The notes beneath the pieces are model-generated. The model made no database searches and was not told the DNA's origin. It saw nothing but the letters and a program-made list of their open reading frames with translations. A stretch of DNA of 64,000 nt. Origin: Rosellinia necatrix (taxonomy: Eukaryota; Ascomycota; Sordariomycetes; Xylariales; Xylariaceae). The stretch spans positions 186,001 through 250,000 of the forward strand of contig JAGYVD010000008.1 of NCBI GenBank assembly GCA_021209875.1, read 5' to 3'. The position numbers and the translations under genes are program-made. Position 1 is the stretch's first letter. The number at the start of each line of letters is the position of its first letter. Positions 1 to 64,000 of the stretch are shown here, piece by piece.

Positions 1-2559
1 AAAACTATTTAAAAAATATTATTTAGCTTTAAAAAACTTATTAATAAATATAATATTTATTAATATAACAAAAAAAAAGTTTTGTATAAATATTATTTTA
101 AAAGCTTATTTAATTAAAAAAAATTTAAAGTTAAAGTTTTAATTATTTATAACGTTTTAAAATATAAAAATAATATTTTAACAGCTTAACTTATAAAATA
201 TTATAACTTAGTTTTTTAAATATAAATTTAATTTTTAATATTTAAATAGAAACTTTATCTTAAATATAAGCAAAATATTATAAATAACTTTCAAAATACT
301 GCTAAATTAATTATATTTAATTAATTTTAAGATATCCCAGCTTATAAGCTATTTTAAAAAAATTTTAAACTAAAAAAAAACTTTAAAACTTTTTAATATT
401 AACAATTAAAATATTTAAAAAGCTGTGTTTTATAAGCATTAATATATATAAATAAAAATGTGCAGATTAATAAAATCTTATGTATTAAATAAAACATATA
501 TGCTATTATATATATAATATAATCAATATTTAAGCGACTTTTAAATAAAAAAACTGTTTAACTTTTTTAAAAGCTGTATTAAAATTTTTTTAATAATTTA
601 ATAAAATATAATTAATTAAACTAAACTTTAATAATTAAAAATAAATATATTAAATTAATTTATATATATATTTTTAACAAATAAAAATCTTATATAAGTT
701 TTTTAAAAATTAAACGATTTATATATTAAATAAAAAAACGTTATAAGCTTATAGTTTATATTATTAAAAGCGATTTAAATATTTTTATAATAGCTTATAA
801 AAATAAAACTTAATATAAGCTTTAGCTAAAAAATAAAAAAATTAATAACAACATTTTTTTGTTTTATATTAAAAAGCTTGTTAAAAATATTAAACTAGTG
901 TAATAGAAAAACGGAACTGTTAATCCACCTGCAATTATGTTGGTATATATACGCGTACTACTCTGTGACAACAAGCTAATAAAAAAATAATCGCTAAAAT
1001 AAATAAACGGTTAAATAAAGCCGGCTTACTATTAAAACTATAGCTGAAAGCAGTTTAAGCAGCTGTTTAGCTATATAATAAAAGTTTTTTTAAAGCTTAA
1101 AACTTTTATGTTTTTTATTATATGCTTAAATATTAATTTATATAATATTATTAAAAATATAACCTAGCTTAAATAAAAATGTTAACAAGTAATTTACAAC
1201 TAGGTTAAAACAGGATATATATATATAAATGTTCCGTGTATTTAGTAAAAAAAAAAAAACTTGCTGCTAAAAAGCAGCAAGCAAATAAAATTAAACTTTC
1301 AGCTTATATTAAATATTTAATTAAATATAAAACAACTAATTTATATTATATATAAGTTTTTAATAATAAAAGTAATTATTACTAAAAATATTAGATTTAA
1401 TAAAAGCTGTTTTATTTTAAAAAGCAGAAAAAACTAATTATTAAAATCGAACAAGTAGCAGTAAAAAAATTAAAAGCTTTAAATTTAATAAATAAATAGT
1501 AGCACAAAATAAATAAAAAATAAAAGCTTAAAGATATATTATATATAGTTTTTAAAATATAAAAATGTTATAAATATTTATATTTATAGCTAAGTTAATT
1601 AAACTAGTAAATATAAATTAAAAGTAAATATATTAATAATACACATTTTAAACTAAAAACTAGTTTTTAAATATAGCAGTAAAATTTATTATTTTAAAAA
1701 TAACTTTTAAGCTAGAAATAGTTTTAATAAAAGTTTTCAAAATAAAACAATTATAACGTGCAGCAAAAACAGTTATTTATAGCGTTTTAAAACGTTATAA
1801 ATTTTATAATAATAAAAATGTTAATTCTTAAACAAGCTAGCAAAAACTAACTTTAGTTAGTTAAATAAGCAATAAAAATTAAAAAACTTAAATAAAATAT
1901 AAATATATATATAAAATATTTTTACTAATAAGCAGATTAAACTATAAAATTAAGCATAAAAATTGAATAAAAAGCTACAAAATAATATAAAAAGCTTAAT
2001 ATTTATTATAATAATATATATAAAGCTAAAGATTAACTTGTTAAAAATTATATTTAAAATATTTTAATAAAAACATTTTTTTAAAACAAATAAAAGCTTT
2101 ATATTTTAAAATTCGCTAATATAGAATATTATATATTATATTTATAGCTATAATATAACAATATAAAACTAATTAATTAAAAGCTAGTTTAAAAATTAAA
2201 TATATCGGGATAATTTTATTAAAAACTTTTTATAAAATAAAAAAGCTCAAAAATTATGTTATAAAACAATTTTTTAAAAAAAACATATTAAAAATATTTA
2301 TTATAAAAAAAATTATAAAAATAGTTCTAATAAAAAATAAAAATAAACTATTGTTATTTAAATAAATGTTTATATATAAGTTTAATAAAAAGAAATTTCT
2401 AAAAGTTTATAAAGTAAAGCTAGTTATATAAAAAAATTTATAAATAACAAATATATTTTAATTAATATATGCTATAACGTTTATAGCAAATTCTTTTTAA
2501 ATAATAATAGTATTAAATATATATTTTAACTTAAAAATTAAAAAGTTTAAGATAATATT

Positions 2560-2950
2560 AATATTTTTAAATATTTTACAAAATAATAAACTGTTTATTA
2601 TATATTTAATCTTAAACAGCTTTAAACAGCAAAAAAAACTATATTATTAAATAAAGCTTTATATAAGCTATTAAACTTTTATTATTATAACAAAAATTTT
2701 TTAAATATTTTAAAACGTTTTAAACAAATTATATTTAATTAAAAACTATATTTATTTTATAATTTAAATCATAAAATATTTATTTTGTTTTATATAAACA
2801 ATTTTTAATTATATATAAAAAAACAATAAAAATTAGCTTAAAAATTATTAATAAAATTAAAAAGCTTATAAATTTAAAAATAACAAAATATCGCTTAATT
2901 TTTAAAAATTAAAATAATTTATAATTATATAAAAAACGATTATATTAATA
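2560..2950 (+). pseudogene. Ty1/copia reverse transcriptase relic (RIP-degraded)
   Basis: One plus-strand frame (codons starting at 2650 and at 2791, exactly 47 codons apart) reads NKALYKL followed by FILFYINNF. These correspond to the copia RT motifs NKALYGL and the catalytic YVDD box. YVDD to YINN is what G-to-A change of GTn GAY GAY codons gives. Tandem stop codons lie right after the box, and further RT-like spacing (KLLIKLKSL) follows. The gene is dead. The family is recognised from motif order only. No element boundaries or LTRs could be found for this copy. Confidence 0.6.
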
Positions 2951-3152
2951 TATAATTAACATATTAAAAAAATTGAACCTTAATTTAATTTAATTAATAA
3001 CGGTTAAATTTAAAAACACTACTTTTATATAAAAAGCTGCTTAAATATATAAAGCAAGCTGTAAAAAAAAAAATTAAAACATATTAAAAAAAAATCAGCT
3101 TAATATGTGATATAACGATTATATTATAACTAAATATAATATTTATAGCTGT

Positions 3153-3390
3153 AGTCACAGATAACTGGTTGGCCAATCGGGCATGTGGCACGGACCAGTA
3201 TCCGTACACCTGTTGCCAACTGGGGCGCACAGACCAGCTGTAGCGCACAGACAGGACCCACCCCACACACCTGCACTTAGCCAGAATTCTAGTGGGCTAA
3301 TTCCTCCCACTTACTCTTTCCTTTTTCATCTGTAGATTTTTCGTACAATACATCACTTATTGCTGAAGCCTTGACTTCATATTTGTGACT
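3153..3390. mobile_element. Possible 238-bp MITE or other short non-RIP insertion
   Basis: A patch of normal base composition inside the AT-rich block. It begins AGTCACAGATA (3153-3163) and ends TATTTGTGACT (3380-3390), an imperfect terminal inverted repeat (10 of 11). A direct repeat AGCTGTA occurs just outside at 3147-3153 and 3399-3405, slightly offset from the inverted repeat ends. It has no coding capacity. It may be a miniature inverted-repeat element inserted after RIP of the surroundings, or one too short to be a RIP target. The exact ends and class are uncertain. Confidence 0.4.
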
Positions 3391-5119
3391 GGTGCAACAG
3401 CTGTATTATTATTAAAGCATTTTATAAACTTAAACCTAAATGATATAAAAGCAGCCGATTAAATAATTTATTATTTATATTATATAAAGTTTTTTAAAAG
3501 TATATATAAAAGCAGAGATTTAGCAGCCCAGGTTTTATTAATTATAAAAAACGCGTTATGTATAAACAACGTAAAATCAAACGTTTTTTATATAAATATA
3601 TTATATTTTTATTTAAAAATATAATTTTTTAAAATTATTAAATAAAATATAATTTTAATTTTTATAATAAAAGCTAAAATGATTATTATAAGCTTCACAG
3701 GTAAAAAATAGTAGTTTTAATATAGTTTTTAAAAATTTTATTTTAAATATAAAAATATATAAATAGTTTATTTAAATAATACTTAAACCATGTGTTTAAT
3801 AATAAATAAATATAAAAAAATTATTATAAAGCTTAAATATATAAATATATAAAATATATAATTTAAATAAAAATATTAAAAAGTTTATTGATAATAAAAT
3901 ATTTTTTATTAATTAAATGCTGGGAAATAATTTTATAAAAACTTTATATAAATATAGTTTAAATATTTTAAAGTTTTATTTAATTTAAACGATTTATATT
4001 ATAATATAAAAAGAATTAATAAACTGCAGGTTTAAACTTTTAATACTTAATTAAAAAATTAAAAAATAAAAATATTTAAAATTTTTAGTTTTATATAATT
4101 TTTAAAAAACGTTTTTATATTTTTAATATTTATTAAGATTTTTAAATTATTAAACTTGTTTAATATATTAAAACCACATTTTAAAATTAAATTATAACAA
4201 GCTTTTTAAATAACGTTTAAAAATATAAACTATATAATAAAAATAAATAAAAAACTATAATGAAATAAAAGCAAAAATATAAAAAAATAATAAATAAAAA
4301 ATAACTAGTTATAAAAATATAAATATTAAAAACAGCTAAAAATATATAAAAAGTATAAAAATTTGTAAAAATAAATATGTGCAAACCTATAATATTTTAT
4401 TTTTTTTAAATATTAAAAACTTTACATAATAAAATTTTAAAGTTTAAAATAGTTTATTTTAAATTAATTAATAATTAAGAAAAATTTATAATAATTATTT
4501 AATATAATATTAAAAATAAAACAAAAAATATAAAAAATATTTAATTATTAATTAAATATTTAAAAATTAATTTTATATTATAAGTTATATATTAATTAAT
4601 TAATTAAAATATATAAAATAAAATATAAATTAAAAGATATTTTATATTTAAAAATATAATATTAATATTAATTATTATATTTAATAGTTTTATAATATAA
4701 TTTATTTTATCAATTAATAAATATAGTATTAATATAGCTTAAATAAAATATTTTTAAGTAATATTTATTAGATTTAGATATAAATAAATAAAATAAACAC
4801 AGTTTTTATAATAATAACTATAATATTATTTATTATATAATATTTTAAATTAAAAGGAGCTAATAAAAACAGTATATATAATTATATAAAGTTTAACAGT
4901 AGCAGTTTAACAATATTAATTATAATAAAGCTTTAAAAATTTAAAACAATATATTTTTATATTTAAATTTAAATTTAAATCAAATAAGCTTAATAAAAAT
5001 AAATTTAAAAAAAATATTATAAAAATAAATTAGTTTGTTTTTTAATTTTAAATATTATATTTAAATAAATTATAAATAATTAAAAGAAATATTAAAAATA
5101 TTATTTATAATAATATAAG

Positions 5120-5262
5120 GAGCAGAAATAATAAAAATAATAAAAGCAGCGTTAATAGCAGCAGCAGTAATAAAAATAGCAGCAGCAGCAATAAAAATAA
5201 TAGTAGTAGCAGCAGTAGTAGCAGCAGCAGCAGCAGTATAAATATAAGCTTAGCAGCAGTAA
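5120..5262. repeat. AGC/AGT trinucleotide-rich tract in the AT block
   Basis: Irregular runs of AGC and AGT triplets interspersed with AATAAAAATA, ending in several uninterrupted AGC units near 5220-5240. It is the most GC-containing stretch of this part of the block and probably a decayed simple repeat. Confidence 0.6.
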
Positions 5263-7720
5263 AATAATTTTAATAATTATTTATGATAATTATTAATAAT
5301 TTAAAATATATTAAGAAATAAATTATATTAATAATTTATAAATAAAAATAATTTAATTAATAAATATAATATATAATAAATTATAATAATATTTATAAAT
5401 TAATATAATTATAATAAAATTTTAAAATTATAGCTTTAATAAATAAAAATAATAAATTTATAAAAAATAAAAATATATTTTAAAATAATAAAAAAAACTA
5501 TATTTTATATTAATATATTAAAATTTAATAAAAAGATATAAGCAAAAAATTATATATAGCTTATATATTTAAACTTAAAAAAAAAAGAAAAACATTAAAA
5601 ATAAAAATTAAATATTAACTTATATTTAAACTATTAATAAATTATTAATTATATTTAAACGCTAATAAAACTTTTATTAAGTTTTATTAAAATATAAAAT
5701 AATAATATAATTAAAAATATATATTTAAAAAATTATTTTTTAAATATGTTAATATAATTAAAAATAAACTATTTATAGCTTTAAAAAAGCTGCGCTACAT
5801 AATTTTATTTCTATTTATTATTATATATAAATAAATTAATTATATTAATAAAATATAGATATTATTAAAACATAAGCTAATTAACTTATGAAAAATACTT
5901 AAAAAAATTAATTTAAATAAAAAATTTAAAAAGCTATTTAAAAATAAAACCTTAAATTAATTAATAAATTAACTTATTTAAAAATATATAATAATAATAT
6001 AAAATAGCTTAATAATTAAACTAGAAATTTTTATTTTAAAGATTTTTAAACAAAATATATATATATATAAAATATAGTTTTAATGCTGCATTTATAAACA
6101 TTATACGTTTAAAATAAAAACAACTTTTAAAATTATTTTTATTATAAAATTAATATATATAAATATTTATAGCTTATTATATTACATAAAAGCTGTTTAA
6201 TAAATGCGATTATTTATGCTAAATATTCTTAAAATATTTCCACGCTTTTAATAATTAATAAATCTTTCTACAGATAGATCCACACCTCTGTTAAATATAT
6301 TAGTTTAAAAGGCTCAAAATAATAAATTAAATATTTTGTTTATAATTTTCATTAATTTAATAAAACAAAATTTATTAAAAATAAATAATACTGCCGTATA
6401 AAATAAAAAAATTAAAATAAAACAAATTTATTAAATAATTTATTAAATTAAAATTATATTGTTGTAAACAGGATTTAATTTAACCATTTTTAAATATAAA
6501 TCAAACAATAAATATTATTATTATTAAAAACGAATAAAAATAATAAAACATCATATTAAAATTTTAATATATTTATTATTAAATAATTTATTACATTTAA
6601 AATTATAACAAAACAATTATAAATTTAATAAAATTATTTATAACGTCAAAGAAATTTCAAGTTATTTAAAAATAAAATTAAAAGGCTATTTAGCTTAATA
6701 TTTATTTATATATTATTAAAAGTAATAAAATATTATAAAAACTTTAAAAATTAAAAAAAAAAGTTAAATAATAATAAATTTTATAAAATTTAATTTTATA
6801 AAGCTAGCTTGGACATGAGCTTAATTTAAGCTTAATCAACTATAAAACAAAAAAGTTAAATAAATAAAAACTATGATATAAAAAATGAAATTCAATATGT
6901 TTTAAACAACGTTTAAATATTTTGTAATTTTATAATAACATATTATAAGCTTTAAAAATTAAACATGAAATTTTTAATGTAACAATTAAATAATAATATT
7001 TTATTAAAAATAAAATAAAAATAACCAATTATATTATTAAATAATATTTAACAGCAAAATATATTGTTAAATTGCTATTATATAATCTTTAAATATTATT
7101 AATTTAATTAACATATAAAATATATTATATTTATACTAAAAATAATATAGCGTTGTTATATTTAGTTATAATAAATAAAATATAATATATAAAAATAATT
7201 AATTATTAACATAAAATATATTATATTGTTTATAAAATATAAATTGTAATTTATATATGAGAAAACAGTAAAGTTTTTTTATAAACATTTATAACTAGTT
7301 TCTAATATAAATATAATATAAAAATAAATTATTATAATAATAATATTTAAAACTATAACTCAATATTATAATTTAATAACTATAATTAATCAAAAATAAT
7401 AGCAATTTTAATATAATTATAAAAAACTTATTTATTAAAATTAAAATTAGCAAAGTTATAACTAAAATCAAAATTATTTTTGTTATTAATCCTGCTACTG
7501 CAAATATATAAAGTTTTTTAACTAAAATTAATAAAAAAAAAACGAAAGAAAAATAAAAATACAAACCATATAAGTAGTAATAAATATTTTAATAAATAAT
7601 TATAAAAACATAATTAAATATAAAAAAAAAGTTATTAAAATATAAAAACACAGATTAAAATACAGAAGTACAAATTAAAATATCATTTTAAAAACCTACT
7701 TAAAAATCTATTTAAAGATC

Positions 7721-8882
7721 TACTAATAACCTACAAGATCTTTTAAGCTTTTATTTACGAACTGCTGTATTATTAGCTTCACCTTCTTTCTTACTTATTA
7801 AGTCAATTAAAGTCATATATTGGTCCTAATTTAGAATCCTTGTCGTATTAGCTGTAGCCAGCAATACAATACTATTATTTTACGTGCCGCTGGCCCTTAC
7901 ACTACTGTACGATACTTAAAGATGTGGTAGTGGCCTACGTACATAATACAACAAGCGAGGGTAAATTGGGATAGATATGACTATAAATAAATGCCCCTGC
8001 CGGAAAATGGGCGGTAGATTGTTCTACTACATCCTTCAGCTTAAGCCAACTACAGCCAAATGCCGTAGGGATCTACCTCACATAAAAATGGGGACATTTC
8101 AGCTGAGTTCGCGTTAAGGTCGCGCGCGGTCAGGCTGTCGGCGGTTAATTCATGCCATATTTGCAAATTATAGCAGCTGGCGTGGAATCTCAGCTCTGAG
8201 TGCCCTGCTGCAGGCTAGAGAGTAATCATGCGACGGCTTTGTCGAATAGGACCACTAAGCGAGGAATCCGCCTAGAATCGCGACAATTAAACTCAAGAGA
8301 GCATTTTGTACGCGTTCTCGACATGCGACCAGACTTTCAGATACATTCGTCTTGCGATACAACCCACTATACAACAGAGTTCCTTGTGCATATCTGAATT
8401 AATAGTACGGCTACGTACAGCCTGGTCAAGTGCCCTATTTGATAATCTTCTATTCTTGCCTCTAGACGTGGTGGTATTGTGGCCCCATGCGGCTGTTTTC
8501 TTTGTGATCCGGCAGGTAAAGTTAGTTAGATAATTAGAAGCGATGGGCGGGACTAACCGAGCTAGGATCATAAAAGAAATAGTTTACGAATGCAACCGTG
8601 GGGGCTGCCTGCTTTTACATAACTTAGAACTTCCCGCCCAAGATACATGTTATCGAATGGACGAATGATATACGGTGGATCTTCGGCGCCTCACCCCTTC
8701 CCGGCCGATTCCTGCAGCCGGGCTGAGGTTTCAATCTACCGCCGCGCTCTGTGACGCTGAGATACGAGCCTTCTCATCCAATCATATGGGAATGGTGCTG
8801 TCGGGAAATGGGTGGTTGTGGCACGCATGCTGGAACGAGCCTGCTCCTGGCGTGATAGCGATGATTAGGTACAAAAGGAAGA
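7721..8882. other. Boundary region without a supported gene
   Basis: Composition rises from the AT-rich block to about half GC. Only short overlapping open frames occur on both strands between 8200 and 8930, none with recognisable features. I see no RNA gene. It may hold the promoter of the gene starting at 8883. Confidence 0.5.
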
Positions 8883-10031
8883 ATGGGAAGGTCACCATAT
8901 CCGAATCACCTCCACTCCATGTCTTACAGTAGACCACCTCAAGACGAACTCGTACCGGACCAATATCAAGACGATATGGCTGATGAAGGACATCCGAGTT
9001 TCGATGACGTTACCGTCTTTGACCTCTACGAGAAGCAGAATATCGGGGAACAAGCCGCAAAGGGAGGACTCAAGACCTACATTGCCGATCCTGATTCCGG
9101 GTTGGTATACGCTAGCAGCAAGTCGGACTACGCTGTCCTCGTTGAGCGAGTTCTATGTGTAGATGGCCAGGAGAAGGAATGTGTGGGCGAGTCTACAGCG
9201 AAACAGAGGATGACGCTGCTCATTTTGAGAATACAAGTCAACACGCAGAAACCGGACGCCCAAGTCCGCGCGGTGGCCGCCACGCTGAGCATCCAGAACG
9301 CGAAGACGGGCCCAAAGGCTAACCCGGTCTTGGAGGCGTGGGCCCCTTTCCGACGGCTGCAGCTCAGCGATCCGCAAAAGGTGGCTTATAAAAACACGGT
9401 CAGGGCGCAGGGTACACTTGGCACCGGAGGGGTGTCGTTCGGCGTCGAAGCACGCGCCGAACTGGGCCGCGAGACGGAAATCGCCTTCGACCGTGTTTAT
9501 TACGACACGGCGTATGCGGCCATCCGGGCGGATAAGGCAACAAGGCAGAGGGGCGGCGTTACATGGTACATGGAGCAGAGCAAGGTCCAGACCAAGAGCG
9601 TGCCGCCGGAGCTCTTTGCCGCCGTTCTCTTCACGCGAGAAACAGACGACGCATACATGGTAGGCTTCGACATCGACGTCTACGGGGGCACGAGCTACGA
9701 CTTCCGTAACAAGGTGAAGCGGGCCTTTGGCCGCAGGCCTGGGCACACCAGACCGTTCCTGGTACAGCCTGCCGTCCCGGCAGCGGTGCGCGGGGGCGAG
9801 GGTAGGGCTTTTCTGCGAAGCGTGAGAAGCAACAATCTCGGAGCACTCAGGGCGAAAGATGACAGCACTGTCCTGGTCATTATTCGACAGGAGGAGAAGG
9901 AAGAGGGTATCATTCTGCAGAACGAGGAAAACGGCGGCGATGGCGTCAAACAGGAGCGTGCTGAGCAAGACGCTGGTCAAGGTGGGGTTGGTGAGCCCGG
10001 GGAGGAAAGCCGCCCTTGGGCCGAGGCATAA
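8883..10031 (+). CDS. Uncharacterised 382-aa intracellular protein
   Basis: Single-exon frame of 382 codons. An alternative in-frame ATG at 8919 (MSYSRPPQDE) would drop twelve residues. The N-terminal 60 residues are polar and acidic. Residues about 100-300 look like a mixed beta-rich domain with alternating hydrophobic strands and a VSFGVEARAELGRETEIAF segment. The last 40 residues are Glu/Gly-rich and probably disordered. No signal peptide or membrane segment is apparent. The general layout resembles lineage-specific fungal proteins of unknown function, but I do not recognise the family with certainty. A 298-codon open frame runs antisense over the same DNA. The plus frame is preferred because it is longer and has a protein-like hydrophobic pattern. 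It is the first gene after the AT-rich block and has no introns, unlike most genes here. Confidence 0.55.
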   Translation: MGRSPYPNHLHSMSYSRPPQDELVPDQYQDDMADEGHPSFDDVTVFDLYEKQNIGEQAAKGGLKTYIADPDSGLVYASSKSDYAVLVERVLCVDGQEKECVGESTAKQRMTLLILRIQVNTQKPDAQVRAVAATLSIQNAKTGPKANPVLEAWAPFRRLQLSDPQKVAYKNTVRAQGTLGTGGVSFGVEARAELGRETEIAFDRVYYDTAYAAIRADKATRQRGGVTWYMEQSKVQTKSVPPELFAAVLFTRETDDAYMVGFDIDVYGGTSYDFRNKVKRAFGRRPGHTRPFLVQPAVPAAVRGGEGRAFLRSVRSNNLGALRAKDDSTVLVIIRQEEKEEGIILQNEENGGDGVKQERAEQDAGQGGVGEPGEESRPWAEA

Positions 10032-11027
10032 CTCGCCTATCCAGAGCACATGGGCAGCTCCGGCTCAAGGCTTGGATAGGGGATGTAATAGCACCTATTA
10101 CCAGTAACTACCTAGTTACCTGGCTAAGAAAATTAACCTACCGCGTAAAGGACACGAGCAACTAAGGCATTGCCCAAAAGCCTGAGCGGCTGAGGTATCC
10201 AGTTATTGATCATGAGATCGGCATTAGCTATACTATCACTAACTAGTTAGTTATAAGATGTACACAATGCAACAATTAGGGGTAGTCCAAGTTCGTAGTG
10301 TTGGGTAGCCCAGAAGTGGCCTCAGCCTCGGCGCTAGCGAACCAAAGAACTACGCCCCATGTTCTCATCTGTAACTACCTACACTACCTGGAATGGATGT
10401 ATACTCGGCGCGTGTAGTGGCTGGCGACTGGTGGCGTCTGCGGTGGCCGTATCCGGTGATGATATGCAATGCATGCAGTCACCAGTGAGCTGCGGCGAGG
10501 TCGCTGTAAATAGGTACAGTAGTGGTTATTTGGTATGTACAGTATGTGTACAAATACTCATTCAACTAACCTACCGAGTTTAGCGACGTAAGTAGTGTAC
10601 TTGAGTCTATATATGTCTACAAGCAACCCCGCCTTCTTTAGAGCTCCAAGGCGTCGCCACGGCGGCTACAGCCAGCGAAATCGATGTAAAGTGATCTGAA
10701 TTTGTGCAGTGAAGGCGACGGAGTTGGGTGACGCTACTGTTGTCGAATATAGCACATGAGGTACCACCACGGCGGGGAAGAAAAGGAATGAATCTAGTTA
10801 ATTGAAATATTAAAAAAAGGGACACCAAGAATGTCGCGGGGGTCAATACTCTTGCCAAGACCGTTCGTAAACATTGTACACTCCCATAACTAATCGATAA
10901 TTATATTGCAACGTCAGCTGCAGCCGGACTTCATATGCTAGCTTTGTAGCCACCATCCTGCGCGCGTCGGCCCGGGCCCCTGTGTCTTCCGTGCGATCAT
11001 ACCTCCGGTGTGCGTGTCGACTGAATA
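10032..11027. other. Intergenic region before the subtilase gene
   Basis: About 1 kb without a supported gene. Short open frames on both strands (10359-10583 plus, 10607-11037 minus) lack any protein features. Likely contains the 3' end of the 382-aa gene and the promoter of the protease gene. Confidence 0.45.
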
Positions 11028-14000
11028 ATGGAAACAACGGAAACCGGAATCCATGGCGCCGGCGCGTCGGAAAGCGCCAATAAACTCCAGCACTTAAAGT
11101 CGCGCTGGGAAGATAATTTCCATCGCTGGCCTGCGGGCACCGCCGCCGACGTCCTCCAGGCAGATATTGATCAACTATTTGAGGGACCTAGTGCAGAAAG
11201 GGTCGATATGGAGACCGGGCTATCAAGGCTACTTGATAATAAAAGCACCGATGATTTAATCGATGACTGTATTCGACTGAGACTGCTGGTCGGCATCGGC
11301 GACAAGGAGTCTGTGTCGGATGCCACACGGACCTTGAGTTTCCTTCGCAGAATCCTGATCAAGCAGCAGCCATATCTCTCCTTCCTCCCGTTTAATTATA
11401 GCGCGCTTATCGGACATTTTTCCGACGTCAATACTGCTGAAGCTGCAGCTAGTCTGCATATCCAAGCTCAAGCTGAAGCCCTGCTCAAATGGAGGTGCAA
11501 TTATAAAGAGAGGCACAGAGAGCCGCAGCAGGTGGTTTTTGATCTGAATGTTTCCATGTCGCATGTGACATCACCGTTCCACAGCGCGCTTTCCGTCGGG
11601 GATCATTCCACAGTCGAATACATGATTGACTGCATGAAGATATTCCTGCAAGAAGAGTTTCCGGACGTCCAGCTATCAGAGGCGAACGAGGCTTCCCGAA
11701 GCCAAGAAGCCCTCGCCATAATTTTGCGGACAGCCCATCCTGAATTCGCCACTCCGTTGGAACACGTAGTTAGGAGATACTGCCATGCAAGCGAGGCCAA
11801 AGACACAAGGGCGTCTAAGCCAAGCGACGCTGATAGGGTTGGCAACCTTCCTTCAGCGGACTATTTAAAGATCATCGGGACTCTACTTTCGTGTGAGCCC
11901 AACCCCCTCAAGGGAGGTCCGGCACTGCAAAACGCATTATCGATTGCGTTAAAGTACGAAAAATTGGACGTCGTGGAAAAGATCATCGATTTTGCACCCC
12001 CGTCACTCCTTATCGAAAGCACCGTCATAGAGCAGATACCGAGTTCGGCATCAGAGAGATTAACGACCGGAGTTGCATTGATTCTTGACTCTTGGTGTAA
12101 AACCCGGGCACCAACTCCAGCGATCTTCAATAAAATCATTGAATGTAACCAGATACAACTCTGGACACGTCCATCAACGTTGTCAAGTTTAAAAAGCTTG
12201 AAGACAGAAACGAACATTGCTCGAGAACTACTGGACACCGCGATTGACCATAAACGGGTGGAATTTGTTGACCAAATCGCGACTTTCTTTCCTAATGCTT
12301 TTGATACCGGCCGGGCTAGCAAGCTTGTTCAGCATGGGCTATGGCAGATATGGATACTTGACTCTGTCCAAAATGCTATGAGCCTATCCTGTAACCAGGA
12401 TCGAGCTCAGATACTGCTGGTGCTAGCGATAGAGCAGCAGCAGGATCGATTTGTTGAGCATTTGTTAGAAAGAAATCCAAGGCTAGCCCTAGGGCCATGT
12501 CCGGTCATGAGGTCATTGCTGCACAAAACGGAACTCGAAGAGAGGAAGAATGGACTGTATCCCTTGTGGTATAACAACCACAGGCGAACTGAAAATGGGG
12601 GTGACTGGGAAGAAATAATGGATAGGGGTGACATATCAAGAGTAAATATCAGGAAAGCCCTTATACGGGCATCGATTAGAGAAGCTCAGCATGTGCCTGA
12701 GTTGGTTGAAATTTTCCGACATTCAGATGGTTTGTACCCGATCCTCTTTTTATAACCACCGCGCAATGTTAAACTAACCATCGTAGAAATAGGTATGGCG
12801 GGATGATTTCTCGGACGCGTGTTATATGGGTTTTTTTAAACTAATACCATTGAACTTTCCTTAGATCTCGAATTCTGCTTCGATTTGTCTTCTTTCGATT
12901 CCAAAGGCTATTCCCTAGAGGAATTCGCCAAGTCCTTGCGCGATCCACCCGGGGAAAGCACACAGAATTCTCATCGCTACGAGCCCATTCTTCGGCATGC
13001 GGCATTTCCAGTGTTAGAGTCCACTATAGAGGACGGTTGGAATCGTCATGAACCACGAGACCACAGCGAAGTGTTTCAGATTCTTGATTGGCTTCATGAC
13101 GAACGTGAGGTTGAGGAGATTGTAGAACTATGCGTCCCAGACAGGATGTATAACCCCCCACGACGAGCATCGTATCGCAGAGTATGTACGAATGTTCCAA
13201 ATTGGTATTTTGGATTGGAAATGCCTAGACCTGGCTGTCTCTGTCTTCAAGGGCGGTTGCGGAGACTCAATTAAGAAGATCCACTTGTATTCAAGTGGTA
13301 GACGCTCCGCTATCGATCACTGGTTAAGCCAAGAGGGGGTTCGACAGCTACCAAACGTATGTAGCATACCTTCCGTCCACTTCTGATCTAGGCTGTTCAA
13401 TGTACTAATAATAATTTTTTTTACCAAGGTTCAAATTGTTAGGATTCACCTTATAAAGGTTAGTTTATGCGCATGTGGTCCAAAATGCGAGGCGAATAAA
13501 TAACCAAAAGACGACTGATTTAGGATTCCATAAGTCAATCCGCTAGAAAGAATATTGAAAGTACTCTCAACCAAGGGATTCAAGAGCTGAAGAAGGACAG
13601 GCCACACCTCGACTGCACGTATAGCATTGAGAATTGGAATGAGCAGCCATCACAGACCAGGAGTACTCTGGCTGAAATGTAAGGTTGACGGAGCGTTATC
13701 AAACATATAGAAGCTGATGAAACAATAGTGCCGAGAAAGCAGTGCCTAAGTTATGGCCATTCATTTCCAAATATTGCGACTATATTGATATACTGAGCCC
13801 TGCTGAGCAGCAATTTCGACCAACGAAAATAGCCATAATCGACAACGGAATCATGAACATCAACCATATACAACAGGGGCTTGCAATCAAGGATATGCAA
13901 AGAGACCCCCCGGGAGGGTTACACCGAGTTATCGAAGGTCGGTCTTTTGTTGACGAACGTCACACAATGAGATCTTGGTCATTTTCATCCGATCCTCATG

Positions 14001-14900
14001 GGACTCAAATGATGAATTTGATCTGTGCAATAGACCCCCGCTGCGAGGTATACATAGCCAAGGTTGTTGAAGGAAGGTATGGGATAGTTCCTAGACGCCT
14101 GGCAATGGTGGGTCCCCATTCGTGAATATGAGAGCCCCCCGGAGCGGCGTCCCAATTATTCTGACCTGTATTGCAGGCAATTACGTGGGCTATTCAAAAG
14201 GGGGTGGATATCATCTCCATGAGCCTAGCGAGCTACGAGCTAGATGAGGACGTGAAAAATGCTGTGCAAATGGCTGATAGCAGTGGAATACTCGTTTTGT
14301 GTAGCGCTCACGACGAAGGACTCAACTATGAGAAAGCATGGCCTGCCTGCTTAAACGAGACCGTAACATTTGCTGCCTCCGATCGGTTTGGCTACGTAAC
14401 GCAGAACATGCCTGCGGATGGATATAATTTTCGCATCCACGCGACAAACATATTTGCTGGCATTGTCCCGTTTAGTAAGTTTAATCGAGAACCGTGGTTA
14501 AAAGATATCAGTGGATCTCTATTTCGACCCCGATCAGGTTGCTAACCGCAATGAAAAATACATCTTAGTGCGCTCTGAAAAGTACGTGTCTGGAAGCTCT
14601 GTTGCTACGGCTATTGGGGCTGGACTTAGTTCCTTGATCATCTCCTGCCATTATTTGGCAAACAACAACCGCCCTGGCAGAGGAAGGAAATGGAAAAGGG
14701 ATATAATGGAGAAAATTCTGGAGCGAATGCGTTCGAACCCAAAATCCCAATATATCCAACTCGATAAATTTTGCGATATTGCCATCGTTTCCGCCAACAG
14801 CCCCCACCTACCCTTCGAGGATATCCTAAATCAGCACTTTGTCATGATGGAAAGTTCGTTGTATATCAGGCAAAACAAATCCGTGAATGGGTGTACCTAG
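11028..14900 (+). CDS. Subtilisin-like (S8) serine protease with long helical N-terminal region; one apparent frameshift
   Basis: Predicted exons: 11028-12729, 12865-13356, 13429-13458, 13524-13678, 13729-14107, 14177-14474 and 14512-14900. Phases agree at every junction. The first ~560 residues are alpha-helical, with weak ankyrin-like helix pairs and no signal peptide, so the enzyme is probably intracellular. The C-terminal third is a subtilase domain with all three catalytic motifs: Asp in IAIIDNGI, His in SDPHGTQMMNL and Ser in SGSSVATAIGAGL. The block VDIISMSLASYE is also typical. Within exon 2 the frame changes at a run of six C (13154-13159): upstream codons continue into a 3' frame only if one base is discounted. 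This is either a recent inactivating insertion or a sequencing error. The last intron would be only 37 nt. The gene ends 85 bp from the stop of the convergent NLR-like gene. The architecture is known in fungi as uncharacterised intracellular subtilases. A partnership with the NLR is my inference. Confidence 0.75.
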
Positions 14901-14985
14901 CGACGAGCAGAGTCAGATGACCGGCTTTTTCATACGATTATATCTCTTAACCACTGTTCATAGGAATTTGATATTACTTATGCCC

Positions 14986-17900
14986 CTAGTATAACAAGTA
15001 TGATGTATCTTGTTTATGTTCGATCTCACTACCTCCTCGAGGCATATATGACTCGAGTAATTCAACCGATTTAGGGTTGTTTGCCCGCTTAGCGTGGTCG
15101 AGCGGTGTTTCGCCAGATGCATCTTTCGCGTTGATGGTCGCGCCTAGTTTAATAAATAGTTCCAAGACGTTCGGTAAACCCTTCTGCGCGGCCAAGTGTA
15201 AAATCCGAAAACCTCTATTGTCCGCCTGATCTAAATTGGTAATTCGGATTCCCAAACAACTCATGATTCCGTAGTAATCATAATCAGGGGATGTAGGTTG
15301 GTTGTCAAATAGAGCGAATAGTGGAGGTCGGCCTTGAGCATCAATACTCTTAGGGTCTGCTCCGTGCCATATTAACTGTTTAATGATTCGAAGCTTCCCG
15401 TATCTCATTGCAACATGCAAAGCTGATTCCCTCTTGTTGTCCCTGGACATAATAGCCGGATTGGCACAAGCATAGATTAGCTGGCGTGGTATTTCCGGCC
15501 CAAAGTCGCGTGAACGAGGGGGTCCACCCGCAACCTCTTTGTCGTACTGAATAGCGTAGTGCAGGACAGGGATATTTTCATCGTTAAATCCATTGGGGTC
15601 GGCTTCATGGTTTAATAACGTGAGAACGATCCCTATATTCTGAATCTTGACTGCGTGGAATAAAGCTAGGTCCAGACGTCGTTTCCGATCATGTTCGCCC
15701 GCGACAACACACTTACAATAGAGATCGACGAGCCTGGCATTGATACCTAGCGCATCTTTGTTGGCCATTTTTTCGAAGATCGAAATGAAAATTTGGTCAT
15801 GGCCGTAGTGCATTGCGAAATCCGCAGGCACCATGCCTGACTGATTTTTCACCAATAATGGTGCATCAGCAGACAAAAGAGTACGGACGATATCCCCGAA
15901 CCCATATTTTGCCGCTTCATGAAGAGGTGTGTTACCTTGTTGATCCTGGGCGGAGATGCCAGCAGGATCGCGCTCTAAACTATCCTTCACAGCCCAATTC
16001 AGTCCAACACGAGATGCGATTTGCAGTCCAGACATTGATCCCACCCAAGACCTAATGTCTGTCCAGTTCAGTTGTAAATTTGAAGCCTCGGGATTTAGGT
16101 AAAGCGAAATGATCATCGACATGGATAACCTTGATTTATCATTCATAAGAGCTGAAATCCGCGCATATATATTGCGGCACATTAGATCATGGTTATTGGG
16201 TTGGTATTGTGATCCATTTACGGGTACCTCTGACAGCACGTCGTTCGCTATTGATTTCGGTTCAGTGTTGTACTGGTCATTTTCTTGTGCTGGTTCTTTG
16301 AACTCGGGGGCCCTCTTGCCACTTTTTTCTGTGGGCTTTTGGGCCTTGTCAGATAGCGTGGTTTCTTTAATGAAGTGTTGTGATTCGACGAGCATAGAGC
16401 TTGAGAACTCCCGACAATAGCGACCCCAACATTGCACCGCCTGGGGGAGAAAGGTGTATTTTTTCTGTAGCTTGTGCACTGCCTTGGAAGATTCCAATCT
16501 TGTATCGTCGATGTGTACATCAAGGATGTATTCGATGCAATATAAACAGATCTGACCCAGAATATCTCGGCCTGATATAGATTTGGGGATGACGCTCAAG
16601 CCAAGAGGCGGAAACCAAAGAGACTTCACAACGTTGATGACTTGAGGACTGGCGAGTCGAACTAACTGCGTACCCTGATCTAGGACGACTAGCCCGTAGA
16701 GATGAACAAGAGTTGTATCTAGGCCCGCGTTTCCTTCTGGCTCCTTACTGCTGGAATCAATATGAGGTCTGGAGTGATATAGCTTGTTGGAAATACATCT
16801 CACTGCCCCCCCTAGACCTTGAAGAGGCAGGGGGGCGTCAGCAAAGGCCAACCATATCAGTACTAATCGTGCGTAGGCTGACTGTGACCCCTCATAGTTG
16901 GCTAAGTGCGAAAGATGAACTCTGATAAGTTCATCAACCTGGAAATGAATGGGCAAATCTCGCAGAAATGCCACGTGTTGATTCATCAGAGACTGCACTG
17001 AGTCCTGGTTAACAAAATGGATTAATGTTCGTGTTAGATACTCGCTGGATGCGGCAGTAGTGTGCCTTGTAAAGTTGACAAACAAAGTGGCAAGAGTGAA
17101 CCTGTGAGTACTGGTCAATTTAGCCTAGAATAATAGAAGGCGCTGTACCCACGATCCTTGCAACTCATTCACAACTAAATTGGCCCAGTTGGTAAATTTA
17201 GTATCAGTTGAAGCGCGTGAGTTGTTAAAATACTCCACGAACATACGATCCATTCGCATACAGACAAAGGTGTCAATGTCTTCGTGATTGACAGAATGGC
17301 TGAGCTGAAGGGGTATGTGCCTAAATGTGGTTAGGGCACCAGGCTCTGTGCGGCTTGTCAAGAGTATTTTGCGCCCCTCTCTGACCATGGTGTTTAATAC
17401 AATATCAAAATCGTGCATCCTTCCAGGTTCCATCTTTGCCTCTTCCCAGGCATCGACTATAAAAAAGACATCCTCAGGAATTTCTGTTAGGACATCGTTG
17501 AACAAACCAAGGACTCTTTGGAAAGCCACACGAGATTTCCTATCATGGGCTTTCGCGAGAGATGATGCCACAACTTCAGGATACTTGTTTTGTAGCTGAC
17601 TAAGGAGGCTTAGGATCAGTCTTTCAGGGCAGGTTATACCACAGTCGCCAAGATAGTAATAGGCATGCGTGAGGCCGATTTTGGCGAACTCGTCGATAAT
17701 TCGGGATCTATCAACGTTAGCCTGTGGCAAACAGAGAGAAGGGGTCTAGCCATACACTATTGTGCTCTTGCCAACACCAGGGGGCCCCCAGCACCATAAA
17801 GTTTTGCATGCTTTTTCCCCCCCAAACAGCCATTGGTCTTTAAATATTGGATTGTTAATAATCCAGTCACAGGTGCTGTGTAATCGATTTTCGCGGAAAT

Positions 17901-18874
17901 ACGTATGCCTGGCAGCGTTCAGGTGATTTATCGACAACTGGTCAAAGTTGTCGAACCGATGTTCCAGATCAAGGATAGCCTTCCTTATGTATGGGTCCCA
18001 GTCCACCATGCTCACAAGTGGCTGGCTGGATATCGGTTGTGATTGGCACTGGAGAGCAGCATCTTGATTCATCAAACCAGTGGTCAAGGGCCTAAAATGA
18101 TAGCCTGATTAGCATTAACGATTCGGATGGAAGTAGGGCGACACGTATAGCGTACGGCAAATATTGGGGGGATTCAGGAATAGATAGTCGGTGTAAGGTC
18201 ATCTCTAATTTCCGGATATGTTTCGAGTAGGTTTCCTCCAAGATCTGGAGATCTTTCGAGTGAATTTCCTCCAGTGCCGCCTCTATTCTTAGTGAGGCGA
18301 TCATGAGTTCTAGGGTTTTGAGGGCGGATTTTAGTCGTGTTTGCAGCTCTGCTATGGCCAAATCGCCATTACGTTTGTGCTTGCGACAGCGCAACAGCTG
18401 TTCCCAGCGGGAGTATCCTGGCGGAGCCCGATCAGATAGCAGTTGTTCCATATACGCAAGTTTGTTTTTATACTGATCTAAATCATGTATAAAATCCTCG
18501 GAGTCCGGCTTGCGCTGACAAGATCTCATAAGAAGCATGATCTGGTCGATCTTCTTTCGTATAAGCGAAGCGGTTTGCTCAATTTCACCGACAAGTGCCA
18601 AAGTCCCGGCCGACACGGAAGCTGGTCGATTGTGGGTTGGCTTGAGTCTGCGCTCGTAATCGCTAATAGACAGCACTGAATCCGAAAGCCAAGTGTAGAC
18701 TATCTCATACTGTTGTTTGACCCGGATGTCGGTATTCCTGGTTGATAGCGCGAGTGCATGTTCCGGGTCTTGGTCCCCAGGCGCGGGGTGCGAACCTAGA
18801 GCCAGGCCGCTATCGATACGAGGTCTTATTATATTCATCACGATGAAGTAACGATGTCCTGTATTATTGCACAA
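14986..18874 (-). CDS. NACHT-ankyrin NLR-like (STAND) protein
   Basis: Predicted exons on the minus strand: 18874-18156, 18091-17758, 17721-17153 and 17101-14986, giving about 1245 aa with consistent phases. An in-frame ATG at 18838 is an alternative start. Residues 1-240 are a helical, coiled-coil-prone N-terminal domain that I cannot assign. The NTPase has a Walker A P-loop GPPGVGKST (about 343-350), a Walker B-like FFIVDAWEE (about 437-445) and a sensor-like KILLTSRTE (about 464-472), as in fungal NACHT proteins. A Ser/Lys/Glu-rich linker follows. Residues about 925-1235 carry ankyrin repeats (for example NTPLHEAAKYG, SALHVAMRYG, ILHLAAQKG, ETPLDHAKRA). Such proteins are fungal intracellular receptors linked to heterokaryon incompatibility and non-self recognition. 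The intron between exons 2 and 3 (17722-17757) would be only 36 nt and directly follows the P-loop. Base composition is lower in GC than the housekeeping genes to the right. Confidence 0.85.
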
Positions 18875-19602
18875 TAGTCCGAGGTGTCAGCGGTTATTCA
18901 AGCCGAGTGAATAACCGAAGGGTAGTGAGAATAGAGAATGGAGGTGATGGGTGGGGGGGGAATGGACAGTTGGGGGCGGATGGTGCCTATTAATACTCAA
19001 TACGTCACATGATTACGTCTCAGCACAGAGTCAACACATGCACACTGCCCGGAAGATCACGTGGCAACATTTGGCTCGGCGAATTATACATCAGCTGGGT
19101 GCTGTGTGAGCCGCCACACTACCACAGTGTGTCGGCCTGTCGGCAGGGCCTCAGCCATACGGCCTATGCCACGATAGCACTTCTTGGCTATCATGGGAGA
19201 CATCTGGTCGTTAACTAGACAACTCCTCAAGTATGTCCACCACGGCACCCGTGATGACGAGAGCACTCGGCTGCGGAACTTGATGGGGTTGGACAATACT
19301 GCGAGGCCAATGTTCTACCAGCCGCACTTCTAGCGGACAAGTCGACTCTCCTCACCATGGCATTGCGAAGGTCCTAAGGTACTGTCCGTTAAAAATGCGC
19401 CGTTTTTTTATATGCCCTGTTTACTTATATTATATGTTTATTTCCAACTTTTACATCTTTTGACAAGCTTTTATAGGCTTTTATAAGCTTTAAACTTTCG
19501 TAATGCTAAGTAATCTAAGCCCCTGAAGACTATTGAGCCCTGAGTTCTTATCTCAAACCGCTCCTTGGCCAACATATTTCTGCCTCCGCCGAAATAAATC
19601 GG
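18875..19602. other. Intergenic region between NLR-like and kinase-like genes
   Basis: No supported gene. The NLR-like promoter should lie just right of 18874, where a G-run (18952-18960) is visible. The stretch 19380-19500 is AT-richer with repeated TTTATAAGCTT-like words, mildly reminiscent of RIP-affected sequence. Confidence 0.4.
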
Positions 19603-21083
19603 TCAAGCGTTGGTGTTTAATATAAACCTCTGTATAATCTCCCTGACGCGCGCATCGGTCTCGTAGTTCTCGTACTGCGTGTTCCTATACGTCTTGGAGA
19701 AAACGGCATTCCAAGCCAAATGCAGCAGTTCGTCCAGCTTGGGCCTGTTCCCCGGATCGGCAGCTAAACACCGCACAATGAGCAACTGCAGGTCATCGTC
19801 CATCAACGGGTGCTCATTTTGAATGAACTCGCGGCAGTCTTCTACTTCCAAGACGGGGTCTTCCGCGACGATGCGCACCATAGTCTGCGGAGGGTTCACG
19901 TCAGCGACAAGGTCCCCAGCCTTTGACCACAATCTACTATTGAAAATATCAACTGGAATGCTGGCTTACCAGTCCTACATCGAGAACGTTCGCATGAATT
20001 CCAGCGTTCGTCATGCCCTGTTCTCTCCGGCTATGGATATGTTAGTATTGGCCCGTATAGATTATATCGGATATACCAACTATTGTGCAAGTTCCAGCTC
20101 ATCGTCAAAACCCTCTACAGCCGACATATTCGGCACTCTTTCTTGGTCGACTGTGTCGGAATTGTCAAAGTCGATTAGTTTTAAGGGTGGAACAAGTCCA
20201 TGCTCTTGTCGGGCGCCTAGGTGACCGAATAACACTATTTCGGTGATTAGCAGTGGTCTCATTCGTAAATGATCCTACATGTCCTAGTCACTAGGAGATG
20301 AAACAGTACTTACTGTTACCGCCGTGCATGTCCCAATGTGCGAGAGCCAAAGGCATGACATTGGGTTGAACCTCTTCGGGTTGTCCCTGTTGAGGCGGCC
20401 AGGCCATAGCCACACAAGCTCTAGTTACTAAGTCTTGGTCAATATAACATGTTCAAGGCAGATTTTCCGGCGATAGCATCACTCGGTAATACCACAAAAC
20501 TTTGTATCATGTATAGGAGACCCTATAACTCACGACAGAGAAATATGCTCCATAGTATACGATTCGGTAGAACCACATCTTCAGCCCGCTCGACAAATTG
20601 GGACAAGGATCCATTTTCAAGATACTCAAGTATGATAAAAACTCGGTCGAGCCCGGCAAGCCCCTCGTTGGGGCCATTCCGTATATAGATAGGGTTCACG
20701 GTATGCTCAGCGTGCTTCAGTATCTATGAAGTAGATTGGGTATATGTCAGCCTTCATCCTTCTACTACAACAATTTTTGAGTTTATATTCCTATAAACAA
20801 CCAGGGAAAGAATACCAAAGCTAATTTCAATGTAGTAACGCTGTGGATATCTCACCTGTACCCATTTGATCTCATTTTCCATAGCCTGAATCGTGTCCTC
20901 CGTGCTATCGTTGGGGTACTTGAGCACGATTTTCCGAGTTCTTCCCATAGTATCTCTTTCCTCGAAGCAAACACAATCCCCTGTAGCACCACTGGGTAAT
21001 GCCTTTACGAACCGAAATCGGGGATCTTGGGCGAAAAATTGTTTCAATTTTTGTTCGAGCTCTTCAGCATCTCGAGAACCCAT
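19603..21083 (-). CDS. Protein kinase-like protein (exon structure partly unresolved)
   Basis: Minus-strand exons that join cleanly are 21083-20856, 20723-20534, 20427-20314 and one starting at 20234. A further exon is likely around 20030-19970, and the last ends at 19603. The product shows kinase landmarks in order: a beta-3 lysine in KIVLKYP, an alpha-C Glu in ENEIKW, a hinge-like FIILEYLENGSL, a catalytic loop HWDMHGGN (HxDxxxxN, with Trp for the usual Arg), and KLIDFDNS where DFG would be. The C-terminal part LIVRCLAADPGNRPKLDELL matches the end of a kinase C-lobe. The catalytic Asp and Asn remain, but DFD instead of DFG and Trp in HRD suggest a divergent kinase. I could not find phase-compatible canonical splice sites joining the fourth and fifth exons, so a lesion or a non-canonical site is possible there. 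A small fungal-expanded kinase family is likely. Confidence 0.6.
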
Positions 21084-22265
21084 TGTGGGGGGTTACAATC
21101 ATAGGTCAGGCGTAGCGATGACTATTAATTTGGCATCCCAGAAGGATCGATTAAAACTGCATTATTCAACGCTCAGCCTGATAAGAATTGAGCATTCACT
21201 GAATGGTAAGCTCAATTCTTTGTTTGGGTGGTTTCATTCTACATAGTATAATCAAGCCTGTTTTCGGGTGCATAACTCCAAATGCGACAAAGAATGTGTT
21301 ACACGGATGCAGCAGATATTTTGGTTGGGACCAATATTCAAGGGAGGACCACTTGCATGTGGCTGAAGAGTCAACTGACTACTGTATTAATAAGGGGACT
21401 AGACTGTACTTCCACACTGTAAGGATATTGGGCATAAATAGCGGCCTAATTCAGGGAGCAGGAAAGGATCTCTTCCTTCCTTTTCCCATACACTCCCTTG
21501 AGGCCAAAGAAGATTATTATGAATATGAAGCTTTTATTACCCTTCAAAGCCAAGCCTTGTCACAGAATGACCTTGAAGCGGAAGTCAGTGAGACTCCAAA
21601 ACGTCTGTTGTATCAAGTTCCAGTTAGACTCCTGCTACTTCGCTTTCCTCTTCGTCCATGTGCTCCCCTTTTTTTTCTCATCGCACTGATACAGCCATAT
21701 GGGATAATGCAAGACCATTGGCGCCCGCGAATCCGCACCGCCGTAACTGGGATACGGCGAAGTCATTCTGCCTCTATTTAAACATTGCACTTAACCAGTC
21801 TACAATACCAAACTGAATTATCTTAGGCAGCTGGTGACCTTCGCGGGGTTACTTGCATGTGTACTTGAATATATACGTAGAGTATCAAAAATCAGATACC
21901 CCATTTAGGACGTGAGAATGATGCCCACGTAGTGCCAGCTGGTGAATCTCAGGGTCAGGTAGAACCACACACATACACAAACACATCACGACAGTCATAG
22001 AATATTTTCTCCCCCTAAACTATTGCAATACTATTATTATCTCTATCATGTCGTTTCAGCTATGTCCTTTCCTATTAGCTAGTTATGGTTGGTCGTCAGA
22101 TGTGGATCTGTCAATTCACGAAGATGCACAACCCCCTTCCACACTACGAGACTTTTTATAAGAATAAACACACAGAAGAGAAGAAAAAAAAAGAAAAGGC
22201 GTTGAGCTAGCGCGTCGCAAACAAGACACGGCAAATATAAAAGCCCAACATGCCATCCCAACCGA
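21084..22265. other. Gene-poor stretch left of the retrotransposon
   Basis: Contains the kinase-like promoter. A 192-codon plus-strand frame (21203-21781) has no recognisable domain, composition or splice support, so I do not call it. No RNA gene is seen. Confidence 0.4.
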
Positions 22266-22273
22266 CACCGACC

Positions 22274-22360
22274 CCTTCCTTCCTTCCCTTCCCTTCCCTT
22301 CCCTTCCCTTCCCTTCCTTCCCTTCCCTTCCCTTCCCTTCCCTTCCCTTCCCTTCCCTTC
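22274..22360. repeat. CCTTC pentanucleotide microsatellite
   Basis: Sixteen or so near-perfect copies of CCTTC (with occasional CCTTCCTTCC steps), running directly into the left LTR. Two more CCTTC units follow the right LTR at 29178, so the retrotransposon split this array. Confidence 0.95.
22356..22360. repeat. Target-site duplication copy (CCTTC), left
   Basis: CCTTC immediately left of the TG terminus. The matching copy is at 29178-29182. Because the flank is a CCTTC array, this match alone would be weak, but it coincides exactly with both LTR ends. Confidence 0.75.
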
Positions 22361-22498
22361 TGTCAAGAGAAATAGATTATTATGATAGTTAAAGATGTAT
22401 TTAAGGTGTAGAATTAGTTATAGAGATAGGTTAAAAGACCTGGGATATTTAGTAGAATATATATCCAGAGGTGTGGAGTAACTTATATATATTTAATA
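22361..22498 (-). repeat. Left LTR (element 3' LTR), 138 bp
   Basis: Aligns without gaps to 29040-29177. About two dozen differences, all of them transitions. Its outer (left) half keeps G and C (starts TGTCAAGAG), while its inner end is mutated (TTTAATA against TTTGACA in the other copy). Confidence 0.93.
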
Positions 22499-24439
22499 TT
22501 TTTATTTATTTTAGACTGTTTTATGTTTTTTATAAAAAGTTCTGAAAAGCTATTTTAAAGTTTTATATTAAGTTTAAACTAAAGTTTTTATATATATAGT
22601 ATATATAACTTTTATTTAACTAATGTTGTTAATTTTTTTTTTTAGTATTTTTTATATTTATAGTATTATTTTAATATTTAATTATAGCGTTTTTTAGTTA
22701 TAGCTTAACTTATAAAAAACTTTCTGTAAAAAAAAAAAAAAAAAATTTAAAATGTGTGCTAATATATTTTTAAATAAATTATTAATATATTAGTTATACG
22801 TAGTTTTATAAGCAAAGGTTAAATTTTTTTTTAAAAAATAGGTTTTTTAGTTATATTTAGTTTTAAATATAAAATATTATATATATTAAGCAGAAGTTTT
22901 AGTTAGTATATGTTTAGTTTAAGTTATATTAAATTTTAAAGCGTTTGATTTTTTGTTATAAATAATCTAAAAAAGCTTTTTGTTTATTTTAAAATATTTT
23001 TTTGCTTGTAATATTTTTAATATTTTAAGCATAAAGTTATAGTTTTAAAATATTATATTTTTTTCTTTAGCTAAGTTAATAATTATTATTATAACAAACA
23101 TATATTAAACGTTTTTTTTTTAGTTATTTTTTAATTAAATGTTTTATAATACGTTAAATAAGCTTATTTATATATGTTTTTAGTTTTTTTTTAACGTAGT
23201 AAAATATATTAAAAATATTTTAAATAAACACGTTTAATATTTTTTATAAGCTTTTATTTTTTTTTATTAATATATAAAAAAATAGTTTTTAAATAAATAT
23301 ATAATATGTTTGCAGCTATAACAGGCTTATAAAACTAATTAAGTATTAAAGCTAGTTAATTGCTTGTTGTTTTTATGTTAAAAAGTAGTTTTTAATATAT
23401 TAAAATAGTTAATATTAATAAATATTATAGTTTTTTATTTTATTAATAATTAAAAAGTTTTAAAGCGGTTTATAAAATAAAAAAATAATAGAAAATTAAA
23501 TAAAATTAGTTATAAATATTTAAAAGTTTTAATTAAGCTGTTTATATTAAAATAAATTATAAAATGTTTTTATTAAAAAAATTTTCACAGTACTAGTGCT
23601 ACTTAATTATATAATAAAATTAAATTTTAATTTTGCTAATAATATAGCTTTTATTTATTTTAAGCCTATAGTTCTATAAAAAATAAAAAATTTGTTTTTT
23701 AGTAATACTTTAATAAATTTATTAACGATTTGTTTTACTATTAATATAAACTATAATTTAACGTTTTTAACAGCTTATTATTTATAAATAAATTTTAGTT
23801 AAATAATTATATATTTAATATTAACGTAATATAATAAATTATTAGCTAATATTATAGCTTTTAATTATTGCTATAAATAATAGTTATTCTAATTTTATTA
23901 TTAATATTTAATTTTTTAATAATAGCTATAACTAAATAGCTTTTTAATAGCTTATATTTAGTTAATATATTTTGTTTTATAAAATAATAAAAATACGGTA
24001 GCTTATTGTTTTAAGCTTTAATTAATAATACTACTGCTTATTAAAAAAATATAGCTAGAAGTTAACTTTTAAGTTTTTTAGTTTTTAACGTAATTAATAT
24101 TAGTATAGCTAATAAAGCTTTTCAAAGCTTTACAATAAATTAATTTTAAGTTTGCTATTTTGTTTAAATATTTAAATATATATTTAATAGCTATAATATA
24201 GTTTTTATTAAGCTTTATTAAAAATAATTATAAAATAATACTAAAAATATAATATTTAGTTTTATTTTAAATATAATATATATTAACAAGCTGATAGTTT
24301 TTATATATTCAGTTTTCTTTTTATTAAACGCGATAAAGTTTATAAATAAAAGTTTAAATAGTTTTATTTTTATAAAAATAACGTTTAAAATATATTTTTA
24401 TATATAAAAGTTTTTAATATTTTTTAATATAAGCATTTT

Positions 24440-24920
24440 ATTTTAAGTAAATTGTTTAGTTAAAACAGTTTTTTTTAACTATTATTTTTAAATAATATAA
24501 ATATAAGCCTAAGTCTGTTATTTTAAAACGTTTGCTTAACGTTTGCTTAAAGTTATTAATTTTTAATTTTAAAAGTTTAGCTATTAATAAGTTGTTTATA
24601 TATATTGTTATATATAAATAGCTTTTAATAAATATTTTAATATTTATATTTAGTAGTATAAAACTTAGTTTTTTTAAAAACGCGGAAAAAATATTATATT
24701 AGATTTTTAAAAACTGTTTTAGTTTATAAAATATTTTATTTAAGCAGTATATATAACTAAAGCTGTTATTAAATTTTAATAATTGTTTAATAGAAATTTT
24801 TTTATTTATTAATTTATATAAAAACGTTGTTTTAACGTTTATTTGTTTAAGTTTTAAGTTTAAAGCTGCTGTAATAACAAAAATTGCTTTATAATTTATT
24901 AGTTTTATTATTAATATCAA
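24440..24920 (-). pseudogene. Copia reverse transcriptase relic inside the LTR element
   Basis: A minus-strand frame of 73 codons (24920-24699) reads QINVKTTFLYKLINKKI, then CLNKIFYKLKQ. These match the copia RT blocks QMDVKTAFLYG and LNKALYGLKQ with G-to-A changes. Continuing downstream past new stop codons, the same reading gives ITIYINNLLIAK, the YVDD catalytic box degraded to YINN. This fixes the element as Ty1/copia (Pseudoviridae-type order not testable) and its orientation as minus. The gene is inactive. Confidence 0.8.
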
Positions 24921-27900
24921 AGTTTTATTATAGTTTAGCTTTTTTATTTATTTAAAGCTTTAAATTATTTATTATGCTTTATACTAAATAATTTTTTTAT
25001 TAGGTTTTTTTTTTAGTTTATAAACTTATTTATTTATAAACAGTTTTTGCTTTTTAAATAACTTTATAAGTTTTTATGTTTTATTGTTTATAAAAAACTC
25101 ATATTTACTGTTTATTATTTTTTGTTAATTAAATTAATTAGCGTTTTTTTTATTTAAGCTAGTAATTTTAGTTTAATAAGCTTTAAAAAAAAAGATAATA
25201 TAAATGCTATGCCGACTAATAATATTATCAGCTTAAAAATATTAATAAAAAGTTTTATAAAGCTATTAACAGCTAGTATTTAATATCAGCTAAATAAGCC
25301 TGTTTAAAAACAAAAGTTAAAGTAATTTTATAAAACTTTTAAAGCAACAATTATAATAAACTTTTAAATGTTTTTATTATTTTTAGTTTTTATTCTGCTT
25401 TTAAAATAGCTAATAGTTAAACTATAAGTTTTTTAATTTAAAAAAAACTATAGTTTTAATAATAAAAACGGTGTTATTTTAAATAAAATAGCCGAAATAT
25501 TAAAAAAAGTTTTATAAAATAGCTTTAAAAGTTTATTTTTATTATTTATTTTTAATAGTTTTAAATAATATGTTTTTTTTATAAAGTCCTGCTAAAAGCA
25601 TATTTTATAATTTTTTAGTTTTTTAGCTAAAAACTTTTTTTTTTTTAATTTTAACGTTTTAAGCCGCGGAATAGTTATGACAGCTTTAATAATTAGCTAG
25701 GCTTTTATAATAGCACTAGCTAGTTTTTTAAATAGGTTTAAAAAAAAAAACTAATTTTTTAGTAATAAATATATATATTGTTTTTAAAAATAATATTATT
25801 AGCTTATATTATTTTATTAAAAAAGTAGTATTATATAGTTTATAGCGCTGTTTTTTTAATAGCTTAATATTTTATATTTTTATGTTTTTTTATTAAATAT
25901 TAACAGCTTTATTTTTCGCAAGTAATAATTATTTAATTTAATAATATATAAATATATTAAGTCTAGCTTAATATTATATTATATTTTATATAAAGTTTTA
26001 TTTTTTATTTTTAAGCTGGGCTATAAGTTTTTTAAATATACTGCTGTTTTAACTAATATAAGCTAATATTTTAAATTTATTTTATTAGCCGTAGTATTTA
26101 TAAGTAGTTTATAAATAATTTTTTTAATAATTTTTATAGTTTATTTTACGATATTATTTTATTAATGCTAGTTTATAGCAAAAAAAAACAAAACGATATT
26201 TTTATTTTAATATATAAGTTTAAACGCGTTATTTATAAAATTTAACTTTTAATTCAATATAATAATATAGCAGCGTTGTTTTAATTGTTTATATTAATTA
26301 AAAAAGCTTAAATAATGCTAATAAATTTAAACAAAAATTTTATAAAAAAGTCCAGGTTTTTAAATATAATTATTAATTATAATTATTTATTAAATAAATT
26401 TATTATATTTTATAATAGAGCTTTATTTTATCAGCATTTTAATAAAGTTAATATAAATAAATTTAAGTTTATAAGTTTTTTTAGCTAAGGTTTTTTTATA
26501 CGGTTTTTTTTTTATTTGTTTTTTAATGCAAGTTTTATATAAGCAGTGCTTTTAAAAAATAATATTTTTATTATGAAGTTTATTAGCATTTAAAGTTTTT
26601 AATTATTAATATGTTCAAATTAGTTATACCAGACTTATATTTTAAAATCAAAAATAAAATAAACGTAAAGCTTAACGTTTAAACTAAATATATTAATATT
26701 AAAGCTTAACGTATTAATTAAATATAAACCGCTGTTTATTTATATATTAAAAAACATTTTTATTTTTAGTTTTAAATGTTTTATTTTAATAAAAAAAATT
26801 CTGCGTTTTTTAAATAATTAAAATATAAAAATTAAATTAACTTCTGCTTTAAAACAATATATTATTTTATAAAAATATTCTATATTTTTTACTGTTTATA
26901 AAAATAATAATAATATAATTTTTATTTATTTAAATATAATTATTTTATTTTTAATTCTTATTATTTTTAGCTTATTATAACGTTTCAAATTAATAAAGCT
27001 GTTTTATTTATAAAACATATATTAATTACAGCTTAAATTAAAAATAATAACGTTATTAAATTATTTTGTAAAGTTTTAAGCAATTTATTTAATAGTATTA
27101 GCTAGCAAAAATTATTTTAATACGTTAATAACCTATAAATTATTTAAAACGTTATTAAAAAGTTGTATTTTTAAAACATATAATTTTAATATATTAGCGT
27201 TAAATTTAGCTGTTAAATAGCTTAATTTAAGCATTTTTATAAAAAAGGTTTTTATAAGGCTAAATATAATAAAACTAAAATTATATTATTAGTTCTGATT
27301 AAGCTAGGTAGCAATAAAAAAAGTGTTTATTTATTTTATATTAAACCTATTATAAAAGTTTTTATTTTTTTAATATTTTTTTTTATTTTGTTTTTATTAA
27401 GTTATTTTTTAAAAATAAAAGCTTTTTTTTAATGCTAGTTTTAAATATAACTTATAATATTTAGCTGTTATATGCTTTTTTTTTTATAATTTATATAGTT
27501 TATAACTACAACTAATATAACGTTAAAATTTTTTATTAATTTTAATAATTATTTTTTAGCGCAAGTTTTTTAAACAGCGTTATTAAATATAACAGCTTTT
27601 TTAATTATTATATTAATTAAGTTTTTTTTAAAAATAATTTAATAGTTCTGTTTAAAAAAAAAAAATATAATCTAAGGTTAAAACAGACAAAAATTTATTA
27701 AAAATATAAGTTTATAGATTATATAATTAATATTTAAAATAATTATATTATTATAAATAGTTTAAAGTTTTTTTAAAAGCTTTAATATAGTTCTGCTGCT
27801 GCTTTTTAAGCTTGCGTTATTTTATTAAACAAATAAAACAATATAAATAATATTTTTTTTAAGTTTAAAGTTTTTTAAAATAGCATTTTAAAATTAAAAT

Positions 27901-29039
27901 ATTATTTTATATTTAGTTTTATTTATAAAATAGTTTTAAATATTAATTTTAAAACGTATTTATATAGCTACATATTTTTTAATCTGTTTATTTTTTTATA
28001 TTTTAACGCGTTTTATATAATCGTTATTATTTTTGCCGGCTTTTTTTTCTAGCATTAATGCCTGTGTTTTTTTAAGTAGGAGATATTTATAGCTTTATAC
28101 TGCTAAATAGTTTTTATTTTTTAATAAATTTTATATAATTGTTTAATAATTTTATTAAACTTATAATTGTTAATATTAAGGTTTTTATTATTTAAAATTC
28201 TATTATTTTTATGTTAACATTTTAAAGCAATTTTTAATTATAAAAGCGTTAATATTTAAATTAAAAATAAAACAAAGTTTTTGTTTTTTTTATATATTTG
28301 CTTATATATAAAACATAAAATTACAAATAAAAAAATAAACTTTTAAAATAGCTATTTTAAAACTAAAAGTTTAATATTATTAAATAGTAATAAAAAAAAT
28401 ATAAGCTGTAAGTTTAATAATAAATTTTTAAAAGTTTTTATAACAATAAAAAAATATATAGTTGTTTTTTTAACGTTGTTTATAAAAAGTTTAATATAAT
28501 TAAAACAAGTTTATTAATAAAATAAAAAAATTATATTTATTTAAAAATAATAATATAAAAATATTTATAAATATTTATAAATATTTTAAATATTTAATTA
28601 AAATAATAATAACTTGCTAAAATAATAATCTGTTTTTTTATAATTTTATATTTAAAAAGTAATAAAGTTTGCTAGATTTAATAATCAGTAAATAAAAAAT
28701 AAAATTTTTTTTTTTTTAATAGCTTAATATTATTTAAAGCTAAAAGCTTAAAATTATAACTAATAATTACTAATAATCTAGCTTTAATAAGTCCTATGTT
28801 TTATAAACATTAATAAACTTTAAATTAATAATTTAATAGATTTTATAATTAATATTATTTTTAAACAAAATAATATCTTATATTTATAATTTAGCGTTTT
28901 TTAAATTTATTTTTAAATGTTAGTTTTTATATAAACAGTTTTAGTTTTAGATTTTTTAGTTAAAAATCAGATAATTTAATTAAATTTAAAAATAAAAATT
29001 AAATAAATAATACAAGTAAGCAAGTCTAAGCTTATAACT

Positions 29040-29177
29040 TATTAAAAAAAATAAATTATTATAATAGTTAAAAATATATTTAAAATATAGAATTAGTTAT
29101 AAAGATAGATCAAAAAACCTGGGATATTCAATAGAATATATATCCGGAGGTGTGGAGTGACCCATATACATTTGACA
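29040..29177 (-). repeat. Right LTR (element 5' LTR), 138 bp
   Basis: Aligns without gaps to 22361-22498. Its inner (left) end is mutated (TATTAAAAA against TGTCAAGAG), and its outer end is unmutated (CATTTGACA). Shared conserved core: GAATATATATCC and GAGGTGTGGAG. Confidence 0.93.
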
Positions 29178-29182
29178 CCTTC
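29178..29182. repeat. Target-site duplication copy (CCTTC), right
   Basis: CCTTC immediately right of the CA terminus of the right LTR. See the left copy at 22356-22360. Confidence 0.75.
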
Positions 29183-30413
29183 CCTTCCTGTTCAGTCCCA
29201 AACACCCACCCACAACCGCATCCTCCCCCCTTTCTTCCTGAAGGACAAACATTGTTGTTCTGAAATGTGTAAATTGCCTGTTAATTTCCATCTTTGGTGA
29301 TACGCATCGAAGCTAAGTCAGAGGATATACCCCAGCTATAATAAATAAGGTAGGGAGGGAGGGGAAGGATAGATAGCAGTTGCTCGCCGTTGGGACACCA
29401 CCCACCACCAGCAATGAAGGACCACGCCGCCAAGGTTCATTCACAATTGCGATTTTAAGACGGCTCGTGGGCAGGTAATTACACTGAGCGATGTCCAACC
29501 TCTGATCAAAACGACTTGGTTACGGATCATATCCCTATCTATGGTGGGCCGCGTGCGAGCGCCTACCCAGTTGAATTGGCAATATGATAAGAAAACCTAT
29601 TCTCTTGTTCTCAAGAAAGCGAGGAACAAGCCAGTACTACATAAGTATAGATTAGACTACGAGATAGCCAGGAAAAGTAGGTCTTCATAGATTCCCAAGT
29701 CAAAAGGAACCCACACCAATATAGGGCAAACTGTATGCATAGGGGGGCAACAGGTTTTGTATTAGTCTTGTTGACATAATAACAGTGGATCATTTTAAGA
29801 TCATCGAAACTGTTAAAACCTCTGGGCCATCTGGGTTCAACCTCAGGACTATACAGATTCAAACTCTTCATCCTCCCTATAAACCGACCGTATGTTGCCT
29901 TCACAAGAGTATGACCTCTGGTGTAAATTGGAGGCCACCAAGGTTGGATATGGATACAGTTAACGGTACGTAGTCGTGAATATTTAAACTTTCGCGGCCA
30001 CAATGTTCACCAAAATCAAACACCAAGCCCATCCCCCAATCATCCGATCGGGTTCCCATGCTGTCTGTCTATATCAATTATTCTTGTTCACGTATCTAAT
30101 CGCTAAGAGGCCATGCTATAAAACAATCAACATTGCATCAGTCAACATTGCATATGACCACCATCCCCGCATCATCCTCTATCCTCTGAAAGTCATCATC
30201 GTGATTCAGGTAGCTATTGAATCTCGTCTATATGTCCTTTGAAAGAGGAAAATGATCTCCTTCGACTTTCCAGATCGTCCGGAGCCGCTTGAGAAGCGAC
30301 TTGTTTCCTGGGGCGTCGGGAAGCGAGGAGGCGCGAGGTGGGAACTGCCACTCGGAATCCACGTCCATATCCCACACCTGGGGTAGAGGCAGGGGCGTTC
30401 GGCATCGGATGTT
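29183..30413. other. Intergenic region right of the retrotransposon
   Basis: Normal composition. Several open frames under 130 codons on both strands (for example 29611-30003 minus) show no protein features. Holds the 3' flank of the chitin synthase activator gene. Confidence 0.45.
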
Positions 30414-33347
30414 CTACATCACGGAGCACTCTCCTTCCTGCTGCTTACCGCCGATCTTGCTACGCGTGATGCGCTCGCGTTGGCGCGGGGCATTCCGCCC
30501 CGACCTCTTGAGGTCCTCGAGCCGCTCACGGGCTTTGGGAAAGTCCTGGGCTGTCGTCACATGTTAACAACCTATACCACGACTCAATCCTAATAAGCCA
30601 CATCTGTTCACTTACCCGCTGCGCGCCAGTACCACCGCTTGGCATCCTCGAGGTTGGCCGGGACGCCGATGCCAACTTCGGTGAAGTACCCCATCGCGTA
30701 CTCCGCCTTGGCCAAGCCGGCCTGCGCGGCTTTACGGGCCCATAGGTATGCCTCCGTGTCGCTTTGTTGTAAGACGCCTTCGCTCCCTGTCAAATACCAA
30801 CCGCTGAGAGCCAGCTCGGATTGATGTTCGTTCTGTGTCGCGGCACGACTATACCACATAATTGATTGTCTGGGGTCAATAGGGCAGCCCATTGAGCCAT
30901 ATTCATACACGCAGCCCAGGCGGAACTGGCTGAACTTGTAGCCGAGATGTGCGGCTTGTTCGAATAGTTGCAGGGCATACGCCTCATCTCGAATAAGCAC
31001 GTCATTGGGCTGCGCCGACTCGTATAGGAGGCCGAGTTCGTGGAGGGCGTGGGGGTTTTCGGCGTCAGCGCGCTCGGCAGCTCGTTTGAGCCACCCGATG
31101 GCTTCGCGAGGGTTTCGCTGTTGGCCGAGTAGACCTTTGAGAAGGATCATGCCGACCTTGTACATGGCGGGCGTGTCGCCCAGAGTGGCCGCGCGCTTAT
31201 ACCATTGGATGGCCTTCAAAGGGTCCTTCCGCGTGCCGCCTCCATCATCGTTGCCCAGTTCGCAACAGACGGCAGTGCGGTATGCGGCGGCGGCGTGACC
31301 TAGTTTTGCGGCTGACTGATATAGGGTGAATGCCTCCTTGGGGTCAGGTTCGTGGCCTAGCGTACCTCGACCCATGCAGTCGGCGAGGAAGAACATGGCA
31401 TCCAGGTTCTGCGCACCCACCAACTTCTTTAAAATCTTATGCGAATCCATTATGTAGCGCTCACGCGATCTTGCCCTGGACTTTGGGTCGGGGAGTCGAG
31501 GTATCAGGACGTCTGCCGCTTCAATCAACTTCTTCGCTAAGGTCAGGGCAGATTGTTGGTCGTTCGGGTCGGTCTTGATCACGGCCCGCAGACGCTCGAG
31601 CTCTTCGATAGTGATAGGTGCCTCTTCTGTTACGGATAGAGGCCTTGTGTTCTGGAGTACGTTTTGGGGAATGGCCTGAGGAGCGGGCGAGGGACGCCCT
31701 TGCGCCCCGGCCGCGGCGGCCGGTGTGCCGCCGCTGTAGTTTCGAACAGGGGTAGGTTTGTCATTCATATTCACAATCGAGTTTGGCATGAGGCCCGGGC
31801 GAATGGGCGCCGGATGCCCAGAGCTGGGTCGACTTGCAGGAGGACTGGTTTGAGCTGGCCTAGAAGCAGCGGGGTTGCTAGGTAAACCGGGCTTGTACGC
31901 CTGAAATCCTCCTGAAGGTAGAGGAGGAAGATCGTTCGCCATTTCAAATACGGCAGACTGAGGTTCGCGCAAATTGGGCTGTGACTTGGTGCGTGACATC
32001 TCGGGATAACGAGCAGGCCCTGGCTGGGGTACACCGGCTTGGGGTGGGGGAGCTCGCATTTGCTGATCAAAGGGCGGCTGGTGGCCTTGATCAGGAGGTG
32101 CAGCATCGAAATCGGGTATGTGCTCTCGTTGTTGCTCGGGAGGATATGATTCACCGCTGGCCCTTGGGTCGTAGTAAGAATCATACAAATCCCCTATCGA
32201 GCCTCGATCGGGTTCATCATTCCATCCTGGAGGTTGTAAAGCGCCGTTATTAGTTGGGAGAGGAGGGGCTTGATCCGGGTATATCCTGTGGGGAGTAGGT
32301 CGACTGCTTTGCGCCGTAGCTGGCCGCGGGGGAGGGATCTGCTGTATACCGGCTCCGTTATAGTTTGCGCTATCTGTCCGTGGGGGAGGTATAGCATTAC
32401 GCATTGGATATTCGTTGTTCGCGGGCATGGTCATGCTCCGAGAAGGTGGGCCGAAGCCGTTGTTGTGTTCGGCCGACATTGGCGGTCCATAGCCATCGTC
32501 ATGATAATCGCCATAACCTTGAGCTTGAGGTGGAGGCGGGCCTCTTCTCGGGTCAGGGTAGCCTTGGGGTGGGAAGCCCCGCGGGCCACTGCGTTGGCTG
32601 TCCATAGACGGGCGTCCGTATTCGTCCATGGAGCGTTGTCGAGGACCAGGTCCCGGGCCTCTATTCGGAGGCGGTCCTCCATTCATATCCAAGCCGCCCA
32701 TGCGCTCGACTATCTGTTGTTCTTGATCGAGATCTGTCTGTCGGCTATGGCCGGGGAACACGGGAAAGGGGCTGCCGAAATCCTGCTCGTCGGGGCTCAT
32801 CATGGGGTGACCCGGCCGGTTGCCTGGGCAGCATCAGCATTGTAGATCGGCAAGCCTGCTCGCCCACTAACTTACCGTTCACATCAAAGGAGCCACTCCG
32901 ATCGGGGGGGCCGGGGCGACCTCCGCGCCCTTGTGGTGGATATCCTCTACCGGGACCTGACGGAGGCGGCCCTCGCCCTCCTCCTTGGGGCCCTGGTCCC
33001 CCGCGCATCGGCCCGCCACGCATCGGCCCGCCTCTTCCCCTCAGCGGCGGTGGGCCACCTCCTCTTCCCGGACCAGGAGGGCCCCGGTACATGTCCTGTT
33101 GCGGGTACCCTTGATTGGGCGGTGGCGGGCCCCTTCCGTAATTCATATCCTGGGGCGGTGGCGGGCCGTAGCCCTGGCCGTACCCATCATCATACTGCTC
33201 GTAGCCATCACCGTACCCATAGTCGTCCTGGCGCTGGTCATATTGCCTCTGAGGGGCTGGTGGGTATGCGCCTCCAGGAGCACCGCGGGGAGCTCGTGCA
33301 GCTGGTCCTGCATAGGGCCGATCTGTATATCTACTATCATATGCCAT
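30414..33347 (-). CDS. CHS4: Chitin synthase activator (Chs4/Skt5-like), Sel1 repeats, CaaX C-terminus
   Basis: Predicted exons: 33347-32876, 32823-30616 and 30550-30414, 938 aa, phases consistent, donors GTAAGT. The first ~550 residues are Pro/Gly/Gln/Arg-rich and disordered. Residues about 575-895 hold Sel1-type (TPR-like) repeats with the usual A..LG...A spacing (for example AAKLGHAAAAYR, AATLGDTPAMYK, AAHLGYKFSQFR, AAQAGLAKAEYAMG). The short last exon adds a basic segment and ends CSVM, a CaaX prenylation signal. In yeast, Skt5/Chs4 activates chitin synthase III and also ends in a prenylation box, so this supports the assignment rather than a generic Sel1 protein. It would act at the plasma membrane at sites of wall growth. 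The final exon is easily missed because the second exon runs into a stop 7 nt after the donor. Confidence 0.87.
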
Positions 33348-33773
33348 AGCTATGAGGGTGAAGCGGGACCCGATGGGCCGCCAAGGGTGGACGAGTTCGT
33401 GGGTGGGAGCAAGCGGGATGCGGAACAGCGATCAACGGTGTCCCGTAGTAGGTGTGACTAGGAAGCTTCGGTGGGCAGCGGTTCGTTCTCGTGATCGTCG
33501 ACTTCGGCGTAGGCTCAGGTGTGCCGGCTCACGAACTCGCCATGAATGATGTATGCAACTGAGAGAGTCCGGCGTGGCTGGCACGATGGCGCTGTGGCTC
33601 TCCGGAGATCTGAATCAGGGAGTGGGTATTGCTACAGAGACCCTGTGCAGCAAGATTGGGCGAGTCAAATGTGAGTCGAATGTGTTTGGTCGGCAGCGGG
33701 CGGAAGGTGGAAAGGAATCCTGTTGTCGTCGGCACACGGGAATTTTGAGCGCAATGGGGGCGAGGCGAGGATC

Positions 33774-33806
33774 GACAGGCGACAGGCGACAGGCGACAGG
33801 CGACAG
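33774..33806. repeat. GACAGGC tandem repeat
   Basis: Four to five perfect head-to-tail copies of the 7-mer GACAGGC, about 430 bp upstream of the Chs4-like start codon. Confidence 0.9.
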
Positions 33807-34564
33807 AGGAGAAGCGCGCGTGACGGTGATGGGTGGGTTTGAGGTCAGGTTGCAGGCGGCCCGGGACGCGCGCTGAGATTACACCTATCAGTCGCACAGC
33901 TTGAAGGTCGGTTATCCCTGGGAGGGCACTTTGCTCGACCGCGATTGGGGGAGGGATGGGCAGACAGTTGCGTATGCGCAGACGATCGGGTAATCTGTCT
34001 CCCTGTGGGCGAGAGGGACGATTAGCGCTCAGGCAAAGCATTGACAAGTATGCAGGGCAAGGTAGCAAAGGTAGTAAGTAAGTAAGGAAGCTTAGGTGGC
34101 AAGTGGCAAGCCAACTAGGCCGGAGGCCACTTTGTGCTGCCGCAACAAACTGATCTGTAGGCCCTTGCCATCATGTCGCGGCGCTCTCTCCCAAGGCACT
34201 GTGCGCAGGAGGAGCGGCTAGATGGTAGCCGAGGAGTTCCGACTTACCTCAAGTAGTTATCAGGCCCCTTGTTTCTTTGCCAGGGCAAGGATTGGGATTG
34301 GGAATGCGAATGCGAATGCCGTACACACTATGCCGGCAGCTGCACGCACCAGAAGAGCAGTCGAGCCGGGAAATGAATGCCAAAATCAAGCACGAACCGG
34401 TATGTCATAAAATATGAAAGGTACCAGGCAGGCCAGGGCGTGGAAGAAGGCTGACAAGGCAACGGAATGTATTGGTGCCGTGAGGGTGGCTGTGAAATGC
34501 CTTGCTATGTCGAGGTGCTGCGAGTGCTGTGGGTGACATTTACCAGTATGGCTGTTATGGCCGA

Positions 34565-34650
34565 GGGTGCAGCGGGGATGCAGCGGGGGGGGGTGTAGCC
34601 GGGGGGTGTAGCGGGTTACAATGGGTGTAGCGGATGTAGCAGGTGTCGTG
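34565..34650. repeat. Imperfect GTGTAGCGG-type minisatellite
   Basis: Repeated words such as GATGCAGCGGGG, GTGTAGCCGGGG, GTGTAGCGGGTT, GTGTAGCGGATGTAGCAG, with variable spacers. Strongly G-rich on the plus strand. Confidence 0.7.
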
Positions 34651-37506
34651 CCTGCAGCTGGTTGGTGGTGGAAGGGGGAAGAGACACGCTGGAGCTTAGA
34701 GCATTAATTAGAACCCGAGGTCGGAAACGACTGAATGTTGCTGAACAATGCCAATTGTACTGTGGTGGTGAAAAGAACGTCGGAGACCACGTGGTGGTAG
34801 GCGGACAAAAAGGGAGAGGGGGGGAAAAGGAAAAGACGAAGTGACAACCGAGATAAAACAGGTATGTATCTGGTTATTTAGGTCTGACCGGAAAGGAAAG
34901 AAGCTGAAGAAGAAATTATTGTCAAGGGGAGGGTAGAAGTCTCGAAAACTCCTCAGTGGAGGAAAAAGAACAAAGTTACGTGCTGGTTAGCGAATTGAAG
35001 TGGGAAACATGCCTAAGTACCCGGCAGATCAGAGACCCCTAACCGTCAGGTCATCATAGGTAGTTACCTCAAGTGGGTAGGTACATGAGGTACTTAGAAA
35101 ATAGATGCACAGATCGCGGCAAAAAAAAGGTATTTTAGCTACCTAAGGCAAGTACCCATCTCCTTGAGTACCTAGGTACCTACACACCTTTTCTTGTCAT
35201 CCAAGGCCACACACACTTCTGAGTTAAACACTGTACTACCTAACACGCATAACTACCCGCATTGACAGAAATTACCACTTGTGCTACAATGCAAAGCAGG
35301 TATATAAGTAGACCATGGGATTATCTCGGATTTAGCACAGGGCCTGGTTACCCCTTTACGCTTAGAGAGTTCACACCGACATATACGCCCCTCTCTCCGG
35401 GTGTTATTCTTGCTCTTTAAACTCGCAAGTTATACAAAGCAACCTTGTGATAGTCGGTATTTAATTTGCCAACAGATAGTCAGTCCTATTTTCTACTTAC
35501 CCAAAGACCACAAATAGGTACTTGCCCACTGATTGCAAACTTGTAGTTTAGATGCACACACAAACACGGTATCTGTATAACATTCATTGCCCTGTGACAT
35601 GGAATTAAGATGCACCCAAGGCCAAAGGTAGGATAGCCACAACCCTTTCTATCTTTGTTTAGTCCTGCATACAGGGTAATAAGTGGTGTGGAAAAGGTAA
35701 TTTGGAACGGCATTCTTTCCGGGAACCCCCGAGCATGCTTGTATTCACCTGTTTCCAAGACATCAGGCGCAACCGGACGTCTTCGTCCTATAACTAACTA
35801 ACAACAAGTTTGTGACTAACCTTGCATAGGAGGTCAGGACCAACTACCTAATACACGTCTCATATCGGTGATCTTAAAATGAGCTGGCAATTTGCTGTCG
35901 TCCGCACTAAAAGGGCAAGTACACCAACACGTCGTCGTCGACAGCGTCACATATGCAACACAGTAGATGATACCTGTATGACAGTGACTAGGAGCGCTCA
36001 GTCTCACCTTGGTACCCAGCGTTGTATCAAATATGGCAAGGATGAGGCCAGCCCCGGCTGGTGATTGGCGCCACCAATTCCGGACGTCCCTGGCTCATTC
36101 CTTTAAGCCTCGCCCAAGCATCCTTGGACTTTTCATCCATGATGTTAGATATGTAGTGTGTAGTGTAGAGCTGGTTTTGAACCGGGCATTGATGTTGCAG
36201 TACTATCGATCCTGCCGATATGGAAGCGTCCCTGAATTCGTCAACGGCCATATCCTCTCCCATTTCCCGGGCAATCGGGTCATCAACCACAGGCTATCCG
36301 CTACATACTACCTCAACATATAGGCCAGGCAGTGTAGGGGCGTGCCTGTTACCGTGCATCATCGTCTGATTATTAGGTGTACACTAGGTATTAGGTGTAG
36401 GTATTAGGTGTAGGGAGTACGCGGTCGCAGTCATGATGAGGTCCAATGACCCCCGCACTTTCACATCATGCTGTCATCCTGCCATCCTAACATCCGGCCG
36501 TGATGAATCAACTTCCCATTCTAACTACTATCTATCTAACAACTGTATCCACGGTAAGAGTAGTCCTAAGCACAACTGCACCAGAAATAATAATAGCAAC
36601 GTGATTGGCCGCTGTGACAAGCCGCCGTGTAGAGTAGTGTATGGCTGGGTCAGGACCGGCAGCACAAACTCCGGGGGGCTTGTTTCACCCCATGAAACAT
36701 TCCACACATCCACGCCTATTGGCCATCGGACGACCTGTTTTCCCCATGTGTGGCATTCCGGAGGCCTGGGCATTGGCCAAATCAAATCATGACAAGTGCA
36801 TACCCATACCTAGGTAGCTATCCAATGTAAATATGTACATAATACTTCGGATAGCGAAACTCAGCTACGAAAATATAGGAACATATTGCTAGAGCGCTGA
36901 GAGGACTCTCCTTATCCCGTGATCCGATTCGACCAGAGTACGAGCGATCTAGTAGGCCTACGGAAGCAGTCTACTGTAGCCCAACGGCAGAGGCCTAGAT
37001 ACCCGAATCTGGAATGACTTCGGTGACCGGCTGCTATACCTAGTGTAGAATCATGACACTCAGAGGTTAAATGACTGCTGTAAGCATGACGAGATAACTC
37101 TAGTATTGTACCTGCCTCTCGGTTAGATGGCGCTAAAGTGGGGTTACATACAGTAGTCTGTACCTTATTATAGCGGGGTGGTGGGGTAATAGGTACCTTC
37201 TTATAGTGTAAGTACTACTTAGCGATTTAGATACTTAGGTACCTAGGTGCATATCCAAAATTGCAATAACACAACAGGTGCCCAGCCACTGCAAGCACCA
37301 GCCGCATTGCGGAGCTGAGTAGCATCCTATCAGCATATAGGCTTTCGTCATTGTCATCAAGTGATAACTGCTAAACCTAACCTGAAGGATTTAGTGGTGT
37401 CGACAGATGATTAATTAGGTACACCGCGACTCTCGCAGGAAAGCGACATTCTCTCATATACCGGCCGTAAATTGCATGCCGAACATTACCTAATATCACT
37501 CCCGAA

Positions 37507-38121
37507 ATGACGACCAAAACATCGCGGCTAGGTCTATGGCTGAAGATGTTAGCCGTGTAAGTATTTTTTCTCCCTCCTCCGGCCTTGAGTGGCCATACCA
37601 CTCGGCATGGTGGCTAACGTTTTCTCTCGTGGGATATCGCGACAGCGGTGGCGTCGTATGTGTCGGCGGCCCGGCATTCGTCATGTGGATACAGCCGACG
37701 GACGAGGAGCTCTTCCAGCGATATAACCCCGAACTGCAGAAGAAGAGCCTCGAGCGCCGGTACGAGAGACAGAAGGAGTTCGACGACTTCGTCACCCAGC
37801 TGAAGGAGTATTCGAAATCCGATAAGCCGAGTACGCTATGTCCCACACCGCCCACAACAACCACCCAGTCTCTTTCATCGTTCTGCCCAGTCACAGTATC
37901 CCCCGGCAGCTATATATACATATGGACCGCCGTGTTGGGGCTCCTCCGCTAACAACAGGGGTGGCGATTTAGTATGGACGGTACAAGAGGAAGCGATACG
38001 GAAACAAAAGGAAGAGGCGCTGCGACAAGACTTCCGGGACGCCGAAGAGGCGAAAGTAAGACAAGAGGCCATGCGGAAAGAGGCCGGCCTGATAGACGGC
38101 GCTGGGGGGACAGGGAGGTAA
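37507..38121 (+). CDS. CBP4: Mitochondrial assembly factor CBP4 (complex III)
   Basis: Three predicted exons: 37507-37556, 37646-37830 and 37973-38121, 127 aa, close to the usual family length. Exon 1 is only 50 nt and encodes [15 protein letters not shown]. The junction gives [18 protein letters not shown], one membrane segment. Then comes the family signature [32 protein letters not shown], and a charged helical tail rich in Glu, Arg and Lys. CBP4 is an inner-membrane protein needed for cytochrome b maturation and assembly of the bc1 complex. A longer open frame starting at 37536 runs through intron 1 and is rejected because the spliced start restores the conserved N-terminus. The donor of intron 2 is GTACGC, with a GCTAAC branch-like motif near 37949. 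Confidence 0.92.
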
Positions 38122-38493
38122 ACCCAGCCTGACGGGTAGACATGCCGTTGAGGTCGGCGGTCGGGCTTCACATTAAAAAAGGCCAATGGAAAACGTGTAA
38201 TAAATGTTGTTTTTGTAGACATACATATAACTTGGAAGAGGGTTCAAAGGGCAAAGTTCGGCGTTGAGGAAAAAAAAAATAGGCGCTGGCAACAAAGGGC
38301 CAATGGTTTTCCACACTCCGTTGAGCATAGGCGACATACTTCCTGTACTATACTACTATCACTGGAATCTCCAAAATGCTCAATCAGGCACCATCCGCCC
38401 ACCTGGTCTGTAGCGATCCTACGAGGTTACACAACAGGCGCGGGTAAGGGCAAAATGCACACATGGCAGGCATGGCCAACGGCACCTCTTCAA
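38122..38493. other. Convergent intergenic region CBP4 / SET-domain gene
   Basis: About 370 bp between two stop codons. Holds 3' untranslated sequence only. An A-run at 38271-38279 is visible. Confidence 0.5.
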
Positions 38494-39787
38494 TTACGCT
38501 TTTGATTCCCGGTCCAGGGCGGCTATCCTAGCCTCGAGCAAGCTGCGGATTTGCAGCCACCTCTCTATCAGAATCCCCCTCTCCAGCTCCCCGCTGACCT
38601 CGAGGGTCTTGACCCGGTCGATGACGCCGTCGACCTCACCTACGTACTCGCGCAACAGCGTTAGCAGCAACGCGTCGACAGCAGGCTGACTGGCCTCGCC
38701 ATCGTCACGGCCGTCGACGAAGCGCGCCCACTCCTCCTCTTCCTCCTTGCCCTCCCCGGCACAGCACAGCAGGCGCAGGGCGACCTGGGTGCGGTGACAG
38801 ACGGTGTCGCGGTCGAGGGCGTAGCGGCCGAGGAACCCGGCGTCGTCGAGCGCGCGCCTGCGGGTCGCGTCGAGCCTGGGCAGCACGACGTCGTCGAGCG
38901 CGGCCTCGTCCCAGCAGTTCGCGGCCGGGACGAAGCCGTACTCGACGAGCAGGGCGTCGCCGCCGTGGCGGCCGTAGCAGATGCGCACCTCGTCGCCGGC
39001 GGCGTGCGGCGCCGTCGCGCGGAACGCGAACCCGTCGCCGCCGAACGCCGCGTGGCACCCGCCCTCGTCGCCGTGGTTGAACAGGTCCGCCACCGGCTGC
39101 AGCGCCATGTGGTCGTCCCGCGTCGCGCCCCGGCGCCGCTTCAGCGCCGCGTCGAGGTAGTAGAACGTGCGCGAGTTGACGAGCAGCCACGCGTGCCTGT
39201 ACCCGCCGTCCCCGTCCCCGTCCCCGCTCCCGTTCCCGTTCCCGTTCCCGTCGCCGCGCTTCCGGAGCTCCGGGAACGCGGTGGCCGCGCACTCCCAGTC
39301 GCGCGCGAGCTTCGCCGTCTGCGCCGCCAGCAGCTCCCGCGCCCGCGGCGGCAGCAGCGCCTGCCACTCCGCCGCCCACGTCAGCGGCGTGCTCGCGAAA
39401 TCCGCCGCCCGCGGGGTCACGGCGTCCCAGGGCGCGTGCTCGCGGCTCGTGTCGAGCGCCAGCTCCGCCGCCAGGATCCCGTGCACCGAGATGTCCGTGC
39501 CGGCGAGCTTGCGCAGGCGCGCCCTGGGCACCGTCGACAGCGTCCGCAGGCAGTTCGTCGGCACATCGAGGACGATCTCGTCCGCCTTTCTCCGTTAGAA
39601 ACCTATAGGTCGACCGAACGGCGTCCCCCGGGTAAAGGAGCGGAGAAATTGCAGGCGGGTGACTTACTTGGATGTCTCGAGTCGCAACTACGCCTATGCC
39701 ACGCCCCGGTATGCGCTCCGGCTTGATACCGTTGAGCCTCACGCCGCGGCTTGTCGCCCAATCTACGAGTTCTTGGAGAGGATCCAT
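38494..39787 (-). CDS. SET-domain protein lysine methyltransferase (SETD3/Rkm/LSMT-like)
   Basis: Two predicted exons, 39787-39668 and 39585-38494, 403 aa. Residues about 25-45 hold the opening SET motif RIPGRGIGVVATRDIQADE. The core has VADLFNH (about 206-212), GDEVRICYG (about 237-245) and LLVEYGF (about 252-258), the cofactor and lysine-channel motifs of the split SET class. The C-terminal ~130 residues are helical and match the position of the Rubisco-LSMT substrate-binding domain. Such enzymes methylate ribosomal proteins, elongation factors or actin in the cytoplasm. The substrate here is unknown. The insert between the SET halves carries a Gly/Asn/Asp hexanucleotide-encoded repeat (about 39205-39252). 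The coding sequence is very GC-rich, giving long shadow frames on both strands. It shares a divergent promoter region with ETR1. Confidence 0.85.
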
Positions 39788-40649
39788 TTACCTACGTGGT
39801 GTGTTTTAACTATATTCTCTTGGGGAACGCGTTGGAGGTGGGGTTCATATTGTAGGATAGCTGTCCTGTCTCATCTGCGTTGAGACAACGGTTATAAATC
39901 GGGGTGACCGACTGCTGGAGGATCTCATTGGGTACCGACATGACTTGGGTTGGTTTGGTTGATGCTCTCAGTTCCAGATTCGTTGCATTGCATCGGTACT
40001 CGGAGAAAATAAGCCTCCCCACACACGGAACCGGCTCCCGTATAACCCGGTGCGTACTCGGCGTCGGGTGGCGACAATGGTCTCACTGATGCGGGTTTTG
40101 CAGTAAAAACATGGGGGTTGATAGTGAGAAGAGGAGGGCTTGCGCGAAGAGTGGGAAATAATTAGCCATGTATGTGTGTGTGTATTTTTCATAAGTCGGC
40201 CACTAAGTCGGCCACTATGGAGGCTAACGCAGAACACTAAGTCGGTCGTGACCTATTCCTATTACATACATGCCATTCCATCTATTCCCATGGGCATTTA
40301 GGCGTGGGTTTGAACTTAGCGGGATTTGTTTCCTGTCCACAGACATTGATTGGCTGGATAAGGCGAGGTCTGGCAAGGTGGGGGAAGGTGGGCTTCAACC
40401 GATGTCGTCACCCGAATTATTATCTCTTGTATGCATGCACCAACCACTATGTATTTAGACTATGTATTTAGACAGGTGGATGGATAGCTTGCCAGCTTCA
40501 AATACCCGCCTGCCAATGCTAATTGCACGAAAGCTTGTAACATACGAAAACGGAGACCACCTGAGAACAAGATTCGCCAACGCACAATAATCAATTCGGA
40601 ACTTGGGTTCTCCCAACAACCTTTTCTCGGGCCGCCGAAGGTAACCGGC
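39788..40649. other. Divergent promoter region SET-domain gene / ETR1
   Basis: About 860 bp between two start codons on opposite strands. No supported gene. A tandem word AAGTCGGCCACT occurs twice near 40193-40217, followed by a third AAGTCGG. Confidence 0.5.
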
Positions 40650-41998
40650 ATGGCGACCATCAGAGCCGCAGACCCGATCCTTCGAACATCGCTGCGGCCC
40701 TCCTCTGCTGCACGAGGCCGCGGGCGGGTTAGAGGAGCTATATCGAGAGCGACCGGTGTGGCCTCGACGCGTTGGAAATCCGGGCCGTATGGATACACGC
40801 AGGCGAAGGCGCTGGTGTTCAGCGAGTATGGTGAGCCGAAGGACGTGTTAAAGTGAGTTCGTTCGTTCGTTCGTTCGTCCGTCAGCTATCCATCCCCGTT
40901 TCCCTCTCTTCGCATCGCTAACAATTCGACTTACCTCGGATTCACAATAGGCTCCACACGCACTCGATATCCCCCAGCCTCCCCTCCTCGGCGATCCTCC
41001 TCCGGACGCTCGCGGCCTCCATCAACCCGGCGGACGTGAACACGATCCAGGGCACGTACGGCGCGAAGCCGACGTTCGGCACGCTCGAGCTCGGCACCCC
41101 GTCGCCGTCCGCGCTGCCGGGCAACGAGGGCGTGTTCGAGGTCCTGTCGTCGCCGGCGCCGTCGACGGGCCTCGCGCGCGGCGACTGGGTGATCCCGGCG
41201 CGGACGGGGTTCGGTACGTGGCGCACGCACGCCGTGGCGGCGTCGGCGGACGCGCTGATCCGGCTCGACCGCCGCGGCGGGCTCGACCCGCGGCAGGCCG
41301 CGACCGTCAGCGTCAACCCGTGCTCGGCGTACCGGATGCTGCGCGACCACGCGCGCCCGCCGCTGCGCGAGGGCGACTGGGTCGTGCAGAACGGCGCCAA
41401 CAGCGGCGTCGGCCGCGCCGTCGTCCAGCTCGCCGCCCTCTGGGGCTACCGCACCATCAACGTCGTCCGCGCCCGCCCGGGCGGCCCCGCCGCCACCGAC
41501 GCCCTGAAGGCCGAGCTCGCCGCCCTCGGCGCCGACCACGTCGTCACCGAGGACGAGTTCCTGTCGCGCGACTTCCGCGCGCGCGCCGCCGAGTGGACGC
41601 GCGGCACGGGCGGCGCCGGCGTCCGCCTCGGCCTCAACTGCGTCGGCGGCAGGTCGGCGCAGGCCGTCGCCGCGTCCCTCGGCGCCGGCGGCACCATGGT
41701 CACGTACGGCGGCATGGCGCGCCAGCCCGTCGCCCTGCCCGCCGGCCTGCTCATCTTTCGGGACGTCCGCTTCGTCGGCTTCTGGCTCAGCCGCTGGGCC
41801 GACGGCGACCGCGACGCCAAGGCCCGCACCGTCGCCGAGATCCTCGACCTCGTCCGCGGCGGCAAGTTCAGGGACGCCCCCGTCGTCGACGTCCCCTGGG
41901 CCTGGGACACCGAGGAGGCCACCCTCCGCGACGCCGTCCAGGGGACCCTGGAGGGGTTCAGGCCCGGAAAGGGCGTCTTTGTGTTCGGGGACACGTGA
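40650..41998 (+). CDS. ETR1: Mitochondrial trans-2-enoyl-CoA (ACP) reductase
   Basis: Two predicted exons, 40650-40852 and 40951-41998, 416 aa. The first ~45 residues are Arg/Ser/Ala-rich without acidic residues, a mitochondrial targeting peptide. The mature part starts around KALVFSEYGEPKDVL. It belongs to the MDR (zinc-independent quinone/enoyl reductase) superfamily: INPADVNTIQGTYG, then NPCSAYRML, and the NADPH-binding glycine motif NSGVGRAVVQLAALWG. The end RPGKGVFVF is typical. The enzyme performs the last step of mitochondrial type II fatty acid synthesis, needed for lipoate and respiratory competence. The intron opens with a GTTC tetranucleotide run. Codon use is strongly GC3-biased, like the SET-domain neighbour. 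Confidence 0.92.
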
Positions 41999-42699
41999 GT
42001 GATGTGTGGACGGGCAGACAGACAGACAGACAGACAGACAGACACATGGGGGGGGTTCTCTGCTACTCTTGTATGATCGTGTGTGCGTGTGTGCGTGTGT
42101 ATATTGATATAGGGGGGGCCCATATTATTTGCTTGTGTTAAGGGCCAGTTTGGACATCTTTAGCATGGAGAACGCGATCTGCACTTTATCTTTGCGTAAC
42201 TTCTGGGAATGAATGATACGATATGGAGGCAAATATCGAGTTGCGGGTTCGTCATTAATGGAAAAAATTATTTACGACCTCCCGTACACCAATGGGTCTC
42301 CTCTAACCGCACTCTGGTTTGTTCCACGCAAGGGTGCGCGAAAAAAAAAAAAAGAGCAAAAAAGGGAGAACAAAAGACCAAGACCTCCAACACCTGGGCT
42401 CCACCATTCATGCAATCCTTCTCCTATGCGCTTCATTTCTGCCTCGCTTCTTCCGTCGGCGAGTCATGCCATGTCATGTTCATGTGAGAAAAACGGGCCG
42501 ATGATACTTTTGCCTGCCAATTTCCATGTCTCTGTGCTGATGCCGTTGCGTGTATATCTGTATCCCCTACGCCAGAGTACCCGTAGAACGGAAGGGAGGA
42601 GTGAAAGGAATAGGGCGGACACGAATACCATCCTTAATGGACAACGTGACTAAGCGCCATGATGGGCTTATAAAACCCAGATTGGTAGCTATCCCTGTC
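41999..42699. other. Convergent intergenic region ETR1 / UBC13
   Basis: 3' flanks of both genes. Starts with a GACA array (42015-42044) and a GTGTGC-type run near 42080-42100, and has an A-run at 42341-42353. Open frames here are featureless. Confidence 0.5.
42015..42044. repeat. GACA tetranucleotide microsatellite
   Basis: Seven perfect CAGA/GACA units just after the ETR1 stop codon. Confidence 0.95.
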
Positions 42700-43399
42700 T
42701 TATTTCTGGGTAGCCACGGCGTAGGTGTTGGTCCACTCCTTGGCTGTGGCGATGGCTTTATTTTCGTCTTCCTTCCAGCTCTTTGCGACATCGGCGGCCA
42801 GGGGGTCGTCGGGGTTAGGAGCACCCAGGAGTGCCTGGATGGATAGCAGAATCGTGCGGATCTGGAGGGCGGGTGACCAGTTATCTAATGTGAAGGCGAT
42901 CAGTATAATGCTGAAATGATAGCTTCATATTGTTAGCTTGGTGGCAGGGCTTACTCTTCAGCACGTCCAAGCAAATCCGACCGAGTTTGTCAACGTTGGG
43001 GTGGTAGATCTTGGTTAGGAAACGGATTTTGGGCGGGACCATGGGGTAGTCGTCTGTGAGAAATAGCTCGAGCTTGAAGATGCCTCCTATCATTTCGCCC
43101 GACGGCCTGTTAGCGAGGATGATACATTGTTTGATACCCAGCAAATGAGCATGGCTTCTTCTGCGTTGATGTTAGCATGGGAGGCCAGCGTACCCTCGTA
43201 TGGAGACCCGGAGGGGCCATGGATTTCGACATCAAAGTAGCGGAGGTTGTCTTCATGGGGTACTGCGCTGATGCCAGGGACACTGTCGATGGAAGATTAG
43301 AGCGACGAAGGCAAGGAGGCGGGGAGATGGACCAGATAGCTCGTACGGTTCAGTCATGAGACGCTCCGTCTCCTTCACGATGCGCTTTGGCAACGCCAT
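42700..43399 (-). CDS. UBC13: Ubiquitin-conjugating enzyme E2 Ubc13
   Basis: Four predicted exons: 43399-43347, 43282-43194, 43086-42955 and 42884-42700, 152 aa, the family length. Start chosen at the conserved [14 protein letters not shown]. An in-frame ATG upstream would add 30 unconserved residues. Motifs: HPN box in YHPNVDKLG, active-site Cys86 in GRICLDVL, then [18 protein letters not shown] and [12 protein letters not shown]. Ubc13 with its Uev partner (Mms2) builds Lys63-linked ubiquitin chains in the Rad6/Rad18 post-replication repair pathway. Four short exons make this gene invisible as a single frame. Donors include GTACGA, GTACGC and GTAAGC. Confidence 0.95.
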
Positions 43400-45122
43400 C
43401 TTCACGATCGCTTGACAGATGGGATGGATGTTGTTTTGTCCTAGCTGCGTCTCGATATCGCTTGGTCGAAAATGCGAACCTGCCGGCAAAGGTTAGTACA
43501 CTATGGTCGGCGACCGTCGGACCATGTTAGTCAAGGTCCTGGGGGGATGTCTCGGCGTGGTAAACCTTGAACTGGGGGAGAGGAGGCGAGGCTGCCAACA
43601 AGTTGGGAAACCTTACGTGCCTGCCTGCCTGCCTGCCCACCTGTCTACCTACTTACTTACCTACCTGCTTGTATGGCTGGCTGCCTGTATGTATGGCTGC
43701 TTGTATGGCTGCTTGTATGGTTGCTTGGATGGTGCCGCGGGCAACGCCAAGAACACCTGGGCAAAGGAGGGGTACTCTTTTTGGGGTGCTGAGTGCTGGA
43801 GAGATAAGAACGTCCAGTGATGGGTGACTAGTTAAAAGGAATCTGAGTTCTGGTGCAAGCTTCTTGGAATGGGAGAAGTTGGCGGGGTTGCACGGACGGG
43901 GATATATGAGATATCTTGATCGCAGCACGATTTATATGTGGTCTCTCTGTTTCAAGGCGTGAAAAGGAAAACACGACAGACCTTAGGTAGGGGCCCAATG
44001 TACCTTAGGTAGGTAGGTAGATAGCTGAGTTTCGGTACATCCATGGATGCTTCCTTGTGTACCTACCCCCATGTTTAAAGTGAATAGCGACAACGGGTCG
44101 TGACTGGGTACACCATTGCCCCTCCTTTGATCAGAGGTGTGCGCAGAGGTGCGACTAGGTATCTAGGTACCTCCCCGAGGGGTCCCCATTTTAGGACAAG
44201 CTAGAACTACCTACCTAGGTACATTGCTGTTTGCTAACAAAGAAACCACAAACAACCAGATACAGTTTTCCGTCCGTCCGTCTTATTCTACGAATCACAA
44301 AATAACCCATGCAGTTCGGTTTGGTTGGATTCTTGGCATCCTATAGGTGTAGTTATTCAAGGTATATTCTTTAGCATTTCTTTGCCTTCTCAATACAGGG
44401 GTATATCAATTGGCTCTGAATTAACTGCCACTATTACAAGCATCCCGTTAATATTCTGTATTGTATGATGACTAGAAAGTCTGGCTGAATAATACCTATG
44501 CACCACATCACCATCAGAGTGTCCTAAAACAAAATCCTCCCCATCAGTACCAAGATAGTTCACTGATGCCCATGGTGGGGTGACCCATCAACCATGTGTC
44601 TTGGGTCCTTTCTTGTCTGTGGTCCCTTACATGACCTAGACAGGCCCCTCTACCAAAGTGCTTACCTACCTAGGTAGGTACCTAAGTACCTAGTGTAGGC
44701 GATGCAGGCGACCATGCGTTGGAAGAACTGAGCCACATAATTATAGAGCTATCGCGATTGTGGAGACAAGCTAGAACCTTGTCCTATCCCGTTACGCTAC
44801 TCCCCCTTTCAGCTCCTAGCAAAGCTTCATCACATCAATATTTGACGCAGGTAAAAACGTCGAGGTCCATATGCCCAACAAGAGAATGTCATGACCCGCG
44901 ACCGCCTCGCCCTCCCAAGGATACCTGAGATAGGCGATGAATGCCTTCGCGGCATCCACCTTCCACCTTCCACCTTCCACCCTCCACAAACCCAGCAGCG
45001 CGGTGGCATGAGGCGCGATGCGTCGTACTCGTGGCCCATTCATGCTTGCGAGTGTAAATGAAGAAGAAGGCTCTTGATCTTGATCGCCTTCTTTCTTTCT
45101 TGGGAAATATCCCATCTAGACC
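43400..45122. other. Divergent intergenic region UBC13 / SEA3
   Basis: About 1.7 kb without a supported gene. It includes imperfect TGCC/TACC/TATGGCTGC tandem repeats (43612-43735), several TACCTAGGTA-type palindromes (43981-44696), and an imperfect TTCCACCTTCCACCC repeat near 44958-44985. Confidence 0.5.
43612..43735. repeat. Imperfect tetranucleotide-derived tandem repeats
   Basis: TGCC units, then TACC/TTAC units, then TATGGCTGCTTG units. Upstream of UBC13. Frames through it encode only Cys/Leu/Tyr-rich artefacts. Confidence 0.85.
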
Positions 45123-48100
45123 ATGCCGTCCACTTCCAGCCACCAGCTAGACTCGTCGAAGAAGAACAAGATCATCAAGTCGGCCTACGACAGCGATACC
45201 TTCGAGGCCGACGGCACCATCCATGTGGATGGCCTCGTCGGATCGGCCACCATCTCACCGTCCGGCCGCGATGTTGCTCTGGCCTCGTAAGTATTTGCAG
45301 CGCCGCGGAAAGGACGGAAACGGGGCCGCCTGCTGACAGTCGAATGCAGGCCCGAAGGAATCGCCATCATTGACCTGGACTCCCCGTACAGCCCGCCTCG
45401 AAGGCTGAGCACTCATGGATTACCCTGGTTGGTCGTGGACGTCCAGTGGTCGCCCTTCGCTGCACGTGACTACTGGGTGGCGTCGACGGCAAACCATCGC
45501 TGCCTCGTCTGGAACTTGAGCCTTAGGGAGGACTCTGCCAGTGGCGCGATCGAGCACTCCCTCCAGGGACATACCAGAGCCATTACGGACGTCAACTTCT
45601 CCGCGCACCACCCGGATATCCTTGCCACGTGCGCCGTTGATGGCTATGTCCATTCCTGGGATCTCCGTAAGCCCAGGCAACCTGTATTAACCTTCTGTGA
45701 TTGGTTCGCTGGCGCGACACAGGTCAAGTACAACCGCCAAGATGCAAACATCCTCGCATCTTCTCATGATCGTTGGCTGCACATCTGGGACGAAAGAAAT
45801 CCCTCCACTCCCCTCAAATCCATAAATGCGCATGCCTCGAAGATCTACGGCCTGGATTGGAATCGCACGGAGGCGACGAAAGTGGCGACTTGTTCCCTGG
45901 ACAAGACCATCAAGCTCTGGGACTATGCTACGTCAGACGAGCCGGAGAGAATCATTAGGACAGGTTTTCCCACATGGCGTGCACGGCATACGCCATTCGG
46001 ATGGGGGCTTCTGGCTATGCCTCAGAACGACCCCGGGAACCTGTATCTCTATGATTTGCGTCGTGACAATGATGCTCCCTTGGACAATACCGTGAACCCC
46101 GTGGCAGTTTTTCCCGGTCACGGAAGCCACAAGGTGAGGGAATTTCTGTGGAGGACGCGCGGGGGCGTTTCTGATGGGATTGATTCTCGGGACTTTCAGC
46201 TCGTGTCCTGGGGTGAAGATAATGAACTCCGGCTACACAAGGCAGGTTCGGATATTCTCGAATCAGTAGGCTATGTCAAAGGTGGCGAGGCGCGCAAAAT
46301 CCCAATCACCCGAAAGGGAGCCGCGTACAAAACCTACCGTGCCATGGACGATCACTCTGCCAAGGAGAGGAGAGCGGCGAGTATGAGTGATCCCCGTCCT
46401 AATAGCGGCGGGAACCAACATAGACGCAGCGCCCTTACTCTTGGCATGCAAATGATGGCGGCGCATATTCCTAAGCCAAGCAAAACTCCCTCTTGGAAAG
46501 GGCAACCCATGAAAGCACGGCCTATCGCGGCAAAGGGCACTGATCGCCATTTCGATCAATTGGGTTGGATGAAGGGGATCACGATGAATAAAAGAAAAAC
46601 TTCCATCATCGGGATACCTCAGAGGAAGGACTCTAAAGACTCTACTATGTTTGGGCCGAGCTTTCACCATGAACACTGGGGTGAGTCAGAGACACTGCAC
46701 GAAGAGATCATCCGCATCAGCCTTCTACTGCCTAATGTCCGATGGGATAATGTCGATATGGAATCCCTTACTCTGAAGGCCTCTCTACAAGGACCTTGGG
46801 GTACGGATGGCGATACGGTTTATATTGAGGTCAAAGTCGACGTTCCAGTCAAATATCCAAAAGCTAGGGCTCCAAGGTTCGGCATCGAGAAGACCGCGTT
46901 GATGACCGAACAAACATACAAGAAGCTCAATCGAGACGTTAATCAACTAGCCAACCAATTTTCGAAGAAACAGCAGAACTGTCTCGAGGTCGCGTTTAGT
47001 TACTTGCTAGGGGAGATAGATCTCTCCAATAGTGACACGTTCTTCAAAAACGTGAAAGATCTCGACGATGGCTTTAGTGGCGTGGATGATGAAAGCTCAA
47101 GCGAGGAGGAGGATAATACCATCCCAGCTGGCGGTTCTGCAGCTCTGTCCCAAGAACTCAGTGCCAGTACCGAGCTTGACGCTACTTTAGCACCAGTTAA
47201 CCGACCAACCATTCCACCAAATCCACGGACTTGTGGTGGCCGATTCTCTAATGACGGACGACTCGTTTGTTTTTTCCCTACCAAGGAAGAAAAGGCCAGG
47301 GTCCCATTTACTCCTACTGACGGATTCAGGGAACGACCGAAAGATGAACCAACATTTGCGAGTTTTGGTCGGCTCCAACAAGATTCCACTCCACCACGAC
47401 ACAGAAACTCACATGACGAGACGTCGGTAACGGAAGATCAATCAGATTCGGAAGCATCGGATGAGTCTTCAAGTTCAAGTGACTCAGAAACCACCTATCC
47501 GAACAAGATAAGTATGTGGTACCTACCCGGTCGACGATTTAGGAAAGCTCTAAGTGGCACGTATTCGCTGCATTCGAGCGGTGGGGGGACTGGTATCGGC
47601 ACTGGAACCAGTGCGAGCAGACGCATCAATCGGAGGCCCAAGAATATCATATCAATATATAACCTTGCCGGAGACTTACCCTCAAAACGAGAATTGGCGG
47701 ATGAATATCGAATTTTCGGAGATGGGGCTGATGTGTGCGAACACAATGCTATTGTCGCTCAAAAATTTGGCCGATATGATCTAGTGGACGTGTGGCGTTA
47801 TGCCGCGCTGCTGCTCAGAAGAGACATCCCACTTGAGCTGTTCGATTATGAGAAGCAACAAGACACAGTTCTTGTGATCGCAAAGGACGCTGTCAACAGG
47901 TTTGGCGGTGACAAAGCTCCATCCGGCGACGCCTTGGATGGGAATTCTACCCTTTCAGGGCGAGTCAAATGGGGTCATCATCCTTTGGCGAAACACCTCA
48001 TAGGTGATCTGTTCGATTACTTTGAGCACCTTGCCGATGTTCAGATGCTTGCTATGCTTTCGTGTATATTTAGTGAGTCGGCCGCTGAAGACAGCGTCGC

Positions 48101-49667
48101 CTATGCGGAATCGCGGCTTCCTCAGCCAGAAACTCCGCTCCCGATGAAGGCACCGTCCTTCTCGTTAGATTATTTCCCCCTGGACGCCTCACTGTGGTAT
48201 GCCTCCCACACGAACTACCGAAGCCAGGCCAATTCCGCTATATCAACGCCGAAGACGATACACACACCCCACATCGTTGGCTCGTACGGATCGGAAGAGC
48301 TCTGGACCGGGGAGCCAGAGTCCACGTCTTTCTCATGCGGCGAAACGCCTCCGACTAGAATACCGAAAGACCGCCTTTCAGGCGGGAACCAAACTCGAAG
48401 TCTATCAACCTCGCCTAATAATAGGTTATTGCATCGAGCCAACACGGCTTTAACCTCTAGCTTAGCTAGCATTCAGAGACCTTTTACTAGTGTCGCATCT
48501 ACCTCCCCGCAGGGTCGTAAGCGCATTAGCCCAGGAGAAAACTTCCTCACGAACTTGACACCGTCCAATATTACGTGGGGTAGTTCCACCATGATGGGGG
48601 CAACGTCCGAACCTTCCAACACTGCCCGTAACTCACTGTCCGATGACGAATATCGCAAAGACGAGGCGCCGTATCTAGCGTGTTTTGGCATATCTGCTGA
48701 GATAGAAGACCAAACCATATTTGATGAGGATGGGTGGTTAGCCGTACCGTTTTTAGAGCCATCTCGGAACGCAATCTATACAGGCTATCGCTACACATAT
48801 GCCGAGATGTTGCAGATGTGGGAGCAGCCCCTAGCTCGTCTGGAGGTCATGAAGTTCAATGTCCTCAAAGACAGCCCTTCCACAGCACATTCCGCATTGT
48901 TTGGAAGTGCTGGCACGGAAGGCTTCTATAGTTCTTACCATAGCACGGACAACTTGAGTAGCATATCCCATACCCACCATAATACGCACACTCCTATAGC
49001 CGTGGGCAAGAAGGAGCAGTTACAGGCTTTGATTACGTCCGGGCGGGGGATTGACATACGCGGCATTTGTCGCGTACATGAGATTCACCTGGATCCCATC
49101 CGCTCAGCTCAGGACCATGCCATGGTTGGTGGTGGTGTAGGCACCTGTGAACGCTGTAAGCGGACACAAACGCAATTGTTCTGTTTATTCTGCAGAGAAC
49201 CCATCGATGCGCTATACCCGCCTTGTCTGGCCTGTGGCTGCGCCATACACGATCCATGCCTCGCTGAATGGCACGCCGCGGAGGAGAGGGAGTGCCCGGC
49301 AGGCGATGAATGCGACTGTGTAGGGGATGCGAGCCACGGGCAGATCGAAACGATTGCCGCCATGGTGGGTGCTTTGCGACAAGGCAAGATCCGTAAGCCG
49401 TCTGAGGACAACAACGGCAAAACGGGTTACGGCAAGCGGGGATCGGCAGATAAGCATGACTGGGAAACCGTCGCTAGCGGCGCGAGTTTGCCTCTCGTCG
49501 ATGGCCAGGGAAAGCCTCTCCGATACGACCACGACCGTCCTCAACAACCCCTATCAGCGGCTAGGCTTAGTCTGGGAAATAAATTGCGTAAATCTACGGG
49601 AACGTGGGGGAGTAGTCCATCATTAAAGAGGCCGGGCGCTGTCAAATCGAGCTTGGCTAGGCAATAA
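45123..49667 (+). CDS. MTC5: SEA complex subunit Sea3/Mtc5-like (WDR59 family), WD40-RWD-RING
   Basis: Two predicted exons, 45123-45286 and 45350-49667, 1493 aa. The N-terminal ~390 residues form a WD40 propeller (LPWLVVDVQWSP, VHSWDLRKP, LHIWDERNP, IKLWDYA, LYLYDLRR). An RWD domain lies at about 495-615. The C-terminal region has a zinc-binding RING/ribbon (about 1319-1375) with CERCKRTQ, CLFCREPI, CLACGCAIHDPCLAEWH and CPAGDECDC. Long Ser/Pro-rich linkers separate them. This order matches fungal Sea3/Mtc5, the WDR59 counterpart, a component of the vacuole-associated SEA/GATOR2 complex that relays amino-acid status to TORC1. Start chosen at 45123 because splicing at 45287 restores a continuous frame from MPSTSSHQLDSSKKN. 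This is the largest gene in the window and is fully open. Confidence 0.9.
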
Positions 49668-50402
49668 AGTATCTGGGACGCCCTGATCTTTGTATGAGAT
49701 TATCTATAGCTACTTTAAAGGAACTGAATAGTTACAACCATTAACGTCGGGCACCCTTACATCGCCACGATCAACGTGACATTGCCCCTAGGGCCCCTTG
49801 CTAATTTCTCTTCGGTACCTCGTCGCTTGCCCATTGTAACACACCCAGTAACATTGGGTAGGAAGCAGACGGAACGAAACGGTGATAGCCCTGGCAGAGC
49901 TTTTTGCTCATTTTACTGATTCACATGGGACGAAACAATGAGTCGGGTGATTGGGTCCACCACCCAACTTCCCTTTCTATAACCCCAACTCTCAGGCATA
50001 TTAGGCAGTTGGCACTGGTTTTTTTTTTTTTTCTCAGCTAGTAAATAGCATTTATATCGTTCAGGCACTTTTCAGATAGCTTTCTAAGCCCTATTACGTG
50101 TTTCATTCGACGCCAAGGACAAGCACACTTCTAATACACTTCTAGCATCGGCCTCGTATCGAAAGCGACCTGAGATAGGGTAGCACTTCCCCCCAAATTA
50201 CATATCATTTACACTACTCGGTGGGCCTTGTTGGTGATGCAAACGAGAGTAGTAAAGGCGTGGGGGCAAATTGCAACGGCACAAACCTCACAGAGTCTTT
50301 TGGCCAGTAAGGTAGTTCAACTATTTCTTTGACAACTTAAGCTTTTGCTAGACATTGGGACCATCTTACGGTAGTTCGTTGGTATCCTTGTTTACAGTGA
50401 GC
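49668..50402. other. Intergenic region
   Basis: 3' end of SEA3 and promoter of the next plus-strand gene. A T-run at 50020-50033 is the only notable feature. Confidence 0.45.
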
Positions 50403-51364
50403 ATGCGCTTCCAACACTTAGCGTCTCTATTATTCCTCGCAACATCGATAGAAAGTATCTTCCTTCTGCAAGTAAATTCAACGGCCGACAATGTATTAGT
50501 AGAAGGAGACGTCGTCGCCTTGAAGTGGAATTGGGATGGCGATCCAACTGAATCCGGCGTGCTCCGCTTGCTGGGCGATGAGCCCGGGCGGGTGTACGCT
50601 CTAGAAGGTTTGACGCCACTACACATCACAACGGACGCTCCGCCCTCGGTTGTATATTTACTGATCGATGCTCTTGCCTCGGTCCAGGGGTAGAGCCGAT
50701 TAATTTGGCCTCGGAGAACTACGAATGGACCGTTCACCTGCCTACGACCGTTGAGGGGCCCATCTATCGGCTACTCATTGACTACAACGACGGCGTGAAC
50801 TCGTCGACTTCTGTCTTGTTGAGGATAGCGGCGCTATCCAGCTCGTCTTCCACCATCAAAGGGGGGCTTATAACGGGGCTAGTGGAAATAACGACGTGGA
50901 TCACCAAAGGAAACGATAACGGCGCCGGGACGACGGAGCCGCCGACAGCGAGTGTCACGGCCAGTCCAAACGCCACCATCACTAGTCCAAACGTCACCAC
51001 CACTAGTCCAAACGCCACCACCACCAGTCCAAACGCCTCCACCAGCCTCGGTCAAGACAAGCCGGCCTCGCCGGGACGCGGCAGCAGCCGCCCGGGCCTG
51101 AGTGGCGGGGCCCTCGCTGGCATCGCAGTCGCCGCGGTCGCCGGCGCCGGCGCGTTCGCCGGGCTGGCGGGGCTGGCGGTATACTACCGGCGGCAATACC
51201 TCCTCGGCGAGAAGCAGCAGGAGACGCGCGAGAAACCCGCGGGCGGGGACGCGCCCGGGGGGCCGTACGCCAAGGCGGAGCTGGACTCCGCGGCTCGGTT
51301 TGAGCTCCCCGGGGACGACGTCACGATGAGCGACCCGTCGCGGCCCGGGAGCAGCTCTGGGTAA
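50403..51364 (+). CDS. Ser/Thr-rich single-pass membrane protein, Kre9/Knh1-like ectodomain
   Basis: Two predicted exons, 50403-50607 and 50694-51364, 291 aa. Start chosen at MRFQHLASLLFLATS because it begins a signal peptide. An in-frame ATG at 50355 adds sixteen residues before it. Residues about 22-110 resemble the Kre9/Knh1-type domain (EGDVVALKWNWDG, NYEWTVHLPTTVEGPIYRLL). A Thr/Ser/Asn-rich stalk follows, with tandem TTSPNAT units giving N-glycosylation sites. A membrane helix (about 208-232) comes next, in GALAGIAVAAVAGAGAFAG, then a basic stop-transfer YYRRQYLL and a ~60-residue cytoplasmic tail. Probably a cell-surface or wall-associated protein. The domain match is by eye only. Confidence 0.72.
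50960..51045 (+). repeat. 21-bp coding minisatellite (TTSPNAT units)
   Basis: Four near-identical ~21-bp units CCACCACTAGTCCAAACGC within the membrane protein gene, encoding repeated Ser-Pro-Asn-Ala/Val-Thr. Confidence 0.8.
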
Positions 51365-52176
51365 GTTAATTAAGGTTGGGGGGATTCCACGAATGGAGAT
51401 CACGTAAAACGGATGGAAAAAAGAAAAACCAGAGGTTTAATGTTGTTGTTCACTTGTGTGGTGATATAAAACAATTTATAAACAGAAATCAACAGAATAA
51501 ATACATAAAATTAGGCCGTAGGAATTCTAGGCAAGTGGGCTTAAAAGATAGGCCTCACTGATCTCTATATACCACTTAGCAATTAGTTAATTCAGATACT
51601 TGCCTATCAATGTGTGTATATGTTCGTCAAATATTCATTTTCAAATCCTAACGTGTTTAATTGTCTGTAATAGCCCCCAAAACAAACTATAACTGGTCAT
51701 GTTACCTCATCATATCTTACATTATAATATAACTAGGCATCACAGTAGCTAAGTGTAGCATAATATGGTCCTGGGGAGCGATAGACAAACAAGGAGACCA
51801 TAAAACAGCCTTACACAGGCATGCACAGTGCCACTTCAGATATTGATTGAATTATGGGGCATCTTACTATAATAAAGGCAGCATAGGCGCATCCAGGCCA
51901 TGCCCAAACCTCTGATCAAAGTAAAGCTGTTACTATGCACTGACCGGTTCATTATACACATACCTAATCACTCAGGACGTTCTCAACCAACTCAAGGAAT
52001 AAGCTGCCATAAAAGATCGAGCTAGGCTAGCAATATGGGCTCATACTACCATTTTACACATATTCCCATTTTCTCACTTTCCCACTTCACCTCAACACAC
52101 GCCTAGCTATGGTCTCTTCGCCGACTCCAGCCATCTCGCCAAGTACTTCAACTTTCCACCTCCTTGACATGAACAA
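51365..52176. other. Intergenic region, no gene seen
   Basis: About 810 bp, moderately AT-rich. Short frames only. 3' flanks of the genes on both sides. Confidence 0.45.
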
Positions 52177-52538
52177 TTAACAATAGTCATCTTGACCACT
52201 CCCACCATTTTTGCAAGCGCCGCAGTACTCGAGGAATTGGATATCACCGTTATTACCGCCGAGACAATTGAAAAGGGAATGCTTGACGTGGTTGGAGTCG
52301 GTTGGCTGATCGTTGGCCTCAAGTTCCTCGATGATTTGAGTGTAATAGTTTCCTATATTGTCATAAGCATTACAGGGCTACTTATAAAACATGGCCCATG
52401 GCCGTTGACTCATTCGAAGGACATACCTTTCTCCAGAAGATTGTAGCCGCAATACCGATAGCCCTTTCCGCAGTTCGCCGCTTGGGCGACGGGGCTAAGT
52501 GCGCCCAGAAGTGCAAATGCAAAGACAGTGGCCTTCAT
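52177..52538 (-). CDS. Small secreted cysteine-rich protein (effector candidate), 95 aa
   Basis: Two predicted exons, 52538-52427 and 52352-52177, joined at a GTATGT donor and ATATAG acceptor with matching phase. Residues 1-20 (MKATVFAFALLGALSPVAQA) are a clear signal peptide with an AQA cleavage site. The mature ~75 residues contain six cysteines: NCGKGYRYCGYNLL, SLFNCLGG, EYCGACKNGG and a C-terminal DDYC, so up to three disulfides. The word pattern YCGYNLL, GNY, SLFNC.GG, C..GG resembles a family of small secreted proteins I associate with plant-associated Sordariomycetes, for which no biochemical role is known to me. Neither exon alone is a convincing gene, so it is easily missed. A TATA-like box lies ~125 bp upstream. 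Confidence 0.8.
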
Positions 52539-52662
52539 GGTGAGAGTGGAAAGCAGCTTGCCCGAGTGATGGCACGATAATAAGGTTTTCAGATGTTTGT
52601 ATGATAAAGAAGTGTGATGGTGATGCGAAGAAAGATTATTGATGGGAGGTGGGAAAGGAGGG

Positions 52663-52670
52663 TTTATATA
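52663..52670 (-). promoter_or_regulatory. TATA-like box of the small secreted protein gene
   Basis: TATATAAA on the minus strand, about 125 bp upstream of the start codon at 52538. Position suits a core promoter with a ~90-nt leader. Confidence 0.45.
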
Positions 52671-54356
52671 TCCATTACTAGATGAGCATATGAATGATTT
52701 GGATACGGTGGACGTCGCCATGTCGGAATATAGTCTTCTCATCTGACTACCAATGTTAGGTACCATGAAACTGTGGTCTACATGGGTCCTTTCACTTCTA
52801 CATATACATGACATATACAAGCATACTATGAAGTGGATCTTTTTTTACATCTGGAGTAGCCCACTTAAGTTGGTGTGGCTTTTACTAGCTGTCCGGGGTT
52901 ACTACCCGGTCACATATTACAGCATAGATACTATTTGCATACCAAGCACAAGGCCAAGAAAACTTGAATTGCAGGCCGAAACTTAAGACAGCGTTTAAAT
53001 GGTCTATAAAGACGTTATCTGGTAAACATAGCTGGCTGGTTACTTATTGAACCAATTCAGACATCACGCGGTGGACATGTTTGATAGTGATCAAGCAGTT
53101 CAAGTATTGATAGTAGCAAAAAATCGCCGGCGGCAGAAGATCTGGTGAAAGCATAACAGAAGATAAAAGTGGACTCAGGTGCCATGATACTACTGCAGTA
53201 TTAAACGCCAAGCTTCTTTTGCATGATATAACGTAATGTAGAGCTTGCAGCAAGTAAGCGGATTAGAAGAGGACCATAAAAGACTGAAGTGGAAGGCTTG
53301 AATAACCGACGGAAAGACTCGACCGGCATGACGGATCCACTGGCAGGCCAAAAAAGAAGACCAAATCGGGAACTTAACAAGCAAATCAGAAAGATAGCGT
53401 TAGCTGAAAATCTGAATTAGAAGAGAAGGTTTGTCTGGGAAGGCAAAAAGCCAAACTGAGCGGCGGGCTTCGCTTACAAGCAGAAAGAGTAGACCAGTCG
53501 GAAGGATTTAACAGGTGGTATGAGTTCACAAGACAGAACATGCAGGAAAAGCCGACTGGGGAGATAAATATCTGAGCTGAACAGAAGGCTTTATTCGCGG
53601 GCTAAAACAATTGTCGGGCAGTAGGTTTAACTAGCAGGCCATAAAACTCAAGTGAGCAAGAGGGTGAATTAGATAGCTAAAAGGGCAAACAAGCTCGAGG
53701 GATTGATGAGGAGAAATGAAGCAGCCAGTTAGTTTGCTACAACATAATAGGGGGTAGGAAGTAGACGGTTTCTAGCGTACCAGTCCACGTACGTATACTG
53801 TAATACCTGTACGGCCAACTAACCAGTTGGTCCCCATCCTTTTCTGTAGCACAGGACCTAAAGCCCTCCATGTAATCTACATCACACTTTTACAGACTTA
53901 GACCTTACTACCCTTATTAGACCTGTGATGGCTGCAATAGTGGCAATTTGGCGCGGAGACCAACTATGGTAACTAGTGCACCAATTGTAGCAGGTTGGAG
54001 ATGTCTACGATTAGGTAACTCGCAAAACCTATCCTCCCCCCCAAGAAAAACAAAAGAAAAGAAAAAGGCACGTTTAATATCCTTGTCACCCGGGCCTTTC
54101 TCCGCGGGGATCGTCATGCGTGGCTGACTAGCGGCTCTGCGTCTATTTCGCTTTATTTTACCCTAACAGACCCCCCAAAATCCAAACCCGCCAAAGCAAC
54201 ACCAACCCAGCAAACATCTCGCCCTGGGACACACACGCCGAAGCGCCCCGCAAAGTGGTGGCGGTTGCATGCAATATATCGTAATGCAAATATAATCCCG
54301 GGGGAATCACGATGACGAACAAGTCCCCCGATCCCTCCCATCGAGCACCGCATGCG
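52671..54356. other. Gene-free stretch with degenerate repeats
   Basis: No supported gene. From about 53260 to 53720 the plus strand is purine-biased and shows recurring words (GGCCATAAAA/GGCCAAAAAA, GGAAGG, AGGCTT, GGTTTAAC), suggesting an old degenerate tandem array. Open frames on the minus strand (53044-53384, 53917-54353) are featureless. Confidence 0.45.
53260..53720. repeat. Degenerate, irregular tandem-like repeat
   Basis: Loose copies headed by GAGGACCATAAAAGACTGAAGT (53270), CAGGCCAAAAAAGAAGACC (53343), GAAGGCAAAAAGCCAAACTG (53439) and CAGGCCATAAAACTCAAGTG (53635), each followed by GA-rich sequence. Spacing is irregular (about 75-195 bp). Confidence 0.4.
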
Positions 54357-54866
54357 TCAGAATCTTCCGGTTTCCCGGCCCCCCTCCCCTTTTGCATCCA
54401 AGACTAATCCACGACTAATTCTCCCTGGTGGGGGGGGGGGAGGGGAAGGGACGGCGGTGGCGACGTCGTCGTCGTCTCTCCCCTTCCCCTGTTCATCCTC
54501 CGCGGCGGCTGATAGGCACTTGCACATCTGGTAGCAGCGCGCCGACGGGTCCGCGTGGCAGTTCATCTCCGCCTCGCTGCAGAAGCAGACGCCGCGGCAG
54601 AGCGAGCCGAGGCTTCCGCCGCAGTCCATCACGTAACGCGTCGGTGTCGGCGTGGTAGTAGGACTAGCGGTCAAGGTTGACGTTGTGGCGGCAGTGGTGG
54701 TGGTGGTGGTTGTGGTTGTGGTGGCAGTAGTGCTTGCGGTGGGTGTGGTATCGAGCGTCGGCAGGAATGATGCGTCTGTCGCTACCATTGCGAGGGAGAC
54801 GGCGCCGGCGGCGGCGAGGCGGAACTGCGACCGTATCAGCGACCCTGCTAGAGGATAGGATGCCAT
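54357..54866 (-). CDS. Secreted Thr-rich protein with eight-cysteine module, 169 aa
   Basis: Single exon. The N-terminus has a basic start (IRSQFR) followed by the hydrophobic LAAAGAVSLAMVATDA, a plausible signal peptide. Residues about 38-78 are a Thr/Ser/Pro-rich stalk made mostly of Thr codons (ACC/ACA tract). A compact module then holds eight cysteines: DCGG, SLCRGVCFC, EMNCHAD, ARCYQMCKC. The tail is acidic, then Pro-rich, and low in complexity. The pattern suggests a small disulfide-rich extracellular domain on an O-glycosylated stalk. I do not recognise the family. No membrane anchor or GPI signal is evident. It is possible that an intron alters the C-terminal end. Confidence 0.55.
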   Translation of the reverse strand: MASYPLAGSLIRSQFRLAAAGAVSLAMVATDASFLPTLDTTPTASTTATTTTTTTTTTAATTSTLTASPTTTPTPTRYVMDCGGSLGSLCRGVCFCSEAEMNCHADPSARCYQMCKCLSAAAEDEQGKGRDDDDVATAVPSPPPPPPGRISRGLVLDAKGEGGRETGRF

Positions 54867-55704
54867 ATGACAGGCGTGCGTCTGGCATGGCCCAATGGGC
54901 TTGCGGTCCTACCCTCATTATTACGATACTCTGGGGTTTGCCCCGGATGAGCAGCCGAGGTCGATATCACCGGCTCCTAGATCAGCTCTACCTACTTGCT
55001 TATGAGCGGATCGAGACAGGCAAGCGTGGCGGTGAGTATAATGGCGCCCTTGACAGACAGCGACTACGATGGGCGGGATGGACGACTACCTGGTGTTTAT
55101 GTTGGGAGAGGGTAATGGGGGCGTCAGACACCAATCGATGGAGTCGATGTATGCTAAGTAGAAACACTTTACCCGAGACCAGATGGTATGTCTGTATGAT
55201 ACAAATCTCGGCTATACAGATATACAAACACGTTACTCCGGGCCTCTTTCCATCGAGCTGCATCGTATTGTCTCGGGAGCGGTTTGTTTGCTCCGTTTGT
55301 GCATACGCCTTCGACACTACTCTTACATCTCAGTACGACTGTGTCTTCGCTCGGATACCGCACCATTCCCTCATTAAAATAATGATGTTAAACAAAAGAT
55401 GTTTTGGTGCCAAGCTTCTTGCTACACCGGCGGCAAAATCAAAGTCGTCGTGCTACGTAGTCCATTCTGCCGGTTTATCGATTTATTTACCGCGCAGACT
55501 CCCGGGTGGAAACCTTCCCCGTGTGGACATGATCACCCTCAAGGGGGTGGAGTATTCATCTCTTACGTAACTTAACGGCATCACCGGAAGCGATAATAGG
55601 TAATTACGGGTGGACTTGGGGATAAGTAATACATTCTCATACATTTTCAAGCATCACGACTAAAACTGGGTTTGTTTGCACCAGAAACGACTTACAGACA
55701 GTGT
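54867..55704. other. Intergenic region
   Basis: Between a minus-strand start and the GAD stop. A 278-codon open frame on the plus strand (54734-55570) overlaps the secreted protein gene antisense and has no domain features. Not called. Confidence 0.4.
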
Positions 55705-57666
55705 CTAACAGACGGTTCTGTGTATACCATCTTCCAGACGCTTTGTGACGCCTTCCAGAGTTGGCTGCTTTCCCGCACTGCCAGCGTCCCTGTGCTGGAG
55801 AACCGAGACATCCGCATCCTGATTTTCCATCAGTGTCTGCGTAACGGAAACTATGTCTGAAATCAAACGGTCCAAGAGGTCTAAACTCATGCTTTCACGC
55901 ACGACAACACGTAGGATCTCAATGCTGCTCTCATTGGGTGGTAGTGCGTAGTTGGGTATGATCCACTGGCGAGCGCGCATGAGCAGCGAAACGGATTCCT
56001 GTTTGATCTGGGGGAACTCCTTCTGGAACTCATCTGATAATCGGAATGAGACCACTGGCAATCCAGCAATGTAGTCAGCCGAGGTCTCGCCTTCGGTGCC
56101 TATCACCGCTTGCATCCCACCGGTAATAATAGCCCTCGAGGATGACTTCGGCTTATGAATCTCAGAGACGCACGTGTACCAACTGGTAGCCTCCAGGCTC
56201 TTAGAGAGCAAACGTGCGTTTGTTAGACAGTTCTCCATGATTTCGCGGTAGCCATTGAAACCCAGATGAATCAGGTTATAGTACTGCACGATGACTTGTG
56301 CACCGGGGCGGGAAAAGTTTAGTGCGAATGACCTTTCCGTACCACCTAGGTAATGCAATTCAAAAATGAGGTGCTGTGGTAAATAGGATTCGTCTCGCCA
56401 AATAATCCAACCAACCCCTGCCGTTACGAGACCGTACTTATGCCCAGACGCATTAATGGATTTAACACGGGGCAACTCGAAGTTCCTACATCTCATATTG
56501 TAAGCGTTCAGGGTGTCATGGGAATGATGGTCACGGAGTCCCTTACCACTTCGGTCCGCCAGCACCGGCCCAAGTAAAGGGCGCGACGAATCCCCCGGAC
56601 GCTGCGTCTACATGAATCGGGATATCGATACCAGTCCGTTCTTGATACTCGTCAAGAATTTCAGAAATCTCTTCTACCGGCTCATAATGACCGGTATAGG
56701 TGCTTCCCAATATGACAAAAACCCCGATGGTGTTCTCGTCGATGTTCTCCTTCACAAGTTTGGGGTCCAGTCGATAATTACTCTCCTTTGACACGGGAAG
56801 TATGCGCGCCTCTACCTCAAAGTAACGCGCAAATTTTTCCAGGGCAACTTGCGCGTTGGCGCCCATGAGAATGTTGGGCTTTGCGGTATCGAGGCCTTTG
56901 GCTCGGCGGTGCTCCTGCCATCTACGCTTCATTGCCAAACCACCAAGATGAATGGCCTCCGACGACCCGGTTGTGGCGGACCCCATCGCCTTTTCTCCTT
57001 TGTTCACCCCCCAGAGTTGCGCAATGATGCTTATACAGCGCTCGTGAATCACCATCATGGCCGGGTATTCGTCGTTGTCAGCGAAATTCTTGGATACTTC
57101 AACACTCCAAATTAGTTATCCGGGTGCAGGATCTGAACTTCTGTAAATGGAAACAAAAGGCCTAGCAAACAAGAGTAGCTTGACTATTCTTCCATTTCTT
57201 TCGAGAGGAAATAGCAAACGACTGCTGTGAATACTTACAATTTTCGGCCATTAGCAGAGTTGCGTTTGGTTCCATGTAAGTGTTAACGAAACTAGAGGCA
57301 GTGAGCAGGGAGACATGACATATATTCACTAGGCATAGCTTGATGCTTACCTCGCAAGATTGAGGTTCGGTCTACCATCCAGATCGAGCTCGTCTCGAAT
57401 GAGTTGATATGCGGTGTCGGACGGGGCGCCGTCTTCAGGGATGCGATATTTCGGCACGTTGACCTCGCTGGCATATTTGGTCCCGTACGGAGTGAGATGC
57501 GAGGTAGTGGTGAGCTTACGAAGCTGTCGGCCCCCTTCGGTCAAGTGAGCATCGTGAAGGCGACTGATCAGCTCTTCCGGATCGACCTGAAGAAGTGCCG
57601 TCGTTAGCGGGGTGATATCAGCGTAGACATGACTGTACTAGTACGAACATGACGGGCAAGCGGCAT
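55705..57666 (-). CDS. GAD1: Glutamate decarboxylase (PLP-dependent)
   Basis: Five predicted exons: 57666-57649, 57586-57351, 57291-57239, 57096-56547 and 56485-55705, 545 aa, phases consistent. It belongs to group II PLP decarboxylases: LTPYGTKYA, PKYRIPEDG, LDLDGRPNLNLASFVNTYMEP, SKNFADNDEYPA, ATTGSSEAIHLGGLAMK, PIHVDAASGGFVAPF, and the PLP lysine (about K302) in SINASGHKYG. The enzyme converts glutamate to GABA and feeds the GABA shunt. It is cytosolic. The first exon is only 18 nt (MPLARH) with an unusual GTTCGT donor. It was chosen because it joins to VDPEELISRL, which is family-like. This is the least certain junction. The C-terminal ~40 residues after the last conserved helix are variable in the family. 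Confidence 0.9.
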
Positions 57667-58472
57667 CGTGACTACTGCGAAAGTGTTATTATCGGGCCGT
57701 TCTTGGTTGCGAATTGCGATCTAATCGGAAACACAACCCTTGAAAATCGGCGATGAATAGAAAGGAAAAACAGTAGGGAAAGCATTTCGCTCAGCGGCCT
57801 GCTCTATGTTCTATACCCCCGGGTCTATCCCTCTACCTATCTATGACGACATACGACACGACAACTTAGGGATGTGGGACAGGCCATCAAGGTATGTATC
57901 GGTACTCTATTGGTCTGCCCATAATGCACCCATCTTTGTCTCCATGGTTTTCCGAAGATCTGACACGTTGTCAACCCCTGCTTGTCAAGAAACAAGCTTT
58001 CCAGGCGGGGCTCTCACGCGCGAACATCCGCGTTGGCATAATCAATTGGTACAAATTGGTATAGGTGGTGTGCGTATGAAGCTTAATTGGCGGGGCTTGT
58101 TTGATGGTGAAAGAAATGTACGGATAGGAGTGTGATAGGTGGAAAGTGCACTACAAAAGAAGGAGGGGTAAGACCAGTACTGTATCTAGTTGGCTGCCGG
58201 ACAACTGGGGACCCCTCTCCATCTTCAATACAACACCCCTTTGCCCCCCTCGTCTTTCCACAATATCTACGGTAGGTATCTTTACCTGATTTGCCAACAT
58301 GTTAAGTCCATCCAAATTCGTATCTATGTACCATGACGAGACTTGCTCTTTAGCAGAACGCGAAGTCTCGGACTTCCCACTCCCCCCTCCCACGTCAATT
58401 TCCAACTAGCAGGAGTGAAGCCCGGGAGCAGATGAATATCCCATCTAGATACAAATCAGATCGGCAACTCAG
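57667..58472. other. Intergenic region GAD1 upstream / lyase downstream
   Basis: About 800 bp. Promoter of GAD1 on the minus strand. Short frames such as 57806-58135 plus lack features. Confidence 0.45.
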
Positions 58473-61400
58473 TTAGTTTGCGCCGGCATAGATAGCAACG
58501 CCCACCGTCCTCGACCACGTGCTACCCTGGCTGTCCTTAATGGCCACTGTGAAGGAGTCGATGCCCGTCGCTGACCCGGCCGTGTACGTGGCCTTGGCCG
58601 AGGCGACAGTGAGCGTCCCCTTGGTCGGGCCGGACACGGTGTACGTGGGGGAAATGAAGCCGGCGCCCATGGTCGAGATATCCACGACGACGGTCTTGGA
58701 GGGCGACACGAAGGCATGTGGTTCCGCCATGAAGTTCAGGTATCCCTCGAGCGCTGTATACCCGGCACCATCGGTTGAGCCGTCCCACCAATCGGCGATA
58801 CCATCGCCATTTGCATCCCATGTCGACGCGCGCGATGTCGTTGGGAAGCTCTCGAGTCCTCCTGCATCGGCTGGGTCATCAATGAGTCCCGGCTTGCCGC
58901 TCGCGCTGCCCTTGTACGTGTACGTCCCGGCCACCGTCTCCCGCACGATGCGCTTGTCGTGGTCGTCCTGCACCGGCTGCTGCGCTCCACTGTCCCCCAA
59001 CACGCGCTTGTACGCCTCCGTCGACGTCTGCGTCGTCACGTACGGCTCGAAGAACGCGCTACTGTAGAACTTCTGGTACGACACCCCGCCCGGCACCGAG
59101 ATAGCGGCGTAACAGGCCACGCTGGACGTCTTCCCCGTCCCGTCGCTGACCACTTGGGTAGAGTCCTGCGGTTACATCGGTGTGGTCAGGACAACAGTCG
59201 ACGATTATTGTTATTTTGCTAACAGCGACAACGAAGTCAATCAATATAGGAAAGAGACACACCTGAGTGAAGACGTTGAGCTGCGAGTTCCCCGAGCAGT
59301 GGTATGTCTGCGTGCCGGGCGCTGCATCTTCGTACGTGGCCTGGAGGTCATATGAAGGACCGCTCGCGGCGCCTGGCTTGTAATAGTTGCTGACGAAGTT
59401 GACCTGGTGCGCGCCTCCATCCGTTACTCGGCCACCATAGTTGTAGACGACGTTATTACGGATATCCAATCTTCCGCTGAAGGTGGCTGCGTCGTCGAGA
59501 CCGCCAGCTAGGGACCAACTACGCCCCTCGGCATGTGCGATGAGATTGTGGTGGAATGAGCCGACGTCACCGCCGATCGAAGCTAAAGATCGTTAACTCC
59601 CTTGGCTTATGATACGTTCGTCGGTTGCTGACTTACCCGCGTATCCGTGAGCAGTGCCTGCCGGATAATTCTGTGGTAACTATCAGACTGAATGTCGAGC
59701 GAATATTGCTGTTCTCTAACTTACCTGGTGGCCAGCAACGTTCAGCGGCTCTGAGATCATGGTTCGCTGTAGTGTGATATTAAATGCGGATCGAGAAGAG
59801 AAGCTCTCGTCGATGGTCCAGCCGACGGAACAGCGATCAAAGATACAATGGTTGGACCCTTGCATGCCCATGCCGTCTACCGTGTTCCCAGAAATCTAAG
59901 TATTAAATGAACGTTAGCAAGTATGAGCAACTAAGCGGCGCGGATACTCTTCACAAACCTTTCCAGGTCGAACCCTTATGTGTTGAAATATGACGTCTGA
60001 TGCGCCTATATACGTGTCAGAATGATCTGTCCCTCTTCAACTAGACGCCACTGATAGTCTTACCAGACAACCCTAAAGGCCACCCTTGAATCGCAATGCC
60101 CTTACCAGGCGCCGTCTGGCCTGCAAGAGTGATAAAGCTATCCGAGACAGTAAGGCGAGACGTCAATGTGATAACGCCGCCAATATCAAACACAACAGTA
60201 CGCGGCCCAGTAGCCACCGTCAATGCATACCGAAGAGTTCCGGCGGCAGTTGAGTCAGCTAAGCTCGTGACCTTGACAACCTTGCCGCCTCGGCCGCCTC
60301 GTGCCCAGCGGCTATTCCCAAGGCGAGATATTAACAAATATTTTTGGTGTTTAAAAGGGGAGGTTGAAGCTTACCCCCATCCTTCAGCGCCCGGGAACGC
60401 GAGATGTGCGAGACGGAATAAGAAGACGCGTCCAACATAAGTGGTTGAGCCAGACATGACATCCACGCGCCAGTAGTAGTAGTCGTTCGTATTCAGTCCT
60501 GCATTCATATTTGTCAGCCTACGACTACGACTCAGAGGGGAAAGTGACACAAACCCGAAAATGTAAAAGATGTCGATGTGGTAGAACCAACCGAAGTGAG
60601 GGTGCTGCTGGTCGTTCCCAGGTAAACCTTGTAGGTCGGCGAACTCACGGCTTTGGGTGTCCTCCAATTAGCCTGGATACTGGTGGCACCTGCCAAGTCG
60701 ATGTGTTGGTCGTTGTGGTTTGGATAAGGAAACCCAACTTGCTGATCTATATCGGCCGAGTCGATCTCAAACCCGTTCAAAAATGCACGCTTATCACCAC
60801 CTGACGGGGTATAGATGATTTTGACAACTTGAGAGGTCGATGTGACCGTAAATGAGACGTACGAATTCGCTGCATCCCAAATGTTGTTGACGCGAATGCT
60901 CTGGGCCAGGCTCTAATCTGGTGTTAGGTCTATTTTCTGTTCATCGGAAACTGAGTGGCTGTCAGGGATATCTAAACGACGTACCGACACAGCAGTAGCC
61001 CCGTCCACAGTTATCTTCAAACTAGCAGCCGAGGACAGATTATCCCAGGCATTATGGTAACTTAACAACGTATGAGTTCCTGCTGAAAGACCCATGATAG
61101 ACAATGTGACCGCTCCGCCGGTCGTGGATTCGGTCGTTATCCCCTCGCCGATCATCCTCTCACCCATGCTGGGCACAAACTTCTGCTGGACGAGCTTGTA
61201 GCGAGCCCCTTTAAGAGTCGTATCGCTCGGCACCGAGAGCGTGAAAGTAACACCTTTCGTGACATACGATGCTGAAGTTGCCGCGGGCACAGTCCACGCT
61301 GGCCAGTCTGCATCTTCCACAAGGCGTAGATTAGTAGGGTTCAAGCGAACTCTGAAACCGCTGGCAGAAGGTGCTGGAGACCCAGCCCCAGTAGTTGTCG

Positions 61401-61739
61401 TGGCGGCAGACGTGGTCGTAGACGTTGTCTTTGACGTTGTTGTTGTCGTTTTCGTCGTCGTCGTCGTCGTTGTTGTCACCTTGGTCGTAGTGGTCAAGGT
61501 AGTCGTCGGCGGTAGGCATTGGTAATAGTAGTCATTGAGGTACCTGGCTCGTCGTGCATGAGCGAGGGTCAAATCGATATGAGAGGAAATTCGATCACTT
61601 ACGTGCAGGTCGTACCAGAAACACAAGTCGTGCCACCTGACCAACCTATACCACCGCATTGGGCGTATATTGGCTGTTGTGCATAGCTCGTCGACAAAAG
61701 CCCAAGGATGACCGCCGCGGCGGCCAGTGAGCGCGTCAT
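58473..61739 (-). CDS. Secreted multidomain polysaccharide lyase: CBM1 - Thr linker - carbohydrate-binding-like module - Fn3 - pectate-lyase-like
   Basis: Ten predicted exons: 61739-61603, 61543-60985, 60912-60555, 60498-60375, 60311-60064, 60005-59959, 59895-59725, 59670-59637, 59582-59263 and 59165-58473. They total 896 aa with every phase matching. Signal peptide MTRSLAAAAVILGLLSTSYA. A fungal cellulose-binding CBM1 follows (QCGGIGWSGGTTC ... YYYQCLP), then a ~35-residue Thr/Lys tract and a beta module of carbohydrate-binding type (SYHNAWDNLSSA, VNNIWDAANSYVSFTV). A fibronectin III-like domain comes next (QANWRTPKAVSSPTYKVYLG, YYYWRVDV), then a right-handed beta-helix lyase domain. The lyase opens with FPGAEGWGRWARGGRGGKV and includes TLRYAL, GPRTVVFDIGG, SNHCIFDRCSVGW, SFHHNLIAHAEGR and RNNVVYNYGG. 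A C-terminal Ig/cadherin-like segment ends the protein. The lyase part is pectate-lyase-like by motif. Its substrate is uncertain. It would act outside the cell on plant wall polysaccharide. Confidence 0.85.
61437..61475. repeat. GTC/GTT trinucleotide run encoding the poly-Thr linker
   Basis: Repeated GTCGTC/GTTGTT triplets on the plus strand. On the minus strand they code for the Thr-rich linker of the CBM1 lyase. Likely to vary in length between strains. Confidence 0.8.
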
Positions 61740-62815
61740 ATTGTCAAACACAAATTTCCAGCGGAGCTGTGATGCCTGGCGATGACCTGGGATGTCGGTG
61801 AACCCCCATGGCGACTTACGCTGCTCATCGTGTTTATATTTATCATTATCGAGGTTCCTATCCAGATCGATCTAGCAATACTTTCTGTTCACCAGTTTGA
61901 GTTCCTCATTGTAATTACTCTACGGACCAGAATGGCATACGGAACAAGATATTAGACGTTCATGTGGTCATGCCCCCGTTGCGCTCTCTGGGGATGCTGT
62001 TAGCAGCGCAACCTCAGGAGGCTCTAATGTCTTGGCTTCCCCAGACAGTTGCGAGATGGTGACTGAATCGAGTAGCTCGGTCGTCTCAGGGGTGTGTAAT
62101 TCGGGACCTTTATAAACCGACGGTAGTATAACCCGAATCGGATAAGCTAATTATAACCGTCGTCAATGCTGTTAGGGCAAGTCTGGATTGTATTGCGGCC
62201 AGGGGTAGCTTGAAGCTTGACCTATACAGGTTTAGCTGTCCCCGAGTTCCTTGGTTCGGTAATTGGTGGAATTCTCCCGAATGGCTGGAATATGCTTGGC
62301 CTCCCCTTTTCGTCATTGCAGGGACCTGTGGTTCGTGGAATCAGCCTAGCAGCGTGCTACAACGTTGACAAACGTTACTGTACTTTTTATCTTCTCTCCG
62401 TCCTCCGCAGACCAATTCTCTGATGTGGCCTACTTACATTCGGCCGACTTCGAACTGCCGAACTGTGAGAATGTTGACGCAAACGGCTAGAGTGGTTGGG
62501 ATACATTCTATCGCTGTTCAACTTGCAAATCATAGGGAAAATCACGGCTCTAGGCAAGGTCAATATCCTTAATTGAATGACACCCGTGATAGTGCATGCA
62601 TGGTATGTATGTGTAATAATTCGTGGTATAGCTAGGACGAAAATTTGAAATAACGCATAGGCTGGTAGAATAGGTAGTTAGATTAAGAATACACTTAACG
62701 GTGCTAATCTAACTAAATATCCTCTACGAGAAACAGAAGTAGTGCTCCAATTTCAGTGCGATGTTATGCTTCCAAGATAACCAAAAATCCGATACAACAT
62801 CTTCACCGAACATAT
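61740..62815. other. Intergenic region / lyase promoter
   Basis: No supported gene. A minus-strand TATAAA with an adjacent GATAA lies near 61830-61850, about 95 bp upstream of the lyase start codon, a plausible core promoter. Short frames at 62110-62423 lack features. Confidence 0.4.
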
Positions 62816-64000
62816 TTAATAGCTTGCAAAGAACGCCAAGAGATCGTCGACATCCACCACGCTCACGCCGATGTTTTCCTTGTTCTCGCTGTACGCGACG
62901 AGCAGGTTGGCGCCGACCTGGACGGCGGTCGGATAGCTGAAGCCGTGGGCGCGGTCCTTGATGCCGTTCCGGGTGTCGGGCACGATGGCGGCGCTCGCGT
63001 TGGTCCGCAGCACGCCGGCGCGCGTGTACGCGCGGCCGGCGCCGCCCCGCGACAGCGCGATGGTCAGCGGCTGGCGCTCGACGACGGCGGCGTCGTAGCG
63101 CGGGTTGGACACGAGGTACCGCGCCCCCCCGCCGCCGTCCCGCGACAGCGTGCCGAGGTACTGCTTCGAGCCCGCGTCCGGGATGTTGGTCTGCCGGATC
63201 TCGCTCCCGCGCTGCTCCAGCACCCGCGGGTACCAGCCCGCGCCGTCCCTGTCGTCGCTGTACTCCACCCAGACGGAGCGCGTGTTGATGGCCGCGCCGG
63301 ACAGGTCGCGCCAGAACCGCTGCCAGTAGCCCCCCGTCGGCGAGCCGCCGCCATCATCATCGTCGTCGTCGTCGTCGTCGTTGTCGTCGAGCCACACCGC
63401 GTGCGTCAGCTCGCCCACGGTATGCGCGTCGTCGGCGGCGTAGAGGGCGTTATTGGCGAGCCACGGCGACCCGAACGGCGCCGTGTCCGGCCGGAGCATC
63501 ACGGCGTTGATCTGGTCGCGCTGCGCGCACGGCCGCATCCCGTACCGCGTCCCGTACACCGTGTCGGCGAACAGGTGCTGCGCCGCGTAGGCGTTCATCT
63601 CGGTCCAGCAGGGGTCGCCCAGGGGCGCGCCGCCGCGCGCGTCGATCCGCCGCGCGATCCGGCCCGCGCTCTGGAACCCGCCCGACCCGCCCGCGCAGTA
63701 CCGGCTCGCCGACAGCCCGACCACGTACAGCTCGCCCGTCGGCAGCTGCGCGAAGGCGTGGGCCTGCAGCGCGCGCTGCACGATCCCGCGGTCGCAGTAG
63801 TACGTGAAGTTCCGCGCCGCCCCGGTCTGGTTGGGGAGCAGGGCGGCGGGCAGGACGACGGCGCCGGCCGACCACGTCAGCCCGCCGTCGGCCGAGGTCG
63901 CCAGCCGGACGTCCTGGCCCATGCTGTCCTCGTCGACGGGCGCGGTCGAGAAGGCGAGGAACGTCAACGGGCCGCCGCCGTCAGCGTCGGCGTCGGCGGC
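62816..64000 (-). CDS. Sialidase-like (BNR/Asp-box) protein, C-terminal part
   Basis: The frame is open to the window edge, so the 5' end is missing. About 394 codons are present. It contains an Asp-box SADGGLTWS near the visible start, and sialidase-fold phrases such as YSDDRDGAGWYPRVLEQ, RQTNIPDAGSKQYLGTLS, RYLVSNPRYD and PLTIALSRGG, followed by SYPTAVQVGANLLVAYSENKENIGV near the end. This is the six-bladed propeller pattern of exo-alpha-sialidase-type proteins. Whether it cleaves sialic acid or another sugar cannot be told without the N-terminal catalytic residues. A GAC/GAT run (63355-63388) encodes a poly-Asp loop. Very GC-rich, like the ETR1 and SET genes. Probably secreted, but the signal peptide would lie outside the window. 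Confidence 0.7.
   Translation of the reverse strand, partial: AADADADGGGPLTFLAFSTAPVDEDSMGQDVRLATSADGGLTWSAGAVVLPAALLPNQTGAARNFTYYCDRGIVQRALQAHAFAQLPTGELYVVGLSASRYCAGGSGGFQSAGRIARRIDARGGAPLGDPCWTEMNAYAAQHLFADTVYGTRYGMRPCAQRDQINAVMLRPDTAPFGSPWLANNALYAADDAHTVGELTHAVWLDDNDDDDDDDDDGGGSPTGGYWQRFWRDLSGAAINTRSVWVEYSDDRDGAGWYPRVLEQRGSEIRQTNIPDAGSKQYLGTLSRDGGGGARYLVSNPRYDAAVVERQPLTIALSRGGAGRAYTRAGVLRTNASAAIVPDTRNGIKDRAHGFSYPTAVQVGANLLVAYSENKENIGVSVVDVDDLLAFFASY
63355..63388. repeat. TCG/TCATCG trinucleotide run encoding poly-Asp
   Basis: Tandem CGT/CAT triplets on the plus strand, coding for nine or more consecutive Asp residues in the sialidase-like protein. Confidence 0.85.

What the first reader, a model, noticed from the sequence alone, without database searches (positions are those of the whole stretch)
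8883..21083. Candidate fungal immunity/allorecognition island: subtilase, NACHT-ankyrin receptor and kinase between two RIP blocks
Seen: an S8 protease gene (Asp/His/Ser motifs present), a convergent NACHT-ankyrin STAND gene 85 bp from its stop, a divergent kinase-like gene and an unknown 382-aa protein, all between an AT-rich RIP-type block and a RIP-degraded retrotransposon. Established: NACHT-ankyrin STAND proteins control heterokaryon incompatibility and are proposed fungal innate immune receptors. Protease and kinase domains occur as effector modules in such systems. Inference: the protease and NLR could be a receptor-effector pair in which proteolysis is triggered by non-self, with the kinase as a further component.
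Basis: partly seen in the sequence, partly recalled or inferred. Interest (0 to 1): 0.75.

Follow-up and report, generated by a model that had tools for sequence, protein, structure and literature searches.

The report
Fungal protease–NLR–putative pore-former cluster
A fungus carries several copies of a small gene cluster pairing an intracellular protease with an immune-type receptor and an unknown protein whose predicted shape resembles bacterial pore-forming proteins, which would be a new kind of fungal cell-death switch if confirmed at the bench.

Summary
In this 49-Mb fungal genome, S8 proteases sharing this protease's middle domain occur at six loci (7 genes). Each locus has an NLR or NLR-like gene within about 4 kb of the protease; 5 of 6 also hold a divergent relative of the 382-aa protein beside the protease. 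Gene order and NLR class vary, so the trio looks maintained, not coincidental. The kinase was not seen again. Gasdermin–S8 pairs of the published kind also exist here (three gasdermins found, each near an S8). The 382-aa family shows no gasdermin signal by sequence; two low-confidence AlphaFold models most resemble hemolysin/leukocidin beta-pore-forming proteins. Best reading: a gasdermin-pathway analogue in which an NLR-linked S8 protease controls a different putative pore-former. Fold, cleavage and function are unproven; strain polymorphism and linkage in other species could not be tested. The window's protease carries one frame change (natural or assembly error).

The parts
8976..10031 (+). 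'382p': family of probably intracellular, mostly-beta proteins of unknown function; ORF opens at 8883, start by homology at 8976 (351 aa). Putative pore-forming effector.
   Evidence: 14 public relatives; no Pfam family; five family members in own genome; fold.
11028..14900 (+). S8 (subtilase) protease with degenerate ankyrin-like N-terminus (weak), middle domain and catalytic domain; exons 11028-12729, 12865-13356, 13429-13458, 13524-13678, 13729-14107, 14177-14474, 14569-14900 (hand model).
13154..13159 (+). Run of C where the protease reading frame changes; only lesion found in the gene.
   Evidence: paralogue frame.
14986..18838 (-). NLR: N-terminal helical region without another match in the genome - NPHP3_N/NACHT - ankyrin repeats; exons 18838-18156, 18091-17756, 17707-17153, 17101-14986 (hand model), 1229 aa, no internal stop.
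19603..21083 (-). Protein-kinase-like gene (HWD...N, DFD motifs by eye), not recognised at the other loci; probably not part of the module.
1..7900 (.). AT-rich block with RIP-type indices (left boundary).
   Evidence: indices computed on 1-8000.
22400..29000 (.). AT-rich block with RIP-type indices (right boundary).

Best explanation
The island is one copy of a recurring three-gene module: an intracellular S8 protease (ankyrin-type at several loci), a beta-rich '382p' protein beside it, and a nearby NLR. Most likely it works like the fungal gasdermin (HET-Q1) / S8 protease (HET-Q2) switch: the NLR or the protease's own repeat domain senses non-self, the protease is released and cleaves 382p, and cleaved 382p oligomerises and perforates membranes, killing the cell. 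Shown: the genes, their recurrence and linkage within this genome, homology of the five 382p members, and separateness by sequence from the gasdermins found in the same genome. Suggested only: hemolysin/leukocidin-like fold of 382p. Inferred: cleavage, activation, pore formation, cell death, allorecognition role.
Confidence: 0.5

Rival explanations
1. One reading: NLR and protease are the receptor-effector pair; proteolysis of general cellular targets kills the cell, and 382p is an inhibitor, decoy or guarded target of the protease rather than the killer.
For: The protease-NLR link is the more complete one (6 of 6 loci, one of them by a weak match, against 5 of 6 for 382p); one locus shows no 382p. 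Fold evidence for a pore-former is weak.
Against: In the published fungal cases the S8 protease's neighbour is its substrate and the executioner (gasdermin; passages). 382p is the immediate neighbour of the protease at 5 loci.
Confidence: 0.25
2. Coincidental neighbourhood: NLRs, proteases and lineage-specific genes collect in fast-evolving, transposon-rich regions, with no shared pathway.
For: The window copy lies about 0.2 Mb from a contig end between two RIP-type AT-rich blocks.
Against: Other S8 loci are rarely near NLRs (1 of 20); the C5:2.53 locus has ordinary GC of 43-63% over the 38 kb read; the same two non-NLR families meet five times.
Confidence: 0.08
3. 382p is a very divergent gasdermin, so the island is an ordinary gasdermin-protease cluster with an NLR next door.
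For: Same genomic slot, similar length, mostly-beta prediction.
Against: A profile of 15 relatives finds no gasdermin in the PDB, while a profile of only three gasdermins of this genome finds RCD-1-1 at 7.6e-10 and HET-Q1 at 2.9e-5. Neither VIA list shows a gasdermin among its 50 rows, which excludes nothing.
Confidence: 0.15

Closest known systems
HET-Q1 / HET-Q2 of Podospora anserina and Q2L S8 protease-gasdermin two-gene clusters of fungi
   Same: Intracellular S8 protease, often fused to ankyrin/TPR/WD40 repeats, encoded next to a small partner protein (reviews, passages); three such pairs were found in this genome.
   Different: Partner here is a different family with no gasdermin signal by sequence, the proteases carry a middle domain found only at these six loci at E up to 0.1, and a separate NLR gene is nearby.
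het-S / nwd2 type NLR-effector gene clusters
   Same: NLR encoded next to its executioner (passages).
   Different: No HeLo domain matched in 382p; an added protease gene belongs to the cluster; shared amyloid motifs were not examined.
Hemolysin/leukocidin family of bacterial beta-barrel pore-forming proteins
   Same: Predicted beta-sandwich with a low-confidence, Gly/Ala/Ser/Thr-enriched insertion near mid-chain.
   Different: Eukaryotic, apparently intracellular, no sequence similarity found, models of low confidence.

Membership tests
Fungal gasdermin (RCD-1 / HET-Q1) | 382p: sequence-profile similarity to solved RCD-1 or HET-Q1 | tested here: not met
   3 matches up to E 10, none a gasdermin; positive control.
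Fungal gasdermin (RCD-1 / HET-Q1) | 382p: gasdermin fold | tested here: inconclusive
   Low-confidence models; none among the 50 rows shown in each.
Fungal gasdermin (RCD-1 / HET-Q1) | 382p: gene beside a protease gene | tested here: met
   Five loci; partly ascertained.
HET-Q2-like (Q2L) S8 protease | S8 domain with Asp/His/Ser motifs | tested here: met
   six of seven genes keep all three motifs by eye, the second S8 gene on C2 lacks the Ser motif.
HET-Q2-like (Q2L) S8 protease | Fusion to ANK, TPR or WD40 repeats (frequent, not obligatory) | tested here: inconclusive
   Window: only Ank_3 at E 0.026; clear ankyrin repeats in relatives on C9, C2 (both genes) and C5:1.65; none in the pieces scanned at C5:2.53 and C10:0.65.
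HET-Q2-like (Q2L) S8 protease | Gasdermin gene within 10 kb | tested here: not met
   The three gasdermin hits (one query, E up to 0.01) lie at other loci.
NACHT-type NLR (STAND) | Nucleotide-binding domain with P-loop plus repeat superstructure | tested here: met
   NPHP3_N, NACHT, ankyrin; GPPGVGKS motif.
Hemolysin/leukocidin beta-pore-forming family | Characteristic fold | tested here: inconclusive
   consistent top matches, but mean pLDDT 46.9 and 56.1.
Hemolysin/leukocidin beta-pore-forming family | Sequence-family match (Pfam) | tested here: not met
   15 members scanned, no such family up to E 10.
Hemolysin/leukocidin beta-pore-forming family | Amphipathic membrane-inserting stem | tested here: inconclusive
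   composition above the rest in 11 of 11 rows (marginal in three; the four distant rows were not counted), alternation not exceptional.
Hemolysin/leukocidin beta-pore-forming family | Oligomeric membrane pore | not testable with these tools
   Needs protein.
Heterokaryon-incompatibility locus | Strain polymorphism and incompatibility reaction | not testable with these tools
   One genome only; no strains held.

The most novel reading that the evidence does not exclude
382p founds a new class of fungal regulated-cell-death executioner: a cytosolic hemolysin/leukocidin-fold pore-former, held inactive and switched on by its neighbouring NLR-linked S8 protease, running in parallel with the gasdermin-S8 pathway of the same cell.
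Probability: 0.35. Interest if true: 0.85.

Novelty: new variant of a known kind. Interest (0 to 1): 0.68.

Why it matters
Fungal immunity has few known executioners (HeLo/HELL domains, gasdermins, some enzymatic domains; reviews, passages). A repeated module in which another protein family takes the gasdermin's place beside the same kind of protease, with an NLR nearby, offers a concrete, testable candidate for how some fungal NLRs could cause death without an effector domain of their own, and a parallel to the NLR-caspase-gasdermin chain of animals with the three parts on separate genes.

Tried and rejected
Kinase as a module member: not recognised at the other loci (no systematic search). 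Pure AT-rich-compartment coincidence: other S8 loci do not show it. Protein search with the full-length protease returned nothing, so relatives of the protease outside this genome are unknown; only the 7994 candidates sharing most words were scored, so they may have been missed. The two 382p searches were capped in the same way. PHROGs and PADLOC gave nothing. A first PDB profile search with 8 sequences gave no match. Amphipathic alternation as independent proof of a stem failed. Gasdermins are absent from the 50 rows of each VIA list, which excludes nothing. Linkage in other species could not be tested: no fungal relatives of this genome are held and the protein search gives no genomic context. 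Literature: no paper held all of leukocidin, fungal, pore-forming, allorecognition; the listings showed no title on a hemolysin-fold fungal executioner, within open-licence papers and listings only. The original HET-Q1/HET-Q2 report (Clave et al. 2022, recalled) was not in the three papers listed and was not read; its content is taken from reviews, of which only passages were seen (PMC12881547, PMC10197012, PMC10989679); PMC9815663 passages only.

Statistics are rough: the figure of 5e-13 for 382p linkage must not be taken at face value because three members were found in DNA fetched for S8/NLR hits. In that call hits were typed in and merged when under 8 kb apart; the second S8 gene on C2 was merged with the first.

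VIA rows: six rows in each have titles that do not name the molecule (the 6u2s/6u33/6u3f/6u3t/6u3y/6u4p series); I count them as staphylococcal leukocidins/hemolysins from recall.

Full report
What is in the window. The window is 186-250 kb into contig C10 (3.49 Mb) of a 49.1-Mb, 12-contig fungal genome. Between two AT-rich blocks with RIP-type dinucleotide indices lie, in order, the 382p gene (+), an S8 protease (+), an NLR (-) and a kinase-like gene (-). Hand-made exon models give a 1229-aa NLR without internal stops and a protease whose only lesion is one change of frame in a run of C. The NLR has NPHP3_N/NACHT and ankyrin repeats; its N-terminal helical region has no other match in the genome at E 0.001. 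The kinase is on the NLR's strand.

Recurrence within the genome. The protease N-terminus finds, apart from itself, one weak hit, at C5:2.5336 Mb (30%, E 3e-4); the 382p protein finds, apart from itself, one hit, at C5:2.5302 Mb (30%, E 2.7e-21). These are neighbours of each other, and 3.3 kb beyond the second lies an NPHP3_N hit. Reading that stretch shows a NACHT_N-NACHT-WD40 NLR (-), the 382p relative (-) and an S8 protease (+). The S8 half of the protease finds further relatives. Reading around them gave C9:2.645-2.656 Mb (S8 -, 382p-like +, NACHT-ankyrin NLR +), C2:6.338-6.353 Mb (NACHT-WD40 NLR +, S8 -, 382p-like -, second S8-like gene + without the catalytic Ser motif), C5:1.646-1.653 Mb (S8 -, 382p-like -, NLR-like +) and C10:0.649-0.659 Mb (S8 -, NACHT_N NLR +, no 382p in 640-662 kb) (WD40 at C2 and C10:0.65 and the order summary by eye). 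At C2 another short open frame lies between NLR and protease. NLR ORFs lie 0.1-4.0 kb from the S8 ORF. The S8 middle domain of the first C2 gene, searched genome-wide, returns seven genes at exactly these six loci at E up to 0.1.

How sure are the 382p relatives? Pairwise: window-C5:2.53 2.7e-21, C5:2.53-C9 5e-5, C9-C2 9e-6 over about 230 aa. An HMM of the 14 public proteins alone, run against 2295 ORFs of 60 aa or more from the window and the loci fetched by then, matches only these five loci at E up to 1 (C2 at 2e-7, C5:1.65 at 1e-3; adding own members lifts the last to 7.5e-9). Genome-wide with the C2 protein: itself, C5:1.65, and a fragment at C9:3.2543 Mb that lacks the N-terminal half in the frames read and whose neighbouring ORF has a marginal NPHP3_N match (E 0.032). 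Genome-wide with the C9 protein: nothing significant besides itself (next best 0.36, the C5:2.53 member, and 0.39 on C3).

Linkage statistics. 81 NLR loci (merged) put at most 3.3% of the genome within 10 kb of an NLR. Of the six loci 5 have such a hit; of 20 other S8 loci 1 does (Fisher P 5e-4). The sixth NLR was recognised by reading and a sub-threshold match, so it is not in that count. ORF-to-ORF gaps between protease and 382p are 0.3-1.2 kb at the five loci. Ascertainment: the C9, C2 and C5:1.65 members were first seen in DNA fetched for S8/NLR hits.

Internal control. A small protein beside the S8 gene at C9:1.054 Mb has two relatives in the genome. A profile of the three finds RCD-1-1 (7.6e-10), RCD-1-2 and HET-Q1 (2.9e-5) among solved structures: they are fungal gasdermins by sequence, and each of the three starts 1.5-3.6 kb from an S8 hit, as reviews describe (passages). 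One query was used, so more gasdermins may exist. The 382p profile finds no gasdermin. So two S8-partner systems coexist.

Mechanism. By analogy with HET-Q1/HET-Q2, where the S8 protease removes about 40 C-terminal residues of the gasdermin (passages), I propose that the protease cleaves 382p, perhaps in its variable, charged C-terminal tail (beyond about residue 335 of the 382-aa ORF; alignment), and frees a membrane-active core. The NLR would sense and release the protease. Each step is inference.

Verdict. A recurring gene module within this genome, not found in print by the searches named above, with a moderately likely pore-forming effector. Host identity: unnamed; the C9 382p protein is 88% identical to one of Hypomontagnella submonticulosa, which suggests Xylariales (taxon placement recalled).

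Noticed in passing
G000 C9:1.0527-1.056, C7:5.3958-5.4016, C4:0.3011-0.3030 Mb (L054, L052, L070, L071): Three gasdermin genes (profile matches RCD-1 and HET-Q1), each beside an S8 protease hit; the C7 pair also has a patatin-like sequence nearby (by eye).
   Followed up: partly
L063:2399-5000 (C2:6.3504-6.353 Mb): A second ankyrin-S8 gene beside the C2 382p relative lacks the catalytic Ser motif (GHPVATA where the first has GSSLATA): possible pseudo-protease partner.
   Followed up: partly
L069 (C9:3.2528-3.2563 Mb): N-truncated 382p relative without an S8 hit nearby; neighbouring ORF marginally NLR-like.
   Followed up: partly
L068:1354-2324 (C5:1.6499-1.6508 Mb): 382p relative split over two frames: intron or lesion.
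   Followed up: no
G000 C7:5.4539-5.4581 Mb: One S8 hit outside the six-locus group lies 3.8 kb from an NPHP3_N hit on the other strand.
   Followed up: no
window 22275-22360: GGGAA-type simple repeat just inside the right AT-rich block.
   Followed up: no
window 41001-42000 and 63001-64000: Stretches of 75-76% GC in a roughly 50% GC background.
   Followed up: no
window 21203-21781: 192-aa open frame between the kinase and the right AT-rich block, no annotation attempted.
   Followed up: no
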